Notes under the pieces: model-generated
What the model was told of the DNA's origin: nothing
The model's database searches: none
What the model saw: the letters and a program-made list of their open reading frames with translations, nothing else
Part shown: positions 1-64,000 of the stretch, piece after piece
Layout: the number at the start of each line of letters is the position of its first letter
How positions within the stretch are numbered: the stretch's first letter is position 1
Origin: a bacterium
GTDB taxonomy: Bacteria; Armatimonadota; Zipacnadia; Zipacnadales; UBA11051
Direction: 5' to 3'
Length of the DNA: 64,000 nucleotides
Assembly: GCA_030604405.1 (NCBI GenBank)
Contig: JAUVVY010000015.1
Location: forward strand, 1 to 64,000
Program-made: the position numbers and the translations under genes

Positions 1-1016
1 CGGAGCGTTTTCCGCACGGGCTTGCCCCAATTGCGGAGGCCGCTCATGAACGGGGGATGAAATTCGTCCTCTGGTTCGAACCGGAGCGCGTGCGTCCCAC
101 CACTCGGGTCGCCACCGAGCACCCGGAGTTCCTGCTGCGCTCGCCAGAAAATGAAGACAACTGCCTGCTTAACCTCGGCTTGCCTGAGGCCCGCTCTTAC
201 ATCACCGAACTTGTTTCCAAGATGATCGCGCAGGTCGGAATAGACATCTACCGCCAGGACTTCAACATGAGCCCGGCGCCCTATTGGGAGGCTGCCGACA
301 GTCCCGACCGCGTTGGTATGAGCGAAATCCGCCATATTGAGGGCCTCTACGCTTTCTGGGATGAATTGCACCGGCGGCACCCACAACTTGTAATAGACAA
401 CTGTTCCAGCGGCGGCCGCAGGATTGACCTCGAAACCACCTCGCGCTCCTTCCCCTTATGGCGCAGCGATTTCTCCGACGTGGGTGGCCCTGCGCATGGC
501 TCGGGGCTGCAGATCGGCGACCAGTGCCAGACCGCCGGTCTTTCACGCTGGGTGCCACTGCATACCGCCGCCGTCTGGACTTACACGCCGTACGCCTTCC
601 GCAGCGCTATGTCGAGCGGCGTGGTGCCGTACGGGGACATCCTGCGGGAGGACTTTCCTGTCGCCGAGGCCAGGAAGGCCATTGAGGAGCTTAAGCGCCT
701 GCGCCCTTACTTCCTTGGCGATTTCTACCCTCTCTTGCCGCTAACGCTTGCCGCGCATGATTGGTGCGCGTACCAGTTTCATTGCCCTGATCTAGAGGCG
801 GGCTTTGCCGTTTTCCTGCGCCGTCACGACAGTCCCTTTCCGGTTATGCAGGCAGCCCTCAGGGGAATCAATGAGGACGCAACGTATCAGGCCGGCGTGG
901 CTTTTGCTTTCGACGAGCCAGAGATGCGAACCGTGGTTGGAGGCGAGCTTGCCAGGTTCGAGGTGACGGTACCGGACCGGCCGGGTTCTGCGCTGCTGGA
1001 ATATCGCCGACTATGA
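1..1016 (+). CDS. Alpha-galactosidase, GH36 family (5' end outside window)
   Basis: The frame is open from base 3 and continues into the GH36 catalytic barrel, so the start lies before the window. Visible motifs are WFEPERV, YRQDFN (the Asp is the expected nucleophile), DNCSSGGRRIDLE (the substrate-binding Cys-Ser-Gly-Gly-x-Arg loop) and LWRSDFSD (expected acid/base Asp). About 338 residues are present: the last half of the barrel and the short C-terminal beta domain. The family hydrolyses terminal alpha-galactosides such as melibiose or raffinose. There is no signal peptide to judge from, so location is unknown. It converges on a minus-strand sugar-related cluster, and a hairpin lies between them. 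Confidence 0.9.
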   Translation, partial: ERFPHGLAPIAEAAHERGMKFVLWFEPERVRPTTRVATEHPEFLLRSPENEDNCLLNLGLPEARSYITELVSKMIAQVGIDIYRQDFNMSPAPYWEAADSPDRVGMSEIRHIEGLYAFWDELHRRHPQLVIDNCSSGGRRIDLETTSRSFPLWRSDFSDVGGPAHGSGLQIGDQCQTAGLSRWVPLHTAAVWTYTPYAFRSAMSSGVVPYGDILREDFPVAEARKAIEELKRLRPYFLGDFYPLLPLTLAAHDWCAYQFHCPDLEAGFAVFLRRHDSPFPVMQAALRGINEDATYQAGVAFAFDEPEMRTVVGGELARFEVTVPDRPGSALLEYRRL

Positions 1017-1019
1017 TGG

Positions 1020-1047
1020 GGGGACTGTCCCTTCAGGGACTGTCCCC
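1020..1047. terminator. Hairpin between convergent genes
   Basis: GGGGAC (1020-1025) pairs with GTCCCC (1042-1047), and GTCCC (1027-1031) pairs with GGGAC (1036-1040) around a TTCA loop, with a single T-T mismatch between the two stems. It begins 3 bases after the GH36 stop and 23 bases before the stop of the convergent isomerase gene. A bidirectional terminator is likely, although there is no clear T-run. Confidence 0.5.
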
Positions 1048-1069
1048 TGGGTCCGTAGCCGAGGCTCCC

Positions 1070-1870
1070 CTAACCCCCGAGCAATTCCTTCATCAACTGG
1101 TACGCGGCGGCCATTGATGCGGCGCGCTCTTCTGTCGTCTCCCCCGGCGCGCGTTCCAGCGTATATGCGCCCCGGTAGCCCAGCTCCCACAGCTTCGGCA
1201 GCAGGAACTCGTAGTCCGTCTCGCCTTCGCCGATGAGCGGGAAATCCGGATTCCCCTTGCCGCCGCGGTGGTCCTTCAGATGCGTGTGCCCGATGAATGG
1301 CGCCACTTCTTCGATACGTTCTTCGGGCCGCGCGCCCTCGTAGTACAGGAAGTTCGCCGGGTCGTAGGCCAGCCGCACACGCTCGTGGTCAATGTCGGCC
1401 ATCGCCTGCAGGCAGGTATCCGCAGTGCCCGTGTAGCCGCCGTGGGTCTCCAGACAGATGGTGATGTCGAGACCATCAGCGACCTCGGCGCAGCGCCGTA
1501 TCCGCTCGACGAAGACCTCCGTGTCAGCGGCAATCTGCTCCGGCGACTTGTCCGCAAACCCGAAGCTGCCCGTGTCGAGCGTATGCACCCCGAACTTGGC
1601 AGCACCATGCAGCTTGGCCGTCAGCAACTCCTCCCCCTCATCGGCGAGCAGATCCACTCCGCCGTAGATCGCCACCAGTTCCATCCCCGCGGCGCTGACA
1701 TGCGACTGCACGTAGGCCACATCATCGTCGGACAGGTTCTCCAGCGGCAGGTCGAGGTAGCTCCTGCAGAAGCCGACGCCGGCGTACTCGAAACCTGCCG
1801 CGCCGGCGTTCGTGCAATACGCCTCGAAATCCTGCTCGGTGAAGTTGTAGATCGCAATAGCCGGCTCCAT
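1070..1870 (-). CDS. Sugar phosphate isomerase/epimerase (xylose isomerase-like TIM barrel)
   Basis: The protein has 266 residues, the usual size for the AP-endonuclease-2/xylose-isomerase-like TIM barrel family. Metal-ligand positions of the fold are visible: Glu in ICLETHGG, Asp in LAYDPANF, His in GHTHLKDH and Glu in YTLERAPG. These enzymes isomerise or epimerise sugars or inositols, often with Mn2+ or Co2+; the exact substrate cannot be read from sequence. The ATG has a GGGAG ribosome site. It is the last gene of a minus-strand run, 30 bases after the HAD gene, which suggests carbohydrate catabolism alongside the convergent galactosidase. Confidence 0.85.
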   Translation of the reverse strand: MEPAIAIYNFTEQDFEAYCTNAGAAGFEYAGVGFCRSYLDLPLENLSDDDVAYVQSHVSAAGMELVAIYGGVDLLADEGEELLTAKLHGAAKFGVHTLDTGSFGFADKSPEQIAADTEVFVERIRRCAEVADGLDITICLETHGGYTGTADTCLQAMADIDHERVRLAYDPANFLYYEGARPEERIEEVAPFIGHTHLKDHRGGKGNPDFPLIGEGETDYEFLLPKLWELGYRGAYTLERAPGETTEERAASMAAAYQLMKELLGG

Positions 1871-1900
1871 TTCTCAACTCCCGTGCTCTGTAATGGGCAA

Positions 1901-2593
1901 CTATGGCTTCATTTCCGCGCCAGCCACAGGATGCTCAACCATTTCCCGCAGCCGGTCAATACTCACTTCAGCGAGGCCATCCACGACCAGGTCGGCTGGT
2001 TGCAACTCGTCGGCGCCCACGGAGCTGGTCACCGCCACACAGGTCATGCCCGCTGCTCTGGCCGCAGCTACTCCGGCCGGGGCATCCTCAAACACAACAC
2101 AGCGTTCCGGCGCAATCTCCAGCCGCTCGGCCGTTATGAGGTAGATCTGTGGGTCGGGTTTCTTCCTGGTGACATCCTCGCCAGTGATCACAACATCGAA
2201 CCATTCCAGCTTCAGGCCTGTGCCCTCGATCACGGGGAACTGCTTGTCCTTGTTGCCGGAGGTGGCGATGGCGATCTTGCATTTGGAGTCTTCGCGGCCC
2301 GCCTGGACAAGTTCGGTCACACCGGGCATGGCCGGCAGTGGCTCATCGGCAAGCAGCTTGAAGAAGTTCTCCTTGCGACGCTCTACCGCCGCCCCCGTAT
2401 CAATGGTCAGGCCATACTTTTCGGCTACGCCCTCGACGTAGCGCTCGTCGCCTGTACCCACAAGCTCGCGGAAGTCTTCGGGGCTCACCTGTGTGGCGTA
2501 GAGCTCGGCGAACATCATCACACTGGCCCGCGCGTTGAGCACCTCGGTATCGGCCACTACTCCATCCACACCGAATATCATTGCCCAGTCCAT
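1901..2593 (-). CDS. HAD hydrolase of the beta-phosphoglucomutase type, catalytic Asp missing
   Basis: The 230-residue protein has the layout of subfamily IA HAD proteins: motif I at the start, a helical cap, motif II near IAIATSGNKDK, motif III Lys in DVTRKKPDPQIY and motif IV in CVVFEDAPAGVAAARAAG. The closest groups are beta-phosphoglucomutase and small sugar-phosphate phosphatases. Motif I reads IFGVDGVVADT where the family has F-D-x-D-G: the nucleophilic Asp is Gly (codon GGT), while the second Asp is kept. As written, the protein should not form the phospho-aspartate intermediate. It may be a pseudoenzyme or a binding protein, or the base may be a sequence error. It starts 18 bases after the previous gene of the operon. 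Confidence 0.85.
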   Translation of the reverse strand: MDWAMIFGVDGVVADTEVLNARASVMMFAELYATQVSPEDFRELVGTGDERYVEGVAEKYGLTIDTGAAVERRKENFFKLLADEPLPAMPGVTELVQAGREDSKCKIAIATSGNKDKQFPVIEGTGLKLEWFDVVITGEDVTRKKPDPQIYLITAERLEIAPERCVVFEDAPAGVAAARAAGMTCVAVTSSVGADELQPADLVVDGLAEVSIDRLREMVEHPVAGAEMKP

Positions 2594-2611
2594 TGTTATC
2601 CCATCGTCAAT

Positions 2612-3085
2612 CTATTGGTCGGTTTCTTGGGCCAGCAGGATTTCCGGCACCTCTTCGCCGGCCTCGGTCATACGTTGCTTCAGTGTTTCGCACAACTCCG
2701 CGCGCACCTCGGCGATGGCTTGAGGGGTGTCGCGGTCCGTCACCGTGCCCACGCAATGGCCGCCGGTGACGATGCCGTTCTCGATGACGAAGGGGAATTC
2801 CCAGATGCCGGTGGGCAGGCCAGTGGCACCGAAGCTGGTCATGATGCCGCCGTCGAAACCCTCGTGGCCATATTCCGGTCGCTGCTTGGAGGGCTTCTGC
2901 TTGCTTTTGTGCGAATCGTCCTTTACCGGAAAAGTGCGCCCATCGGGGTGGGTACCAGATACCGTATAATCCCTGATGTGGCGGCACTTCTCCTGCTTTC
3001 TCAACTCACTTTTTCGAGCACCTACGCATAATTTGCGTCCTAGAACGCGGGCTATGCGGGGGCCGAGTAGTCGTTGTTCGACCAC
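2612..3085 (-). CDS. Hypothetical protein, start unresolved
   Basis: Not recognised. The longest reading (GTG at 3085) gives 157 residues; a TTG at 3004 or the internal Met in GGIMTSFGATG are alternatives, and none has a strong ribosome site. The part from about residue 45 reads like real protein (HPDGRTFPVKDD, GIWEFPFVIENG, and a helical tail AIAEVRAELCETLKQRM), while the first 27 residues are basic and may be untranslated. There is no signal peptide or membrane segment. It lies between the DeoR-like gene and the HAD gene on the same strand, 18 bases from the latter, so it is probably co-transcribed. Confidence 0.5.
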   Translation of the reverse strand: MVEQRLLGPRIARVLGRKLCVGARKSELRKQEKCRHIRDYTVSGTHPDGRTFPVKDDSHKSKQKPSKQRPEYGHEGFDGGIMTSFGATGLPTGIWEFPFVIENGIVTGGHCVGTVTDRDTPQAIAEVRAELCETLKQRMTEAGEEVPEILLAQETDQ

Positions 3086-3139
3086 CTCCCCACCACGTTT
3101 CTGGACCGCCGTTCACACCACGTTCGGGTCGGATGCCTC

Positions 3140-3943
3140 CTACGAGGCTTCCGGCGATGTTTCGGCGTCCAGAGCCACCACCTTATCCACCTTGATGCCG
3201 GCCTCCTGCATCTTCTTGATCTGGCTCTCGAACTCTCTGGCTCTCTCGGGATCATCATCATAGACCTGGCGCGGCGGATCAGACGTCACCACAATCGCTT
3301 GTTTTGCGTTCACGTGGAGTTGCTCAACTGGCCCAAACGAATGAGCGTCTCGCTTCCCGATCTTGGTCCAGTCGGTTGCGATCAGCCGGATATCGGCTGG
3401 TTTGGTCCACAGCAGCCTCTTGACAGCCGACTCCTCGGAGCCATGGCAGAACACGCCCTCCTCGCACCTCAGCCCGCTCGTCCCTATGATGATCACGTTA
3501 GGAATGAACTCCTTCATACTCAACATTGCGCCCTCGCCCAGAAGTGATTCATAAACGTCCACATATCGTCCGCCACTGATCAGAAGCTCGTTACCCCTGT
3601 TTGGTGGATCTTCTTCCGCTGAAGCGCGTTCTTCAACGAGTTCCCTCGCTCTCGTATATGCGGCGTACGCACCCATGTTGTTCGTGAGCACGGAAAGGAA
3701 CCGTCTCCGAGCGAACATCTCCTCCGCGATCATCTCCGCAGTGCTCCCTGCATCGAGCAGAACTGCGTCGAAGTCCTCCACGTATGTGGAAGCAACGTGG
3801 ACCGCTATCTGTCGCTTCGGCGTGTACTGGTCAAGCATCTTCGTCCGGATATAGAGCCCCCTGGGCATGACGACTTCCCGCGCTCGATCGGGTGCAGATT
3901 CGTTTCCCTCGTCGTCTGGATACTCCACGGTGCGATCTGACAT
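3140..3943 (-). CDS. DeoR-type sugar-sensor domain protein without HTH
   Basis: The 267 residues match the C-terminal effector domain of DeoR-family regulators almost end to end: KRQIAVHVAS, LLDAGSTAEMIAEEM (the D-x-G-[ST]-T phosphate loop), VLTNNMGAY, LISGGRY, LLGEGAM, NVIIIGTSGL, and IATDWTKIGK in place of the usual D-x-S-K-x-G. This fold binds sugar phosphates or related ligands. The N-terminal winged-helix DNA-binding domain is absent; instead there are about 40 acidic, probably disordered residues. It is therefore unlikely to act as a repressor alone. The ATG lies 3 bases after the SIR2 stop, and its AAGGAGG ribosome site is inside the SIR2 coding end, so translation is probably coupled. 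It may be a ligand sensor for the SIR2 partner, or part of the sugar cluster downstream. Confidence 0.7.
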   Translation of the reverse strand: MSDRTVEYPDDEGNESAPDRAREVVMPRGLYIRTKMLDQYTPKRQIAVHVASTYVEDFDAVLLDAGSTAEMIAEEMFARRRFLSVLTNNMGAYAAYTRARELVEERASAEEDPPNRGNELLISGGRYVDVYESLLGEGAMLSMKEFIPNVIIIGTSGLRCEEGVFCHGSEESAVKRLLWTKPADIRLIATDWTKIGKRDAHSFGPVEQLHVNAKQAIVVTSDPPRQVYDDDPERAREFESQIKKMQEAGIKVDKVVALDAETSPEAS

Positions 3944-3946
3944 TGT

Positions 3947-5068
3947 TCAGCCTCCTTGCGTCAGAGCTTCGACAATAGCTTGTACCAATCTGTCGTGGCC
4001 GTCGCCGGGCCTCCAGTCGACTTGTTTGGGCCGCAATTGGGGCGCAACCTGGACCGGCGCCTCACGTAGTGTCCGGCGTATGCGGTGGATCGCGGATGGC
4101 TCCGTGAGAAATGGGTCTACATAATAAATCGGCAACGGTGTGGCGCGCACGGAGAACGCGTGGTTGATGACCCTAAGCACTTCAAGGTCTCGGAAGCCGT
4201 ACCCCCACACCAATAAGACCCTGGCGGTCGCCAAATGGGCCGAGAATTCCTCGAAAGCCGAGGCGAAGGCAGGTTTCGCTCCTACATTCTCAGATGAGAC
4301 TAGCTTGATGCACATTCTGTTCAGGTACTCATCGTCCGCGACGTCCAAGTGCTCGCCCGAGCCGTACACTTCCTCTGTGGAGAAGGGCGTACCCTCATCG
4401 GTGAACCAGCCGACACATCCATGAAGGCGATGGACGTATACTGAAGGCAGCCTCGAGTCCGCCAAACCCGGACTGGCAGGATGCCACTGTTCGCTGAAAT
4501 GGCCGGTGGTGTTGTTGATGTGCGTGAAGAATTGGATGGTCCGGCAATTGGAGGCAAGCACCTGGTACGAGCAGTCATAGTTGGTTGTGTAGATATCGAG
4601 ATGACCATCATTGATGCCACACAACTCCTCGAGTAATCGGACCACTGTCTTCAGTTCCACACTCCTGGGGTCGATGCTCTGAGGCCCGTATTCTCTTACG
4701 AGCACACGGTAGCATTCAGTGAGCGCTTCGTTCCACTTGTGCTCAACGACTCCCGTCACTACGTCAGCAGGCATTGATCCAAGTTCGCACGCAAAGGTAC
4801 TATCCGTGCGTAGCAGGACTGCCGTCTCGACGTAGTACTTGAGTTGCGCGATCACCTCCTCAAACACAGCTGGTGCGAAGCGGGCTGAATTGGCCTCAAC
4901 GGCATTGCGAGTGCGCCGGATTCTGTCCGCCACGTCAGAGTCGGGGCCGACGTGGGCCTGCTGGAGTAGGTCAGCGAGCGCTGGAAGTCCCAAGTAAGCT
5001 GAGGCGCCTGCCCCAGCCAAGAGCATGACATCGTCACATGGTGCAGAGCGATGGACACTGGTGCTCAT
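3947..5068 (-). CDS. SIR2-like NAD-binding protein, candidate defence effector
   Basis: The 373-residue protein has the markers of the SIR2-like (SIR2_2) group: LLAGAGASAYLGLP near the N-terminus (NAD loop), IYTTNYD, VHRLHGCVGW (conserved His) and VLLVWGYGFRDLEV (the G-Y-S-x-x-D position). Proteins of this type are mostly NAD hydrolases in anti-phage systems rather than deacylases; that is family knowledge, not shown here. I chose ATG 5068 (MSTSVHRSAP) because a GGAAAGG sequence lies at a suitable distance; an upstream start at 5161 adds 31 basic residues. It directly precedes and is coupled to the HTH-less DeoR-type protein. By eye both genes are less GC-rich than their neighbours, which fits acquisition. 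Confidence 0.75.
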   Translation of the reverse strand: MSTSVHRSAPCDDVMLLAGAGASAYLGLPALADLLQQAHVGPDSDVADRIRRTRNAVEANSARFAPAVFEEVIAQLKYYVETAVLLRTDSTFACELGSMPADVVTGVVEHKWNEALTECYRVLVREYGPQSIDPRSVELKTVVRLLEELCGINDGHLDIYTTNYDCSYQVLASNCRTIQFFTHINNTTGHFSEQWHPASPGLADSRLPSVYVHRLHGCVGWFTDEGTPFSTEEVYGSGEHLDVADDEYLNRMCIKLVSSENVGAKPAFASAFEEFSAHLATARVLLVWGYGFRDLEVLRVINHAFSVRATPLPIYYVDPFLTEPSAIHRIRRTLREAPVQVAPQLRPKQVDWRPGDGHDRLVQAIVEALTQGG

Positions 5069-5171
5069 CTTCCTTCGGGACCACCTTTCCAGACAACCTG
5101 CACTCATTCTGGTGAGACCGTTGCGAAACGGCCTTGTTGCCTGTGAGAAATTATGTTGCACGAATTTCTCT

Positions 5172-5402
5172 TCATACTTTTCGACGCGGTTGTTCGCTTT
5201 TCCTTCTTTTTGACCCTATCACGAGATAATTTGCTGCACTTCGTTCAGAGCATTTGCCGAGTTGTCGCTGCCATCTTTCCGATACTGTGCTTGGGACAAG
5301 CGCTCTGTGCAAGTTGTGTCCGTCATCCGCCGGCAGCGCACGAACCTGCGCCAACTGCCACGCGGAGAAGTGTTCACCCAGCCGTTTTCCAGCCGCGACC
5401 AA
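5172..5402 (-). CDS. Possible small ORF upstream of the SIR2 gene
   Basis: A 76-codon frame opens at a TTG preceded by GAGGGGG at 6-8 bases and ends about 100 bases before the SIR2 start on the same strand. The product would be basic at its end (IGSKRRKSEQPRRKV) with no domain that I recognise. It is reported only because the position and ribosome site are suggestive. The 5069-5477 gap otherwise holds only the 6S promoter at its right edge and AT-rich sequence near 5180-5240 that could hold the promoter of the minus-strand cluster. Confidence 0.2.
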   Translation of the reverse strand: MVAAGKRLGEHFSAWQLAQVRALPADDGHNLHRALVPSTVSERWQRQLGKCSERSAANYLVIGSKRRKSEQPRRKV

Positions 5403-5477
5403 TTCTTTCCCCCTCAACGCACCGGCAACCTGCCTGTGGATTTGCTCGGGCGGCTTGAGCTACACGCGTGAGTGTGC

Positions 5478-5506
5478 TTGCTCAGGCAGCGCGCCTGTGC
5501 TACAAT
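5478..5506 (+). promoter_or_regulatory. Sigma70-type promoter of the 6S RNA
   Basis: TTGCTC (5478-5483), a 17-base spacer and TACAAT (5501-5506). The predicted start, about 5512-5514, coincides with the first paired base of the 6S RNA closing stem. This fixes the RNA on the plus strand. Confidence 0.7.
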
Positions 5507-5511
5507 AGTTG

Positions 5512-5700
5512 CGTGAGAAGCCCTGCGTTGTGCGTGACGTCTTAGTTGTTTCGAGCCAACACCCAAATTGAGGGAGCCCGGACTCCGCCGACGGCGCGAC
5601 GGCCTGCATAGCCAGGCGAACGTAAAGCCGGCGGGAGGGCACCCACTTATGTTATGGGTTCGAAAACTCCGAGACGCACGGCTCCAGCGGGGCTCTCACA
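5512..5700 (+). ncRNA. ssrS: 6S RNA (regulator of RNA polymerase)
   Basis: A region of about 190 bases folds into one long rod whose ends pair: GAGA (5515-5518) with TCTC (5694-5697), GTGCGT (5530-5535) with ACGCAC (5674-5679), and TTCGAGCC (5550-5557) with GGTTCGAA (5657-5664, one G-U). The interrupted stems and central open region are the shape of 6S RNA, which mimics an open promoter and binds the holoenzyme with the primary sigma factor. Its position just upstream of rarA is known in Bacillus and other bacteria. The 3' end is estimated. Its expected partner, RpoD, is unusual in this genome (61601-63673). Confidence 0.72.
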
Positions 5701-5751
5701 TTCTTGGCACGCCGGCGATCCGCCCTGCTGAGGGCCGGCCGGGAGTGGGCA

Positions 5752-7116
5752 ATGAGCGATACACCGCAAACAGGCGGCCTTTTCGCACAGGCCAGCGAGG
5801 CTGCGGCGCCCCTGGCGGCCCGGATGCGGCCCTGCTGCTTCGATGAGATGGTCGGCCAGGCGCATCTTATCGGCCAAGGCGCCATGCTGCGGGAAGCCAT
5901 CGAGCAGGACCGTCTGCCCTCGATATTGCTCTGCGGCCCCGCCGGCACCGGCAAAAGCACTCTCGCCCGCATCATCGCCGCTGCCAGCAAAAAGATTTTC
6001 GTCCAGATGTCGGCTGTCAACTCCGGCGTATCCGACATCCGCAGAGTTGCAAAAGAGGCAGCGGATAGCCGGCACTTCCACGACCGGCAGACCATACTCT
6101 TTATTGACGAAATCCATCGCCTGGCCAAGAACCAGCAGGACGCCCTGCTGCCGTGTGTGGAGACCGGTGTCTTCACTCTAATTGGCGCTACCACCGAGAA
6201 CCCGTATTACACCATCATCTCCCCGCTGCGCTCTCGCTGCCAGCTTTATGCGCTCGAGCCGCTCAAGCCCGAGGAGGTGGAGGTCCTGGTAAGGCGCGCG
6301 TTGGATGATTCCGACCGCGGGCTCGGCGAATTGGATGCCGGCATTTCCCAAGAGGCAATGGAGCACCTTATTATGGCCGGCAGGGGAGATGCGCGCACGG
6401 CATTGAATGCCCTGGAACTGGCAGCGCACACCCAGATATCCAGGGGTGAGAAGCAGATTGAACTTGCGCAGATCGAGGAAGCTTTGCAGCAGCCGGTGCT
6501 GAAGTACGATCGTGCCGGGGACGAGCACTATGACACCATCTCCGCCTTCATCAAGAGCATGCGCGGCTCCGATCCCGATGCGACGATCTACTGGCTGGCG
6601 AAGATGCTGGAGGCTGGAGAGGATCCAGAATTCATCGCCCGCCGCATCATTATTCAGGCCGCCGAGGACATCGGCCTGGCCGACCCGACCGCTCTACGCG
6701 TTGCGGTAGTCGCTGCCGATGCTGTAAAATATGTAGGGATGCCAGAGGCACAACTGGTGCTGGCGATGGCGGCACTGCATCTGGCCGTTGCGCCCAAGAG
6801 CAACTCTGCGTACGAGGCGATTAGCCAGGCACGCGCAGATGTCCGCGAACACGGGGCTGCCCGGGTGCCCGGACACGTGGCCGGAGGCCCCCGAGTGGAC
6901 AGCGAGGACAAGGAGTACTTGTACCCGCACAGCTATCCCGGAGGCTGGGTGCGGCAAAGCTATCTGCCCGAAGCACTGCAAGGCAAGAGTTATTATCACC
7001 CGAAGGACAATCCCAGGGAACAACGCATAGCACAACATCTCAGGCAGTTGTGGGGACCCGACGAAAAACCAGACGCACAGCAAAGTGACGGGCGCCCTGG
7101 CGAGGATGGCGAATGA
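5752..7116 (+). CDS. rarA: Replication-associated recombination protein A (AAA+ ATPase)
   Basis: The 454-residue product is a RarA/MgsA clamp-loader-like ATPase acting at stalled replication forks. Visible are Walker A GPAGTGKST (about residues 62-70), Walker B ILFIDEIHRL, sensor-1 region IGATTENP, and the C-terminal RarA domains with RRIIIQAAEDIGLADP and NSAYEAISQA. I chose ATG 5752 (MSDTPQTGG), with GGGAG upstream, because it removes a basic extension encoded inside the 6S region. The 3' end overlaps the STAS gene by 4 bases (ATGA), so the general-stress regulator genes are co-expressed with it. Confidence 0.95.
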   Translation: MSDTPQTGGLFAQASEAAAPLAARMRPCCFDEMVGQAHLIGQGAMLREAIEQDRLPSILLCGPAGTGKSTLARIIAAASKKIFVQMSAVNSGVSDIRRVAKEAADSRHFHDRQTILFIDEIHRLAKNQQDALLPCVETGVFTLIGATTENPYYTIISPLRSRCQLYALEPLKPEEVEVLVRRALDDSDRGLGELDAGISQEAMEHLIMAGRGDARTALNALELAAHTQISRGEKQIELAQIEEALQQPVLKYDRAGDEHYDTISAFIKSMRGSDPDATIYWLAKMLEAGEDPEFIARRIIIQAAEDIGLADPTALRVAVVAADAVKYVGMPEAQLVLAMAALHLAVAPKSNSAYEAISQARADVREHGAARVPGHVAGGPRVDSEDKEYLYPHSYPGGWVRQSYLPEALQGKSYYHPKDNPREQRIAQHLRQLWGPDEKPDAQQSDGRPGEDGE

Positions 7117-7508
7117 TGAAAGCTGAACTGACGGTGTGCGATGAAGTGGTAGCTCTCGTTGTCAGCGGTGAGCTGGACGCATATACATCACCAGAGGTGC
7201 GCGACAGGCTGGCCGAAGCCCTTGAGCAGGACGCGCGCTGGGTGCTGGTGGACCTGACGCAAACGGAGTTTATTGACAGCTTCTTCTTGGGCATCCTCAT
7301 GGGCGCCGGCAAACGCGCTGGGGAAAAGGACGGCGATATCACCGTCGTCTGCCACCGCGATCATCTGCTTATCACCTTTCACCGTTCGGGCACTACGGAA
7401 CTGTTGAATGTGGTGCCGACGAGGGAGCAGGCCGAGGAGCTTATCGTAGGCTGGAAGAGCGCCAGCGAGGATGTCGGTGCAAGATGCCAGGAGGAAGAAA
7501 ACTCATGA
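7113..7508 (+). CDS. STAS-domain anti-sigma factor antagonist (SpoIIAA/RsbV type)
   Basis: The 131-residue STAS protein has LVVSGELDAYTSPEVRDRL and WVLVDLTQTEFIDSFFLGIL. In partner switching, the dephosphorylated antagonist binds the anti-sigma kinase and frees the sigma factor. The phosphorylation region normally reads D-S-[ST]-G; here it is D-S-F-F, so one candidate Ser remains but the next two positions are replaced. A 20-residue acidic tail follows the domain. It overlaps rarA by 4 bases and the kinase gene by 4 bases, which indicates tight translational coupling. Confidence 0.85.
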   Translation: MMKAELTVCDEVVALVVSGELDAYTSPEVRDRLAEALEQDARWVLVDLTQTEFIDSFFLGILMGAGKRAGEKDGDITVVCHRDHLLITFHRSGTTELLNVVPTREQAEELIVGWKSASEDVGARCQEEENS

Positions 7509-7936
7509 GCGCCCAGGGCGATCGCATCACTCTGTCCATACCCGTCAATGCTAAGTTCATCGCGGCGGCGCGGTTGCTCACAGCCGGGCTCGCCGCTCGG
7601 GCCAACCTCACCGTCGAGGCTGTCGAGGACCTCAAAATAGCCGTCTCTGAAGCCTGCACCAACGTGACCGAGCATGCTTTTGCCAACGAGGCAGAGGCGC
7701 GCAACAAGACCATACAGCTTACCTTCCATGTCGCCGACGGGGAACTGACCGTCGAAGTGGAAGACGAGGGCCGCGGCTTTGACCCCAAGCATCTGCCAGA
7801 CATGAAGAACAAGCCGCTGGACAATGATACCGGCATCGGAGTGTACTTGATCCAGGAGATGATGGATGAGGTCAAAATTGAGAGCGCCCCTGGCAGCGGA
7901 ACGAAAATAATCATGACCAAGCGCTGCGCGAGGTGA
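7505..7936 (+). CDS. Anti-sigma factor serine kinase (SpoIIAB/RsbW type)
   Basis: The 144-residue HATPase_c protein has the GHKL boxes: N box EACTNVTEHAF, G1 VEDEGRGFDP and G2 GIGVYLIQEMMDEV. The family sequesters a SigB/SigF sigma factor and phosphorylates the STAS antagonist. ATG 7505 overlaps the STAS stop and follows an AGGAGG site, preferable to the upstream in-frame start at 7484. The sigma gene starts 7 bases after its stop. No phosphatase or stressosome genes are visible nearby, so the input signal is unknown. Confidence 0.9.
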   Translation: MSAQGDRITLSIPVNAKFIAAARLLTAGLAARANLTVEAVEDLKIAVSEACTNVTEHAFANEAEARNKTIQLTFHVADGELTVEVEDEGRGFDPKHLPDMKNKPLDNDTGIGVYLIQEMMDEVKIESAPGSGTKIIMTKRCAR

Positions 7937-7943
7937 ACATTTG

Positions 7944-8693
7944 ATGTCATCTCGCTGGGACGACATGACGAGCAAGCAGCTCTTCGAAGAGCTCCGCGCA
8001 TCAGGCGACCCCAAGTTGCGGGATTACCTGATCAACAAGCACGAGGGGCTGGTGCGGCATGTCGCCCGGGAATATGTCGAATCCGGTGAGGACTACGAGG
8101 ACATCGTCAGCGTCGGACACATCGGTCTCATCAACGCCGTTGACCGCTTCGACCCCTCGCGCGGCACTAAGTTTGCTACCTTCGCGGTGCCTACGATCAA
8201 GGGCGAAATCCGGCGCTATTTTAGGGACCTGACCTGGTCCATGCGAGTGCCTCGGCGCCTGCAGGAGCTTTCCACCAAGGCACGCGCAACTCAGCAGCGC
8301 CTCACCCAGCATCTGCACCGCTCGCCGACCTACGCGGAGGTCGCCACCGAACTCGGAGTGAGCGAGGAGCAAGTCATAGAGGCCATGGAGGTCGGGCGTC
8401 AGTACGAGTTGGTCAGCATCGAGGACGGCGCCAACCACAGCGAGGACGGGGCCGCTTACATAGACCGCGCCGGAGAAAATGACCCGGCACTACACGAGTT
8501 CTTGAACCGTCAGGAAACCGCCGAGTATCTCGAGCGCTTGCCCACACGCGAACGTGTCATACTCGTTATGCGCTACCACCTGGACATGTCGCAGGAAGCT
8601 GTGGGCGAGCGGTTGGGTATATCACAAATGCACGTATCGCGCCTGCAGCACCGCGCCCTGCAGCGCATGCATCAAATGATGAACACACAGTGA
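7944..8693 (+). CDS. RNA polymerase sigma factor of the SigB/SigF/SigG type
   Basis: About 249 residues with sigma70 region 2 (DIVSVGHIGLINAVDRFDP, KFATFAVPTIKGEIRRYFRD), region 3 (PRRLQEL, RSPTYAEVATELGVSEEQV) and region 4 (PTRERVILVMRYHLDMSQEA, then an HTH with GISQMHVSRLQHRA). This layout, without region 1.1, is that of stress and sporulation sigma factors controlled by partner switching, as its position after the kinase confirms. A TTG at 7941 is an alternative start one codon earlier. The GTGA at the end starts the permease gene. Confidence 0.92.
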   Translation: MSSRWDDMTSKQLFEELRASGDPKLRDYLINKHEGLVRHVAREYVESGEDYEDIVSVGHIGLINAVDRFDPSRGTKFATFAVPTIKGEIRRYFRDLTWSMRVPRRLQELSTKARATQQRLTQHLHRSPTYAEVATELGVSEEQVIEAMEVGRQYELVSIEDGANHSEDGAAYIDRAGENDPALHEFLNRQETAEYLERLPTRERVILVMRYHLDMSQEAVGERLGISQMHVSRLQHRALQRMHQMMNTQ

Positions 8694-10084
8694 ACACCCT
8701 CAACGGCACAGACAAGACCGAACACAGGCCGCCGGAGGAGCGAACGGCGCCATCTGTCTCCAGGTATCTTTACCGCTGGGGCGGCACTGTCCTGGCAGTA
8801 TTCGTAGGTGGCATGTTAATCCTGCTCACCTACTACGTACTGGTGAAACTGCAGCGCGTGCTGTGGATCTTCGCTCTCAGCGTGCTTGTCGCGTACTTCC
8901 TCGAGCCGGTAATTCAGCGGCTGCAGAAAGCCGGCTGGTCGCGCACCGGGGCGGTATGGGCGGTGCTCGGTGCCGTAGTGCTGGTGATGGTGCTGGCCGG
9001 CTGGGCCGTTATCCCGGCACTGGTCAACCAGGTCCAGGATGCCGCCGAGAACTGGACACAGTACAGTGATCAGGCCACAATTACCTATGAGCAACTACGC
9101 AGCAAGCTATACGCCTGGGTAGGCCGCCTCTACCCGCAGGTGGGAACGACCAACTTCCTGGACAGCAAGATCCCCGAGGCACAGGAGTGGCTTGCCAAAA
9201 ACGTGCCCGCAATGCTGGAGTGGGTAAGCCGCCAGCTCGTCGCATCGCTGGGCTTGCTCGGCCTGACGGTCATTGTGCTCATTCTCAGCTTCCATTTCAT
9301 GATGTTGGCCGAGACGCTGCGGGCCACCGTGCAAAAGCTCATACCCCGGCAGCACAGCGCGGAAGTCGAGGCAGTAGGCAGCGAGATCGGCACCATGCTC
9401 GGTCAGTATCTACGCGGTATCGCAGTTCTGTTTTTCGCTAACGGCATCGGCGCTGTCATCATCATGTCCGCTCTCAGCCTCTTCTTCGGCAACAAGTATG
9501 CGCTAGTTGTCGGCGTACTGACCGGTATCACTAATATGGTTCCGTATGTCGGGCCGGTGGTCAGCGCGGGCAGCGCAGGCTACTTGACCTACGTGACAGC
9601 TGAGCCGAGCACCGCCCTACTGGCAAGCCTGCTGGCAATGGGGCTGATGTTGGTGATGAGTCAGTACTTCGCAATCATCGTCCAGCCGAAGCTCATCGGC
9701 CGCCGCATCAACCTGCATCCGCTGGTCATTCTTTTCGCCATGTTTGCCGGCTACGAACTGTTCGGCCTCATCGGCGTCATTATCGGCATGCCAATTGCGG
9801 CAAGTATCAAGATCATCCTGGCAAAGTGGATACCCGTTATCGGCCCGGGGCCTGAAGTACGCGCCCCATCAGAGCCGCTGCTGCTCGATATTTCTCAGGG
9901 CATGAGGCATCTCTGGGCCTACCTGCAAAGACTGCACGGTCGAAATGCCGACACTGATGAAGTCAACCCCGACGCCAAGACCGAATGTCAAGAGTCGCCG
10001 GAGGCAGACACACCCGAAAGCCATCAGGCGGGCGATGACCAACCCGCTAGAGCCGAAAAGCAAGATGGCGACGGGGACGAGTAA
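8690..10084 (+). CDS. AI-2E family (PerM-like) membrane transporter
   Basis: The 464-residue inner-membrane protein has the family pattern: an N-terminal TM pair (GGTVLAVFVGGMLILLTYYV and a following helix with FALSVLVAYFLEP), a soluble helical segment (about residues 110-180), then five or so TM helices containing NMVPYVGPVV, PKLIGRRINLHPLVILF and the GVIIGMPIAA region. The 70-residue acidic tail is not part of the family core. Members have been linked to AI-2 export or Na+/H+ transport; substrate is unknown here. It starts by a 4-base overlap with the sigma gene and ends 4 bases before alaS. Confidence 0.85.
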   Translation: MNTLNGTDKTEHRPPEERTAPSVSRYLYRWGGTVLAVFVGGMLILLTYYVLVKLQRVLWIFALSVLVAYFLEPVIQRLQKAGWSRTGAVWAVLGAVVLVMVLAGWAVIPALVNQVQDAAENWTQYSDQATITYEQLRSKLYAWVGRLYPQVGTTNFLDSKIPEAQEWLAKNVPAMLEWVSRQLVASLGLLGLTVIVLILSFHFMMLAETLRATVQKLIPRQHSAEVEAVGSEIGTMLGQYLRGIAVLFFANGIGAVIIMSALSLFFGNKYALVVGVLTGITNMVPYVGPVVSAGSAGYLTYVTAEPSTALLASLLAMGLMLVMSQYFAIIVQPKLIGRRINLHPLVILFAMFAGYELFGLIGVIIGMPIAASIKIILAKWIPVIGPGPEVRAPSEPLLLDISQGMRHLWAYLQRLHGRNADTDEVNPDAKTECQESPEADTPESHQAGDDQPARAEKQDGDGDE

Positions 10085-10088
10085 GATC

Positions 10089-12737
10089 ATGACCACCCAG
10101 CAACTACGTCAACTGTTTCTTGACTATTTCGCGGACCGCGACCACCTGGTGCAACCGAGTGCGCCTCTGGTGCTGCACGACGACCCAACAAGCCTTTTCA
10201 CCAGCGCAGGCATGCAGCCGTATATGGCCGCTTTCCGTGGCGAAGAGGAGCCGCCCGCACCACGCGCAGTCAGCATACAAAAATGCCTCCGTACCGTTGA
10301 CATAGAGGGCGTGGGGTATCACAACCGTTACGCCACCTTCTTTGAAATGATGGGCAACTTCTCCTTCGGCGATTATTTCAAGGAGGGGGGCATTGAGCTC
10401 GCCTGGGATCTTGTGACCGATGTGCTCGGCCTGCCCAAAGATGACCTCTACATCACCGTCCATACGGATGACGACGAGGCCGAAGAGATCTGGCATAAGA
10501 AGATCGGCGTGCCGATGCAGCGCATCAGCCGGCTCGGACGCGAGGACAACTGGTGGCCGAAGGATCGCTGGGAGGGCCCCTGCGGGCCGTGCAGCGAAAT
10601 CCACCTCGATCTCGGCCCTGAATTCGGCTGCGACAAGCCCGGCTGCACGGTCGGCTGCGACTGCGACCGCTACCTGGAACTGTGGAACCTCGTCTTTCAG
10701 ATGTACACCGAGGCCGAAGACGGCACTCTCACCCCGCTGCCGGCGGCTGGTATTGATACCGGCCTGGGCCTGGAGCGGCTGGCGCTGGTGATGCAGGGCG
10801 TCCGCCACCTCGAAGAAACCGACGAGATGGCGCACATAATGGACCGCATCGTCGCAGTAATCAATGAGCAGACCGGCTCGAATTATGCGTACGGCGATGA
10901 TGGCCATCACGATCTGGCCTTGCGCATCATCACTGACCATCTACGCGCCGCCGCCTTCATCCGGGCCGGCGGTGTGGCACCATCCAACGAGGGTGCCGGC
11001 TACGTGCTGCGCCGCCTTATCCGCAGGGCGTTCCGCTACGGTCGCCAGCTCGGCGCCACCGAGCCGTTTCTGCATAAGGCCATCCCTGCCGTCACCGAGG
11101 CGATGGGGCAGCACTACACGGAGTTGGGGGAAAAAGAGGAATTCTCCGCCCAACTGGTACACCGCGAGGAGCAACGCTTTGCCTCCACGCTGCGCCAGGG
11201 CATGAATATGTTTGAAGAGATAGCCATCGAGTTGCAACAGGCCCGCCGGGACACCATCCCGGGCGAGAAGGCCTTTACTCTATACGACACCTACGGCTTT
11301 CCTGTCGAGCTAACGGTAGAAATGGCCGCCGAATGCGGCCTGAAGGTTGACATGGAAGGCTTCGAGCAGGCGATGGCGGCTCAGAGAGTTAGGTCGGGCA
11401 GGGGCGCAGGACTGGCCACGGCGGAAGAGATCATTTCGCTGGCGCATCTGCCGGCCACTGAATTTGTCGGCTACGACACACAGAGCACCAGCAGCAAGAT
11501 CATCGCGCTCCTGGCCGGTGACGAGCAGATTGACTTGGCCAAAGCCGAACAGGAGCTTACTGTCATACTGGACACGACCCCGTTCTACGCCGAACAGGGT
11601 GGCCAGGTCGGCGACGAGGGCATCATCAACAGCTCCGAATTCGAGTTCGCAGTCCGCAACACTGTGAGCCATGGAGACAAGGTGCTGCACCTTGGCACTC
11701 TCAAGCGCGGCACGATGCAGGTCGGCGACGAGGTCACTGCCGCAGTTGACACTGCGCGACGGCGGGCGATCATGCGCCACCACACCGGCACACACCTGCT
11801 GCATGCCGCGCTGCGCAAGGTGGTCGGGGAGCATGTGTCGCAATCCGGTTCGCTGGTGGCTCCTGACCGGCTGCGCTTTGACTTCACCCATCACGAAGCG
11901 GTCACGCCGGAGCAATTGGCCGAAGTTGAACTCATCTGCAACGAATGGATTTTGGACAACCGCATCTTGTCGGTCGCCGAGATGGACTATGACGAAGCGA
12001 TAAAGCAGGGTGCGATCGCCATCTTTACGGAGAAGTACGACCAGCAGGTCCGCACTGTCCGAACCGAAGGCATCAGCATGGAGCTGTGCGGCGGCACGCA
12101 TGTCGGCAGCACCGGCGAGATAGGAAGTCTGCACATCATCAGCGAAAGTAGCGTCGCGGCGGGCATCAGGCGCATCGAGGCAGTCACGGGCATGGGGGCT
12201 GTGCAGCACCAGCGGCAGTTGGCGGATCAGGCGCACGAACTGGCCGCTGAGTTGAATTGTCCTCCGGACGATATTGCCGCCCGCATCGCTCAGCTTAGAG
12301 AGCAGATCGCCGACCTGAGCAAGCAGGTCGAGGCCGCCCGCACTGCCAGCGCCTCTGTGGATCTGCACGAGCTTATTGATGCCGCGGTCGTCGTGGAGGG
12401 CATCACCCTTGTCAGTGCTCAGGTCCCGGGAGCGAATCGGAAACTGCTTGGTCAGGTTGCCGATCAACTGGCCGCAAAGCTGGATCGAGCTGCCGTCATC
12501 CTGGGCTGTGAGGAAGATGGAACCGTGTCGCTTGTCTGCAAGGTATCCTCCGATGCCGTCGCCGCCGGTGCCAATGCTGGTGGGCTGATTAGCCACGTCG
12601 CCAGTGCATGTGGTGGCGGCGGAGGTGGCAAGGCCGAGTACGCCGAGGGCGCCGGGAAGAACCCGGAGAAACTTCGAGAAGCACTTGATGCGGCGGCCAA
12701 CGCGCTCAAGCAGCAACTGGCTGATCAGTCATCTTAG
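10089..12737 (+). CDS. alaS: Alanyl-tRNA synthetase
   Basis: The 882-residue class II synthetase is full length. Motif 1 region SAGMQPYMAAF, catalytic core GIDTGLGLERLALV, the editing domain with HHTGTHLLHAALR and ELCGGTHVGSTGEIG (the zinc His and Cys ligands), a coiled-coil linker (about 720-770) and the C-terminal DHH-associated domain with the Gly-rich loop before KAEYAEGAGK are all visible. ATG 10089 (MTTQQLRQLF) is the conserved start and sits 4 bases after the permease stop; longer in-frame starts reach back into the permease gene and are unlikely. The catalytic domain carries a cysteine cluster (CDKPGCTVGCDCDRY). Confidence 0.97.
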   Translation: MTTQQLRQLFLDYFADRDHLVQPSAPLVLHDDPTSLFTSAGMQPYMAAFRGEEEPPAPRAVSIQKCLRTVDIEGVGYHNRYATFFEMMGNFSFGDYFKEGGIELAWDLVTDVLGLPKDDLYITVHTDDDEAEEIWHKKIGVPMQRISRLGREDNWWPKDRWEGPCGPCSEIHLDLGPEFGCDKPGCTVGCDCDRYLELWNLVFQMYTEAEDGTLTPLPAAGIDTGLGLERLALVMQGVRHLEETDEMAHIMDRIVAVINEQTGSNYAYGDDGHHDLALRIITDHLRAAAFIRAGGVAPSNEGAGYVLRRLIRRAFRYGRQLGATEPFLHKAIPAVTEAMGQHYTELGEKEEFSAQLVHREEQRFASTLRQGMNMFEEIAIELQQARRDTIPGEKAFTLYDTYGFPVELTVEMAAECGLKVDMEGFEQAMAAQRVRSGRGAGLATAEEIISLAHLPATEFVGYDTQSTSSKIIALLAGDEQIDLAKAEQELTVILDTTPFYAEQGGQVGDEGIINSSEFEFAVRNTVSHGDKVLHLGTLKRGTMQVGDEVTAAVDTARRRAIMRHHTGTHLLHAALRKVVGEHVSQSGSLVAPDRLRFDFTHHEAVTPEQLAEVELICNEWILDNRILSVAEMDYDEAIKQGAIAIFTEKYDQQVRTVRTEGISMELCGGTHVGSTGEIGSLHIISESSVAAGIRRIEAVTGMGAVQHQRQLADQAHELAAELNCPPDDIAARIAQLREQIADLSKQVEAARTASASVDLHELIDAAVVVEGITLVSAQVPGANRKLLGQVADQLAAKLDRAAVILGCEEDGTVSLVCKVSSDAVAAGANAGGLISHVASACGGGGGGKAEYAEGAGKNPEKLREALDAAANALKQQLADQSS

Positions 12738-12845
12738 TGCCGAAACGGCTGTCGAGCTGCAACTGTACGTATGTAAATCTGGGCCAATTCGAGTTATGCA
12801 GGGATGGCCTGCGAGCTGTTAGTCGTAATGGAGGGGCCTGTCGCA

Positions 12846-12870
12846 GTCGGCTTTGTCGTTCAAAGCCGAC
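12846..12870 (+). terminator. Hairpin downstream of alaS
   Basis: GTCGGCTTT (12846-12854) pairs perfectly with AAAGCCGAC (12862-12870) around a 7-base loop, 109 bases after the alaS stop. There is no T-run. It could end the rarA-alaS operon or be one of the palindromic repeats common in this window. Confidence 0.4.
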
Positions 12871-12954
12871 AAGCCTGGCCCAGCCGTTGAAGTTTGCCCT
12901 TCTGGTATGGCTATTTCGCCGAAATAGGTGCATGCTTTTTGTCGTCCGGAGGGC

Positions 12955-12984
12955 GGGGTACCCGCGCCGCAGGCGTGGGTCAGG
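12955..12984. repeat. Intergenic repeat, copy 1
   Basis: GGGGTACCCGCGCCGCAGGC followed by GTGGGTCAGG matches 30909-30938 at 26 of 30 positions. Both copies are intergenic and contain a GGGTACCC palindrome followed by a GCC-loop-GGC hairpin. Confidence 0.6.
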
Positions 12985-13136
12985 GTGGATTTTGCGGAAG
13001 CAAAATTCGGGTTCCCTATCCGGCCCACGACTTGTCACAGCACCATCGCCTACGATCAGACCTGCGCGCCTCACGCAGCGCAAATCTGCACAACTACTGT
13101 AGAAAGCCCGGCCCACGCGATGGCAAGAGAGGGCGT

Positions 13137-13610
13137 ATGAAATACCTCGGCGTTGACCCGGGAGAAAGTAGAGTGGGCCTCGCCATCTCCGACCCGGATG
13201 GCAAGTTGGCCATGCCTCTCAGCGTGCTGCACGAAGCAGACCGGCAAGCCCAGGTTGATGCGATCCTGCAGGTTGCGAAGGAGCAGGACGCGGAGGCGAT
13301 TGTCGTAGGTATGCCCTATACACTGCGCGGAGATGTCGGCCCGTCCGCCGAACGTGTGCAGGCCCATGTGGAGCTACTAAAGCAGAACACGGCGCTCCCT
13401 GTTCATACCTGGGACGAACGCTTCAGTAGCGGGATCGCTGAGAATGTTCTCTTGCAGGCCGATGTCAGCCGCGCAGGCCGCAAGCAGCATATTGACAAGC
13501 TCGCCGCGGCCATCATGCTCCAGTCGTTTCTCGACAGGCAGGCCACTTCGAGCCCTTCGACAAGCTCACCGCAGGCAGGACAGGCCGCCGAGGAGTGCCC
13601 GCAAAGTTGA
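13137..13610 (+). CDS. ruvX: Holliday junction resolvase-like / pre-16S rRNA nuclease (YqgF)
   Basis: The 157-residue RNase H-fold protein has LGVDPGESRVGLAISD at the N-terminus, AIVVGMPYTLRGDVG in the middle, and WDERFSS followed later by KQHIDKLAAAIMLQSFL. The family matures the 5' end of 16S rRNA and has been proposed as a junction resolvase. ATG 13137 has the conserved MKYLGVDPG start after a GAGAGGG site. The last 19 residues (SSPSTSSPQAG region) lie beyond the family core and are encoded by a copy of a genomic repeat containing CCCTTCGACAAGCTCA. Confidence 0.92.
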   Translation: MKYLGVDPGESRVGLAISDPDGKLAMPLSVLHEADRQAQVDAILQVAKEQDAEAIVVGMPYTLRGDVGPSAERVQAHVELLKQNTALPVHTWDERFSSGIAENVLLQADVSRAGRKQHIDKLAAAIMLQSFLDRQATSSPSTSSPQAGQAAEECPQS

Positions 13611-14620
13611 TCAAGCGCCTGCTCACTATCGCAATTCTGCTGGTACTGCTTGTGGTCGCTGGTAGTGCCTTTTACTACCACTGGGGATTACAGCCCGCGG
13701 ACCCAGACGGTGAAACCCGTCTCATCTACCTGCCGCAGGCGCAGGGCATCTGGGCGATTGCCTCGGTACTTCGGCACGAGGATATTGTTCGCAGCGCCCC
13801 GGTATTCTACGTTGCGTACCGCCTGTACATGCGCACTGGCGAGGCCGGCAAGCTGCCCGCATCATACTTCGACATCTCACCCGCCGATTCGGTGCCTACG
13901 ATCATCTGCTCGCGCTTGCGTAGCCCTGCGGCCCGTCGGATTACTTTTCCCGAGGGCTTCACCTTGAAACAGATAGCCGACCGGATCGCCGCCAGTGATC
14001 TGCTGATCTCAAGGCAAGCCTTCGTGGCAGCGGCGCGAGCGGAGACGGTCAAAGACCTCGTCTTGTTCTGGTTTGAGTCGGACGATCTCGAGGGCTACTT
14101 GTTTCCGGACACATACGAATTCGCCGTCGGCACGCCGGCGTATGAGGTCGTTGCTGTAATGGTCAATAACTTTGAGCTTAGGGTCGTCGGAAACAACAAA
14201 CCGCAGATTGCGAATAATCCTTATTCGTTACACGAGTTGCTCACCATAGCCTCTCTCATCGAACGTGAGGCAGGGGTGGACAAGGACCGCCGCCTGATAT
14301 CCTCCGTCATCTACAACCGCCTGCGAAAAGGCATGAAACTGCAGATTGACGCCACCGTGCAGTACGCGTTGCCGGAGCACAAAGAGCGCCTGCTGCATTC
14401 GGATCTGCGGGTCGAGTCGCCGTACAACACGTACCTGCACGCTGGTCTGCCGCCAGGGCCGATCTGCAACCCCGGTCTGGCCTGTCTGGAGGCGGCTCTC
14501 AACCCGGCGGAGACCGATTACCTGTACTATGTTGTGGGCGCCGACGGAGCACATATATTCAGTCAGACTTACACCGAGCACTTGCTGGCGATAGGCAAGG
14601 CAAGACAGGCTACTCAATAG
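13607..14620 (+). CDS. mltG: Endolytic murein transglycosylase MltG (YceG)
   Basis: About 337 residues: an N-terminal membrane anchor (LLTIAILLVLLVVAGSAFYY), a LysM-like region with RRITFPEGFTLKQIADRIA, and the YceG catalytic domain with LEGYLFPDTYEF, LTIASLIEREAG (catalytic Glu), MKLQIDATVQYAL, ESPYNTYLHAGLPPGPICNPG and LYYVVGADGAHIFS. It cleaves nascent peptidoglycan strands on the outer face of the inner membrane. TTG 13607 overlaps the ruvX stop (TTGA); GTG 13595 is an alternative, but its ribosome site would be too close. Confidence 0.93.
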   Translation: MIKRLLTIAILLVLLVVAGSAFYYHWGLQPADPDGETRLIYLPQAQGIWAIASVLRHEDIVRSAPVFYVAYRLYMRTGEAGKLPASYFDISPADSVPTIICSRLRSPAARRITFPEGFTLKQIADRIAASDLLISRQAFVAAARAETVKDLVLFWFESDDLEGYLFPDTYEFAVGTPAYEVVAVMVNNFELRVVGNNKPQIANNPYSLHELLTIASLIEREAGVDKDRRLISSVIYNRLRKGMKLQIDATVQYALPEHKERLLHSDLRVESPYNTYLHAGLPPGPICNPGLACLEAALNPAETDYLYYVVGADGAHIFSQTYTEHLLAIGKARQATQ

Positions 14621-14657
14621 GCCAGCCTGCAGCATCCGCCTGAGACGGTGAAGCCGA

Positions 14658-15185
14658 GTGTGTGAAGCGTTCCGGCCCAACCTGTACGTCGTGGCCCTGG
14701 AGGACATTGATCTCGATGCTCTGGCCGAGGCACGGATCAAGGGTCTGCTGATCGATCGTGACAAGACCTTGACGGCCTGGTGCAGCCGGGAGGTCTCACC
14801 GGCCAAGCGCCAATGGGTTGAGGCGGCCAAAGAACGCTTCAGCCTCTGTATCGTTTCCAACACTATCTTCTACAAGGGCGTGGGCGCGGTGGCTGAGGAT
14901 CTCGGCATCTCAGTGGTGTGCGGCTGGGGCCTGGGACGCAAACCGCTGCCCGGAGCGATCAGGGCGGCGCTACGGCAGATCAATGTAGAGCCCCGTGAGG
15001 CCGCCATTATTGGCGACCAGCTTTTCGCCGACATCCTTGGGGGCAACCTGCTGGGGCTGTACACGATCCTGGTGGAGCCAGTGCCCGGCAGAGAATTCCC
15101 CGGCACGTCTCTGACGCGCATCCTGGAGCGGATGGTCGCCAGTCGGCTGCGGCTGGCTCCCGAAGACCGCCCGGAGAGGCAATGA
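14658..15185 (+). CDS. YqeG family HAD IIIA-type phosphatase
   Basis: The 175-residue product starts MCEAFRPNLYVVALEDIDLD, as YqeG proteins do, and carries LLIDRDKTLTAW (nucleophile Asp and second Asp), CIVSNT (motif II), GRKPLP (motif III Lys) and IIGDQLFADILGGN (motif IV). The family is widespread in Firmicutes and related Terrabacteria, commonly next to aroE; its substrate is uncertain. The GTG start lies 37 bases after mltG. The 3' end overlaps aroE by 4 bases (ATGA). Confidence 0.88.
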   Translation: MCEAFRPNLYVVALEDIDLDALAEARIKGLLIDRDKTLTAWCSREVSPAKRQWVEAAKERFSLCIVSNTIFYKGVGAVAEDLGISVVCGWGLGRKPLPGAIRAALRQINVEPREAAIIGDQLFADILGGNLLGLYTILVEPVPGREFPGTSLTRILERMVASRLRLAPEDRPERQ

Positions 15186-16093
15186 TGACAATGGACGCTC
15201 AACCCGACTGGCAGAGCTGGTGCGCAGGCCTCAATGGCAGGACCACTGTCACCGGCGTCTTCGGCTGGCCGGTCGAGCACAGCCTCTCGCCGCCGATGCA
15301 CAACGCCGCCTTCGCCGCCTTAGGTCTCAACTGGGCTTATGTGCCCTTCCCGGTGCAACCCGAGCAGCTCCGCGTAGCCATCGCCGGAGTGCGCGCCCTC
15401 GGCATTCGTGGTGTCAATGTCACCATACCCCACAAGAGTGCGGTTATTGAATTCCTGGACGAACTCGACGAAACCGCCGCGACGCTGGCGGCGGCTAACA
15501 CCATTGATGTTTGTGATGGTAAGCTGACTGGGTATAATACCGACGGCTCGGGCTTTGTTGCCTCGATGCGGGAAATCGGCTGGGCCGCGACGGCCCGAGC
15601 GGTGACCATCATCGGCGCCGGCGGCTCTGCCAGGTCCGTGGCCGCTGCCGTGCTACGCGGAAAGGCCAGGCGTCTAAGCATCATCAATCGCACCCCTGCC
15701 AAAGCCGAGGCGCTTGCCGAACTGCTGACTGGTGCTCAGGCGGCGGAAATCACCACTGCCGGTCTGACCGCGCCGCAGGCTGAAGAATCGGTGCGTGAAG
15801 CCGAAATAGTCGTTGACTGCACCTCCGTGGGGATGTATCCGCATGTGGACGTGGCACCAGTGGTCCCGGCTGAGTGGCTTCACGAGGGTCAGCTAGTCTG
15901 TGACCTGACCTACAACCCGCGGCACACCGTATTGCTTAAGGCCGCACAAGACCGCGGCGCCGAGACGTTGGATGGCACTGGGATGCTGGTGCACCAGGGC
16001 GCAATTGCGTTTGAGCGATGGACGGGGCAGCCAGCTCCCATCGAGATTATGCGGCGGGCGCTACTCAACGCGCTGCAGCGGCGGCATGTCTAA
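15182..16093 (+). CDS. aroE: Shikimate 5-dehydrogenase
   Basis: 303 residues. Substrate-binding motif EHSLSPPMHN, catalytic Lys in VNVTIPHKSAV, catalytic Asp in GYNTDGSGF, the NADPH loop IIGAGGSARSVAAA with the phosphate-binding INRTPAKA, and the C-terminal GMLVHQGAIAFERWTG. It reduces 3-dehydroshikimate to shikimate. The start could be any of three Met codons at 15182, 15185 or 15191. With aroB at 48905 it brackets the type IV pilus genes; aroK is not seen. Confidence 0.96.
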   Translation: MMTMDAQPDWQSWCAGLNGRTTVTGVFGWPVEHSLSPPMHNAAFAALGLNWAYVPFPVQPEQLRVAIAGVRALGIRGVNVTIPHKSAVIEFLDELDETAATLAAANTIDVCDGKLTGYNTDGSGFVASMREIGWAATARAVTIIGAGGSARSVAAAVLRGKARRLSIINRTPAKAEALAELLTGAQAAEITTAGLTAPQAEESVREAEIVVDCTSVGMYPHVDVAPVVPAEWLHEGQLVCDLTYNPRHTVLLKAAQDRGAETLDGTGMLVHQGAIAFERWTGQPAPIEIMRRALLNALQRRHV

Positions 16094-16161
16094 GCTGAGG
16101 AGCATGTTCGCCCGGGCGCTATCGGTGCCCGGATGAGAGTTTTTTATCAGACCAGAAGGAT

Positions 16162-16191
16162 TTGACGACGGTGCGCTTAATAACATAGAAT
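16162..16191 (+). promoter_or_regulatory. Promoter of the pilBTCD operon
   Basis: TTGACG (16162-16167), an 18-base spacer and TAGAAT (16186-16191), 56 bases before the pilB ATG, in the only sizeable gap between aroE and pilB. Confidence 0.6.
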
Positions 16192-16247
16192 GTAGGATGA
16201 ATTGACCGTACCGATTCGATATACTTGCCTGCTGGAGTGTAAGGCTC

Positions 16248-18044
16248 ATGCGAAGACGCCGCGGACATACGATGATAGGCCAGATGCTCATCGAGAAAGG
16301 CCTGATTAGCCAGGAACAACTTGATGAAGCGCTGCAGGCTCAGGAGCAGACTACACAGCGCATTGGACAGATACTGGTTGATCTCGGCCACATCGAACAG
16401 CAACCGCTGTACGAAACGCTTTCTGAGCAGCTTGATGTGCCGTATGTGGACCTGTCGGCCACGCCGCCGGACTCCAAGGTGGCGCTATTGCTCGACAGAA
16501 GGAGCGCGGAAGAGCACCGGGCAGTGGCGGTCGGCCGTGGCGACGGGACAATCCGCGTTGCAATGGCCGAGCCCGATGACGTTATGGCCATTGACGCTCT
16601 GAAGATGATACTGCAGGTCACTATCGAGCCACTGCTGGCCGATCCGAGAGACCTGGAGCGGGCCATCAAGGATACTTACAAGGATAGCGAGGGCTCCAGG
16701 CCGGCAAGAGCTGCTCCAGCGGCCAGTGCGTTGGACGCCGGAATGCCGGACATGCAGCAGCTCGCCGACGAGATCGCGGGCGAAGATGCGCTGGGCGTAA
16801 GCGCCGAGGACGAGGAAGAAGACGAAAGCAGAGTCCAGACTGACCGCATCGCCGACATTACCGACGAAGCGCCCGTCATCCGCTTGACCAAGATCCTCAT
16901 CTCCCGCGCCATCGAGGAACGGTCCAGTGACATCCACGTCGAGCCGTATCAGGACCGCGTACGTGTCAGGTATCGCATTGACGGCGTCCTGCACGAGATT
17001 ATGCCCCTGCCCAAATTCGTCCACGCGCCACTGGTCTCGCGTCTGAAGATCATGTCGGGTATGAATATCGCGGAGCGCCGCGTGCCGCAGGACGGTCGCA
17101 TCCATGTACGCCACGGGGGCAAAGACTACGACCTGCGCGCCTCCGTCATTCCCACTACGCTGGGCGAAAAGTTCGTCATGCGGATTCTTGACAAGACCTC
17201 GATACAAATCGGTATGGAGAACCTGGGCCTCGTGGGGCACATGTACACTCGCATCGAAAGCCTCATCCGACAGCCCAACGGCATGCTCCTGTCCACCGGA
17301 CCCACCGGTTCGGGCAAGACCACCACACAGTACTGCATCCTCAACCGCATCAACACGGTTGACCGCAACATCATTACCATCGAGGACCCGGTCGAATATG
17401 AGCTTGACGGCCTGGGCCAGGTACACGTGAACCGTAAGGCCGGCCTGACTTTCGCGATTGCGCTGAAGTACTTCTTGCGCCAGGACCCCGATATCATCCT
17501 GGTCGGTGAAATCCGCGACCTCGAAACGTCAGAAATCGCCATCCAGGCCGCGCTTACCGGGCACCTGGTGCTCTCCACCCTGCACACAAATGACGCCCCC
17601 TCCACCGTCACCCGTCTTGTGGACATGGGCGTTGAACCGTTCCTGATCTCTTCCTCCATTATCGGTTCATTGTCTCAGCGGCTGGCCCGAGTCATCTGCG
17701 ACGAGTGCAAGGAGGAGTACCAGCCGCCGCGCGATGTGCTGCTTACATTCGGATTCGACCCCGACGATCCCGATAACGACGGCGTCAAGTTCTATCACGG
17801 CGTCGGCTGTAGTCACTGCCGTGAAACTGGATACTACGGCCGCATTGGCATCTTTGAGCTCATGGAGATGAACCGCGAGATTAGTGAGCTTATCGTCAAG
17901 CGCGCCTCGGCAGGCCAGATCAAAGAGGCTGCTCTGGCGGCCGGAATGATCACTCTCGCCATGGACGGCCTCGAGAAGGTCAAAGCCGGCACAACCACCG
18001 TTGACGAGCTCGCCCGGGTTGTCTTCACCGCGGGCGCAGCCTGA
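16248..18044 (+). CDS. pilB: Type IV pilus assembly ATPase PilB (GspE family)
   Basis: 598 residues: an N-terminal MshEN-like domain (about 9-150), an acidic linker (about 155-210, DEEEDES), then the hexameric secretion ATPase. Visible are SSDIHVEPYQDRVRVRYRIDG, Walker A GPTGSGKTTT (about 351), the Asp box IITIEDPVEY, Walker B DPDIILVGEIRDLET, the His box TGHLVLSTLHTNDA, and the C-terminal zinc site CDECKEEY...CSHCRETGYYGR. It powers pilus extension at the inner membrane. ATG 16248 is used; ATG 16272, closer to the usual family start, is possible. Confidence 0.96.
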   Translation: MRRRRGHTMIGQMLIEKGLISQEQLDEALQAQEQTTQRIGQILVDLGHIEQQPLYETLSEQLDVPYVDLSATPPDSKVALLLDRRSAEEHRAVAVGRGDGTIRVAMAEPDDVMAIDALKMILQVTIEPLLADPRDLERAIKDTYKDSEGSRPARAAPAASALDAGMPDMQQLADEIAGEDALGVSAEDEEEDESRVQTDRIADITDEAPVIRLTKILISRAIEERSSDIHVEPYQDRVRVRYRIDGVLHEIMPLPKFVHAPLVSRLKIMSGMNIAERRVPQDGRIHVRHGGKDYDLRASVIPTTLGEKFVMRILDKTSIQIGMENLGLVGHMYTRIESLIRQPNGMLLSTGPTGSGKTTTQYCILNRINTVDRNIITIEDPVEYELDGLGQVHVNRKAGLTFAIALKYFLRQDPDIILVGEIRDLETSEIAIQAALTGHLVLSTLHTNDAPSTVTRLVDMGVEPFLISSSIIGSLSQRLARVICDECKEEYQPPRDVLLTFGFDPDDPDNDGVKFYHGVGCSHCRETGYYGRIGIFELMEMNREISELIVKRASAGQIKEAALAAGMITLAMDGLEKVKAGTTTVDELARVVFTAGAA

Positions 18045-18111
18045 CTGCTGTTGCATAATATCGCGCCAAAGAATAGCTATCAGAGCAGATCTTGGAAAGG
18101 AATGCAATCAA

Positions 18112-19266
18112 ATGGCAGGCTCAGAGGAAACCAGGACTGCTCGGCCGCAGCAGGGGGCTGTGAAGAAGAAGCCGTCCAGACCAAAGGTGCTGCCTGTTGT
18201 AGACGTCCACATAGACGAGTTGCTGGAAATCGTAGTCCAACAAGACGCCTCGGACCTGCATCTTTGTAACGAGTTGTCGCCGGTGGTGCGGATTGACGGT
18301 GAGCTCAAGCAGTTGCGCTACGAGAAGTTGGACCCCAGTACCTCCCAGCGCATCATCTACGACATTCTCACCGACGAGCAGATCCAGCGCTTCGAAACCG
18401 AACTGGAGCTTGACTGCTCCTATTCACTGCGCAACGTAGCCCGCTTCCGCGTCAACGTCTTCCGCGACCGCGGCACTGTCGCCGCTGCCATGCGACTGAT
18501 CCCGCGCAAGATCCCCACCATCCGTGACCTCGGCCTGCCGCTTGTTTTCGAAAAGATAGCCAAGCGGCCGCGCGGTCTCTTCCTCGTAACCGGGCCGACC
18601 GGCTGTGGCAAGTCAACGACACTGGCCGCGATCATTGACGACATCAACACAAACCGGGCCGAGCATATTATCACCATTGAGGACCCCATTGAATACCTGC
18701 ACGACCACAAAAAGTCCATCATCAACCAGCGCGAGCTGGGGCAGGATACTCATGCGTTTAACAGCGCACTGCGCTCGGCGCTTCGCGAAGACCCTGACGT
18801 GTTGCTGGTCGGTGAGATGCGTGACCTGCAAACGATCCAGCTAGCCATTACCTGTGCGGAGACCGGCCACTTGGTCATGGCCACGCTCCACACCAACAGT
18901 GCCGCCGAGTCGGTTGACCGCATGATTGACGTATTCCCCGCCGATGCCCAGGAGCAAATCCGCGTGCAGCTTTCCAACAACCTCGTTGCAATCGCCTCCC
19001 AGCAGTTGTTGCCGCGTGCCGGACAACCGGGCCGCATAGCTGCTGTCGAGGTCATGGTTGCCACGGCGGCTATCCGCAACTTGGTCCGTGAAAACAAGGC
19101 CCACCAGATAACATCCATCATCCAGACCAGTGCCGGCGAAGGCATGCAGACAATGGACCAGGCGCTGCGCGATCTGTATCAGCAGAGCCTGATAACCTAT
19201 GAGGTGGGCATGCATCGCAGCCAGAACCCCAAAGAGTTTGAAAAGCTCTGCGCCGGGGAAATCTAG
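18112..19266 (+). CDS. pilT: Pilus retraction ATPase PilT
   Basis: 384 residues. The PilT core starts at DELLEIVVQQDASDLHL; Walker A reads GPTGCGKST (about 161-169, Cys where Ser is usual), then IITIEDPIEYLHDHK, ALREDPDVLLVGEMRDL and ETGHLVMATLHTNSA. The PilT-specific motif AAIRNLVRENKAHQI near the C-terminus separates it from PilB. It drives retraction and twitching. I chose ATG 18112 preceded by GGAAAGGAA; the longer frame to 18001 overlaps pilB. The first 40 residues are basic and variable. Confidence 0.96.
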   Translation: MAGSEETRTARPQQGAVKKKPSRPKVLPVVDVHIDELLEIVVQQDASDLHLCNELSPVVRIDGELKQLRYEKLDPSTSQRIIYDILTDEQIQRFETELELDCSYSLRNVARFRVNVFRDRGTVAAAMRLIPRKIPTIRDLGLPLVFEKIAKRPRGLFLVTGPTGCGKSTTLAAIIDDINTNRAEHIITIEDPIEYLHDHKKSIINQRELGQDTHAFNSALRSALREDPDVLLVGEMRDLQTIQLAITCAETGHLVMATLHTNSAAESVDRMIDVFPADAQEQIRVQLSNNLVAIASQQLLPRAGQPGRIAAVEVMVATAAIRNLVRENKAHQITSIIQTSAGEGMQTMDQALRDLYQQSLITYEVGMHRSQNPKEFEKLCAGEI

Positions 19267-19339
19267 TAGTAACTGCACAGGTTGTTACATTCATTAATGA
19301 GTAATAGCGCATCGCGTCAGTAGGGAAGGGTGTCGCCAA

Positions 19340-20575
19340 ATGCCTACTTTTGCCTATACTGCTCGTGACAGCACGGGCAAGGTAATCACGGAAACGGCAG
19401 AGGCCAACAGCAAGGATGCTCTGCTCCAGCAACTGCGCGACCGAGGCCTGAATGTTGACTCGGTCCAAGAAGAGAAGGCGAAGACCAGAGCCAAGAAAAA
19501 GGTCGGAGGCTTTCGGCTATTCGGCGGAAAAGTCGGCATGAAAGATTTCTCCATCTTCTGCCGCCAGTTCGCCACTATGATCAATGCCGGTGTGTCACTG
19601 ATTCGCTGTCTTGACGTTCTGGAGCAGCAGACCAGTAGTGCTCGCCTCAAGGAAATCATCCGCGACCTTATGGTCGAGATCCAGGGCGGCGCAACACTGT
19701 CCCGCTCAATGGCAAAATATCCCCGGGTCTTCACCAATCTGGCGGTCGGGCTGGTACGCGCCGGAGAGGTCGGCGGCGTTCTTGACGAAACCCTGGACCG
19801 CCTCGCGATGTTCTCCGAAAAAGACATGGAACTGCGCCGCAAGATCAAGTCGGCCATGACTTATCCGATCATCGTCATGATCGTCGCCATCGGCATCGTT
19901 ACATTCCTGGTTACCTTCATCCTGCCCAAGTTCATGGCTCTGTTCACGGAGCTGGGGATGAGTGACGACCAGTTCCCTACGCCTACCAGGCTACTGATGA
20001 ACGCCAGTAATTTCTTGACCAGCAAATGGTGGTTAGCTGCGATAATCATCTTTGGTATGGTAACCGCCATCAACCGCATAAAGGCAACCAAAACGGGCAA
20101 GCGGTATTGGGATATGTTGATGCTAAAAATGCCGGTCTTTGGGGCCCTCACCCACAAGATTGCGATCGCCCGCTTCTCCCGTACGCTTGCCACCCTGCTG
20201 GCCAGTGGGGTCCCGATTCTGCAGGCGATGGAAACCGTTGCCGGCACTGTCGATAATGATGTCATCTCCGACGCCATTCTGCTGTCTCGAGCCAGCATCC
20301 GCGAGGGTGATACCATCGCAGCGCCACTGGGTGACTCGAAGATGTTCCCGCCCATGGTTGTGCAGATGATCGCGATCGGCGAAGAAACCGGCCAGCTAGA
20401 CACGATGTTAACTAAGGTCGCTGAGTTCTACGAGGGTGAAGTGGACGCGGCCCTCGAAAGTCTTACCGCAGCTCTGGAACCGGTCCTCATCGTGTTCCTT
20501 GGTGGTGTGGTAGGTTTTATCGTTATCTCGATGTTTCTGCCGCTGATTGGCATCATCGGCGAGCTGTCATCATGA
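19340..20575 (+). CDS. pilC: Type IV pilus inner-membrane platform protein PilC
   Basis: 411 residues with two GspF domains (about 70-195 and 275-400). Markers: MPTFAYTARDSTGKV at the start, KDFSIFCRQFATMINAGVSL opening the first domain, FSRTLATLLASGVPILQAM opening the second, and three TM segments (around 175-200, 230-250, 385-405). It anchors the PilB/PilT motors. It lies 73 bases after pilT in the same operon. Confidence 0.95.
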   Translation: MPTFAYTARDSTGKVITETAEANSKDALLQQLRDRGLNVDSVQEEKAKTRAKKKVGGFRLFGGKVGMKDFSIFCRQFATMINAGVSLIRCLDVLEQQTSSARLKEIIRDLMVEIQGGATLSRSMAKYPRVFTNLAVGLVRAGEVGGVLDETLDRLAMFSEKDMELRRKIKSAMTYPIIVMIVAIGIVTFLVTFILPKFMALFTELGMSDDQFPTPTRLLMNASNFLTSKWWLAAIIIFGMVTAINRIKATKTGKRYWDMLMLKMPVFGALTHKIAIARFSRTLATLLASGVPILQAMETVAGTVDNDVISDAILLSRASIREGDTIAAPLGDSKMFPPMVVQMIAIGEETGQLDTMLTKVAEFYEGEVDAALESLTAALEPVLIVFLGGVVGFIVISMFLPLIGIIGELSS

Positions 20576-20683
20576 ACTGAGGTCGCCACAAAGGGGCTGG
20601 CATAACGTGTCGGCCCCCATTGCCTCATCTGCGTCGCCACGTCTTCTCCTATCATAGTCACAGTCACGGCCTGAGAGTCAGAG

Positions 20684-20707
20684 AAGGCGCAATGGCGATT
20701 GCGCCTT
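20684..20707 (+). terminator. Hairpin between pilC and pilD
   Basis: AAGGCGCAAT (20684-20693) pairs perfectly with ATTGCGCCTT (20698-20707) around GGCG. A weaker one, GGGGCTG...CGGCCCC, lies at about 20594-20617. The loop contains the ATG at 20692, which argues that pilD starts later, at 20731. It may act as an attenuator that lowers peptidase expression relative to pilC. Confidence 0.45.
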
Positions 20708-20730
20708 GTTCGCAACGGGAGTCGCCCTTC

Positions 20731-21570
20731 ATGTCCAGCTCTTGGGGCCTCACAATCATGGTGCTGCTCATCGGTATGGCGGTGGGCAGCTTTCTCAACG
20801 TAGTCATATTTCGCCTCCCACGTCGCGAGTCCGTAGTCAGTCCCCGCTCAAAATGCCTGAGCTGTGGCGCTGGCCTCACTACCTTGGACCTGGTGCCGGT
20901 TTTTTCCTACATATTCCTGTGGGGCAAGTGCCGCCACTGCGGCCGCGCTTTCAGCCCTCGCTACATGATTGTTGAGGTGATTACGGGCCTGTCCGCCGTG
21001 GCGTGCCTGACCTTCGTCGGCCCCAATTTGTACGCCGTCTCGGTCTTCGCCATGATCTGCATTCTCATTGCCATCTTCTTCATTGACCTCGATTGGATGA
21101 TTATTCCCGATGAAATGGTGCTGGTGCTGGTCGGCTTCGGTGTGTCTCTCAACGTGCTGGGCATTTGGCGGGCACAGGTCGGTGAGCTTATCCTGTTTAC
21201 GGAGAGAACCGCGCTGGCCACCTACACAATCAGCCTGCCGAGGAGCATCGTCGGGATGGTACTGGGGGCTGGGGTTTTTCTTCTCATAAGCTGGAGCTCG
21301 GAAAAGATCATCGGGCGGCCGACCATGGGCGGCGGGGATGTAAAGCTGGCCGGGGCCATGGGAGCATTGTTGGGACCGGGCTATCAGTTTCTGGCATTTT
21401 TCCTGTATGCTGTTTTCGCCGGTGCTCTGACCGGATTGCTGGCCATGGCATTTCGCAGAAAAAAGCGCCGCGGCTACATACCGTTCGGCCCGATGCTGGC
21501 GACTTCCGGGGCAGCGATGCTGCTGTTTCCGGCCGAATTGACGGCGTTTTTCGTGCGACTTTACACGTGA
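20731..21570 (+). CDS. pilD: Prepilin leader peptidase / N-methyltransferase PilD
   Basis: 279 residues and about eight TM helices. The N-terminal methylation domain has GMAVGSFLNVVIFRLPR and paired cysteines CLSCGAG...CRHCGRAFSPRY; the peptidase aspartates lie in IFFIDLDWMIIPDE and MGGGDVKLAGAMGA. It cleaves prepilin leaders after Gly and methylates residue 1; its substrates are the prepilins at 22132-27723. ATG 20731 follows CGGGAG at 8 bases. Confidence 0.95.
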   Translation: MSSSWGLTIMVLLIGMAVGSFLNVVIFRLPRRESVVSPRSKCLSCGAGLTTLDLVPVFSYIFLWGKCRHCGRAFSPRYMIVEVITGLSAVACLTFVGPNLYAVSVFAMICILIAIFFIDLDWMIIPDEMVLVLVGFGVSLNVLGIWRAQVGELILFTERTALATYTISLPRSIVGMVLGAGVFLLISWSSEKIIGRPTMGGGDVKLAGAMGALLGPGYQFLAFFLYAVFAGALTGLLAMAFRRKKRRGYIPFGPMLATSGAAMLLFPAELTAFFVRLYT

Positions 21571-21693
21571 CGCGAACCGGCCCCAGCTTAGGCTGTCGGC
21601 CTCGGCCGCGCAGCAGCCGCCAGCGCCGTACCGATGTCAGCCGCCGATATTGACACACAGGCCAGCCGTTGCGCTCCGAGTGGCTTGCCATCC

Positions 21694-21895
21694 CAGCTTA
21701 GACCGCATTGTTCACACAAACGCGTGGCTCGGCCTGCCCTGAGCTTGTCGAAGGGCAGCCCGAGGTCCTTGGGGTGATTACAGTGTGTCATTTTGCGCCC
21801 TTTGGCAAAAGGCGCACTATGTACCCATAAATGGCCTACCTGTCCAGTTTTGCCAGATATTCCATTTCACTCATCAATAATACAGCTTAGACCGC
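21694..21895. repeat. MITE-like palindromic element, copy A
   Basis: CAGCTTAGACCGC occurs at both ends as a 13-base direct repeat (21694-21706, 21883-21895). Just inside, CTTAGACCGCATTGTTCA and the complement of TCATCAATAATACAGCTTAG form imperfect terminal inverted repeats like those of copies C and D. Inside is a 13-base palindrome, CTCGGCCTGCCCT (21728-21740) against AGGGCAGCCCGAG (21752-21764). About 130 bases (21757-21888) are homologous to 55581-55713. Confidence 0.6.
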
Positions 21896-22041
21896 CGTTT
21901 AGCGTAGTCTGCACAGCGTAATGCCATTGGCGGCTCGTTTGGGAGTGCTGCAGGCGTTGCTGCCGCGCTCCGTCATTACTTTGTTAGTAAGCGTTCAAAA
22001 AGGTTTGATACGTTTGTAATGGGGGTAGAAATTGAACGTTG

Positions 22042-22101
22042 GTAGCGGACAGGCAACGGGCGCAGGCGTCGGAGGGGCGGTTCCGCTACTGATTTCTTTT
22101 T
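22042..22101 (+). terminator. Hairpin with T-rich tail in the prepilin leader region
   Basis: GTAGCGGA (22042-22049) pairs with TCCGCTAC (22082-22089), followed directly by TGATTTCTTTTT, 30 bases before the prepilin ATG. Either the end of an upstream transcript or an attenuator controlling the prepilin operon. Confidence 0.4.
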
Positions 22102-22131
22102 GCCCCAATCATCTGAGGGGGTTATTGTCCT

Positions 22132-22935
<804 letters not shown>

Positions 22936-23056
22936 CGCCCTGGCCAATAGTGTACTGCGGCGCCGGGGCTGCTGTAGCGCGCTGTTGCTATGCAGCCCCT
23001 TTTGCCGAACCCGACACAATGTTGCCCTATCTGCAATGCGAGTACGGAGGCCGTAA

Positions 23057-24979
23057 GTGATAAGCGCAAGACAATCTACAACCTGGCACAGGCCTGGTTC
23101 GCGGGGTATGACGCTACTCGAACTGATGATTGCCATGATAGTGCTGCTTGTAGGCATCTGGACTATTGCTGCGGGCTTCCCCAAACTGCTGGCCAGCATC
23201 AACTCCGAGGGCGAGCGCACTGAGATGGCGCGCCTGGTGCAGCGCAACATGGAACGCCTCAAAGACACTGAAGGTGCCTTGCCGTGGGTGATCGCCGGCG
23301 ATCCGACCATCAGCCCTTATTCCGAGCCTGAAGATATCACTGAGCCCTCGCGCCCTGCCAACGCTCAGGAGAACTTGCTTGATGTGATCCGCGAGGCCTT
23401 TCGGATCCCCGGCGCGCAGCCCGACGCGGCCGGCACCGGCGCCCAAGCCTCCTCCGCTTATGTGCTGCAGCAGGGGCCCGCGCAGTGGTCTAACTACCCG
23501 GCGACTGACAGCTATCCGTTTGTCTATATCCTGGTCCCGCTTACCGAGCAGCGCGTTGACCCGCGAGTGGCCGGCAACCCCATGTTGCCAAACAGCTTCT
23601 ATGTGGACGAGGCCGATGGCGAAATCGTTGTGCCAGCGACCGCATATACCTATGACGGCTCGGACACCGTCGCCTGGTCGGTGGACGAACTGCTGGTCAA
23701 CTACGCCTGGGCCGAAACCGGCGGCGTAGACGATCGGCCGCCCACACATTATGTCCAGGACGAAAGAGCCATTGACTATACTCTTTCCGGGGGGCTCTGT
23801 ACATTCTCCGTCCGCGCTACTGCTCGTTCCGGCGGAGACAATGACTTCTCATGCCTCATTGAGGGCAGAACTGCGGCGCAGGCCATTGTCTATTTTGACC
23901 GTGAGGAGTGGGGCGACGCTTTACCTGACGACTGCGGCCGCTATGCGCTCAATAACGATTATGGTGTCGAACTGCGCTTCCACCGCGACGACGCAGGCCT
24001 GACCGCCTATGTGGATTACCGCCTCCGCGATGTTGAGGACACCAACGGGATCTCTGCTGAGAGCGGCCGTCGCAAGCTGATGATGATCGAAGACCACGTC
24101 ATCAACAACGAAACCGTGCGGACCGACGACGTGACCGGCGACAGATACGGGGAGGTCAAGCTGGCGGCCGGCAACATCAACGGCGAGGTGCCGCTTTTCT
24201 CACAGGACCTCAGCCGCACTGCGCTGAATGATGTCTATCTGCTGGCCGTTGATCTGACCACCGGCGAAATCTACACGAGCGGCGACAACATCACTCTTTA
24301 TGATAACACCCTGTCCCCGAAGCTGGAGCGCGGTTTCGGCGACGGTGTGGTGGCCGTCCGGCTCGAGATTGGGGGCGCACAGCAGCCGTATGTCGGCCGC
24401 ACCATGCGCTTCTACTACTCCACTCTGGATTATCACAACGTGCAGTTGCAAAAGCCGGCCCGCACTTTTGTGGACCTCTTGACCGCACAGTGCTACACCG
24501 GCCCCTATCTGGCCGATGTCGCCGATGAGCCGTCCAACCTGGTCCAGGTGGACTACCGGACTTACCAGGTGCTGGCTCAGACCGACACTAATGTAACCGA
24601 TATGGACCGCATCGTGCTGGCGTTTGTGGCCTACCTTGATGATGACGACGACACTGGCACGGACCCGGTGCTGGTAGATTCGGCGGCTGTCGAGGGCCAT
24701 ACTATCTCCGTGGACTATGTCTGGTACGATGATGCGGACATGCCGCACTATGTCTATGGCGAGATGCACACAGTGCCGCCCGGCAGAAATAACGTCGCCC
24801 TGCAGTACTTTTCATATCATCGCAGCGACGACTATCCGTCGGCCGAAATCATCGCCATACGCGGCGTATCGGCCCGTGCCCTGGCCTGGTGGCTCACGCG
24901 TAAGGGCAGGCAGCAGCATGTCGCCATCGATTCCTATACACTAAAGGGCGTGCTGGGGTTCACTCATCGCATCCGATGA
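23057..24979 (+). CDS. Large minor prepilin (PilV-like position)
   Basis: 640 residues. Leader of 17 residues ending in SRG, cut before MTLLELMIAMIVLLVGIWTI with Glu at +5, then a very large exported domain of beta-rich sequence with many Asp/Tyr residues and no family that I recognise. Minor pilins usually have fewer than 250 residues, so this is a modular pilin likely to sit at the tip. GTG 23057 is preceded by CGGAGG. The paralogous layout of the next three genes suggests a tip complex. Confidence 0.8.
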   Translation: MISARQSTTWHRPGSRGMTLLELMIAMIVLLVGIWTIAAGFPKLLASINSEGERTEMARLVQRNMERLKDTEGALPWVIAGDPTISPYSEPEDITEPSRPANAQENLLDVIREAFRIPGAQPDAAGTGAQASSAYVLQQGPAQWSNYPATDSYPFVYILVPLTEQRVDPRVAGNPMLPNSFYVDEADGEIVVPATAYTYDGSDTVAWSVDELLVNYAWAETGGVDDRPPTHYVQDERAIDYTLSGGLCTFSVRATARSGGDNDFSCLIEGRTAAQAIVYFDREEWGDALPDDCGRYALNNDYGVELRFHRDDAGLTAYVDYRLRDVEDTNGISAESGRRKLMMIEDHVINNETVRTDDVTGDRYGEVKLAAGNINGEVPLFSQDLSRTALNDVYLLAVDLTTGEIYTSGDNITLYDNTLSPKLERGFGDGVVAVRLEIGGAQQPYVGRTMRFYYSTLDYHNVQLQKPARTFVDLLTAQCYTGPYLADVADEPSNLVQVDYRTYQVLAQTDTNVTDMDRIVLAFVAYLDDDDDTGTDPVLVDSAAVEGHTISVDYVWYDDADMPHYVYGEMHTVPPGRNNVALQYFSYHRSDDYPSAEIIAIRGVSARALAWWLTRKGRQQHVAIDSYTLKGVLGFTHRIR

Positions 24980-24993
24980 GGGGCAAAGGTTAA

Positions 24994-25878
24994 ATGCGCA
25001 AAATCTCACACAATAATAATATCCAAGAAGAAGCCGGCACTGGAGCCTTTCGGTTGCTGTCAGGCCCAGCCAAGCGGAGTCGGGCTGGAAGCCCGACCTA
25101 CGCGAATGGAAAAGCTGGCTTTACACTGATTGAGCTACTGGTCGTAATCGGCATAGCGATCCTACTCATGGCTATAGTGGTTCCGGTGGGCAAGGGGTTG
25201 CGCGAAAGCAACGCCGCGATGGGTTGCCAGGCACAACTGCAGCATATCGGCACGGCCCTGAAAGCCTACTACATGGACGAGCAGGGCTTTCCGCCGCTGG
25301 GAGTGCCGGTTGACGGCAGTGGCGATCCCACAAGCGACGCCGAAATTGACACTAATCGCTGGCCCGGACTCATGGTCTTGTACGATACGGGGTATATTGG
25401 AAATATCGAGACCCTTCACTGCCCGCGCGATGTCGAGGTCAGCAAAAGCGATAAAGATGCCTATGACAGTCGAGAGTATTATCAGAGCTACACCAATAAG
25501 GATCCGCTTGCGAAGGTTGACTACGGCGGAAGTGACATCAACGTGAATCAGTACAAGTACATGCCGCATCGCTGGGTGACTGATACGGACTTCGATGATT
25601 ATCGCCGCCAGCTCGATACCGCGCCCGGCGATACGGTTGACATCGATGGCGATGACTTCAAGATCGTCGGCCCCAACGCCGGGGTCATGCCGGCGGACAC
25701 CACAATCGTCACCTGGTGTGACGCGCACTATAACTCATACACCCGCGACGACTATGGGCAATACATGGTCCTGTTTTGGGATGGCGCGGTCAAACCGCTC
25801 GACGGTGACTTGTTCAGGGATGATGCGGTCGCTCCTGATGCCGCATGGCAGGTGGGCCCCAACGACACAGCACATTGA
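24994..25878 (+). CDS. Prepilin-type protein with a repeat in its leader
   Basis: 294 residues. The prepilin motif [19 protein letters not shown] begins only at residue 42: the leader is unusually long, and its middle is encoded by a palindromic genomic repeat (25079-25102). The mature part resembles the 22132 product: a helix with CQAQLQHIGTALKAYYMDEQGFPP, a LHCPRDVEV loop and a late TTIVTWCDAHYNS strand. It starts 15 bases after the previous stop. Long leaders are tolerated by PilD, but a later start after the repeat is not available in frame. Confidence 0.85.
   Translation: MRKISHNNNIQEEAGTGAFRLLSGPAKRSRAGSPTYANGKAGFTLIELLVVIGIAILLMAIVVPVGKGLRESNAAMGCQAQLQHIGTALKAYYMDEQGFPPLGVPVDGSGDPTSDAEIDTNRWPGLMVLYDTGYIGNIETLHCPRDVEVSKSDKDAYDSREYYQSYTNKDPLAKVDYGGSDINVNQYKYMPHRWVTDTDFDDYRRQLDTAPGDTVDIDGDDFKIVGPNAGVMPADTTIVTWCDAHYNSYTRDDYGQYMVLFWDGAVKPLDGDLFRDDAVAPDAAWQVGPNDTAH
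25079..25102. repeat. Palindromic repeat inside a prepilin leader
   Basis: GTCGGGCT (25079-25086), loop GGA, AGCCCGAC (25090-25097), then CTACG. Its complement reads CGTAGGTCGGGCTTCCAGCC, matching the intergenic copy at 53082-53105 except for two T/C changes. It is in frame and encodes part of the cleaved leader. Confidence 0.65.
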
Positions 25879-25950
25879 TTCGTAGCCGTGCGCAAACGCC
25901 GCTCTCACACAGGGCGCAAGACAATCAATAGCTGATAAGGCAATTCTGAA

Positions 25951-27723
25951 ATGTTATCCAACAAATCTGCCAAACGGTCCCGCTGTCATCCGACACCAGG
26001 GGCCTTGATGACAAGAACTGCCGCGCGCCGGGGCTTCACTCTGGTTGAAGTTCTGGTAGTGCTGGCAATACTTGTCTTGTTGTTTGGCCTGCTCTTTATG
26101 CCTATGATGGTAGGTCTGGATATGGCTACGGAGGCGCGCATACGCTCTAATATGCAGGACTCCGTGCGTCTGGCCATGGAGCAGATTTGCCGCGAATTGT
26201 CGGACGGCGTTTACGTGTATGAGATCCCGACTATTCTTCTGGCCGGCGAGGACGGTAGCCTCGGCACCGCCGACGACGAGGCCGTAACTGACTATTCGCA
26301 GGTTATCTTCGTCAAAACTCAGCGCGATGCCAACGGCCAACTGCTCACACCGATCAGACCCATGACCGACAGCGATGGCGACATGGTGGCCATCCGCTAC
26401 CTGGTCAAGCTCATCGATCCGGAGGTAACCTGGTACTCCGATAATCCGTTCGCCCTGTACCGCCAGGAAGGCGTGTACTTGTGGGACGACACGCAGCAGG
26501 AGTACGTTTTTGGCAGCAGAGACGCGACGGGCGTATTCGAACCCGGAGTGCCCGAAACCGAAAACATCCTGACGCCAAAGACCGGCGCCGACATGCCACC
26601 GACCAGCACCGTGTGCAAAGCCTGTGGCACTACAGCAGTTGGCTATCTGACTTATTGCCCTGGGGATTGCAGCGACACGGAACACGACCTGGTTTACCTG
26701 CACAGTGGCACCAAGTTCGCTCCCGAGCGCATTGAGGGCGATACCCTCAGCGCATCGGAATACAACACCCTATACACCGCCAGGCACGGCAGTTGGCGCG
26801 GCTATCCCAACGATGGCAGCACCTTCTTGGACGATATTGACTGGACCACCTTCACATCCCAGGTCCACCCCCGCATCAGGCTCTACCGCTATGGCACTGG
26901 CGGCAGCTACAGCGAAGTCGCTCTGGACACCTACGGCACTGCGACGTCCGACGTCAATTTGCGCTGGAACGCTCATGACGGCACCGTGCGCATTGGCGAC
27001 TATGAGATCGTCCTGATATCCGTAGCAGCAGCAGACCTGGCCTCGCCCCCTACGCGTGGCGGCAGTGATTTCTACGAAATAACCATCACCGATCAAAACG
27101 ACGCTAATGTTGACAACTATGACGCCGCTGGCTCACTGAGTGGATCGCGCGCCACCAGTGTGGTGCCGATATACGGGGCCAGTCCCAGTGCGTGGCAGGA
27201 CCCGCTGATGCCGATCGCGTTCACCATATATCCCGATGACGCGGACGGCGCCGCTTCACCTGTAGATGCCAAGGTAGTGCCTGATAGTGTGCATGTGAGG
27301 ATCGCCGCCACGCTGACCGACGGTACTGTGCGGCGTGCCGAGTACACCCTTACTGACGTTTTTGACCAGGATCAGATCGGCCAATTCCAGTTCGCTCAGT
27401 ATCAGGCATCAGACGACCGCGAGTGCGAGGTCAGATTCAACCGTTGGGATCCGCCCAGCCCGGAGATGTTCGGCAGTTTGTCCAGTTACGAAATCGAGAT
27501 TCTCTATTACTACCGGCGCAACTTTGACGCGATCAGCAACCGCGACGATATGGTCGTCGTGGACTATTCCACCGCCGAGCTTATGAATGTGACACTCACC
27601 CTCAACAAGTTCACAGACCCGGAGCCGTATAAGTCCGGCGAGGACAACCTGGTCGTGCCGGCCGATGTGAAAATCAACAAGGTCACCATGCACGATCAGG
27701 TCGAGGTTCGTAATATCAGGTAG
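25951..27723 (+). CDS. Large minor prepilin (PilW/PulJ-like) with an exported zinc-ribbon-like motif
   Basis: 590 residues. GFTLVEVLVVLAILVLLFGLL with Glu at +5 is the prepilin segment; the leader has 28 residues from ATG 25951 or 9 from ATG 26008 (MTRTAARRG). The following helix with SVRLAMEQICRELSDGVYVY is typical of PilW-like minor pilins. Around residue 220, VCKACGTTAVGYLTYCPGDC has two Cys pairs like a zinc ribbon, which is unusual outside the cytoplasm and recurs in the 36583 protein. The remaining beta-rich region is not recognised. Confidence 0.82.
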   Translation: MLSNKSAKRSRCHPTPGALMTRTAARRGFTLVEVLVVLAILVLLFGLLFMPMMVGLDMATEARIRSNMQDSVRLAMEQICRELSDGVYVYEIPTILLAGEDGSLGTADDEAVTDYSQVIFVKTQRDANGQLLTPIRPMTDSDGDMVAIRYLVKLIDPEVTWYSDNPFALYRQEGVYLWDDTQQEYVFGSRDATGVFEPGVPETENILTPKTGADMPPTSTVCKACGTTAVGYLTYCPGDCSDTEHDLVYLHSGTKFAPERIEGDTLSASEYNTLYTARHGSWRGYPNDGSTFLDDIDWTTFTSQVHPRIRLYRYGTGGSYSEVALDTYGTATSDVNLRWNAHDGTVRIGDYEIVLISVAAADLASPPTRGGSDFYEITITDQNDANVDNYDAAGSLSGSRATSVVPIYGASPSAWQDPLMPIAFTIYPDDADGAASPVDAKVVPDSVHVRIAATLTDGTVRRAEYTLTDVFDQDQIGQFQFAQYQASDDRECEVRFNRWDPPSPEMFGSLSSYEIEILYYYRRNFDAISNRDDMVVVDYSTAELMNVTLTLNKFTDPEPYKSGEDNLVVPADVKINKVTMHDQVEVRNIR

Positions 27724-27792
27724 CACGCAATCATCAATAGCCCGAAATATCGATATGTTTGGCCCTTGTGACAGCCGGTTGGAGGTTCGTAT

Positions 27793-30700
27793 ATGCGGCC
27801 AGCAGGGATAATGAGAAACAGGCCACCCAGCGCGATGAAGCTGGCGCCCATTGGGGCCCGCCGGCGTGGGCAGGTGCTGCTGATCGCCGTGCTGCTGATG
27901 ATGGTCATACTGCTTGTCGGCATCCTGTTTGTCGCGCTGGTCTCGCGCAATCAGCAGCAGTCGGTCCGCCATGTGGATGTGATTACCGCCCAGGCTCTGG
28001 CTGAAGCCGCCGTCCGCTATGCTGACAGGATGCTGCAGACCAGCCCGCTCGGCGCCGACTGGCGGCCGCATTTTGTGGCCTATGTGCCGCCCTCGGGGAC
28101 CGATCCCAACTATCCTACATATAACGTAGACGATCCGTCCACCTGGCCCAGCCCGCCCGCGATGTACCAAAACGGCGACGTGGACCCCAACTTCTACGGC
28201 CCTGACGGCATCGAGGGCACTGAGGACGACTACTACGGCGACTTTGACGTCATTCGCGCCTGGTGCCCCTTGCGCTCCGGAACTATTGACGCCCCGGGCG
28301 CATTCATCCGCTTCGGCTATCATCGCTATCCCGATCCCAACCCGGGTGCCGCTGCCTCGGTGGCCACGAATAATCCCACCTTGGGCCGCGGCTATGTCCT
28401 GCTGAAAGTCACCTACGACCCGGACCCACCCTACGAGCCGGGAGACAGCACCGACCAGGTTAACCTCAGCAACTGCATACGCATCGAAGCCATCGGCCGC
28501 GTCAGCGACCAGAGCACCGTCTTCCGCCGGCTGGTCGCCTACAAGCCCATCGGCCTCACCGACCATCTGCGCTGGATCACCGACAAGACCAGGTCTGGCA
28601 AACGCGCATATCTCGGCTTGCGTCCTTACATAGATCTCGACAACAGCGGCGCTGCCACCGATGACGAGGCCCTGGAGATTGATTTCGCCGGCCCGGTGCG
28701 CGCCGACACGGCCCTCTACATGCTCGGCCAGCCGATCGGCTCCGGCCCCGGCACCCCATCCACGTACTTTGACCTTCTCACCGCGCCCAGTGAGGACGGT
28801 TATCTGCACGATGACATGATCGAGGGCACCGAAGGCATCTATATGGTGGACAGCGTCAGTGACGGCGTCGGAGTCATTGTTGAGGGGATTGACGAAGGCA
28901 CACTGCCGACATCCCTGGCTGCGGCTGAGACCACTACCATTCCGCGCGTAGCTACCGGCCATCGCGATGTCCCGCCACTGCAAGCGCCGGAGATGACTGC
29001 CACTGACCCCACCACCGGTCTGGACCGCTATCGCGTGCTCACCCGCGACTCCGGCGTCCTTGTGTACAATAGCACCGCCGGCAGGGCCGTCAATACCGGC
29101 AGCTACGGGCACGGTGCGGGCGTCTACATTGACAATTTCGCCGACATCCAGTTCAAGCAGGCGGGCGGCGCCGGTGACCTGAAGCTGCTGGTGCAGGACT
29201 GGCGTGAGCCCGGTTCGCTGGGCGTGCTGACCGGTGACAGCGGCTGGAACGCTCTGGGCACTACTTATACGCCGCCGGCGGTTGAAGTCGAATTCTTCGC
29301 CAGCGAGGCTGATGTGCTGGCGACTTGTAGTTCGGACTCGTCCTCGGGCACCGCGCCCACCGATCCCGGTGTGCTGTGGTGGCCGAACCATGTGGCTGGC
29401 GAGCCAGGTATCAAGATTACGCGCCATGACCACCGCTGGGCGCTGGGCGATCCCGCTGACGCCACCGAAGTTGGCGACGATTCCGGCGAAAATGTTATGG
29501 TCGTTGATTATCCGGCGTATCCCAACCAGGTCATATTCGCGGAGGGCAATATCCGCGTCAAAGGTGTTCTGCCGCCCGCGGACCGCGAAACGACATCTCC
29601 GTACACGCTCAATCGCGATTACAACATGACTATTGTTTCCAACGCCACCATCTATATAGATGGCCAGATACTCTCGCCGCAGGATGTCTCCGGCCGGCGC
29701 GTTGACATCAACGGCCCGTCCGGAGTGATAGATGAGAACAACACCGCCGTGGCGCTATTGGCCCATGATTTTGTCTGCCTGAATCCGACGCAACTGGTCC
29801 CGCAGTTGACCTCCGGGCTGGTCCCTGCCGCGGCTGATGACGAGATGGCCCCCGAGCTGGGCCAGCACTGGGAGCTCGATCCCGACACCGGCGGCCGGGT
29901 CTATATCCGCTGGATGTTTGGCGAGACGGTGCCGGCAGGCGTCGCACGATACCTGACCGTCCAGCAGACTGCCGCCAGCCCGGGCCCGGCCGGCGTGGGC
30001 TTGATCCTGTCTGACGACGGCGCAATCACCGCTCATAGCTTCGGCAATCCGGTGGACCCCTACACCTTCATCTTCGCGCCCGAGGGCGCTCTGCTGTGGG
30101 ATTTGGGGTCAGGTCCGATTCCCGCGCCTCAAGCGTACTGCTCGACGGCCATCGCGCCACAGTGGCAGCCGACAGCCAACATCGGCCCCTTCAGTGGCTC
30201 CGTTGTGCCGACGCTGCCGTGGAACATCGGTGCAGGCATTTCGGGGACAGTCGCTGTGCAAAACGCGGCGGCGCTCGCCCACCGCGATCCCCAGTTGGGC
30301 ACTGCGGCGACCGAGTACTTGGTCAAGAAGTGGAAGATTGAGGAGATCGACACCGCCATCAGCCGCCCGCGCGGCGCTATCAACGCCAAGGTAAACGCTC
30401 TGATCTACGCCCAGCGCGGAAGTTGGTTTGTAATCCCCGGCGCCTACTTTGATGAAAGCACTTACACTGTGGACTTTGACGGCGACGGCGACACAGACGC
30501 CGCCGACAGCCTCTGGGCCGCCCGCATGCGCCGCTACAACTACCGCATCACCGTCAGAGGCTGCATCACTGAAGACCATACCGCACAAATTGAGGACGCG
30601 CAGGACTGGTCCAACAAGTGGGCATACCCCATTTACACGAGTGCTACAGAGTTGAGTTGGGCCACAATTGAATACGAATTCGACGAACAACTGCGGGCCA

Positions 30701-30846
30701 ACAGAGACCAGGGCAGAACCACTCTGGATGGCGCCACTAATGTCCGCTCTACCGCTGCCAGTCTCTACACGCCCCAGGCTAATCTGCCTAAACTGCCGCT
30801 CTTACCCGTGAGCCCGACCTTGCTGTACTACGGCGAGGCGTTCTGA
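27793..30846 (+). CDS. Large PilX/GspK-like exported protein
   Basis: 1017 residues. It begins with basic residues and RRRGQVLLIAVLLMMVILLVGILFVALVSR, then QQQSVRHVDVITAQALAEAAVRYADRML, the helix pattern of PilX-type minor pilins (no G-F-T-L-x-E cleavage motif). The remainder is exported. VDFDGDGDTDAADSLWAAR near residue 895 resembles a dockerin or EF-hand calcium loop. ATG 27793 follows TTGGAGG. In other pilus loci PilX is followed by PilY1; here two giants follow. Confidence 0.75.
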   Translation: MRPAGIMRNRPPSAMKLAPIGARRRGQVLLIAVLLMMVILLVGILFVALVSRNQQQSVRHVDVITAQALAEAAVRYADRMLQTSPLGADWRPHFVAYVPPSGTDPNYPTYNVDDPSTWPSPPAMYQNGDVDPNFYGPDGIEGTEDDYYGDFDVIRAWCPLRSGTIDAPGAFIRFGYHRYPDPNPGAAASVATNNPTLGRGYVLLKVTYDPDPPYEPGDSTDQVNLSNCIRIEAIGRVSDQSTVFRRLVAYKPIGLTDHLRWITDKTRSGKRAYLGLRPYIDLDNSGAATDDEALEIDFAGPVRADTALYMLGQPIGSGPGTPSTYFDLLTAPSEDGYLHDDMIEGTEGIYMVDSVSDGVGVIVEGIDEGTLPTSLAAAETTTIPRVATGHRDVPPLQAPEMTATDPTTGLDRYRVLTRDSGVLVYNSTAGRAVNTGSYGHGAGVYIDNFADIQFKQAGGAGDLKLLVQDWREPGSLGVLTGDSGWNALGTTYTPPAVEVEFFASEADVLATCSSDSSSGTAPTDPGVLWWPNHVAGEPGIKITRHDHRWALGDPADATEVGDDSGENVMVVDYPAYPNQVIFAEGNIRVKGVLPPADRETTSPYTLNRDYNMTIVSNATIYIDGQILSPQDVSGRRVDINGPSGVIDENNTAVALLAHDFVCLNPTQLVPQLTSGLVPAAADDEMAPELGQHWELDPDTGGRVYIRWMFGETVPAGVARYLTVQQTAASPGPAGVGLILSDDGAITAHSFGNPVDPYTFIFAPEGALLWDLGSGPIPAPQAYCSTAIAPQWQPTANIGPFSGSVVPTLPWNIGAGISGTVAVQNAAALAHRDPQLGTAATEYLVKKWKIEEIDTAISRPRGAINAKVNALIYAQRGSWFVIPGAYFDESTYTVDFDGDGDTDAADSLWAARMRRYNYRITVRGCITEDHTAQIEDAQDWSNKWAYPIYTSATELSWATIEYEFDEQLRANRDQGRTTLDGATNVRSTAASLYTPQANLPKLPLLPVSPTLLYYGEAF

Positions 30847-31019
30847 CGCTTTCGAACGAAAGCTACCTCGGCGCTTTACGTGTGTGTCCATTACGGAATG
30901 TGTCGCGTGGGGTACCCACGCCAAAGGCGTGGGTCAGGCTTCCAGCCCGAGTCGACATCGGGCAGGAGCCGTATCGCCTTTCGACTTGTATGTCCATTAC
31001 TGTGGAGGTTGATGGTATT
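30847..31019. other. Spacer with repeat before the 31020 giant gene
   Basis: Contains the 30-base repeat copy 2 (30909-30938) continuing into the CTTCCAGCCCGAG core (30938-30950), and the ribosome site of the next gene. An in-frame GTG at 30882 would add 46 residues encoded by the repeat and is rejected. Confidence 0.5.
30909..30938. repeat. Intergenic repeat, copy 2
   Basis: Matches 12955-12984 (26 of 30). It contains CCCACGCC-AAA-GGCGTGGG, a perfect 8-base hairpin. Confidence 0.6.
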
Positions 31020-34000
31020 ATGCGGGTATCCGGAAAATACCTGCGCATAGTGGTTGCAATCATACTTGTTGGCTGCTTGAGTTTCGCGCAGGCGGCACAG
31101 GTTGCGCTCGAGTACACCGGCACACCCCGGACCTTCAAGGTGTGTGCCCTGGCTGTCGAACAGAGCGATGGCTCGTATGTCAACTCGCACCCGCTGATAT
31201 TCGAAGGCCTGCGCCGCTGCCCCGAAAAACCGGCAGGCTGGGACTTTGAGAACCCTCTGGCTGCCCCTCAGATCGTCAGCGGCCTCGGCAATCTGACCAA
31301 GGCCGATGCGGCTTACTGGATCGTGAACTCCACCGATGTGACTGCGGCCAGTCTCCAGGGCATGGACCTCGTCTATATATGCGCTCCGGAGATTCTTCTG
31401 CGTGCAGACCTGGGCCACACCAACGAGCGCGAAGCGCTGATAAAGGCCTGCCGCGGCGGCACTATCATCTGGGTGGATCAGACCGATGTGGGCGGCGCTG
31501 GAACCACTGTGACCGGGTTCGCACCGCCGGGCTCTGCCAACTCCAACGCCGCCGCTTTTACCTTTTCCACCGGCGGTACAGACACCGGCAACACCCGCCG
31601 AGCAATTAACAGCCATGCCTGGCTGCTGCAGAATCCGTTCAATATCTCGTCCGCTGAAGTGCCATATATCGGCAGGTACCCGACGCCGTCAGATCCCACC
31701 ACCGGCCCCACCTGCGACGGCATAGGAGGCGGCTTCGACTGCCAGCCTATCCTCCGGGATAACGACGGCAGCAACACCTATCGCAACGTCACCGTCACGC
31801 CCTACGGCTCCGGTGCCATCGTGGTGACCGCCGGCGAGGTCGGCTGGGACCTGGAAAGCTGGTGGCAGGCCACCGGCTATTGGTGGAGCGCGGATCGCCT
31901 GCGCCGGCCTTCGCGCTATCAATTGCCTGATTTCAAGTTCGCCTACAACATCCTTGGTGCGACCAGTCGTTGGTCACAGGCCCGCCGTGGGCCGTGGGCC
32001 GACGCCAAGAGCGTTGTCGAGGTGCGCGCGCCGCTCCAGGTTGAGTGGCAGTTCCCCGGCCAGTTTGAGAGCCTCGCCTTCAACAAGATCGGCCCCGTCG
32101 TCGGCAGCCCGGTTTGCGCCGGCGGCATGGTCTTCGCTGTCACGCTCGGCTCGCCCGACATTGACGGCGAGGGCGGTCAGGACGCGTACCTGCTCTGCTT
32201 CGACGCCGATCCCGCCCAGGACCTTGACGGCGATGGTACTGCCGATGACGGAATCCTGGATTACTCGGCCGGCGCGCCCTATGACCTGGTCTGGGAGGCT
32301 TCGCTCGGCGCCATGACGCCGCGCTATGCCTCGCCTTGTGTGGCCAACCTGGTTGGTCTGCCAGGTGCCCGGCCGTTGCAGGTAGTGCTGGTCAGCCTGG
32401 TGACCCCCGACGGCTCCGGTCCGGGCGAGGTGCGCTGCTACAATGCCTCACTGGATCCCTGGACGCTGGGATGGGTGTCGGGCTCGGGCTATAATGTCTC
32501 GTACGAAACCACCGGCGCGCTGATGTGGACCTACGATATAGATGGCTACGACACCGACTCCGACGTCGTGGCCCTGTCAACGCCGGTGGTATATCAGAAC
32601 TATGTCTATGTGCTGGCAAGCGAGTTTGACAGTAGCCTGGACGGTAGCACCGTCAACAGCACCTACGGCCGCGCCCATTGCTTTCAGCTTAGCTATGAAT
32701 GGGATGTGGACACCAACGGGCCCAAGTGGGTCTTTCCTGATCCCAATACCGACCCGGCCGAAGACGGTGACGATGCCAGCGACTCCGGCGCGCCCGATGA
32801 CCATGCCTTCGCAGAGCTGCAGGGAATGTTGCCACCGTTCCATGAGCCGCAATGGGTGGCAGGCATCGCTCCGTACAATAGCCCGGCGCCTCGCCCGCTG
32901 CTGCCGCCCACACCGGGCGCCATACCTGTGCCACACTCCGGCAAGGATGTCATCGCCGACAGCGAATGGCAAGTTCTGCTCAACATTGCCACTCCGGTGG
33001 GAACCACGTTCTCCTGGAACGCCCCTGATTGGGATATGAGCATAAGCGGCTGGACCGACTTGCTGAACCGTACCGTAGGTGGCTACGACTTCGCGCTAAT
33101 CCCCACACCCACTACGCCGGGCACGCCGCCAGTGGATCAACTCAACCTCCGCTATTACAGCTATATGCTCCTCACTTACGGGTTGGCCAGCGGCGTGTCA
33201 GGGCCGACTGATCCTGCGTACACGAGGTTGGATAGCCTTACCCGCCAGGACGATACCGGCATTGATGTCAGCGCCACGCTCGTGAATGTGGGGACTACTG
33301 TCCGTCTGTACTTCACCAGTGGGCAGGCTCGCGAGCTGCTATTGCCCGCCCGGCAGGACACTGCTGGCTCTCGCAGACCTCATAATATATCATTGTACGG
33401 CGTGCCCGTGGAAATCACCTATACTGTGGACACCACAGGCGACGGTACGCCGGATACGCAATATACCCAGACGCAGACATTGCGCGGGCCGATGCGCTAT
33501 CGCCCTAATGAGAGTGCTAACCGTCGCCGCGTCACGCCTCCGGTCATCACCGGCCCTGATAGCATGATAACCGTCTCCGATGCGGCCGAAGACGCTGGCC
33601 GGAACGTTGCTAGCGCGAGCGGCGGCGCACTCAGGTCCCGCAGCCGGTACAGTGGCGGCCAACAGTGGCAGTTCCATGCCGACACCACACTGCCCAATGC
33701 GTCAACATTGTCCGACCCACCCTTTGATCAGCCCTACAGCCCTTACGGCTATGCGCCGCTATACAAATCGGCGCCTGCCGTGGATACCAGCACCGACACT
33801 GCTTATGTCGTCGTGAACCATGCCCGGCCCGACCCATCTAATGACACATCACTTGAAGGTGTCGCTGAAGTCATCGGCATCGCCACCGAGGCCGACCTCA
33901 GCATCACTCTCCGGCCGGTGGACGGCGTCACTCCTGAGCCTGATGCCCGCATCCGCGAGGGCACAGTCAGCATCACCACGCTCGACACATCCTATGACGT

Positions 34001-36467
34001 TGAGGTCGCGGTGCCGGCTTCTGCATACGAAGTTGACTACGAGAATCACACCATCACCTTCTATCGCAGTCAGGCTGGCTGGCTCTCCACCATCGGCTCG
34101 CTCTACGGCAAGCCAGTATGGGTTGACTATGACTTCTGCGACCCAGCCGACCCGACTGACCCGGGCGATGACACCACCATAACCGACGAGCTGCACATAC
34201 TGCCCGAGGTGGTGCGCTTCCAGTACATGCCCGGCTTCATCCGCCTGCACCACAATTTCGTCTATCACAATTTCGACGACTCCGCCGACGCCATGAACGT
34301 CTTCGTGAGTCTGCCCAATGGCACGGCTCTTGCCGGGCTGGGCATCGGTGAGGAGGAGTTCGACGCCGCCGGTCTTCTGCCCGGCGGCTGGATCGATGCA
34401 CTGCCGCGCGGCATTCTCGACATCCGCAATCTGCAGATACCCACAGAGGCGGTCACCGAAATACCCCTGCAGCCCGGCTGCAATTTTGTGGTGCAGTACT
34501 ACTACTTCGATGAGACCACGGGGAGCGCTCTGCCTGCCTCCGAAACTCACCAGGTTCCTTACAACATCGGCGAGTCGATCTCATCACCGGCGCTTGGCGG
34601 GCGCGTGCTGCATGTCGGCACCGAAGGCTTCGATCCCAACCGCGACAATACGCTCAACTTAACCGAGGCCCATAACGACAGCCACGCGCAGAAGCCGTTT
34701 CTGGTCGGTGAGCGCATCAAAGAGACGTTGCTGTCGCTGCTGTGGGACCCGATCAGCAATCTGGTCTATGGTCACATGGCCCAGCCCGCCAACCCGCATG
34801 GCTCCTACAACGTGCTGGGTACACCCGTGATTCCGGCTGTCTCGTCATCGCCGGTGCTCGGCCACAACCGCGTATTCGTCGGCTCGAAGATGGTCGGCCA
34901 AATCACTCAGCCCGCCAACGACGGCATCGACCCGGGATATGTGTCTGCGGGCGTGGGCTTTGTCAGTGCGCTCAAGTCGCGCTCAACGTTCATCTGTGAT
35001 GACACCCGCATAATCGAGGTGGTCGAAGACACGCCGGTGTGGGTCTGTCATGGCACGCTGTCTGCGATGCCCAATGAAGCCGTGGACGTCAGCCGGGGCA
35101 CCGATGGGCGGATCGCCATACCGTTCAACCGCCCGGCCAAAGCTGTGCCGCTGTCCAATGGCAATCTGCTGGTAGTTGATACCGGCAACAACCGCGTGGT
35201 CGAAATTGATCGGGACGGCGTTGTCAAGTGGCCGCTGTCTGCGGCGGGCTATGATTATTACACCAGCGCCACCAACACCCAGTTGCGTCTTGACTCACCA
35301 TCGGATGTATTCCGCTACTACACCATCACCGACTCGGGAGTGAATTACAACTCCACCAACGGCGATCTGCTGCCCTCAACTACCACGCATACTGTCATCG
35401 CTGACGCCGGCAATGGCCGCGTCATTGACATCGTCACCCAAGTCAGCGCCTCCGGTGCGCAGACTCATTCGGTCCATGTCAAAACACCCAGCCACGTCAA
35501 GGCTGCCGGCAGCACCGCGCCGCTGCAGCGGATAGCGTACACCGCCGTCAGGCCCATATTCGATCCCTCAAGCACTGCCGTCGGCGGCATCGTCCACCCC
35601 GTCATCGGCTACCTGTGCGCCGCCTCAAATCTGCACCAGCTCGTGGTGGTCGAAGAGAACACCTTGGCCATCAACCCGCCCTCCACAAACCTGCCGTATG
35701 GCGGTTCCGCTGGCAGCGACTGGAAATGGCTGGCATGGCTGTGGGACGAGGATGTAAGCGACACTGTCTATGGCCCGCCTGATTCGCTGATCTTCCGCAA
35801 TATCAGGGACCTGCAAACCTCGTATGAGGGCGACGACTTCTACATCACCGTCACCTGCGGCCAGTATGCTGGACGGTTGTCGGACGTGCAGGCCAACAAC
35901 CTGCACCCACTGGCGGCTCAGGGCGATGGTATCTTTGAGTTCTGCGTGGACATCAGCGGCGCTGCGGGCACTTGGGCTCTGATACCGGCAGTAGATGGTG
36001 CCGGCATCGCCACGCCCGACACGCCGATCTGGTACATGACCCGCGAAGACTACATATACTCGTATCCGGCAGCTAGCGTCCGCCGCGACTTGAGTAACAT
36101 CCGCTACCTTGACGTTGACGATAACCCGTACTGGCAGACCATGCCCTGGTTCCCGGTCTCGGCGGTACGGTTGCCGTGTGACACCCGCCCGATGGATGCC
36201 GACGGTGACGGCACTTTGGAGCGCTACCACCGTCACCTGATTACCAACTATGCCGGCCTGATACCCAACCTGACGCGTGAGAATATCGATGACACTTCGG
36301 CTCCCGCTTCACTTTATAGCAGTGTCATTGTAGTGCAGACCGATGATGCTAATGACAACTATCCGGGCGACGATACACTCGACATTGACCGCCGGCTGGT
36401 CACTCCCAATCCCAACGAGGCCGACTGGCCCGACCCGCTGGCACAGCCGACACACGCCGCCCGTTGA
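31020..36467 (+). CDS. Giant secreted beta-propeller protein, PilY1-like position
   Basis: About 1815 residues with a signal peptide (LRIVVAIILVGCLSFAQA). Residues 30-330 include LVYICAPEILLRADLGHTN...ALIKACRGGTIIWVD, like the Rossmann-like DUF4159/glutaminase-type domains of secreted proteins. Then come repeats with the look of PQQ-type propeller blades (GPVVGSPVCAGGMVFAVT, SSPVLGHNRVFVGSK) and near residue 1380 an NHL blade, NGNLLVVDTGNNRVVEID. Calcium-loop-like DLDGDGTADD, DTTGDGTPDT and DADGDGTLER occur. PilY1 also combines a propeller and calcium loops, so a pilus-tip adhesin role is a fair inference; there is no detectable von Willebrand domain. ATG 31020 follows GGAGG. Confidence 0.72.
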   Translation: MRVSGKYLRIVVAIILVGCLSFAQAAQVALEYTGTPRTFKVCALAVEQSDGSYVNSHPLIFEGLRRCPEKPAGWDFENPLAAPQIVSGLGNLTKADAAYWIVNSTDVTAASLQGMDLVYICAPEILLRADLGHTNEREALIKACRGGTIIWVDQTDVGGAGTTVTGFAPPGSANSNAAAFTFSTGGTDTGNTRRAINSHAWLLQNPFNISSAEVPYIGRYPTPSDPTTGPTCDGIGGGFDCQPILRDNDGSNTYRNVTVTPYGSGAIVVTAGEVGWDLESWWQATGYWWSADRLRRPSRYQLPDFKFAYNILGATSRWSQARRGPWADAKSVVEVRAPLQVEWQFPGQFESLAFNKIGPVVGSPVCAGGMVFAVTLGSPDIDGEGGQDAYLLCFDADPAQDLDGDGTADDGILDYSAGAPYDLVWEASLGAMTPRYASPCVANLVGLPGARPLQVVLVSLVTPDGSGPGEVRCYNASLDPWTLGWVSGSGYNVSYETTGALMWTYDIDGYDTDSDVVALSTPVVYQNYVYVLASEFDSSLDGSTVNSTYGRAHCFQLSYEWDVDTNGPKWVFPDPNTDPAEDGDDASDSGAPDDHAFAELQGMLPPFHEPQWVAGIAPYNSPAPRPLLPPTPGAIPVPHSGKDVIADSEWQVLLNIATPVGTTFSWNAPDWDMSISGWTDLLNRTVGGYDFALIPTPTTPGTPPVDQLNLRYYSYMLLTYGLASGVSGPTDPAYTRLDSLTRQDDTGIDVSATLVNVGTTVRLYFTSGQARELLLPARQDTAGSRRPHNISLYGVPVEITYTVDTTGDGTPDTQYTQTQTLRGPMRYRPNESANRRRVTPPVITGPDSMITVSDAAEDAGRNVASASGGALRSRSRYSGGQQWQFHADTTLPNASTLSDPPFDQPYSPYGYAPLYKSAPAVDTSTDTAYVVVNHARPDPSNDTSLEGVAEVIGIATEADLSITLRPVDGVTPEPDARIREGTVSITTLDTSYDVEVAVPASAYEVDYENHTITFYRSQAGWLSTIGSLYGKPVWVDYDFCDPADPTDPGDDTTITDELHILPEVVRFQYMPGFIRLHHNFVYHNFDDSADAMNVFVSLPNGTALAGLGIGEEEFDAAGLLPGGWIDALPRGILDIRNLQIPTEAVTEIPLQPGCNFVVQYYYFDETTGSALPASETHQVPYNIGESISSPALGGRVLHVGTEGFDPNRDNTLNLTEAHNDSHAQKPFLVGERIKETLLSLLWDPISNLVYGHMAQPANPHGSYNVLGTPVIPAVSSSPVLGHNRVFVGSKMVGQITQPANDGIDPGYVSAGVGFVSALKSRSTFICDDTRIIEVVEDTPVWVCHGTLSAMPNEAVDVSRGTDGRIAIPFNRPAKAVPLSNGNLLVVDTGNNRVVEIDRDGVVKWPLSAAGYDYYTSATNTQLRLDSPSDVFRYYTITDSGVNYNSTNGDLLPSTTTHTVIADAGNGRVIDIVTQVSASGAQTHSVHVKTPSHVKAAGSTAPLQRIAYTAVRPIFDPSSTAVGGIVHPVIGYLCAASNLHQLVVVEENTLAINPPSTNLPYGGSAGSDWKWLAWLWDEDVSDTVYGPPDSLIFRNIRDLQTSYEGDDFYITVTCGQYAGRLSDVQANNLHPLAAQGDGIFEFCVDISGAAGTWALIPAVDGAGIATPDTPIWYMTREDYIYSYPAASVRRDLSNIRYLDVDDNPYWQTMPWFPVSAVRLPCDTRPMDADGDGTLERYHRHLITNYAGLIPNLTRENIDDTSAPASLYSSVIVVQTDDANDNYPGDDTLDIDRRLVTPNPNEADWPDPLAQPTHAAR

Positions 36468-36582
36468 GTTGTGGGCCGCTTTCCGGCTGGTAAATACTGC
36501 AAATATCAATTACCAGGCGATTATTATGAGATATCACAATTGCGTGTTGGCACCACACAGCGCCAAGACAAAGGGGCGACCT

Positions 36583-39500
36583 ATGCGGGGACTTGTGACT
36601 GCTGCGCTTGTTCTTATTGCACTTATCGGCGCACTGGGCTTGGTCTGGGCGCAGTTGGACCCCCCGCCCTGCCCCTACGAGATGCGCGCCTATGTGGACA
36701 GTACCACTGACTCCACCAGGCAGTTCAACCTCTCCACCATCCGCGCCACGTACGTCTGCCCACACTGCGGGTACTCGTCTTATCATGGCGAGGGTGAGGA
36801 CTGTCCCAACCCTTATGGAGTTACCGGCCATTCAACCGCTATGAACCTCGTGGCCGTGGCCAGAAAGACTCGTGTGCTGGCCGCTACGCTGCAGTCAATG
36901 GCAGCCGGCGCCCGCGACTACGAATACACCAACACCGCCGGCAGCATCATCGGCCGCGCCATGCTCGGCAAGGTCTTCCACCCCGAAGACGGCACCAACG
37001 CTGACCGCTCCACGCTGCACCTGCAAACCTGCGATGTGGCCGGTGCTGACCCCGCGGATACCATTGGCGCTGCTAGCCGTCTGCGGCTTTTCATCATGCC
37101 GCCGGGCGTCACCCGTCCCTGCGCTACTCAGATAGACTTGGACAACATCAGCTCGGAGGGCGGCGGCGACCTCTTTGACGCGGATGACGACGCTGCCACC
37201 ATCAAGGACACTTATATTGAAATCGGCCTGAACCCCTACCGCGTGGACAATGGCGACGAATGGCTCGTTCGCTATACACGAACCGAGGACGCGGGCGGGA
37301 ACCTCACATCCGTGCAAGTCCAGGTCGCCAGCCTGCTTTACGGCTTCGACTTGGATATCACCGATACCAATCCGACTGCCGCCGGAAACAACTGTTACAT
37401 AACCAACTCCGGCGGTCTGGTTGTAACACTGCATCATAACAACGTTAGCTTTGACATCACCGATGGCACTTCCGAAACGTGGCTTTTCCACTTCACCGTG
37501 CAAAGCAATGCCTACATCATGCCCAGCCACTGCTTCGACGACATGGGCGGCGTGGGCTTCCCGTCGGTTATTAGTGACGCTGACGACCTGACCGACTGGG
37601 CCTGGAGCGATCTGTTCCCAGTGCTAACAGATGCCAAGCAGTGCTGGCTCACGCCCACAGGCGGGGTGATCACCGACACCAGTGCTATCGTGCATGCAGG
37701 TGCCGGCACCCCAACGCCCTATGTGATACCCGCCAATATGGTCGGGGTGGGCATTGCTGCGGCGCAGTATTCGAACGTGGGCGATGATGTCGGCTTGCCG
37801 CACGATGGGTCGGGCGACTGGCGCTTCTACAAGAACTGGGAATGGCAGTACGACTACCAGGAAACTGTGACCAACGAGGAAGTAGCCCAGGCCCAAGACT
37901 TGGACGCCCCGCCGGCTGCTCCCTCTGATGGCAACTTCCGGGCTACTAGTGGTGGAACCGACACCCACCAGCAGTGGGTGCAGCACCTCGGCGAATGTCA
38001 CTACTTCTCGTCCCGCGTCGAGCTGCCTCCTCCCAGCGAGCCATGGGTCCATTCTGACGGCACGGCAACCCCCGGCTGGCCCAATGCGGACTACCCGCGC
38101 ATCGTGGTTGGTGAGCCTGACGGCTCGGGTAACATCGCGGGCGAGTACGGCCCTGGGGCCAATACGGCCACCAGACCCTTTTACCTTTATAATCGTTTTG
38201 ACGACGGCACGAATCCGAGACGCTGCGAGTTCTGCGGCTACATAACCCAAGCTGCCATCTGCCCGTTTCATGCCGACCGCAACAACACCAGCGCCCTGAC
38301 CACCTACTATCGTGCCAGCGCCGCGCTGTGTCGCAAGCTGGCGGTGTCGGGGGAGGTTGAAAGCACCGGCGGAACCGCCCCCACCCGCCATGTCCTGCCG
38401 GAGGCGGCTTTCAAGTATCACGAATACAACCGCTACGTGTATCCCATCGAGGTGAGTTCCGCCACCGCCGGCCAGTTGGCGGTACACTTTGACATACCGA
38501 AGTATCAGCCACCCTCGGTTCCGGCGGCTGCCGGAGCCAACTACCAAAACGACCTCAGCGGCGATGAGGGTTACCGTGGCGGCCTGATCATGTGTGCCGA
38601 CCAGCGCAACTACCCGTCCGGCAGCTCGGGGCTTAGCGGGGGCTGGGATGTCTTCTACCGCTGTCCTGACTGCGGAGGACTGACGCCCGATCCTGCCAGT
38701 CACGTCTGCAGCAGCGGCCACCAGCTCTGTCCCTTCTGCGGCGCTGAGTATCCACGCAACTACGACGGTGACTTCAGCCAGGCCGGCAACCAGTGCGGCT
38801 TTTGCCGCGGCACCGGCACCCTGGGCGTTATCACAGGCAACGATACCGTTCAGGAGCACGACCTGTGGTGCGAAGAGTATGACGTCGGCGACCTGCAGGT
38901 CTCGGTCCTGCGCAAGGCCGCGATGAGGGCCACGGTGCCGGCTGTGCAGATCGGACGCGTGCAGCCGGGCGTCACCACCACCCGGCCCGACACCAATGTG
39001 CAGAATATCGCCGGCGGCTATCGCGCTTTCCCGTCCGACACCTCGCCCAGGATCGCCCTGCCGGTGCTCAATCTGGGTAATGTCACCTCACCGATACGCA
39101 TCGCCAACGTGAACGACCCCGCTGCGGCCAGTGCGGAATTGAGCCTGCCCCACTACAGCCGCATCGAGGTGCCGGCGTACGACTATTCCTATACCCGCAT
39201 CGCCCAGAGCACGCCGATTACGAGGCTGACGTTGCAAAGCTACAATCCTGCGCTGCTGGCCGATGCGGAGTGGGACATCACCTCGGCGCTGCCATTTTCC
39301 ACCGGCGGCACTGAGCTGTTCGGACGGCTGCAGGCCGGCTACAGCGGCTATCCGCTGCCATTGGGCCAGCCGGCGGGCACTTATCTGGGGCAAACGCTGT
39401 ACTTCCTCGACACTGACGGTGACGGGGCGCTTGATTTCGAAATCGGCGGCCCTGGTGGCGCGGCTACGGACACCTTCAGCACGCAGTTCGACCCGCTGGC

Positions 39501-41778
39501 TGACCACCCGCTGGAGCCGGTGTATGACACGGTTGTGGGCGATGTGCGTGTCTTTGGCAGCCGCCTGCCGCAAAATGATTACTACTCAGCCGACTCCTCG
39601 CCAGTGCCGATTATTGCACCAGGTGACGAGGTCCAGGTCATCTGGGTCGGCAATCGGCCTAGCGCTGCGGGCGCCGGCTCGGTGCCTGTCACTTGTGCGC
39701 CCGGCGATGACATCAGTGACATCCCCTCCAGCAGTGCAGCGGTCAATCTGCTTTACGCTACAGCCAGCTACGCCGGCGCTGTTGCCGACGACCCGCTCTA
39801 CCGGGCATACGGATGGCCCGTGAGCGGCACTGAGCTCGTTGACGCCTACAACCTCAGCAACGACAGCGCCGCCGGCACGGTGTCCTCCAGCCCGTGGGCG
39901 CTGGGCGATGATGCTGACCGATGGGCCTTCTGGCATCGGCGCCTGCAGCACCCTGGCGGCACCGAATCTACCTTGCGATATGACACCTCAACTGGCGCTG
40001 CCTGGGCCTGGAGCGGCTCAGGCACTGGCGAGTGGATATATGCCAGCGGCCTGCCCAAGGAGAACCTGCGCAGCTTTATTGACGGCGATGACGAGCACTG
40101 GCTTTTCTGGCACACCGGCTCCGAGGGCAAACAGTACCTGATGTATCGCTGGGACTACACACTGGGCAGCACCGATAGCAACGAAGCGCCGGTGCCGGTT
40201 ACCAACCGCGCCAGCCGCGAGTGGCGCGCCGACACCTTCCCGGCCATTGACCCGCGCGATACGTCCACCAACGTGGGGATCAAGAAGCCCACGCAAGGCC
40301 CGTTCACATACACCAAGGACCCCTCTGTGTTCCCTGATCCCAGCGGCAATGTGAACCTGTTCTTCTCCGGCTATGCTCGCTCCGAGCGCGAGGCTGACAT
40401 CTGCTGGACGCGCTTCGACCCCGACGGCATGGACGGGGCGGATACCACTATTCCCAACTACGGCAAGCTCGCCTTCGCCAGGCCACAAGCATCCGGCGGG
40501 CCCTCTGTCTATACCAGTTCGGACAGTTGGCTCAGGATGCCGGAGGAATTCTCAGCTAACGGCTTGCGCCAGGTCTTTACCAGTCGCGGTCTCGACTGGC
40601 TATGTCACGATGACGGGGCCGGCGACGACTTTGCAACCAGCCCGTGGGGTCCTGTTGGTGGCGTCAGCTTCGACCCAACGGATGGCAACTACCTGTGGGG
40701 CAACTCTTACCTGGACCCGGTGTTCTGTCTGGCTCTTATCTACGATGACCCTGACGACGGCCTCAGGCCCCAGACTGAGCTATTCTGGCTCACCTGGGAA
40801 AACGGCACCTATTTCCGCTCGCGCGGAGTCTATCGGGTATTGCCGAAGCTCTACCCGCTCGCCGGAGCATCGCTGAGCGAGCCGCCGGGTGTAGCCGACG
40901 GCAGCGGCTACTTGCTGCAGGACCCATCCGCGCCCAACCGCCGCGTGGTAATGGAGATCAGTCCCGCCACCGGCACCGTCACCTTCAGTTCGCCGCTTTT
41001 CAATATTGATAATCCAGCCGACCCGCTGGCCGTATTCTATGAAAGCATGTCATTGGGCGGCAGCGTCAACCTGGTTGATGTCGCTCTGTTCGGCGCTTAC
41101 CACCCATACGTGTATCGTGTCACTCGCAGCGGTGCCGATGACGACTGCCCGTCCGCCTTTTACAACGCGGATCTTGACCCCAGCCGGCTAACCATATTCT
41201 GGCGCCGTCGTTACCCCGTCAGCAGCCGACCGCATTTCGGCCGCACCGGCTTCATGCACAAAACCTACACGACTTCCGTTCGCGTCGCCAGACCTTCGAT
41301 CGCCAGCGTCGGCTCGGTGGTCAACGCTTACGACACGGCTACCTCCATACCGTACACCGCCGATGCCGATGCACTGGCCGGCGGCATTATCACAGTGTCA
41401 GAAGGCTATATCGGTTACACCTTGCAGGTCACCTACGACAGCGCTGATGGCAGCAACGGTGTGGTGGAATACCACGAAGTGCCCGGCTGGTCGGTGGAGA
41501 CCCCGGTGCCGATCCGTACCGGCGGGGCCGAGGGGCGTCTGGTGGTCAAACCCGAAGCTTACTCGGTTGCCGGCGCCAACACGGTCCGCTACTGGCTGTT
41601 CTGGACCAGTCTGGGCCGTGTCTATGACATGCGCCTGCTCGACGCCTCCAGCACTCGTGTTGACGGCGAGCCGATCATACTTCAGTCGGCGGATGTCTAT
41701 TCTGCCGTCGTATCACCGGACGCTGGGCCGGTCATTCGTGAGCGGCCGATGTCAAGCGTATCGTTCGATCCAACCTAG
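36583..41778 (+). CDS. Giant secreted protein with zinc-ribbon-like cysteine knots
   Basis: About 1731 residues with a signal peptide (RGLVTAALVLIALIGALGLVWAQ). Paired cysteines recur: CPHCGYSS...DCPNPYG (about 58-72), CEFCGY...ICPFHAD (about 547-561), CPDCGG...CSSGHQLCPFCG and CGFCRG (about 694-743). The C-terminal half contains Trp-rich beta repeats (WLFWHTGSEGK, YWLFWTSLGRVYDMRL) suggestive of a sialidase-like or propeller fold, and DTDGDGALDF. No family is recognised over the whole length. ATG 36583 after AAGGGG gives a clean signal peptide; the longer start overlaps the previous gene. Last gene of the prepilin operon. Confidence 0.65.
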   Translation: MRGLVTAALVLIALIGALGLVWAQLDPPPCPYEMRAYVDSTTDSTRQFNLSTIRATYVCPHCGYSSYHGEGEDCPNPYGVTGHSTAMNLVAVARKTRVLAATLQSMAAGARDYEYTNTAGSIIGRAMLGKVFHPEDGTNADRSTLHLQTCDVAGADPADTIGAASRLRLFIMPPGVTRPCATQIDLDNISSEGGGDLFDADDDAATIKDTYIEIGLNPYRVDNGDEWLVRYTRTEDAGGNLTSVQVQVASLLYGFDLDITDTNPTAAGNNCYITNSGGLVVTLHHNNVSFDITDGTSETWLFHFTVQSNAYIMPSHCFDDMGGVGFPSVISDADDLTDWAWSDLFPVLTDAKQCWLTPTGGVITDTSAIVHAGAGTPTPYVIPANMVGVGIAAAQYSNVGDDVGLPHDGSGDWRFYKNWEWQYDYQETVTNEEVAQAQDLDAPPAAPSDGNFRATSGGTDTHQQWVQHLGECHYFSSRVELPPPSEPWVHSDGTATPGWPNADYPRIVVGEPDGSGNIAGEYGPGANTATRPFYLYNRFDDGTNPRRCEFCGYITQAAICPFHADRNNTSALTTYYRASAALCRKLAVSGEVESTGGTAPTRHVLPEAAFKYHEYNRYVYPIEVSSATAGQLAVHFDIPKYQPPSVPAAAGANYQNDLSGDEGYRGGLIMCADQRNYPSGSSGLSGGWDVFYRCPDCGGLTPDPASHVCSSGHQLCPFCGAEYPRNYDGDFSQAGNQCGFCRGTGTLGVITGNDTVQEHDLWCEEYDVGDLQVSVLRKAAMRATVPAVQIGRVQPGVTTTRPDTNVQNIAGGYRAFPSDTSPRIALPVLNLGNVTSPIRIANVNDPAAASAELSLPHYSRIEVPAYDYSYTRIAQSTPITRLTLQSYNPALLADAEWDITSALPFSTGGTELFGRLQAGYSGYPLPLGQPAGTYLGQTLYFLDTDGDGALDFEIGGPGGAATDTFSTQFDPLADHPLEPVYDTVVGDVRVFGSRLPQNDYYSADSSPVPIIAPGDEVQVIWVGNRPSAAGAGSVPVTCAPGDDISDIPSSSAAVNLLYATASYAGAVADDPLYRAYGWPVSGTELVDAYNLSNDSAAGTVSSSPWALGDDADRWAFWHRRLQHPGGTESTLRYDTSTGAAWAWSGSGTGEWIYASGLPKENLRSFIDGDDEHWLFWHTGSEGKQYLMYRWDYTLGSTDSNEAPVPVTNRASREWRADTFPAIDPRDTSTNVGIKKPTQGPFTYTKDPSVFPDPSGNVNLFFSGYARSEREADICWTRFDPDGMDGADTTIPNYGKLAFARPQASGGPSVYTSSDSWLRMPEEFSANGLRQVFTSRGLDWLCHDDGAGDDFATSPWGPVGGVSFDPTDGNYLWGNSYLDPVFCLALIYDDPDDGLRPQTELFWLTWENGTYFRSRGVYRVLPKLYPLAGASLSEPPGVADGSGYLLQDPSAPNRRVVMEISPATGTVTFSSPLFNIDNPADPLAVFYESMSLGGSVNLVDVALFGAYHPYVYRVTRSGADDDCPSAFYNADLDPSRLTIFWRRRYPVSSRPHFGRTGFMHKTYTTSVRVARPSIASVGSVVNAYDTATSIPYTADADALAGGIITVSEGYIGYTLQVTYDSADGSNGVVEYHEVPGWSVETPVPIRTGGAEGRLVVKPEAYSVAGANTVRYWLFWTSLGRVYDMRLLDASSTRVDGEPIILQSADVYSAVVSPDAGPVIRERPMSSVSFDPT

Positions 41779-41884
41779 AAGAAACTACTTGCATAATATT
41801 TTGTCACATAAAGTGCATATCGGCGACGGCAGCGGTTCCGTGGTATCCACATCCTTGGTGCCTGCGGAATGTCTTACTGTGTGC

Positions 41885-41913
41885 TTGACAAAGCCTTGGC
41901 AATACATTAAACT
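41885..41913 (+). promoter_or_regulatory. Promoter of the pilM operon
   Basis: TTGACA (41885-41890), 17-base spacer, TAAACT (41908-41913), 64 bases upstream of the pilM ATG in a 199-base gap. Confidence 0.6.
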
Positions 41914-41977
41914 CAGGCTTAATAGCGAGCACACCATACAGTAGAGATCCCTATCCAACAGACAGGGAGATAGTGTT

Positions 41978-43378
41978 ATGGCTCGGGGCGCAACTCACGT
42001 GCTGGGCCTTGATATTGGCACGCAGACCATAAAGGCTGTTGAACTCCGCCTCAGTGGGCCTGATGTTGTGCTTGAGGGGCGGCCTGCAGTCATACCGACG
42101 CCGCCCAATAGCGTCGTCGGCGGCCGTGTTGTGGACGAGGAGGCAGTCAGCCAGGCCATCAGTGAGGCTGCCTCCGAATACGGATTCAGCGTCAAGAAAG
42201 TCGTCGCCTCTGTTGGCGGCGAGACCGATGTGGTCGTAAGAATCGCCGAATTGCCTCGCATGGAACCCAAGGAGCTCGACGACGCTGTCCAGTTGGAGCT
42301 CGACCGTCAAACCCCGTTCGCGGTTGACCAGGTCATATATGATTTTGAGGCCGTAGAACACCCCGGTGTTAGCCCGCAAAGCGAGAATATGGAAGTCCTG
42401 TTGGCTGTCGCACAGGAAGACATGGTCAACGCCCATGCCGAGACCATCTTGGGCGCAAAGATGACGCCGGTCGCAATTGATGTTGAGCCCCTGGCATTAG
42501 GGCGCGCACTCGTAGAACTCGGCGACGAAGCCGCCATGCAGTCAACAGTTGTCACTGTCAACATCGGCCATACTGGGTCCCTTATCTCAATTTTCTGCCA
42601 GGGCGTACCTGTGTTCATCAGAACCATACCGACTGCCGGCGAAGCACTTACCGCAGCCATCAGGCAGAACGCCCAATTCGGAGAACAAGACGCCGAACGC
42701 GCCAAGCGCCAGTTTGCTGACGTTACCGGCCTTTTCGCCTACGAAGAGGAAGAAGGCGAATCTGAAGACGAAGAAGACGACTTCGTTGACGAGGACACTG
42801 ACTCGGTTTTCGAACTCGCTGAGTCCGAAGCCGCCGAAGAGGCGGATGAAGGCGCCGGGGATACAGATGCAATGGCCACACACGTCGACGTGGACGCGCA
42901 GAGCTACGAACTCCCACCCGACCAGCCTGTAGAGGCCGAGCCGGCCGACCAACAACCGCCGGGCGAAGAGGCAGAAGCCGAAGCGCCTGAGCAGGCCGCT
43001 GAGCCCGCCACCACTGAGCAACAAGCCGAGGCAGCGGAGCCGATTTCTGAAGAAGAGCAGTGGGCCCGCCAGCGGATCTCAGAAGCCCTCGTTGACCCGT
43101 TGACCGAGCTGGCTACCGACCTACAGCGCTCTATCCAGCACTACCAGCGACAGCATCGGCAGGAACAGATTAGCACCATTATCCTGTCTGGAGGCAGCGC
43201 GGCCATACCCGGCCTGGCCGCGTTTCTCGGAGCCGAACTCCGCATCCCCGCTAAAGTTGCCGACCCATTTGCCAATATTCAGTTCGATCCCGATGAGGTC
43301 TCCAAAGCCTACCTGCGTGATGTCGGACCAGCGGTCAGCATCGCTGTCGGACTCGCGCTCCGCGATATGCTGGACTGA
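41978..43378 (+). CDS. pilM: Type IV pilus assembly protein PilM with an acidic insertion
   Basis: 466 residues against roughly 350 for usual PilM. The actin-like fold is clear: LGLDIGTQTIKAVEL, KKVVASVGGETDVVVRIAELP, VTVNIGHTGSLISIF, and the late nucleotide loop IILSGGSAAIPGL. Residues 251-362 are an insertion very rich in Glu/Asp/Ala/Pro (EEEEGESEDEEDD and a later Pro-Gln-Glu stretch) placed between the two halves of the C-terminal subdomain. PilM binds the PilN N-terminus at the inner face of the membrane. ATG with AGGGAG site. Confidence 0.92.
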   Translation: MARGATHVLGLDIGTQTIKAVELRLSGPDVVLEGRPAVIPTPPNSVVGGRVVDEEAVSQAISEAASEYGFSVKKVVASVGGETDVVVRIAELPRMEPKELDDAVQLELDRQTPFAVDQVIYDFEAVEHPGVSPQSENMEVLLAVAQEDMVNAHAETILGAKMTPVAIDVEPLALGRALVELGDEAAMQSTVVTVNIGHTGSLISIFCQGVPVFIRTIPTAGEALTAAIRQNAQFGEQDAERAKRQFADVTGLFAYEEEEGESEDEEDDFVDEDTDSVFELAESEAAEEADEGAGDTDAMATHVDVDAQSYELPPDQPVEAEPADQQPPGEEAEAEAPEQAAEPATTEQQAEAAEPISEEEQWARQRISEALVDPLTELATDLQRSIQHYQRQHRQEQISTIILSGGSAAIPGLAAFLGAELRIPAKVADPFANIQFDPDEVSKAYLRDVGPAVSIAVGLALRDMLD

Positions 43379-43426
43379 GAACAACCTAGTACCGATTACC
43401 CAGGCCATTGCCCGGGAGGAGTTTCA

Positions 43427-44128
43427 GTGTTACGCGTTGATCTACTGCCGAGAGTCATAGTCCAGGGGCGACGCAACGTCACGATCGCGATGTTCTGCCT
43501 GATTGCCGTCGTCGTCACTGCTGTCGTGATGTTCCTGGCCCTGCAGCAGGTCAAGAACAATATTGCCCAGACCGAAGTGAAGCTGGCTGACGCCAAGCAG
43601 CGTGCCAACGAGGTTCGTGAGATCAAGAATAAGGCGACCGCCAAAGATGCGGAACTCGCCCCCATTCAGGCCAAGCTTGACTTTGTTGACGCTGCTGACG
43701 CAAGTGGCGAGCAGTTCTTCGACCGCCTCTGGAAGATTAACGAGTACATATATGCTCGTGCTCAGATGACCAGCTTTGAAATCAGCCCGCCCGCCAGTGT
43801 GAGTTTCACTGTTCAGATCGCCGATACCACTGAAGCCGGCCGCTTTCTGCTCAACCTGATTCGCTGCCCGCATATCACCGGCATTCAGATTTCCGGCATG
43901 CCGGCAGGCGAGACGGTAGAGCCAACTGGCTCAGCGGTTATGCGTACTATGGAGGAAGTTATCACCTTTAATGTCACTGCCACTCTGACCGAACCCGTAG
44001 AGATTCCGGAGCCGCCCGGTGGCCCGGCCGCTGCCGCCGCACCCGGTGCAGGCGGACCCGAGGACATGATGCTGGACGGTCTGCCGCCGCCGCCGGAACC
44101 GATAGGGCCGGAAGCGTCGCCCACTTAG
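43427..44128 (+). CDS. pilN: Type IV pilus assembly protein PilN
   Basis: 233 residues. A short cytoplasmic start (MLRVDLLPR, the PilM-binding N-L-L-P region), one TM helix (FCLIAVVVTAVVMFLAL), a coiled coil (about 40-80) and a periplasmic alpha/beta domain, then a Pro/Gly/Ala-rich tail (about 200-233). GTG start after GGAGGAG, 49 bases after pilM. Confidence 0.88.
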   Translation: MLRVDLLPRVIVQGRRNVTIAMFCLIAVVVTAVVMFLALQQVKNNIAQTEVKLADAKQRANEVREIKNKATAKDAELAPIQAKLDFVDAADASGEQFFDRLWKINEYIYARAQMTSFEISPPASVSFTVQIADTTEAGRFLLNLIRCPHITGIQISGMPAGETVEPTGSAVMRTMEEVITFNVTATLTEPVEIPEPPGGPAAAAAPGAGGPEDMMLDGLPPPPEPIGPEASPT

Positions 44129-44199
44129 GCTGCAGCGCCCACCACACCTGCCTGCCGTGCCGGCAGGCTGGGGGCGACAAATAGGGAGCACGCGCCAAT

Positions 44200-45036
44200 A
44201 TGCGCAGAATCTTCGGAAAAGTGCCAACATTTGCAATTTTCATCGTCGCCGCAGTGCTCGTCGGCGGCATCGTCGCGCTCATGCACTTCAAGTTTATCAA
44301 GCCGCAGAAAGAGGAACTCACGAGGATAGAGCAGGAACTCGCCGCCGAAGAGGCGGTAGCCGCTGAGCGCGCGCAGGCCGAGCAGAGACTTGCAGAGGTT
44401 CAAGCACAGTGGCTTGAGGCGCAAGACCGTCTCGCGCAACTGCGGAAAAAGAGAAGCTTCTGGATCTCAACCTACCAGCCGATCGCGGCCATGATCGCTC
44501 TATGGTACGAGTACCGCGATGACCTGCCACGCGTCACCAAGGAGTGGCTTGATTCAACAGGCGTCACGCTTAACAGCAACGTCACCTTCCCAACGCCCGA
44601 CATGGCCCCACCGCAGGTTCCCGGCGGCGGCTTTATTACTCTGCCCGGGCCGATCAGCCTGTCAATCAGCGGAACACTGGCGCAGATTGAAAGTTTCTAC
44701 TCATCACTGGGCAACTATAAGAGAGTTGCTCGCATATCAGGCCTGCAACTTTCAGGCGAGGGCGATACCCTCAACGCCACCGTGCCGGTGAGTCTATACC
44801 TGCTGATAGAGACACCTGCGCCTGCGCCGGCGCCCGCTGCGGCCCCGGCAGCGGCAGGAGGGCTGCCAGGTGCACCCGGTGGTATGCCTGGTGAGATCGG
44901 ACCCGGCGGACCCGGTGGTATGCCCGGCGGACCCGGTGGTATGCCGCCTGATGCGGGCGATATACCACCTGATGCGGGCGACATACCGCCTGATGTAGGC
45001 GGACCCGGTGGTGTGCCACCGGAGGCTGCACCGTAG
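44200..45036 (+). CDS. pilO: Type IV pilus assembly protein PilO with a Gly-Pro-Met tail
   Basis: 278 residues. TM helix near the start (AIFIVAAVLVGGIVALMHF), coiled coil (KPQKEELTRIEQELAAEEAV onward), and the PilO periplasmic fold (PISLSISGTLAQIESFYSSL, RVARISGLQLSG). The last 55 residues form a collagen-like tail (GGPGGMPGGPGGMPPDAGD) absent from ordinary PilO. ATG with an AGGGAG site. A short inverted repeat (CCTGCCGTGCCGGCAGG) precedes the gene. Confidence 0.87.
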   Translation: MRRIFGKVPTFAIFIVAAVLVGGIVALMHFKFIKPQKEELTRIEQELAAEEAVAAERAQAEQRLAEVQAQWLEAQDRLAQLRKKRSFWISTYQPIAAMIALWYEYRDDLPRVTKEWLDSTGVTLNSNVTFPTPDMAPPQVPGGGFITLPGPISLSISGTLAQIESFYSSLGNYKRVARISGLQLSGEGDTLNATVPVSLYLLIETPAPAPAPAAAPAAAGGLPGAPGGMPGEIGPGGPGGMPGGPGGMPPDAGDIPPDAGDIPPDVGGPGGVPPEAAP

Positions 45037-45150
45037 GATCAACAGTAACCGGACCAACTCAGCCCGCCGCGATGTCCGGCTCGCACTAAAGCCTGTCGGC
45101 GGCAGAGACAGGCCAGATCAACCGGAGAATTAGCAGCGTAGGAGCCTTAT

Positions 45151-45975
45151 GTGACTAGCCCACGCAATGCGAAAATTATGATCGCAAGCGCACTCTGCAT
45201 AATGGTGCTTGCCGGGGTAGTATTCCTGCTGTTTGTCGTGCCTACCATGCGTGGCGGCGCCACTCCGTCAATGGCCCAGGAGGAAATGCCGCCGCCGCCC
45301 CCGCCCGGTCCGGGCAGGGACCCAGCGATGGACCCAGGCATGGACCCGGGCATGGACCCAGGCATGGACCCGGGCATGGACCCAGCGATGGGCCCGGGCA
45401 TGGGCCCGGGGATGGACCCAATGGGTGCGGGGATGGAAGCTGCGGTGGCAGCCGTCGCGGCCGTAGAAAAGCCGGATTTGCCCCCGATCGAACCTAGCAA
45501 TCCCAATCCGTTCGCGGCTGCCGCGGCGATAGGCACCGCCGAGGAACTTGCCCTTGAGGAAATGAAAGTAACCAACTACGGGACCAACTGGGCCCGCATT
45601 CCAATAACTCAGCAGCTTGGCTTCCCAGCGCCCGAAGTGCCGCCGCGAGCGGCTCCTCCGCCTCCGCCGTCAGTCATTGGACCCGAAAAGCCGCTGCGGG
45701 TCACCAGCATCATGTGGACTAAGGATGGCCAGGCGCTCGCCGTGTACGAATACGGTGAGGGTGACGAAATGCAGAGCGGCGTCGTCCGGCCCGGAGATGT
45801 GGTGGAAACCTGGAAAGTTAGTGAAATTCGCCAGGATTACATAGTCGTAGAGGATCGTAGAAGCGGAGCGAAAACTGAAGTATATCTCAGCGAAAAGGCT
45901 CCCGAGCCGAAGAAGAAGGAGCCACCCGCTGGTAGGCCTGGCACACGCCAACGGCCCCGCCGACCTGGGCCTTAG
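45151..45975 (+). CDS. PilP-like pilus periplasmic protein with MDPG repeats
   Basis: 274 residues. N-terminal signal/TM helix (IASALCIMVLAGVVFLLFVVP), a Pro stretch, then tandem Met-Asp-Pro-Gly units (DNA 45328-45420, 12-base repeats), then a C-terminal domain (about 180-250: LRVTSIMWTKDGQALAVY, GDVVETWKVSEIRQDYIVVE) with the beta pattern of PilP, which bridges PilNO to PilQ. The position between pilO and the secretin genes supports this; no lipobox is visible. A basic tail ends the protein. Confidence 0.7.
   Translation: MTSPRNAKIMIASALCIMVLAGVVFLLFVVPTMRGGATPSMAQEEMPPPPPPGPGRDPAMDPGMDPGMDPGMDPGMDPAMGPGMGPGMDPMGAGMEAAVAAVAAVEKPDLPPIEPSNPNPFAAAAAIGTAEELALEEMKVTNYGTNWARIPITQQLGFPAPEVPPRAAPPPPPSVIGPEKPLRVTSIMWTKDGQALAVYEYGEGDEMQSGVVRPGDVVETWKVSEIRQDYIVVEDRRSGAKTEVYLSEKAPEPKKKEPPAGRPGTRQRPRRPGP
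45328..45420 (+). repeat. Tandem 12-base coding repeat
   Basis: Units of ATGGACCCRGGC encode Met-Asp-Pro-Gly about five times, drifting into Met-Gly-Pro-Gly. It is a coding minisatellite, likely to vary in copy number between strains. Confidence 0.7.
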
Positions 45976-46060
45976 ACACTGCCTGCAACTCACTAGCGGC
46001 AGCCGGGCGATAGGATTGCAAAATTCGGAGGGAAAATTCGGTCACTAGGAGGCCGAGCTT

Positions 46061-46846
46061 ATGAATACCAAGTTTCAGTTTCACATCTGCGGCGGCATAA
46101 TCTGCCTTATGGTGCTGTCCACCTTGCTTGTCGCAGGCACCGCCGGCGCGCAGGACGATGCCAAATTCTCTGTGCAGTTTGCGGACACTGCCTTGTCAAA
46201 GGTCCTCGAAGCGTTCAAGCGCTTCAATCCCAGCTTCGCCTACACCCTGCCTCCCGGCGCAGAGAACAAGCGTATCACCGCCGCGTTGGTTGACGTCAAT
46301 GTGGACGAAGCGCTCACTATTGTTCTCGGACAGGTCAACCTGCGGTTTGTCAAAGATAATAATATCTATTCAATCCGCGAAAAGCCGCAGCGGGCCACCG
46401 GCCGCGCGGACCGGCCAATGCCCCAATATGGGGCTCCGATCTTCGCGCTCAGGCCGGCATCGCCGACCGCCGAGGGCGCCGGCGCCGCGGCTACGACCAC
46501 ACCGGGTGAGGGCGTGGGAGCCGAAGAAGACGAGCGTGCGAACCTGCCGATCCGACTGCTCAAGATCAGGTACGCCGATCCCGCCATGATCTCTACCCTC
46601 TTCGGCGGCGAGGTCATCTATGGTGGTGAGGAGAGTATGACGGGTGGCGGCGGCGGAGGCGGCGGTCGCGGTGGTGGCGGCCGTGGTGGCGGCCGTGGTG
46701 GCGGCAGTTATGGCGGCGGTGGCGGTCGCGGTGGCGGAAGCTATGGCAGCAGCAATCGTGGTGGCTCCAGCCGCGGCAGCAGCAGCCGTGGCAGCAGCAG
46801 CCGCGGCAGCAGCGACAGAGGCGGTTCCAGCCGCAATCGCTACTAG
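46061..46846 (+). CDS. STN-domain periplasmic protein with a Gly/Arg/Ser tail
   Basis: 261 residues. Signal peptide (IICLMVLSTLLVAGTAGAQ), then an STN/secretin N0 domain (about 28-110: FADTALSKVLEAFKRFNPSF...VNVDEALTIVLGQVNLRFV...NNIYSIRE), then LPIRLLKIRYADPAMISTLFGG, which looks like the first strand and helix of a secretin N1 domain. Instead of a secretin pore, the last 60 residues are Gly/Arg/Ser repeats (GGGRGGGSYGGGGG, RGSSSRGSS). It may cap or extend the PilQ periplasmic vestibule, or be a truncated secretin paralogue. AGGAGG site; 252 residues are encoded before the tail ends in NRY. Confidence 0.72.
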   Translation: MNTKFQFHICGGIICLMVLSTLLVAGTAGAQDDAKFSVQFADTALSKVLEAFKRFNPSFAYTLPPGAENKRITAALVDVNVDEALTIVLGQVNLRFVKDNNIYSIREKPQRATGRADRPMPQYGAPIFALRPASPTAEGAGAAATTTPGEGVGAEEDERANLPIRLLKIRYADPAMISTLFGGEVIYGGEESMTGGGGGGGGRGGGGRGGGRGGGSYGGGGGRGGGSYGSSNRGGSSRGSSSRGSSSRGSSDRGGSSRNRY

Positions 46847-46873
46847 CCCGGGCTGCTTACCTACAGCGCCTGG

Positions 46874-46997
46874 CTCGGCCTGCCCTGCGTGTCCGCCGTA
46901 GCCTTGCTGAAAGCCCTGAGCTTGCCGAAGGGGCGCAGGCGGGAGCTTCCCGTTCGACAGGCTCACGGCCCTGACCAACGTCGAAGGGCAGCCCGAG
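46874..46997. repeat. Palindromic intergenic repeat, copy E
   Basis: CTCGGCCTGCCCT (46874-46886) and AGGGCAGCCCGAG (46985-46997) are the same arms as in copy A (21728-21764) but with about 98 bases between them, including further GAGCTTGCCGAAGGGG and TTCGACAGGCTCA motifs. Confidence 0.6.
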
Positions 46998-47127
46998 GCC
47001 ATTTTAGAAGCCTTATAATCATCTGAGCATCAGATGTTTGTCCTAACGCACACAGCACTTGAATACAGCAAATGACATGGGCCAAGAGATGCAGCCATTA
47101 CGTGACAGTGCCCCAGGGAGGGGAGTT

Positions 47128-48807
47128 ATGCGAAGCTCCAAGAGTTGGCAGCAGAAGATGATAGCAACCTGCGTTATCGCAATGCTGGCTATATCCGCCG
47201 TCTGTGGCCGAGTCGCGCCTGCTCAGTCAGAGGCCGACATCCCCAATGAGCAGCACCTCATAAATATTGATGTCAAAGACGGAGCCATAGATGCGGTGCT
47301 GCGCATGCTGGCAAAGGCGGCCGGAGTTAATATCGTGATCGGCGAGAACGTGACCGGGCGCGTCGAGACGGTGGTACTTCGCGACGTGACCGTCGAGACC
47401 GCCCTGGAGATGATCACGATAGCGCAGGGGTACCATTGGTACCGTAAAGACAACGTCTATCTCGTCACCGCTGAGCCGTTCCCAGGCGCGCTTGAGAGCC
47501 AAGGCGCACTCACCTCTGGAATCGGCGGGCCAGGACCAGAGCGGGCTACTGGACGGGGGCCCGCCGTCGGCACACCTGAGTTGGCTCCTGCCGAGACGGC
47601 GCGTGCCCTCTCACCGCCGCCCGTAACGCCCCACGATCCGTCAACCATTGTAACTCCGGGCGCGCCCGGCGAGCCGAAGATAGTAATCAAGTATTTGCCG
47701 CTCAAATTCAAAGATGCCGAGGAGTTGGCTTATGCCTTTGGCGGCACAGCCTTCGGCGGCAGTACGCCCGGCGAGAAGTTTCCAGCGTTCCGACTTTCGG
47801 ATCGCAGACACCTCACCGGCGCGACTCCGAAGTCTTACGCCGGTCCGGACGTTTTTGGCGGCGACTCCTCATCTAGCTCGCGCTGGGGCCAGCAGCCGGG
47901 CCTCGGTACTGGCAGGTCCAGCCGCGGCGCTACTAGTGGTAGGGGCGACACCGGCGGTAGAGGCGGCGTCGAGGGCTTTCTCCCCGGCGACATGGAACCG
48001 CCTGTCGCATACATGCCCGAAAACGCCTTGATTGTCCAGGGCACTCAGGCCGAGATTGATAAGTTCACTGAAATCGTTGAAATGCTCGACGTACGCGCCA
48101 AGCAAGTCGAAATCAGGACCAAGTTCGTGGATGTTCTGACTACGGAGGCGAACGCATTCGGCATTGATTGGACCGTTGCCAACGGCGCGCTGGAGTTCTG
48201 GAATCTCGGCTTTGCCCCCGGCGAAGCCATCAACAATGTTGTCAGGTATGCCAGGGGCCGCTTCCAGGCAACCTTGGCCGCTCTGCAGAGCGAGGGCCGG
48301 GCGACTGTGATCAATGCACCCCACGTCATATGTCCCAACAACCAGTTCGCTATGATCAGCTTCTACACCACGATCCCCTACTACACCTCGACTACCGAGT
48401 ACAACCAGTTCGGCCAACGTATCGCCACCGAGATCGAATGGGAAGAAGCCGAGATCGAAAACACGCTCGAGGTTATGCCCCGCATTAACGCCGATGATAC
48501 CATAACCATCGTGCTCTTTCCGCTACTCGAGGACCAGATCGGCGAAGTCATCGGGCCTAATGGTGAAAGCATGCCCATTATCGTCTCGCAGACAGTTGAG
48601 ACGACGGTTACCGTCGCTGACGGTGACACCATCGTCTTGGGCGGACTGATACGGAAGGATGAGAGCTACACGTATCAGAACACCCCACTCTTGAGTAAGT
48701 TGCCGATCATTGGAAAACTATTCCGCTCCAAGCGCGCCCGCAGTTCTAACTCCGAACTGCTCATCTTCGTCACGCCCAGGATCATCCGCGACGTGCCGCC
48801 GCAATAA
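47128..48807 (+). CDS. pilQ: Type IV pilus secretin PilQ
   Basis: 559 residues. Signal peptide (MIATCVIAMLAISAVCG), N0/STN domain (INIDVKDGAIDAVLRMLAKA...GYHWYRKDNVYLV), N1-type domains (VIKYLPLKFKDAEELAYAFGG; ALIVQGTQAEIDKFTEIVEMLDV) separated by a Gly-rich linker, then the secretin barrel: QVEIRTKFVDVL, IVSQTVETTVTVADGDTIVL, GGLIRKDESYTYQNTPLLSKLPIIGKLF split over 48640-48725, and LLIFVTPRII. It forms the outer-membrane pilus channel. ATG 47128 with GGGAGGGGAG is better than 47059. Confidence 0.95.
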   Translation: MRSSKSWQQKMIATCVIAMLAISAVCGRVAPAQSEADIPNEQHLINIDVKDGAIDAVLRMLAKAAGVNIVIGENVTGRVETVVLRDVTVETALEMITIAQGYHWYRKDNVYLVTAEPFPGALESQGALTSGIGGPGPERATGRGPAVGTPELAPAETARALSPPPVTPHDPSTIVTPGAPGEPKIVIKYLPLKFKDAEELAYAFGGTAFGGSTPGEKFPAFRLSDRRHLTGATPKSYAGPDVFGGDSSSSSRWGQQPGLGTGRSSRGATSGRGDTGGRGGVEGFLPGDMEPPVAYMPENALIVQGTQAEIDKFTEIVEMLDVRAKQVEIRTKFVDVLTTEANAFGIDWTVANGALEFWNLGFAPGEAINNVVRYARGRFQATLAALQSEGRATVINAPHVICPNNQFAMISFYTTIPYYTSTTEYNQFGQRIATEIEWEEAEIENTLEVMPRINADDTITIVLFPLLEDQIGEVIGPNGESMPIIVSQTVETTVTVADGDTIVLGGLIRKDESYTYQNTPLLSKLPIIGKLFRSKRARSSNSELLIFVTPRIIRDVPPQ

Positions 48808-48834
48808 CGCAGTGCGGTCTGTCGCACTCAGATT

Positions 48835-48865
48835 ACAAACGGCACTCCTCAGCGGTGCCGTTTGT
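48835..48865 (+). terminator. Terminator-like hairpin after pilQ
   Basis: ACAAACGGCAC (48835-48845) pairs perfectly over 11 bases with GTGCCGTTTGT (48855-48865) around a 9-base loop, 27 bases after the pilQ stop. A strong stem without a long T-run. Confidence 0.6.
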
Positions 48866-48904
48866 TAGTATCTGCAACCTTGTCTGCCGGAAGGCGCGAG
48901 TGCT

Positions 48905-50005
48905 GTGAACTCTTTTGCGAAGGTCCACGTTCCGCTGGGCGCTGCCAGTTACGACATAACCATCGGCGCATCCGTCCACGAGCACTTGGGCCGCCTCTAC
49001 CCGCCCCGCACCGGCCAGCGCGCGTGTCTCATTGCACCTGAGAACCTGGTGGACCTCTACGCCGACCGCCTGCTGCAAAGCCTCCGTGCCGGCGGCTGGC
49101 AGGTTGAACTGCTCCCGGTGGCTGACGGCGAGGCGGCCAAAAATCTCCAGACCGCCGAGCAGTTGTGCCGCCGTCTCGCTCAGATGGCGTTCGACCGGGG
49201 ATCGGTTCTCTTCGCCCTCGGCGGCGGCGTTGTTGGCGACCTGGTCGGCTTTGCAGCCGCCATCTACCTCCGCGGCATCGCCTTCGTGCAACTGCCCACC
49301 ACACTCCTGGCCCAGGTTGACGCCAGTGTCGGTGGCAAGGTCGCCGTGGACCTACCCGAAGGCAAGAACCTGATCGGCGCCTTTCACCAGCCTGACGCCG
49401 TATTCATAGACACCGTACCTCTCAACACGCTGCCGGACCGACAGTTTCGCTCGGGGATGGCCGAGGCCATCAAACATGCCGTCATTGCCGACGCGGAGTT
49501 GTTCTCCTACATCGAGGCCAACCTTGACCGCATATATGCGCGCGAGCCGACAACACTAGAACATCTTCTCGCCCGCAATTGTCAAATAAAGGTGGACATT
49601 ATCGCCCAGGACCCGTATGACACCGGGCTTCGCAGCCTACTCAACCTCGGCCACACCGTCGGCCATGCGCTGGAGGCCGCTGCCGCGGATTGGGCCATTC
49701 ATCACGGCGAAGCCGTCGCCATCGGCATGTTGGCAGAAGCGCGGCTGGCCGTGCAGCTCGGGATGTGCGAGCAGTCCGACCTCGACAGGCTGCAGAATCT
49801 GCTGGCCAAAGCCGGCTTGCAGTCCGAGATCCGAGCAGTTGACATTGACAAGGCCACTGCCGCTTTACGCCGTGACAAGAAGATCGCCGACCAGGCACTG
49901 CGCCTGCCGTTGATGACCGCTATCGGCAGCGCAGAGGTTTTCGAAGACATAACGCTGGACCAACTCGATGCCGCCTTGCGTGACGCGCTACAGAATCACA
50001 AATAG
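48905..50005 (+). CDS. aroB: 3-dehydroquinate synthase
   Basis: 366 residues, full length. NAD-binding GGGVVGDLVGFAAAIYLRG, TTLLAQVDASVGGKVAVDLPEGKNL split across 49301-49372, FIDTVPLNTLPDRQFRSGM, EAIKHAVI, and metal-binding NLGHTVGHALE and HHGEAVAIGM. It cyclises DAHP to dehydroquinate. The GTG start follows CGGAAGG. PilM-N-O-P-Q followed by aro genes is also the order in gamma-proteobacteria (there with aroK-aroB). Confidence 0.96.
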   Translation: MNSFAKVHVPLGAASYDITIGASVHEHLGRLYPPRTGQRACLIAPENLVDLYADRLLQSLRAGGWQVELLPVADGEAAKNLQTAEQLCRRLAQMAFDRGSVLFALGGGVVGDLVGFAAAIYLRGIAFVQLPTTLLAQVDASVGGKVAVDLPEGKNLIGAFHQPDAVFIDTVPLNTLPDRQFRSGMAEAIKHAVIADAELFSYIEANLDRIYAREPTTLEHLLARNCQIKVDIIAQDPYDTGLRSLLNLGHTVGHALEAAAADWAIHHGEAVAIGMLAEARLAVQLGMCEQSDLDRLQNLLAKAGLQSEIRAVDIDKATAALRRDKKIADQALRLPLMTAIGSAEVFEDITLDQLDAALRDALQNHK

Positions 50006-50025
50006 CTTGTAATTGCTGATTGGGA

Positions 50026-50850
50026 ATGTCCAGGCAAAACGTGAATGCAAGAAAGGACGCAATTCATCCGTTGCTCTGGCTGGGCCTGGTGTTGTGGGCC
50101 AGCATAAAGGGCATTGTTGCCATCATCTTCACCATCGCCATCTTCATCGGCATCGTGTCACTGCTGGTTCTGGCGGCTCTCGGCTACGGGCCCGAGGAAG
50201 TCGCGGTGCCCAATGTTGTCAACATGCCGCTGGAGAAGGCCACGCAGGTGATGAGTGAAGCCGGGGTTGAGCTTGAGGTCGCACGTGAGGTGCACAATGC
50301 CAAGACGGCTGACGGCTGCGTGATGGAGACCAGACCGGCAGCCGGCAAGGTCACCAGGGAAGGTCGCACAATCTACGCCGTAGTAAGCCTCGGTCCCAAG
50401 GACGCTAAGGTGCCGAAGGTTGTCGGCCATAGCTCAAAAGCGGCCCAGCAGCGCATCCGCGAGGCGAAGCTGCGGGTCGGCAACGTTGTTTACAAGGCCG
50501 ACAGCAACCCGCGTGACCACGTCATCGAGCAGGCACCGACTGCCGGCACTGTGGTCGGCCGCGACAATCCTGTCAACCTTGTGCTAAGCGGCGGGCCGGA
50601 CTACGGTCGCGCACAGTTGAGTGACAAGCGGACGTTATTTTTTCGGACCATAAAGGTCACTGTGCCGCAGGGCCAGCCGCTGCAGAGGGTCGTCATCAAG
50701 GTCGCAGCCGGCGAGGCGGAGCTTGAGAAGACGTTTTACAATCGCGTTCACCGGCCCGGAGACGAGATCACAGCCGATTTCTATGCCCCTCAAGGGGCCA
50801 CCTTACAGGTCGTCATAGACAACCGGACGGCACTGAGCAAGAAGCTTTAG
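50026..50850 (+). CDS. Membrane-anchored PASTA-domain protein without kinase
   Basis: About 274 residues. One long TM region (GIVAIIFTIAIFIGIVSLLVLAALGY split at 50110-50190), then two PASTA domains (VAVPNVVNMPLEKATQVMSEAG... and AKVPKVVGHSSKAAQQRIREA...) and a C-terminal beta domain (FFRTIKVTVPQGQPLQRVVI) that I do not recognise. PASTA domains bind muropeptides when attached to kinases or PBPs; here neither partner domain is present. A TTG two codons earlier is an alternative start. It follows aroB by 20 bases. Confidence 0.8.
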   Translation: MSRQNVNARKDAIHPLLWLGLVLWASIKGIVAIIFTIAIFIGIVSLLVLAALGYGPEEVAVPNVVNMPLEKATQVMSEAGVELEVAREVHNAKTADGCVMETRPAAGKVTREGRTIYAVVSLGPKDAKVPKVVGHSSKAAQQRIREAKLRVGNVVYKADSNPRDHVIEQAPTAGTVVGRDNPVNLVLSGGPDYGRAQLSDKRTLFFRTIKVTVPQGQPLQRVVIKVAAGEAELEKTFYNRVHRPGDEITADFYAPQGATLQVVIDNRTALSKKL

Positions 50851-51022
50851 CCTGCATTATTCGTCAACGAAATGACATGTTGAGCAAAGTCAGCCGGTTA
50901 GCCGTGGGGCAACTCTCCACACTTACACCCGTGGGGCAGGCTTCCAGCCTGCCGCCTTTGTCACCAAAGCTTTCTGATGGCAGGCTGGAAGCCTGCCCCA
51001 CGGTCATGAATAATTCGGGCTA
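50847..51022. repeat. MITE-like palindromic element, copy D
   Basis: TTTAGCCTGCATTATTCGTCA at the left end and the complement of the right end (TTAGCCCGAATTATTCATGA) agree at about 16 of 20 bases. Inside, GTGGGGCAGGCTTCCAGCCT plus GCC pairs perfectly with its complement ending at about 51001, a 23-base palindrome with a 25-base loop. The element starts at the stop codon of the PASTA gene. Confidence 0.6.
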
Positions 51023-51097
51023 ACGATGTCTGGGTCGAATTATTGATCGGCTCGTAAGCCGGTCCACGATAGAAAAGGAAGGAAAAGAGTCGCTACG

Positions 51098-51241
51098 ATG
51101 CCGGCTGGGAACCCCTTCAGGGATTATCTGCGAGCCATCCGCGACAAGCTTCAGGTCCAGGGAGCCGGAGAGCACGCGCACCGGGCCGGCCTGCCGGCGG
51201 CTAACAGGTACGCAAGGGGGGAAGCCTGTGACGAAGGGTAG
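51098..51241 (+). pseudogene. Possible fragment of a restriction-modification methylase gene
   Basis: A 47-residue frame after AAGGAAGG begins MPAGNPFRDYLRAIRDKL and continues GAGEHAHRAGL, which recalls the extreme N-terminus of N6-adenine DNA methylases/type ISP enzymes (Y-L-x-x-I-R-x-x-L-x-x-G-x-A-x-E-H-x-x-R). After that it diverges and stops inside the next gene. Probably a remnant; the identification rests on memory of the family pattern. The rest of the 50851-51227 gap is copy D of the palindromic element plus one further GAATTATTGATC end-like sequence. Confidence 0.3.
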
Positions 51242-52691
51242 CAATTATCTCCTAGGTATTGTCTTGAGCACCGTCCTGGTGCTCGGCGCCGCAGGGATGT
51301 CACTGGTTCACGGGGGCGAGGACACCCAGCCGCCGTGGCCTGCGGAGGCACAGCGCCTTCTCGAAGAGGCGAGACGTTTGAGGAAGGAGGGCTACGTCGA
51401 GGAGTCTGATCGAACCTATGAGAGGATCATCGAGCAGTGTTCAGCGGAGAGGGCTGATATTGCTTGTACCGTCTTGGTCGAGCAGGGGACTTGGTATGAG
51501 GGCCGTCGCAATTGGGGCCGGGCGCTCCACTTCTACCGGCAAGCAAGTGAGACCGCGGCGCAAGCTCACAATGAGGCTCTCGCACCCGCTGCAAAGTTCT
51601 GTGTTGCACGCTGCCTCGCATATCAAGGTAGGTCAGAGGCTGCCCACAAACTGCTTGACGGCTTGCTTGATTCTCACCCCGAGGAGGCTGCTCAGCTCCG
51701 ACACATCGAGAGCCTGGTAGAGGCAAAAGCGCTCAGCGACCAAGGAAAGCATCTGGAAGCCTTGAAACTTTTTGACGAGATAGGCGAGCAAGCCACGCGC
51801 GCAGACCTGAGGGCACTTGCTCTATATCACAAAGCTCGAAGTTACTTTGCGTTGCAGAAGCCCGAAGAGGCGTACGGCGCTTATGAGGAGATGGTAGCGC
51901 GCTTCCCGAAGCAGGACATCACCCACTGGGCTTATCGCAGTCTCGGCGCAAAGTACTGGCGGGAGAAGGAATTGGAACGGGCGCTGGCCGTGTATGAGCA
52001 AGAAAAGGTCTCGGGAAACGGCCACGCGGCCCGGGCATCCTATAACATCGCACGGGTAAGTGCATCGCTGCAACGCACAGAAAGAGCCATGAAGGAATGT
52101 CAGAATATCTTAACGAAGTTTCCGGGCAGCCAGGAGGCATTCTGGGCTGTGAATCTTCTAGCAGAGCTGTATATCAAGGACGGAGACGACGCAAAGGCGG
52201 TTGAACTATGGCGCGAATGGTCACAGAAAGACCTGTTCCCAGGCAGACAAGAGATCACGCTACGACTGGCGATATACTATCGATTTCAGACGAAGGAGGC
52301 CGAGAAAGCACTTCCGTTGTATGAGCAAGTTGCCACAGAGATTGCCGAACAACGCACAGCGGCACCAACCCCTCTATCGGCTCACGTTCGCGGACTGGAA
52401 CTGACAGCTCGAATCGAAATTGCGCGGATCGCGAGGGAGCACGGGCGTGTGTCCGAAGCTCTTCAACAGCTTCAGGTATGCACTGAAGAGCTCTCGGGGC
52501 TTTCTGACACCTGGCAAGCAGTCTACGAGATGGCTGACTGCTTGCGCGAGACAGGCGATCTGGAACAAGCGCATGCGGTGTGCAGGGAATTTGTGGCAGA
52601 CCAGGGTGCCAGGCTATCCCCGGATTTGAAACAGCGGCTTATGGAGTTGCTGCAGCAGATCAGCAAGCAACTGGAGGAGCTACCAAAATGA
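51228..52691 (+). CDS. Exported TPR-repeat protein
   Basis: 487 residues. Signal peptide (YLLGIVLSTVLVLGAAGMSLVHG), then about ten TPR-like helical pairs (for example AQRLLEEARRLRKEGYVEES, ALYHKARSYFALQKPEEAYG, FWAVNLLAELYIKDGDDAKA). TPR arrays are protein-binding scaffolds; no partner is evident. The GTG start follows AGGGGGG. By eye the gene is less GC-rich than its neighbours and sits next to a probable methylase fragment, which suggests acquired DNA. The stop overlaps the next gene by 4 bases. Confidence 0.8.
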   Translation: MTKGSNYLLGIVLSTVLVLGAAGMSLVHGGEDTQPPWPAEAQRLLEEARRLRKEGYVEESDRTYERIIEQCSAERADIACTVLVEQGTWYEGRRNWGRALHFYRQASETAAQAHNEALAPAAKFCVARCLAYQGRSEAAHKLLDGLLDSHPEEAAQLRHIESLVEAKALSDQGKHLEALKLFDEIGEQATRADLRALALYHKARSYFALQKPEEAYGAYEEMVARFPKQDITHWAYRSLGAKYWREKELERALAVYEQEKVSGNGHAARASYNIARVSASLQRTERAMKECQNILTKFPGSQEAFWAVNLLAELYIKDGDDAKAVELWREWSQKDLFPGRQEITLRLAIYYRFQTKEAEKALPLYEQVATEIAEQRTAAPTPLSAHVRGLELTARIEIARIAREHGRVSEALQQLQVCTEELSGLSDTWQAVYEMADCLRETGDLEQAHAVCREFVADQGARLSPDLKQRLMELLQQISKQLEELPK

Positions 52692-52963
52692 ATCGTGCTC
52701 AGATTGCACGAGGGAACCTGATCGGCTACGGTCGCGTTGACGGGGGCATGCACGCCGGGCGCTGGCTATACAACGAGGACAAATCGAAGGGCTTCAGGAT
52801 TGCCTCGATCAGCGGCAATACATTTACGCTGGAGGATGTGGAGGAGAATCTGGACGAGATCTTTACCGATGCTGACGGCGATGGCAGGCGGCTGTACTGG
52901 ATTAGCGACATCGGACCCGGGGATACATACCGAATTCCAACCAGCACGTACTACTCCCGCTGA
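52688..52963 (+). CDS. Small hypothetical protein
   Basis: 91 residues from ATG 52688, which overlaps the TPR stop (ATGA). Not recognised. It has a basic start (MNRAQIARGNLIGYGR), a beta-rich middle (FRIASISGNTFTLEDVEENL) and an Asp-rich loop TDADGDGRRLYW. No signal peptide. Coupled translation with the TPR gene suggests a joint function. Confidence 0.6.
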   Translation: MNRAQIARGNLIGYGRVDGGMHAGRWLYNEDKSKGFRIASISGNTFTLEDVEENLDEIFTDADGDGRRLYWISDIGPGDTYRIPTSTYYSR

Positions 52964-53285
52964 GCCGGGCCAGGCTGTCGTCGCCGACACAATATTGTGG
53001 TCGAAAGATGCCATTATTGAGCTTGGGATAAGACCAGTGCGGCTTCGGGCCACTTAGCCCGAATTGTTCATGAACCCGTAGGTCGGGCTTTCTAGCCCGA
53101 CGCTGTTACGGGCCGGCCATGAGCCAGGCTGGAAAGCCTGGCCTACGTGGCATTGCACTGTGTCATTTTCTAGGTATTTTAGGAAAGAGCGCTGTGCTGC
53201 TGGAAATGGCCTTTGCCGGCAATTTCGCCTCGTCTGCGATGGTCTTCGCGAATAATTCGGACTAAGACTGCCTTCGAGGGGTTAA
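52964..53285. other. 322-base intergenic region before the ECF sigma gene
   Basis: Mostly occupied by copy C of the MITE-like element (53052-53266). The remaining sequence holds the GAGGGG ribosome site of the sigma gene. I see no convincing promoter outside the element. Confidence 0.5.
53052..53266. repeat. MITE-like palindromic element, copy C
   Basis: Terminal inverted repeats CTTAGCCCGAATTGTTC (left) and CTTAGTCCGAATTATTC (complement of right) agree at 15 of 17 bases. Inside lies an imperfect palindrome, CGTAGGTCGGGCTTTCTAGC against the complement of GGCTGGAAAGCCTGGCCTACG (53082-53147), and the GTGTCATTTT motif also present in copies A and B. Confidence 0.65.
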
Positions 53286-53864
53286 GTGCCAAACTCGGAC
53301 TCCCAGCTTGTTGCCAAAGCGAAAAGCGGCGATCGTGATAGCTTCGACCTGCTGGTCAAGCACAACTACCTCCTCGTCTATAACACGGCTTACCGCATGC
53401 TTGGCGACAGCGCCACCGCCGAGGACGCCACCCAGACCGCCTTCGTCCGCGCATATGGCTCCCTGAATCGTTTCCGCGGCACCTCGGCCTTCTCCACATG
53501 GCTCTACCGCATCGTCTGCAACGTCTGCCTCGACCTCATCCGTGCTCACAAGGACGAGACCGTCAGCCTGGAGGTCGTCTATGACGACGGGGATGACCCG
53601 CAGCAGATGCCGCTGCCGGATGAGTCCGCTGAGCCGGGGGCCCACGTTGAGCAGTCGGAGCGTCAACGGCTGGTCCATCGCGCCATCTCACAGCTCTCCG
53701 AAGACTACCGCACGGTACTGGTGCTTTACGACATCACCGGGCTTTCGTATGAGGAGATCGCCGAGGCTCTTGAGATACCACTTGGCACGGTAAAGAGCCG
53801 CCTCAACCGCGCCAGGCTTGCACTGAAAGATATAATCGCGCCGGACATGGAACTTTTCTTGTAA
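53286..53864 (+). CDS. ECF RNA polymerase sigma factor
   Basis: 192 residues: sigma region 2 (VYNTAYRMLGDSATAEDATQ and AFSTWLYRIVCNVCLDLIR), an acidic linker of about 35 residues, and region 4 (LSEDYRTVLVLYDITGLSYE, then EIAEALEIPLGTVKSRLNRA). This two-domain layout is extracytoplasmic-function (group 4). GTG start after GAGGGG. The next gene, 44 bases later, is a membrane zinc anti-sigma factor, presumably its inhibitor. Confidence 0.95.
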   Translation: MPNSDSQLVAKAKSGDRDSFDLLVKHNYLLVYNTAYRMLGDSATAEDATQTAFVRAYGSLNRFRGTSAFSTWLYRIVCNVCLDLIRAHKDETVSLEVVYDDGDDPQQMPLPDESAEPGAHVEQSERQRLVHRAISQLSEDYRTVLVLYDITGLSYEEIAEALEIPLGTVKSRLNRARLALKDIIAPDMELFL

Positions 53865-53908
53865 AGCCACAGTCAGACTTATGAAAACATTGGGATCTGG
53901 GGTCTGTA

Positions 53909-55369
53909 ATGCGATGTGAGCAGTGCCGTGAACAGTTCAGTGATCTTTATGACGGCAACCTGAGCCCGGCTGAGGCTGAGTTGGTGCGCGGGCATATTGC
54001 CTCCTGCCCGCATTGCACCGCCGAATATGAGCAGTTCGCCGCGGCCGTCGCAGCCATGCGCAGCCTGGATACGGTCGTGCCGCCCGCGCGCTTGCTTGAC
54101 GACATCCGCACCAGGCTGGATCAGACGCCGGCCCCGATCAGTCTCGCACGCCGTGTCGGCAGGCTGGGGCCGGTGCTCGCCGCAGCCGCCTGCTTTGTGC
54201 TCGTATTCATCGGCGTATTGACATACAACAACTACCGCCCCGGTGGCACGCTCGACCTGCAACCGCCATCGGCGATCCCGGGCAAGGTCTTGCGAGACGC
54301 AGCGCCCCAACCGCAGGCCGAACCCGCCGCCTCAGAAGCAAGTGAGGAGCTTGCGGCGGTCGCCGAAGCGGCTGAAGCCCCCGCGAGGGGAGATGAGGTT
54401 GCCGCGGAGACCGCTCGCGAGACCCCCCCTGAGCCGCCGCCGGTTTCACCTCAGCCGGTCGCTACCACGCCTGCAGCGCCTCCTCCGCCGTCACCGTCAA
54501 GGGCGCCGAGCGTCACGCCGGCGCCACGTCCGGCTCCTCCGCCGTCGCTATCCGATGCAGGCGGCGCCGGGGTCACAGCCGAGCGTCCCGCGCCTGTCAC
54601 CGAGGTGGCTGCCGGTGGCGCTGCTGCTTTCGCAGGCGGGCGGCCGGAAACTCCCCGAGTCGCCCCCGCGGCTCCAGATAGCCTTGGCTTGGCTGCCGAG
54701 CGCCGCGACGCTGAGGTCACATATCTTGCCGGGGGTGCGGACAGAGCCGCTCGGCCGAGGCGTCTGGCAGCGCGAGCGCCGCTGCCGAAAACCGGGAAAC
54801 TGTTTGTGCGTTTCATCCCGCCGCAGCTTCGCCAGGTTGGCCGGCCGGTCACCAGCGCGGTCGTATTGACCGCCGACAAATCGCTGCCGGAGGTGGCGGT
54901 GCGTGTGGAGACCCGCCGCCAGATGCGGCTGTTGCACTGCGAAGACGGCTATATTTATCGTGGGCCACTGGCGGCTGGTGAGCCGAAACAGGTCGAATTC
55001 AAGCTCGTCGCCCGGCACCAGGGAACGCAGCGGCTGCGCGTCAGTGTGGAGACGCCGGTGTCGGGTCTTGAGGCGCAGATGGAGGTCATACTGCCTAGCT
55101 TTGAGACCGGCGTTGTGCAGCCACCGCAGGACCCGCTGGGTGAGCCGATAACCGTCATCTTCAGGGAGACGCCACTGCGTCAGGCACTGCTGCAGATCGC
55201 CCGCCAGGGCCGGGTCAATCTCGTGCTGGGGTCCGGAGTGAGCGGCGAGCGCGTCACCTACTCCTGCATTGACACTCCCGGCGGCTCTGTAATCCGCATC
55301 CTGGCGGACAACTACGGCTATCGAGTCGAGTTCCAGGACGACACTTACTATATCTCCGGGGCACGCTGA
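53909..55369 (+). CDS. Membrane anti-sigma factor (zf-HC2) with a periplasmic STN domain
   Basis: 486 residues. Residues 1-40 are a zinc anti-sigma domain (CEQC near the start, then HIASCPHC, the H-x3-C-x2-C motif) expected to bind the ECF sigma factor. A TM helix follows (about 85-108: VLAAAACFVLVFIGVLTYNN), then a 170-residue Pro/Ala-rich spanner, a beta domain (about 290-415), and at 420-486 an STN/secretin-N0 fold: ITVIFRETPLRQALLQIARQ, RVNLVLGSGVSGERVTYSC, NYGYRVEFQDDTYYISG. STN domains normally sit in secretins and TonB receptors. Here one is fused to the anti-sigma factor itself, so signal may pass from a periplasmic STN partner. Confidence 0.85.
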   Translation: MRCEQCREQFSDLYDGNLSPAEAELVRGHIASCPHCTAEYEQFAAAVAAMRSLDTVVPPARLLDDIRTRLDQTPAPISLARRVGRLGPVLAAAACFVLVFIGVLTYNNYRPGGTLDLQPPSAIPGKVLRDAAPQPQAEPAASEASEELAAVAEAAEAPARGDEVAAETARETPPEPPPVSPQPVATTPAAPPPPSPSRAPSVTPAPRPAPPPSLSDAGGAGVTAERPAPVTEVAAGGAAAFAGGRPETPRVAPAAPDSLGLAAERRDAEVTYLAGGADRAARPRRLAARAPLPKTGKLFVRFIPPQLRQVGRPVTSAVVLTADKSLPEVAVRVETRRQMRLLHCEDGYIYRGPLAAGEPKQVEFKLVARHQGTQRLRVSVETPVSGLEAQMEVILPSFETGVVQPPQDPLGEPITVIFRETPLRQALLQIARQGRVNLVLGSGVSGERVTYSCIDTPGGSVIRILADNYGYRVEFQDDTYYISGAR

Positions 55370-55753
55370 CCGCCTCCGGCGAAAGCTGCGCCGGCCGCAC
55401 ATTCGCCAACTTTGCCTTTGACACCGTCTGCAATAACACGTTAAATATCATCGGTACACGTATCGAGGCGTAGCGGCACGCTCATCATCACAGGCGTGGC
55501 CCTCATCATTCCGTAGCTCGGCCTGAGCTCTGTGTCGTTGACAGAGCTCAGGTGAGAATGCGCAAGCATTCTCAGCTTCCAGCCCGAGGTCGTCGGGGCG
55601 ATTACAGTGTGTCATTTTGCGCCGCTTCGCAAAAGCCGCTGTATGTACCCGTAAACGGGCTGCTTGTCGGATTCTGCTACGTATTCCATCTCTCGCTCAT
55701 GAATAATACAGGCCAAAAGACTACAGGCGCGTCAGAGACAGGGTGAGTCACGG
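55370..55753. other. 384-base intergenic region with palindromic repeats
   Basis: No gene supported. It contains copy B of the repeat (about 55505-55713) with its nested hairpins; 55370-55500 shows nothing I can name. Confidence 0.5.
55505..55713. repeat. MITE-like palindromic element, copy B (left end unclear)
   Basis: The segment 55581-55713 is homologous to 21757-21888 (AGCCCGAGGTC, GATTACAGTGTGTCATTTTG, TATGTACCC, ATTCCAT, CATGAATAATACAG). It adds two perfect hairpins: GAGCTCTGT/ACAGAGCTC (about 55527-55551) and GAGAATGC/GCATTCTC (about 55555-55574). The right terminus matches the other copies; I could not find the left one. Confidence 0.55.
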
Positions 55754-56584
55754 GTGCAGATGGCAAATGCGTCTAGGCTGGCAGTGGCATTGGGCTTTAT
55801 CGTGGCCGTTGGTAGCATGAGTCTGGCTGCCGGCGACACGGCCGGTGAGCGGATCAGGCCGCGGCTGGCCGTGATGCAGTTCCACGACTACAGCGAGTAT
55901 CAGGGGCATCTGCTGGGCCGCCGTACCGCCGACGCATTGTATGTCGCTTTGCAGAGCACCGGCCGCTGGCGGCTCATCGAGCCTGCTGCCGTGCGCCAAG
56001 CTTGCGAAGACATGGACCTCAGGCCGCCGTTCGCCGTCGGCTACCAGCAGGCACTCGGCCACCGCGTCAACGCCGATGTGATCGTCACCGGCCGGGTTGA
56101 GGGGGTTCGGATTAGCCCTGCAGAGGGCACCGTGACGGTCAACTTGATCCTCGATTTCATTGATCGCATCTGCGGGCAGTCCATCATGGCATTGCAGGTT
56201 TCCGGCTCCTCTCGTCGGGGTGATGGGGGCCCTCGGCCGACTGACATCATCGTCAGTGAGGCGCTGGCTGACGCATGCGGCCGCATCGTCGCCATTACCG
56301 AAACCGTACCCGCCTGCGCTGCCGAGGTCGTGGCCGCGACCGGCAACCAACTCACCCTGCAGCCGCGTACGGACGTGCCATTGACCGCCGGCGACCGGCT
56401 GCTGCTTTATCGGGCCAGGGGCGACGAGCAATCTGGTGCCAAATTGGTCGCCGTGCTGATGGTAAGGAGGGCCGATGCAGCCCGCGTCACGGCGACCGTG
56501 CTCGACAGGATCAGTGACATCTACACCGGCGATCTGGCGGTCTGCGTTGGACCTGCGCGCCGGGAGGTGAAGCCGACACCTTGA
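55754..56584 (+). CDS. Exported CsgG/curli-assembly-like protein
   Basis: 276 residues. Signal peptide (SRLAVALGFIVAVGSMSLAAG) without a lipobox, then a domain reading LAVMQFHDYSEYQGHLLGRRTADALYVALQSTGRW, LIEPAAVRQACEDMDL and GHRVNADVIVTGRVEGVRI, the pattern of CsgG/TolB-N-like proteins (R-x-A-V-hydrophobic-x-F, G...a-x-x-h-x-x-x-L). The C-terminal 90 residues (QPRTDVPLTAGDRLLLYRA) are a beta domain found after CsgG-like folds. Role in envelope assembly is inferred. GTG 55754 or ATG 55760. The stop overlaps the next gene. Confidence 0.6.
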   Translation: MQMANASRLAVALGFIVAVGSMSLAAGDTAGERIRPRLAVMQFHDYSEYQGHLLGRRTADALYVALQSTGRWRLIEPAAVRQACEDMDLRPPFAVGYQQALGHRVNADVIVTGRVEGVRISPAEGTVTVNLILDFIDRICGQSIMALQVSGSSRRGDGGPRPTDIIVSEALADACGRIVAITETVPACAAEVVAATGNQLTLQPRTDVPLTAGDRLLLYRARGDEQSGAKLVAVLMVRRADAARVTATVLDRISDIYTGDLAVCVGPARREVKPTP

Positions 56585-57618
56585 AAGCTCTGCGCACCTT
56601 CGGCCCGCGCGATAGCCGAATTATTGACCAGCCGCGTCCCCAAGTCGGCCCGGCCGAGGCCCTGATGCGCGTTCGGGCCGTGGGGATATGCCGCACCGAC
56701 TTGGAGATCTTCGGCGGCCACCACCCTGAATATGCCTCCGGAATCGCACACTACCCCATTGTTCTGGGCCACGAATGGTCTGGCGAGGTCGTAGAAGTCG
56801 GAGCCGAAGTGACCTCGCTGGGCATTGGCGACAGGGTGGTTGGCGAGACCGGCATCGGCTGCATGTCCTGCGATCTCTGCAAATCGGGTCGCTATCATCT
56901 CTGCCCTTTCGGCACTGAGACCGGCGTAATAAATCGCGACGGTGCCCTGCGGCAGTATCATGTGGCCCCGGCCTTCTCGCTTCACAAACACAATCTGCCC
57001 CACGAGCAGGCCTGCCTGATCGAGCCGGCCTCGGTGGGGGTTTACGCGGCAGCAAAAGCCGGCATCAGCCCGGGGGAAAACGCCGCAGTCATTGGCGACG
57101 GCGCTATCGGCCTGCTATGCGTGCAGGCGGCCAAGGCGGCGGGGGCTGCCGAGGTTGCGCTGGTCGGCCATCATGACGATCGCCTGCAGGTCGGTCAGCG
57201 GCTGGGCGCCGACAAGACCATCAATTCCCACTCAGCCGACCCGGTACATACATTCGCTGAGCTGGCCGAGTCGTGCCGCCCTGGTGTCGTCATCGAGGCG
57301 GCCGGTGCCGCTGATGCGCTCGATATCGCCCTGCACATCGTCGCCCGTGGCGGCGTAGTAGCAGTGGTCGGCTATTCCGCCGCCGAGCCCTACGGGCACT
57401 CGCTGGCTCCGATAATCGGCGGCGAGATTGAACTTCTCGGCGTCAGAGGGAGTCCTAACTGCTGGCCCCAGACCATCCGCCTCATTGAGGCGGGTGCGAT
57501 AGTCATAGAGCCGCTGGTAGGGCCGCGCTTTCCTCTGGACGATTTCGCCGATGCGCTGTCGGCGGCTCAATCCGGAGTGGCGGGTGCAGCCAGGATCATA
57601 ATCGAGCCAAATTCATAG
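56581..57618 (+). CDS. Zinc-dependent alcohol/polyol dehydrogenase (MDR family)
   Basis: 345 residues. GroES-like half with VRAVGICRTDLE (catalytic Cys), GHEWSGEVVEVGAEV (His-Glu), the structural zinc site CMSCDLCKSGRYHLC, and the Rossmann half with AVIGDGAIGLLCVQAAKAAG. It resembles L-threonine/sorbitol dehydrogenases; the substrate cannot be specified. TTG start overlapping the preceding stop by 4 bases, so it is translated with the CsgG-like gene, an unexplained pairing. Confidence 0.9.
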   Translation: MKALRTFGPRDSRIIDQPRPQVGPAEALMRVRAVGICRTDLEIFGGHHPEYASGIAHYPIVLGHEWSGEVVEVGAEVTSLGIGDRVVGETGIGCMSCDLCKSGRYHLCPFGTETGVINRDGALRQYHVAPAFSLHKHNLPHEQACLIEPASVGVYAAAKAGISPGENAAVIGDGAIGLLCVQAAKAAGAAEVALVGHHDDRLQVGQRLGADKTINSHSADPVHTFAELAESCRPGVVIEAAGAADALDIALHIVARGGVVAVVGYSAAEPYGHSLAPIIGGEIELLGVRGSPNCWPQTIRLIEAGAIVIEPLVGPRFPLDDFADALSAAQSGVAGAARIIIEPNS

Positions 57619-57672
57619 ACATCCGGCCCGGCGTCTGCGACGGGCCTGAGAATCGCAGGAAAGGTGCAGCTC

Positions 57673-58380
57673 ATGCGAACCGTTCCACTGGCGTTAGCCC
57701 TCGTATCCCTGGCGGCGGTCGCTGTCACTGGTTGCGGTGGCGGGTCCGAGCACACAGAATTGCCTGCCGGCAAGTATTTCCCGCTGGCACAAGGCAATCA
57801 GTGGTACTACAGGGTAACGGACTATACGGTTGACAGCTCCGGTGTAGTCACCGCAATAGGCGCGCACCGTCCGCTGCTGCCGGGCAGCAGGCTGCTCGGC
57901 ATGGCCCGCGTGACAACCGCCCAGGATGGCCCGGGCGAGAGTGTCCTTATCGTGTCCATCACCGGCACAAAGCCGATTGATGATGTTGCCTGGTTCGAGG
58001 CCAGCACACTCCAGCCCCCGCTGGAAACCGAGACTATCTACTGGCGCCATGACGCCAACGGCCTGCTGGTCAGGGGCTCGGCTGAAGATGAGCCCTCTTA
58101 TCGCATACGCCGGCCGATCGAGGCGGGCAATACCTGGAATCCCTCTTTTGATGAAAGCTGGCAAATAGAGATACTCGCGGTGGACGAAGCTGTTGCTGTA
58201 GAGGCCGGCGCGTTCACTGACTGCCTGCAAATCCAGGAAAGCGGCACATGGGACGGGAAGCCTTACCGGGGTTTGACCTGGTTTGCGCCCGACGTCGGCC
58301 CGGTTTGCACTGAGGACTATTTCGATGGGGACCTTGCGGTTGAATCTGAGCTAACTTCGTATAACATCATTGCAAACTAA
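57673..58380 (+). CDS. Lipoprotein of unknown function
   Basis: 235 residues. Signal peptide with lipobox (LALVSLAAVAVTGC, Cys as residue +1), then GGGSEHTELPAGKYFPLAQGNQWYYRVTDY, a start seen in bacterial lipoproteins in which the P-L-x-x-G-N-x-W motif opens a beta fold. The rest is beta-rich (YRGLTWFAPDVGPVCTEDYF). ATG 57673 after AGGAAAGG; GTG 57664 is less likely. Its localisation follows from the lipobox; its function is unknown. Confidence 0.75.
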   Translation: MRTVPLALALVSLAAVAVTGCGGGSEHTELPAGKYFPLAQGNQWYYRVTDYTVDSSGVVTAIGAHRPLLPGSRLLGMARVTTAQDGPGESVLIVSITGTKPIDDVAWFEASTLQPPLETETIYWRHDANGLLVRGSAEDEPSYRIRRPIEAGNTWNPSFDESWQIEILAVDEAVAVEAGAFTDCLQIQESGTWDGKPYRGLTWFAPDVGPVCTEDYFDGDLAVESELTSYNIIAN

Positions 58381-58596
58381 TACGGCAGGCTGACGTGCCC
58401 GCAGTTTGCCGAGGGGACAGGGGCGCTTGAAAGTCGCAGGAATATGTTGCAACGCCTCGCGCAATTTGATATACTTTCTAGAACGTCTAGCAACGCCGGA
58501 GCGCTGTCTGTCTGCTGACATACAGTAACTGCGCGCTCACCTGCTGATATAATCGGCCGGAAGGGCATCATGTGCGCAGAGAGGAGCATTGCCATC

Positions 58597-59475
58597 ATGC
58601 GGCATAGCTACACAGGAGTCATAGTATTCGCTACAGTACTGGGCATTGTGGCCTTGAGTTGCGCGCCCGCATGTGCTCGCGAAGTTCAACTCGCAGGAAT
58701 ACGTCTTGGCGACCACGCTGTCAATCTGCTTGACATCTACGGGCAACCCGACGGCATCGTCGTCGGTGTCGGAGAGGAACTGGCGGCCGCCCAGGCGCCC
58801 GCAGGCGTCGGTGTAGGTGCTGGGCCGGCGATGTTCGGCCCGCCCGGCGGCGACTTGCTGGGCCCGTTGGGCGGTATGGGTATGATACCCGGCGGCATGG
58901 GGGTACCCGGAGGCATGGCTGGCCCGCCCGGACCTGATATCGCTGGCATGCCACCAGAGATGGGCCCCGGCGCCTTCCCTGGCGAGCCCGGTGCTCCAGG
59001 GGCAGCTCCTGCCGCAGGCGCAGCAGCAGCCGGCGCAGTCGGCGCCCAGCCCTTCCCGACATGGGCGGTGCCGCTCTGGGTAACTCTGCGTTCAGGTGAG
59101 GTGGAGTGGATATATCGCAAGGGGCCGGTGGTCATGGGCTTTGTGCTCGACCGCGATGGCTTCGTGCGCGTTATTGCCGTCGCCGCGGAAAACTGCGGCT
59201 ACGCCCGCACCGCGCTCTGGAAGCCGCATCGCTACGTGAAGTTGGGCGACAGTTTCAAACGTGTCATCTACCGCTACGGCTATCCCGACGAAACGGTGCC
59301 GTTCAGTTGGAGCACTGCCGGCTCCGCGAGTGTTGGCGGCGGCTCTCTGACTGTCAGTTTCGGCCAGGTCAGCCGCACCTACTCCCGCGACTGTATGGTG
59401 CGCTACACTGAGAACAACAATATTTCGTTCACTCTGCACAACTTTGTCGTCACACGCATACATATCTGGGAATAG
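58597..59475 (+). CDS. Secreted protein with a Gly/Pro/Met-rich middle
   Basis: 292 residues. Signal peptide (VIVFATVLGIVALSCAPACA), a first domain with LAGIRLGDHAVNLLDIYGQPDGIVVG, a low-complexity segment of about 80 residues (GGMGMIPGGMGVPGGMAGPP), and a second domain (WVTLRSGEVEWIYRKGPVVM, HRYVKLGDSFKRVIYRYGYP). The two domains resemble each other (xLGDxxxxVLxxYGxPD), a repeated unit that I know only as hypothetical in secreted proteins. The middle is like the PilO tail and the PilP repeats. ATG 58597 follows GAGAGGAG. Confidence 0.65.
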   Translation: MRHSYTGVIVFATVLGIVALSCAPACAREVQLAGIRLGDHAVNLLDIYGQPDGIVVGVGEELAAAQAPAGVGVGAGPAMFGPPGGDLLGPLGGMGMIPGGMGVPGGMAGPPGPDIAGMPPEMGPGAFPGEPGAPGAAPAAGAAAAGAVGAQPFPTWAVPLWVTLRSGEVEWIYRKGPVVMGFVLDRDGFVRVIAVAAENCGYARTALWKPHRYVKLGDSFKRVIYRYGYPDETVPFSWSTAGSASVGGGSLTVSFGQVSRTYSRDCMVRYTENNNISFTLHNFVVTRIHIWE

Positions 59476-59639
59476 ACACAGTATGACGTAAATACAGCCT
59501 GCACGGCGGCTTCCACGATCTGTGGAGCCGTTGTGTGTTTTCCCCTGTCGAACAATTGCTGCCTCAGGCAGGATTTCCTCCACCACTGTCGAAGTAGTAT
59601 TTATATTGTGTTCGCCCACCCGTCACCCAAGACTCAGCG

Positions 59640-61535
59640 ATGGACAACGACGATATTAAGGATGAAATCAAGCGACGGGTTGACATAGTCAGCCTGGTGT
59701 CTCGCTACGTCACACTGCAGCGGGCCGGCCGTCGCATGCGTGCACGGTGTCCCTTTCATGAGGAGACACAGCCCTCGTTCTATGTTGACCCGGCAGGCGG
59801 GTTCTACCACTGCTTCGGCTGCGGTGCCGGCGGGGACGTATTCTCATTTCTGATGCAGATCGAGGGCCTGACATTCCCGGAAGCGGCCGAGCGGCTCGCT
59901 GACATGGTAGGCCTGCAATGGCGGAGCAGTCCCGCTGCCAAGCAGGCGAGCCGCCAGCGCGACACTATCCGCAGTGTCAACGAATACGCCGATGAGTTTT
60001 TTCAGCAGACACTGCACAGCGCCGCAGGTGCCGCTACCAGAGAATATCTCACAGAACGCGGTATCAGCAGCGAATCAGTGCAGAAATTCAACCTGGGGTA
60101 TGCTGCGGATAGTTGGGATGCCTTGCTGCGGTTCCTGGCAGGCAAGGGCGTCAGTGGCGAGGTGGCAGACCAATGCGGCCTGGTCAAGCCCCGCGCCACC
60201 GGCGGCTACTACGACGCCTTTCGCAACCGTGTCATCTTTCCCATCTACGAGGTCAACGGGCGTGTTATCGGTTTTGGCGGCCGCACGCTGGACCCGGACG
60301 AGAACGCCAAGTATATCAACTCGCCGGAAACGGCGCTTTTCAAGAAAGGCCGGACGGTCTATGGCCTGAATCTCGCCCGCCAGGCGATATCGGACGCCAA
60401 TCAGGTCCTCGTCGTCGAGGGCTATACCGACGTCATCTCAGTTGTTCAGGCCGGCATCGGCAATGTCGTGGCGTGCCTGGGCACTGCGACGACCACCGAC
60501 CATCTCCGGCTGCTCGGCAGATATGCCGACGAGATCGTGTTTGTATATGACGCGGATGCGGCCGGAATGGCAGCGGCCCTGCGCAATATCGAGATATTCG
60601 AAACCGCAGCCGCGGATGTCAAAGTAGCCGTCTTGCCGGCCGGACAGGACCCTGACGAAGCTGTACGGAGCCTCGGAGCCGAAGGCTTCATGGGCGTCAT
60701 CGAAAAGCGCCTCAGCCTCGTCGAGTACCAGTTGCGGATGATCTTCCTGTCCCATCAGGAGCAAACCGGCAGCGACCGTGCCGCCGCCGCCCGCGAGGCG
60801 GCGCAGGTGCTGACCAAGGTCCCCGATGCAGTCCGGCGCAGCGAATTTCTCGCGGCCGCTGCCGACTGGTGGGGACAGGACAATCCCGCTCGCACCGAGG
60901 CCATGCAGCGGGTGCTCACCGAAGAGCTGCGTAAAGCGATGCCCCCGGGGCGCTACGGCCGAGGCCGTTATGGACAAGCACGCTACGCGGGTCAAAAAGA
61001 CCGGCAGTTCATCACCGACGCTGTGTCAAGGTCCGCCGAAGGCCACCCAGCCGGCTGCCTGAAGATGGAAGCTGCCATGCTTTCGGCCGCGCTGGCTGAC
61101 GAGGGCTTTGCAGGGCGGATGGCCGAGCGCCTGGAACCTGAAGACCTCGTGGACGAAAGAGACCGGGCCATTTACGCCCTGCTGCTTGAGCACCTGCAAT
61201 CCGCCGAAACCTATGCCCCCCAGACGGTCATTGACAGGCTGCCGGAGCAGGGAGCTGTGCGCGACCGGGGAGTGGAATTGTGGATGCGGGAGGTAGATTG
61301 TGAGGATCAGCGGAAGGTGCTTGACAGCAACATGGAGAAGTTGCAGAGATACCGCGCTTGGCGGGATTGGCAGGAGCAGAGCAGACAGATAGCCCAGGCG
61401 ATTGACCGCGGCGAGTTGTCGCCTGACAGCCCCGAGTATCTGGAATTCAAACGCCGCAGTGCGGAACTGGGTGGGCCCGGCAGCAACGGCTATCACGCCT
61501 ACGAGGCTGACTGGGGCGTCACCAATAATGATTGA
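59640..61535 (+). CDS. dnaG: DNA primase
   Basis: 631 residues. CHC2 zinc domain (C37, H40, C58, C61, with [11 protein letters not shown] and [13 protein letters not shown]), the RNA polymerase domain with [17 protein letters not shown] and [13 protein letters not shown], the TOPRIM motifs [15 protein letters not shown] and [15 protein letters not shown], and a C-terminal helicase-binding region (about 470-600). It makes RNA primers for replication. Placed directly before rpoD, as in the macromolecular synthesis operon of many bacteria. Confidence 0.96.
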
Positions 61536-61600
61536 GATACCGGCCCCGAAGCCGACGCCGGTATTCAAGAGACCGAAGCAGACGAAGGGAGTTGACATTC

Positions 61601-63673
61601 TTGGCAGAGGGGAAGGACCTCGATCCTCAACAGATGGAGGAAGTCCAGTCTCTGATAGCGCTCGGACGTGAGCAGGGCATGTTGTCGTACAGCGATATTC
61701 AGGAGGCGCTGGGCGACACAGAAGAGCTGGACACCGAGGCCATTGAGGAGATCTACTGGCTAATCGCCAAGGCCGGTATTCGCGTTGTTGATGATGACGA
61801 ACGCGATGTGGCCAACGACAGCGGTGATGGCGACAGTGACGAGGTCGCCGACTTCGATGATGTGCCTATTGACGATACGGTTCGGATGTATCTGCAGGAC
61901 ATCGGCCGGGTGTCGCTGCTTTCCGCCGAAGAAGAGGTGACTCTGGCCAAGCGCGTTCAAAAGGGCGAGGGCGAGATCGTCTTTGACCGCGTCAGGAACT
62001 GTCTCATCTTTACGCCGTACCAACGCCTGGGCCCGGACTGCGCGTACACTGTCAGCGTCCGCGGCGGTGTCGGCGGCGTCCATGACGTTTGCGGACAGTA
62101 CCTCGAGAAGGACCTTAGCTGGGATTTTCGCACGGCCGCCGCTGACAAGGAGATCAAGATACTCGCCACAGATCCCGATGACAGCGAAGCCGACGTCGAG
62201 GTCAGCACCGTAATCCGTGTCAGACTGAACGAAGTCATTGCGCCACAGACCCTGGATGAGGAAACCATTGTGGTCGAAGATTCAAAGGGCCGCCGGGTCC
62301 CCGTGCAGTGGACTGTGAGTTCCGGGGAATGGCAACTTGAGATCGTGCCCAGGGAGCCGCTGCGCCATCGGACGACCTTCAAAGTCAAGCTCAAAGGCGG
62401 CGCCAGCGGTGTGCTCGGAGAGAGCAGACGCCAGTTTAGCCGGGGTGTCTCCTTCAAGTTCACCACGTGTCATCAGAAGCGCTCGCCGAAGGTTGTGACC
62501 AGCAGCCCCGGGGACGGCGAGTGCAATGTGGAGCCTGCCGCCACGGTCAAGATCGCGCTCGACCGCCGTCTCGTAGCGAAATCGGTCAACAAATCCACCG
62601 TGCAGTTGCGCGGTGAGGATGGCAAGGCCGTGAGCGGCATGGTGGACTACGACGACGTCGCCCGAGCTATTCACTTTGTTCCCGACGAGCCGTTTGCTAA
62701 CCAAGCATCTTATACCATCCGCCTCAAAGGCGGCAGCAGGGGGGTTAAGGCGGTCAATAACACCCACCTATCCGATGACTGGGAAGCCAGCTTCCAGAGC
62801 GCAGCCACCTGCTCGCCGCCGCAGGTCGTCGCTTGCAGTCCGGAGCTCGACGCCCAGGACGTAGGGCCACGGCTGTCGCTGAGGACTTATTTCTCGCACC
62901 GCCTCGACCTCGCCAGCGTTGATCCCACGGCGGTCCGCCTCAAGGACGAGGAAGCGACCGCGGCCCTCACCGAGGCGAACCTGCGCCTGGTGGTCAGCAT
63001 CGCCCGTCGCTACACCGGCCGCTCCAGCATGAGTTTTCTGGATCTGGTGCAGGAAGGCAATATGGGGCTGATGCGCGCGGTCGAGAAATTTGACTACCGC
63101 AAGGGCTACAAATTCAGCACCTACGCGACCTGGTGGATCCGCCAGGCCATCACCCGCGCTATCGCCGACCAGGGCCGCATCGTTCGCATCCCCGTCCACA
63201 TGGTCGAGACAATCAACCAACTGGCCAAGACCTCGCGTCAGTTGCTCCAGCAACTCGGCCGGGAGCCGACCTTGGAAGAGGTAGCCGCAGAGATGGACAT
63301 GCCGCTTTCGCGCGTAGCCGAGATCAAGCGCATCGCTCCCGAGCCGCGATCGCTGGAGGCCCCGGTCGGCGAAGAAGAAAACAGCCATCTCGGCGATTTC
63401 GTCCCCGACGAAGATGCCGACACGCCGGTGGAGGTCGCCTCCAACGTCGTCCTACGCGAACAACTCGAAAAGGTCCTCAGCACACTCAATGAACGCGAGC
63501 GCGAGGTGCTCAAGCTGCGTTTCGGCCTGGAAGACGGCTACTCTCGCACCCTCGAGGAAGTGGGACATATCTTCGAGGTGACCAGAGAGCGGATCCGGCA
63601 GATCGAGGCCAAGGCGCTGCAAAAACTCCGCCACCCCTCTCGTAACAAAGAGCTTCGCGACTATCTCGAATAG
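61601..63673 (+). CDS. rpoD: Primary sigma factor RpoD with Ig-like repeats inserted after region 1.2
   Basis: 690 residues from TTG 61601 (AAGGGAG at 9 bases; an upstream TTG at 61532 adds an Arg-rich stretch). Region 1.1 ([18 protein letters not shown]) and 1.2 ([20 protein letters not shown]) are normal up to LAKRVQKG (residue 122). Residues 123-448 are then Ig-like, and the sigma sequence resumes at [20 protein letters not shown] with intact regions 2 ([20 protein letters not shown]), 3 and 4 ([20 protein letters not shown]). Without the insert it would be an ordinary sigma of about 364 residues. E. coli sigma70 has its helical non-conserved region at the same place. The reading frame is intact across both junctions. 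This appears to be the housekeeping sigma factor. Confidence 0.95.
61967..62944 (+). other. In-frame insert of SbsA/Big_5-type Ig-like repeats in rpoD
   Basis: 978 bases, 326 codons. Three aligned repeat ends are visible with a spacing of 111 residues: [40 protein letters not shown] and [20 protein letters not shown], each closing with a Phe-x-[TS] strand at residues 176, 287 and 398. Three N-terminal halves follow the pattern [IV]xxxxPxxxxxxVxxxxxVxxxxxxxLxxxSVxxxTVxLxD (184-225, 295-338, 406-448). The order is C-half, whole, whole, N-half. Such domains are normally found in S-layer and other surface proteins. Confidence 0.85.
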
Positions 63674-63846
63674 CAATAGACGCGGAGTCCGACACCGTCT
63701 GGCGCTTTCCTCACAGTGCGTCTTCTCGGTTGCCTGATGCCGGCATGAAATGCTTCGGCGGCGGGCGAACTACATTTGGGCATGTGGCTTGCAGTCAGCT
63801 ATTCAGTGCGCTATAATAATCAAAAGGCGTCAAAATCACGGACGGG
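63674..63846. other. Spacer between rpoD and the tRNA gene
   Basis: 173 bases with the tRNA promoter at 63789-63817; nothing else is recognised. The 79-codon frame at 63750 crosses the tRNA and is not a gene. Confidence 0.5.
63789..63817 (+). promoter_or_regulatory. Promoter of the tRNA gene
   Basis: TTGCAG (63789-63794), 17-base spacer, TATAAT (63812-63817), 29 bases before the mature tRNA 5' end. Confidence 0.7.
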
Positions 63847-63921
63847 GGGCCCGTAGCTCAGCGGTAGAGCAGTCGGCTCATAACCGATCGGTCGCTGGTT
63901 CGAATCCGGCCGGGCCCACCA
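63847..63921 (+). tRNA. tRNA with CAU anticodon (elongator Met, or Ile2)
   Basis: Cloverleaf: acceptor GGGCCCG/CGGGCCC (63847-63853, 63911-63917), D arm GCTC-AGCGGTA-GAGC, anticodon stem GTCGG/CCGAT around CTCATAA (anticodon CAT), T arm GCTGG-TTCGAAT-CCGGC, discriminator A and an encoded CCA (63919-63921). The G1-C72 pair excludes initiator tRNA. Elongator Met is most likely; an Ile2 tRNA modified by TilS has the same gene anticodon. Confidence 0.95.
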
Positions 63922-63935
63922 CGAGTACCTTATCC

Positions 63936-63978
63936 GCCACTCCCAAACAGGGCCAAGCTATCACCTGTGTGGAGTGGC
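63936..63978 (+). terminator. Possible terminator after the tRNA
   Basis: GCCACTCC (63936-63943) pairs with GGAGTGGC (63971-63978), and inside it ACAGG (63947-63951) with CCTGT (63964-63968), followed by TATTTAT. Confidence 0.4.
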
Positions 63979-64000
63979 TATTTATGTAAGCCATTGCTGT

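What the first reader, a model, noticed from the sequence alone, without database searches (positions are those of the whole stretch)
53286..55369. ECF sigma factor with an anti-sigma factor ending in a secretin/TonB-receptor STN domain
Seen: zf-HC2 motif, one TM helix, long Pro-rich spanner, then an STN-like C-terminus similar in pattern to the N0 domains of PilQ and the 46061 protein. Known: in FecA/FecR systems an STN domain of the receptor talks to the anti-sigma factor in trans. Inferred: here the STN domain is built into the anti-sigma factor, which could compete with or monitor secretin N0 assembly and report pilus or envelope status to the ECF sigma factor.
Basis: partly seen in the sequence, partly recalled or inferred. 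Interest (0 to 1): 0.72.

Follow-up and report, generated by a model that had tools for sequence, protein, structure and literature searches.

The report
Pilus-secretin-linked anti-sigma factor
Next to the genes that build its type IV pilus, this uncultured bacterium carries a gene switch (a sigma factor) held by a membrane protein whose outer end looks like part of the pilus outer-membrane pore, so the cell may be able to sense the state of that pore and change its gene expression.

Summary
53286-53864 encodes an ECF sigma factor. A profile of 22 orthologues gives significant PDB sequence matches only to PilQ N0 domains (4ar0, E 2e-6). The orthologues align to the N0 of PilQs from the same loci (hhalign E 1e-17; controls E > 0.08). 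AlphaFold gives the expected fold at pLDDT 90-96.

The gene order pilM-N-O-P-(STN)-pilQ-aroB-PASTA-ECF-anti-sigma is kept on one strand in 27 genomes (WS1/Zipacnadia, Armatimonadota), one of them outside the class. The genome has no TonB plug domain, so no FecA-type partner.

What differs here is the zf-HC2 anti-sigma domain, the Ig-like domain, and linkage to a pilus secretin instead of a TonB receptor.

Most likely this is FecR-like cell-surface signalling whose trans partner is PilQ N0. Domains and linkage are shown by computation; partner, signal polarity and regulon are inferred. It is a new variant of a known kind.

The parts
53286..53864 (+). ECF sigma factor (192 aa, GTG start), regions 2 and 4
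   Evidence: Pfam Sigma70_r2 E 4.4e-20, Sigma70_r4_2 E 5.7e-19; TIGR02937 above cut-off; conserved upstream of the anti-sigma gene in all loci examined with both
53909..55369 (+). Anti-sigma factor (486 aa), 44 bases after the ECF stop
   Evidence: Domain searches, orthologues and AlphaFold model
53915..54016 (+). zf-HC2 (ZAS-type) anti-sigma domain, residues 3-36
   Evidence: Pfam zf-HC2 E 3.1e-9 over cut-off; HxxxCxxC conserved in orthologues
54167..54232 (+). Single transmembrane helix, residues 87-108
   Evidence: Predicted helix over a hydrophobic stretch preceded by basic residues
54236..54778 (+). Pro/Ala-rich linker, about residues 110-290, predicted disordered
   Evidence: pLDDT mostly below 50; variable in length and sequence between orthologues
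54797..55108 (+).
   Evidence: Eight strands at pLDDT 93-97; Foldseek matches to Ig-like domains (complement MG, CARDB, PapD-like)
55145..55357 (+). STN / secretin-N0-like domain, residues 413-483
   Evidence: Family profile hits PilQ N0 4ar0 E 2.3e-6; hhalign to PilQ N0 E 1.2e-17; pLDDT 90-96
47059..48807 (+). PilQ secretin, proposed partner; N0 domain about residues 66-142
   Evidence: Secretin E 3.3e-39, STN E 5.5e-8; synteny
46061..46846 (+). Second STN-related protein before pilQ, alternative partner
   Evidence: STN E 1.2e-4; orthologues in the same place; hhalign to the anti-sigma STN E 1.6e-11
50020..50850 (+). PASTA-domain protein, directly upstream of the ECF gene in relatives, usually 23-76 bp
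   Evidence: PASTA E 9.2e-21; gaps read
41978..43378 (+). PilM, start of the conserved pilM-N-O-P-STN-pilQ run
   Evidence: PilM_2 E 2.4e-52; synteny

Best explanation
The pair is a cell-surface signalling module that works like FecI/FecR but is wired to the type IV pilus. The zf-HC2 domain holds the ECF sigma factor at the inner membrane. A single TM helix and a flexible ~180-residue spacer carry an Ig-like plus STN head into the periplasm. The STN head pairs with the N0 (STN) domain of PilQ, or with the second STN protein of the operon, in the way the STNs of FoxR and FoxA do. A change in secretin state (missing, unassembled or gated PilQ) alters that contact. By analogy with FoxR, contact probably protects the anti-sigma; loss of contact exposes it to site-1 and site-2 proteolysis, freeing the sigma factor. 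Shown by computation: sigma and anti-sigma domains, the STN domain and its affinity to PilQ N0, conserved gene order with pilQ, absence of TonB plug domains, presence of S41 and M50 proteases. Inferred: topology, partner, polarity, proteolysis and target genes.
For: STN identity: significant PDB profile hits are PilQ only; NCBIfam hits among members are mainly PilQ and HofQ; hhalign to PilQ N0 E 1e-17 with clean controls; confident fold. The two-domain region's best Foldseek hit is a FecR-type anti-sigma (4m0h), with PupR 6ovk and PilQ 4av2 also among the top hits. Linkage: pilQ-aroB-PASTA-ECF-anti-sigma on one strand in 27 genomes from at least eight families, one of them outside the class, usually with PASTA-ECF gaps under 80 bp, while genes downstream are mostly not kept beyond the genus or family. 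The Ig+STN region is found in 33 of 46 class genomes, 32 with the STN. No TonB plug in the genome; 9 secretin-domain places. M50 and S41 proteases present. STN-STN contact between anti-sigma and partner, and protection from proteolysis, are reported for Fox (PMC11637429).
Against: No direct evidence of contact with PilQ. One orthologue (L012, G038) keeps the Ig domain but ends before the STN although that genome has a PilQ-like STN hit. In G045 the zf-HC2+STN gene is not next to pilQ and lacks the Ig domain (L097). G043 (f9) has the pil-aroB run without the pair (L113). In the window itself a ~2.4 kb stretch with a TPR gene separates PASTA from ECF. No ECF promoter motif enrichment near pil genes. 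STN domains also bind other periplasmic proteins.
Confidence: 0.58

Rival explanations
1. The anti-sigma senses general envelope or peptidoglycan state through the Ig-like domain, linker and the neighbouring PASTA protein; the STN domain serves only for self-association or stability, and synteny with pilQ is incidental.
For: PASTA gene lies directly upstream in nearly all relatives; the Ig-like domain is conserved alongside the STN; L012 keeps Ig but not STN.
Against: G045 (L097) keeps zf-HC2+STN and lacks the Ig domain; the STN is specifically closest to PilQ N0; the order with pilQ is kept across families while downstream genes change.
Confidence: 0.22
2. The trans partner is another STN protein, either the 46061 product or one of the other secretins, not PilQ itself.
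For: 46061 is STN-related, sits in the same run, and aligns to the anti-sigma STN (E 1.6e-11); nine secretin-domain places in the genome.
Against: The profile match to PilQ N0 is stronger (E 1.2e-17); the other secretin places lie on other contigs, while PilQ is the linked one.
Confidence: 0.15
3. A classical FecIR system for a TonB-dependent receptor.
For: STN at the C-terminus as in PupR (PMC7186176); FecR_C matches in 10 of 22 members; FecR-domain places exist elsewhere in the genome.
Against: No TonB plug domain in a 97% complete genome; no FecR domain in this protein; no receptor gene adjacent.
Confidence: 0.03

Closest known systems
FecR/PupR/FoxR cell-surface-signalling anti-sigma factors (PupR CCSSD, PDB 6OVK; PMC7186176, PMC11637429)
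   Same: Cytoplasmic anti-sigma domain, one TM helix, periplasmic beta domain followed by a C-terminal STN domain; paired with an adjacent ECF sigma.
   Different: Anti-sigma domain is zf-HC2; the middle domain is Ig-like, not the FecR/CJM fold; long disordered spacer; linked to pilQ, and the genome lacks TonB plug domains.
PilQ N0 (STN) domain, e.g. N. meningitidis 4AR0
   Same: Closest sequence and fold relative of residues 413-483.
   Different: Here it caps an inner-membrane anti-sigma factor at the C-terminus instead of lying before a secretin domain.
zf-HC2 (ZAS/ASDI) anti-sigma factors such as RsiW
   Same: N-terminal zinc-binding HxxxCxxC anti-sigma domain, one TM helix.
   Different: Large Ig-like + STN periplasmic head on a Pro/Ala spacer.

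Membership tests
zf-HC2 (class I / ASDI) anti-sigma factor | N-terminal zf-HC2 domain with Hx3Cx2C, next to an ECF gene | tested here: met
   Pfam E 3.1e-9 above cut-off; HIASCPHC; ECF gene adjacent
zf-HC2 (class I / ASDI) anti-sigma factor | Binds and inhibits the cognate ECF | not testable with these tools
   Needs an experiment
STN domain family | Sequence profile match to STN/N0 domains | tested here: met
   Family profile to PilQ N0 E 2.3e-6; hhalign E 1.2e-17 with clean controls; the single window protein is below Pfam's cut-off
STN domain family | beta-alpha-beta-beta-alpha-beta-beta fold | tested here: met
   AlphaFold model pLDDT 90-96 with that order; PilQ N0 4ar0 and PupR among Foldseek hits
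FecR family (CSS anti-sigma) | FecR domain (PF04773) | tested here: not met
   No hit at E up to 1
FecR family (CSS anti-sigma) | C-terminal FecR_C/STN domain | tested here: inconclusive
   FecR_C in 10 of 22 members, best E 5.7e-5, same number of members as STN and weaker than the PilQ profile match
FecR family (CSS anti-sigma) | Cognate TonB-dependent transducer | tested here: not met
   No Plug domain in the genome, none adjacent
Type IV pilus cluster | Conserved linkage with pilM-pilQ | tested here: met
   27 genomes with the same order and strand; exceptions G045, G043

The most novel reading that the evidence does not exclude
A bacterial class uses a secretin-to-sigma-factor signalling pathway: the anti-sigma's STN domain docks on PilQ N0 and reports pilus-secretin assembly to an ECF sigma factor, extending cell-surface signalling from TonB receptors to secretins.
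Probability: 0.5. Interest if true: 0.8.

Novelty: new variant of a known kind. Interest (0 to 1): 0.62.

Why it matters
STN domains were named for being shared by secretins and TonB receptors, but the STN signalling described in the papers read here runs from TonB receptors to sigma factors. An anti-sigma with a PilQ-N0-like tip, encoded in the pilus cluster of an organism that lacks TonB receptors, would be the secretin counterpart and would give a direct way to ask how cells sense assembly of a pilus machine. No paper on such a system was found in the open-access library searched.

Tried and rejected
Single-protein scans alone were too weak for the STN claim, so orthologues were needed. Generic ECF promoter patterns in the window were at or below chance. 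Upstream regions of cluster orthologues showed no convincing enrichment; the ASF signal lies inside the ECF coding region and the pilM expectation was distorted by locus edges, so this test is uninformative. FecA-type partner rejected: no plug domains. Named-genome scan with the single protein found nothing; with a family subset it gave five named MAGs. Two-domain Foldseek superpositions have low TM-scores (0.34, rmsd near 20 A) because domain orientation differs, so only the single-domain similarity is relied on. No plasmid relatives. The main ECF reclassification paper was not held, so the ECF group was not assigned. The tallies '45 of 46' and '257 of 291' include PilQ hits and were not used as counts of the anti-sigma.

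Full report
The window lies in a 4.37 Mb draft genome (G000, contig C76). Named relatives carrying the same gene are candidate division WS1, Candidatus Zipacnadia and Armatimonadetes MAGs. The window holds a large type IV pilus locus: PilB- and PilT-type ATPases, PilC-type protein, prepilin peptidase and pilins at 16-28 kb, then PilM, PilO, PilQ and neighbours at 42-49 kb.

The observation. 53286-53864 is an ECF sigma factor. The next gene, 53909-55369, starts with zf-HC2 (E 3.1e-9), has one TM helix (87-108), a Pro/Ala-rich, low-confidence stretch to about 290, then two confidently predicted domains: an Ig-like sandwich (298-400) and an STN-like domain (413-483).

Is the STN real? Single-sequence evidence is marginal. 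I collected orthologues from the order and class, where the same layout (zf-HC2, TM, variable spacer, Ig-like, STN-like) recurs at 21-87% identity in the STN part. A profile of 22 of these domains hits N. meningitidis PilQ N0 (4ar0) at E 2.3e-6; the top seven PDB hits are all PilQ, and no PupR, FecA or FpvA chain passes E 10; the longer Ig+STN profile agrees. NCBIfam matches among members are mainly PilQ and HofQ. hhalign against N0 of PilQs from the same loci gives E 1.2e-17 over 75 columns; a PASTA profile and 20 column-shuffled profiles give nothing. AlphaFold places the domain at pLDDT 90-96 with the STN strand/helix order. Foldseek's best hit for the two-domain region is a FecR-type anti-sigma (4m0h), with PupR (6ovk) and PilQ (4av2, 4ar0) among the hits, although the two-domain superposition itself is poor.

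Gene order. In relatives, pilM-pilN-pilO-pilP-(STN protein)-pilQ-aroB-PASTA-ECF-anti-sigma run on one strand. I count 27 genomes, the window included, where the contig reaches from ECF back to pilQ and the order holds; in four of these (L102, L104, L106, L115) the anti-sigma gene is cut by the contig end, and in L108 it is recognised only by the profile. One (G066, L098) lies outside the class. PASTA-to-ECF gaps are mostly 23-76 bp, which suggests one operon. In the window a ~2.4 kb stretch with a TPR gene and an inverted-repeat element separates PASTA from ECF; the 230 bp just before ECF is conserved in G001. Genes further downstream (ADH, lipoprotein, dnaG, rpoD) are mostly not kept beyond the genus or family. 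The Ig+STN region appears in 33 of 46 class genomes, one of which (G038) lacks the STN. Exceptions: G045 has an unlinked zf-HC2+STN gene without Ig (L097), G043 has pil genes without the pair nearby (L113).

Mechanism. In the Fec/Pup/Fox systems the anti-sigma ends in an STN subdomain; in PupR both subdomains are needed to bind the receptor's STN (PMC7186176), and in Fox the receptor's STN contacts the anti-sigma's STN and protects it from proteolysis before the signal arrives (PMC11637429). So an STN built into an anti-sigma is known. Here there is no TonB plug domain in the genome, while PilQ with its N0 is in the same cluster. The simplest reading is that PilQ N0 takes the receptor's role. 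The long spacer would let the head reach a secretin ring held by the outer membrane (inference). M50 and S41 proteases that could carry out the release steps are encoded, but both families are widespread and this is weak support. Which secretin state is the signal, and which genes respond, is unknown; the promoter search was uninformative.

Membership. It is a zf-HC2 anti-sigma factor by domain and context. It is not a FecR-family protein: the FecR domain and a TonB partner were tested and not found. It works like FecR if the inference holds. Novelty: new variant of a known kind.

Noticed in passing
window 61532-63673 (+): Primary sigma factor (RpoD: regions 1.1, 1.2, 2, 3, 4) with bacterial Ig-like domains (Big_5, E 2.8e-32, two stretches) inserted between regions 1.2 and 2, about 330 aa. 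It is the strongest region-3 match in this genome, and near full-length matches at 51-92% identity occur in most relatives searched across the order. Ig-like domains inside a cytoplasmic housekeeping sigma factor look very unusual.
   Followed up: partly
window 50850-53285: Region between PASTA and ECF holds a TPR protein gene not found in the relatives' loci and an inverted-repeat element (about 53077-53147, GTAGGTCGGGCTTTCTAGCCCGAC...GGCCTAC) just before the ECF gene.
   Followed up: partly
L016, L025, L029, L079 anti-sigma linkers: Collagen-like GPAGPAGPAG runs in the periplasmic spacer of several orthologues.
   Followed up: no
window 36343-41778 (+): 1811-aa protein upstream of pilM, conserved in several relatives, no Pfam match; the preceding 1861-aa and 1017-aa proteins also have no Pfam match.
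   Followed up: no
G000, 8 places: Several proteins with FecR domains in a genome without TonB plug domains.
   Followed up: no
L097 7518-8687: Shorter zf-HC2+STN anti-sigma without the Ig-like domain, not next to pilQ, in another family of the class.
   Followed up: partly
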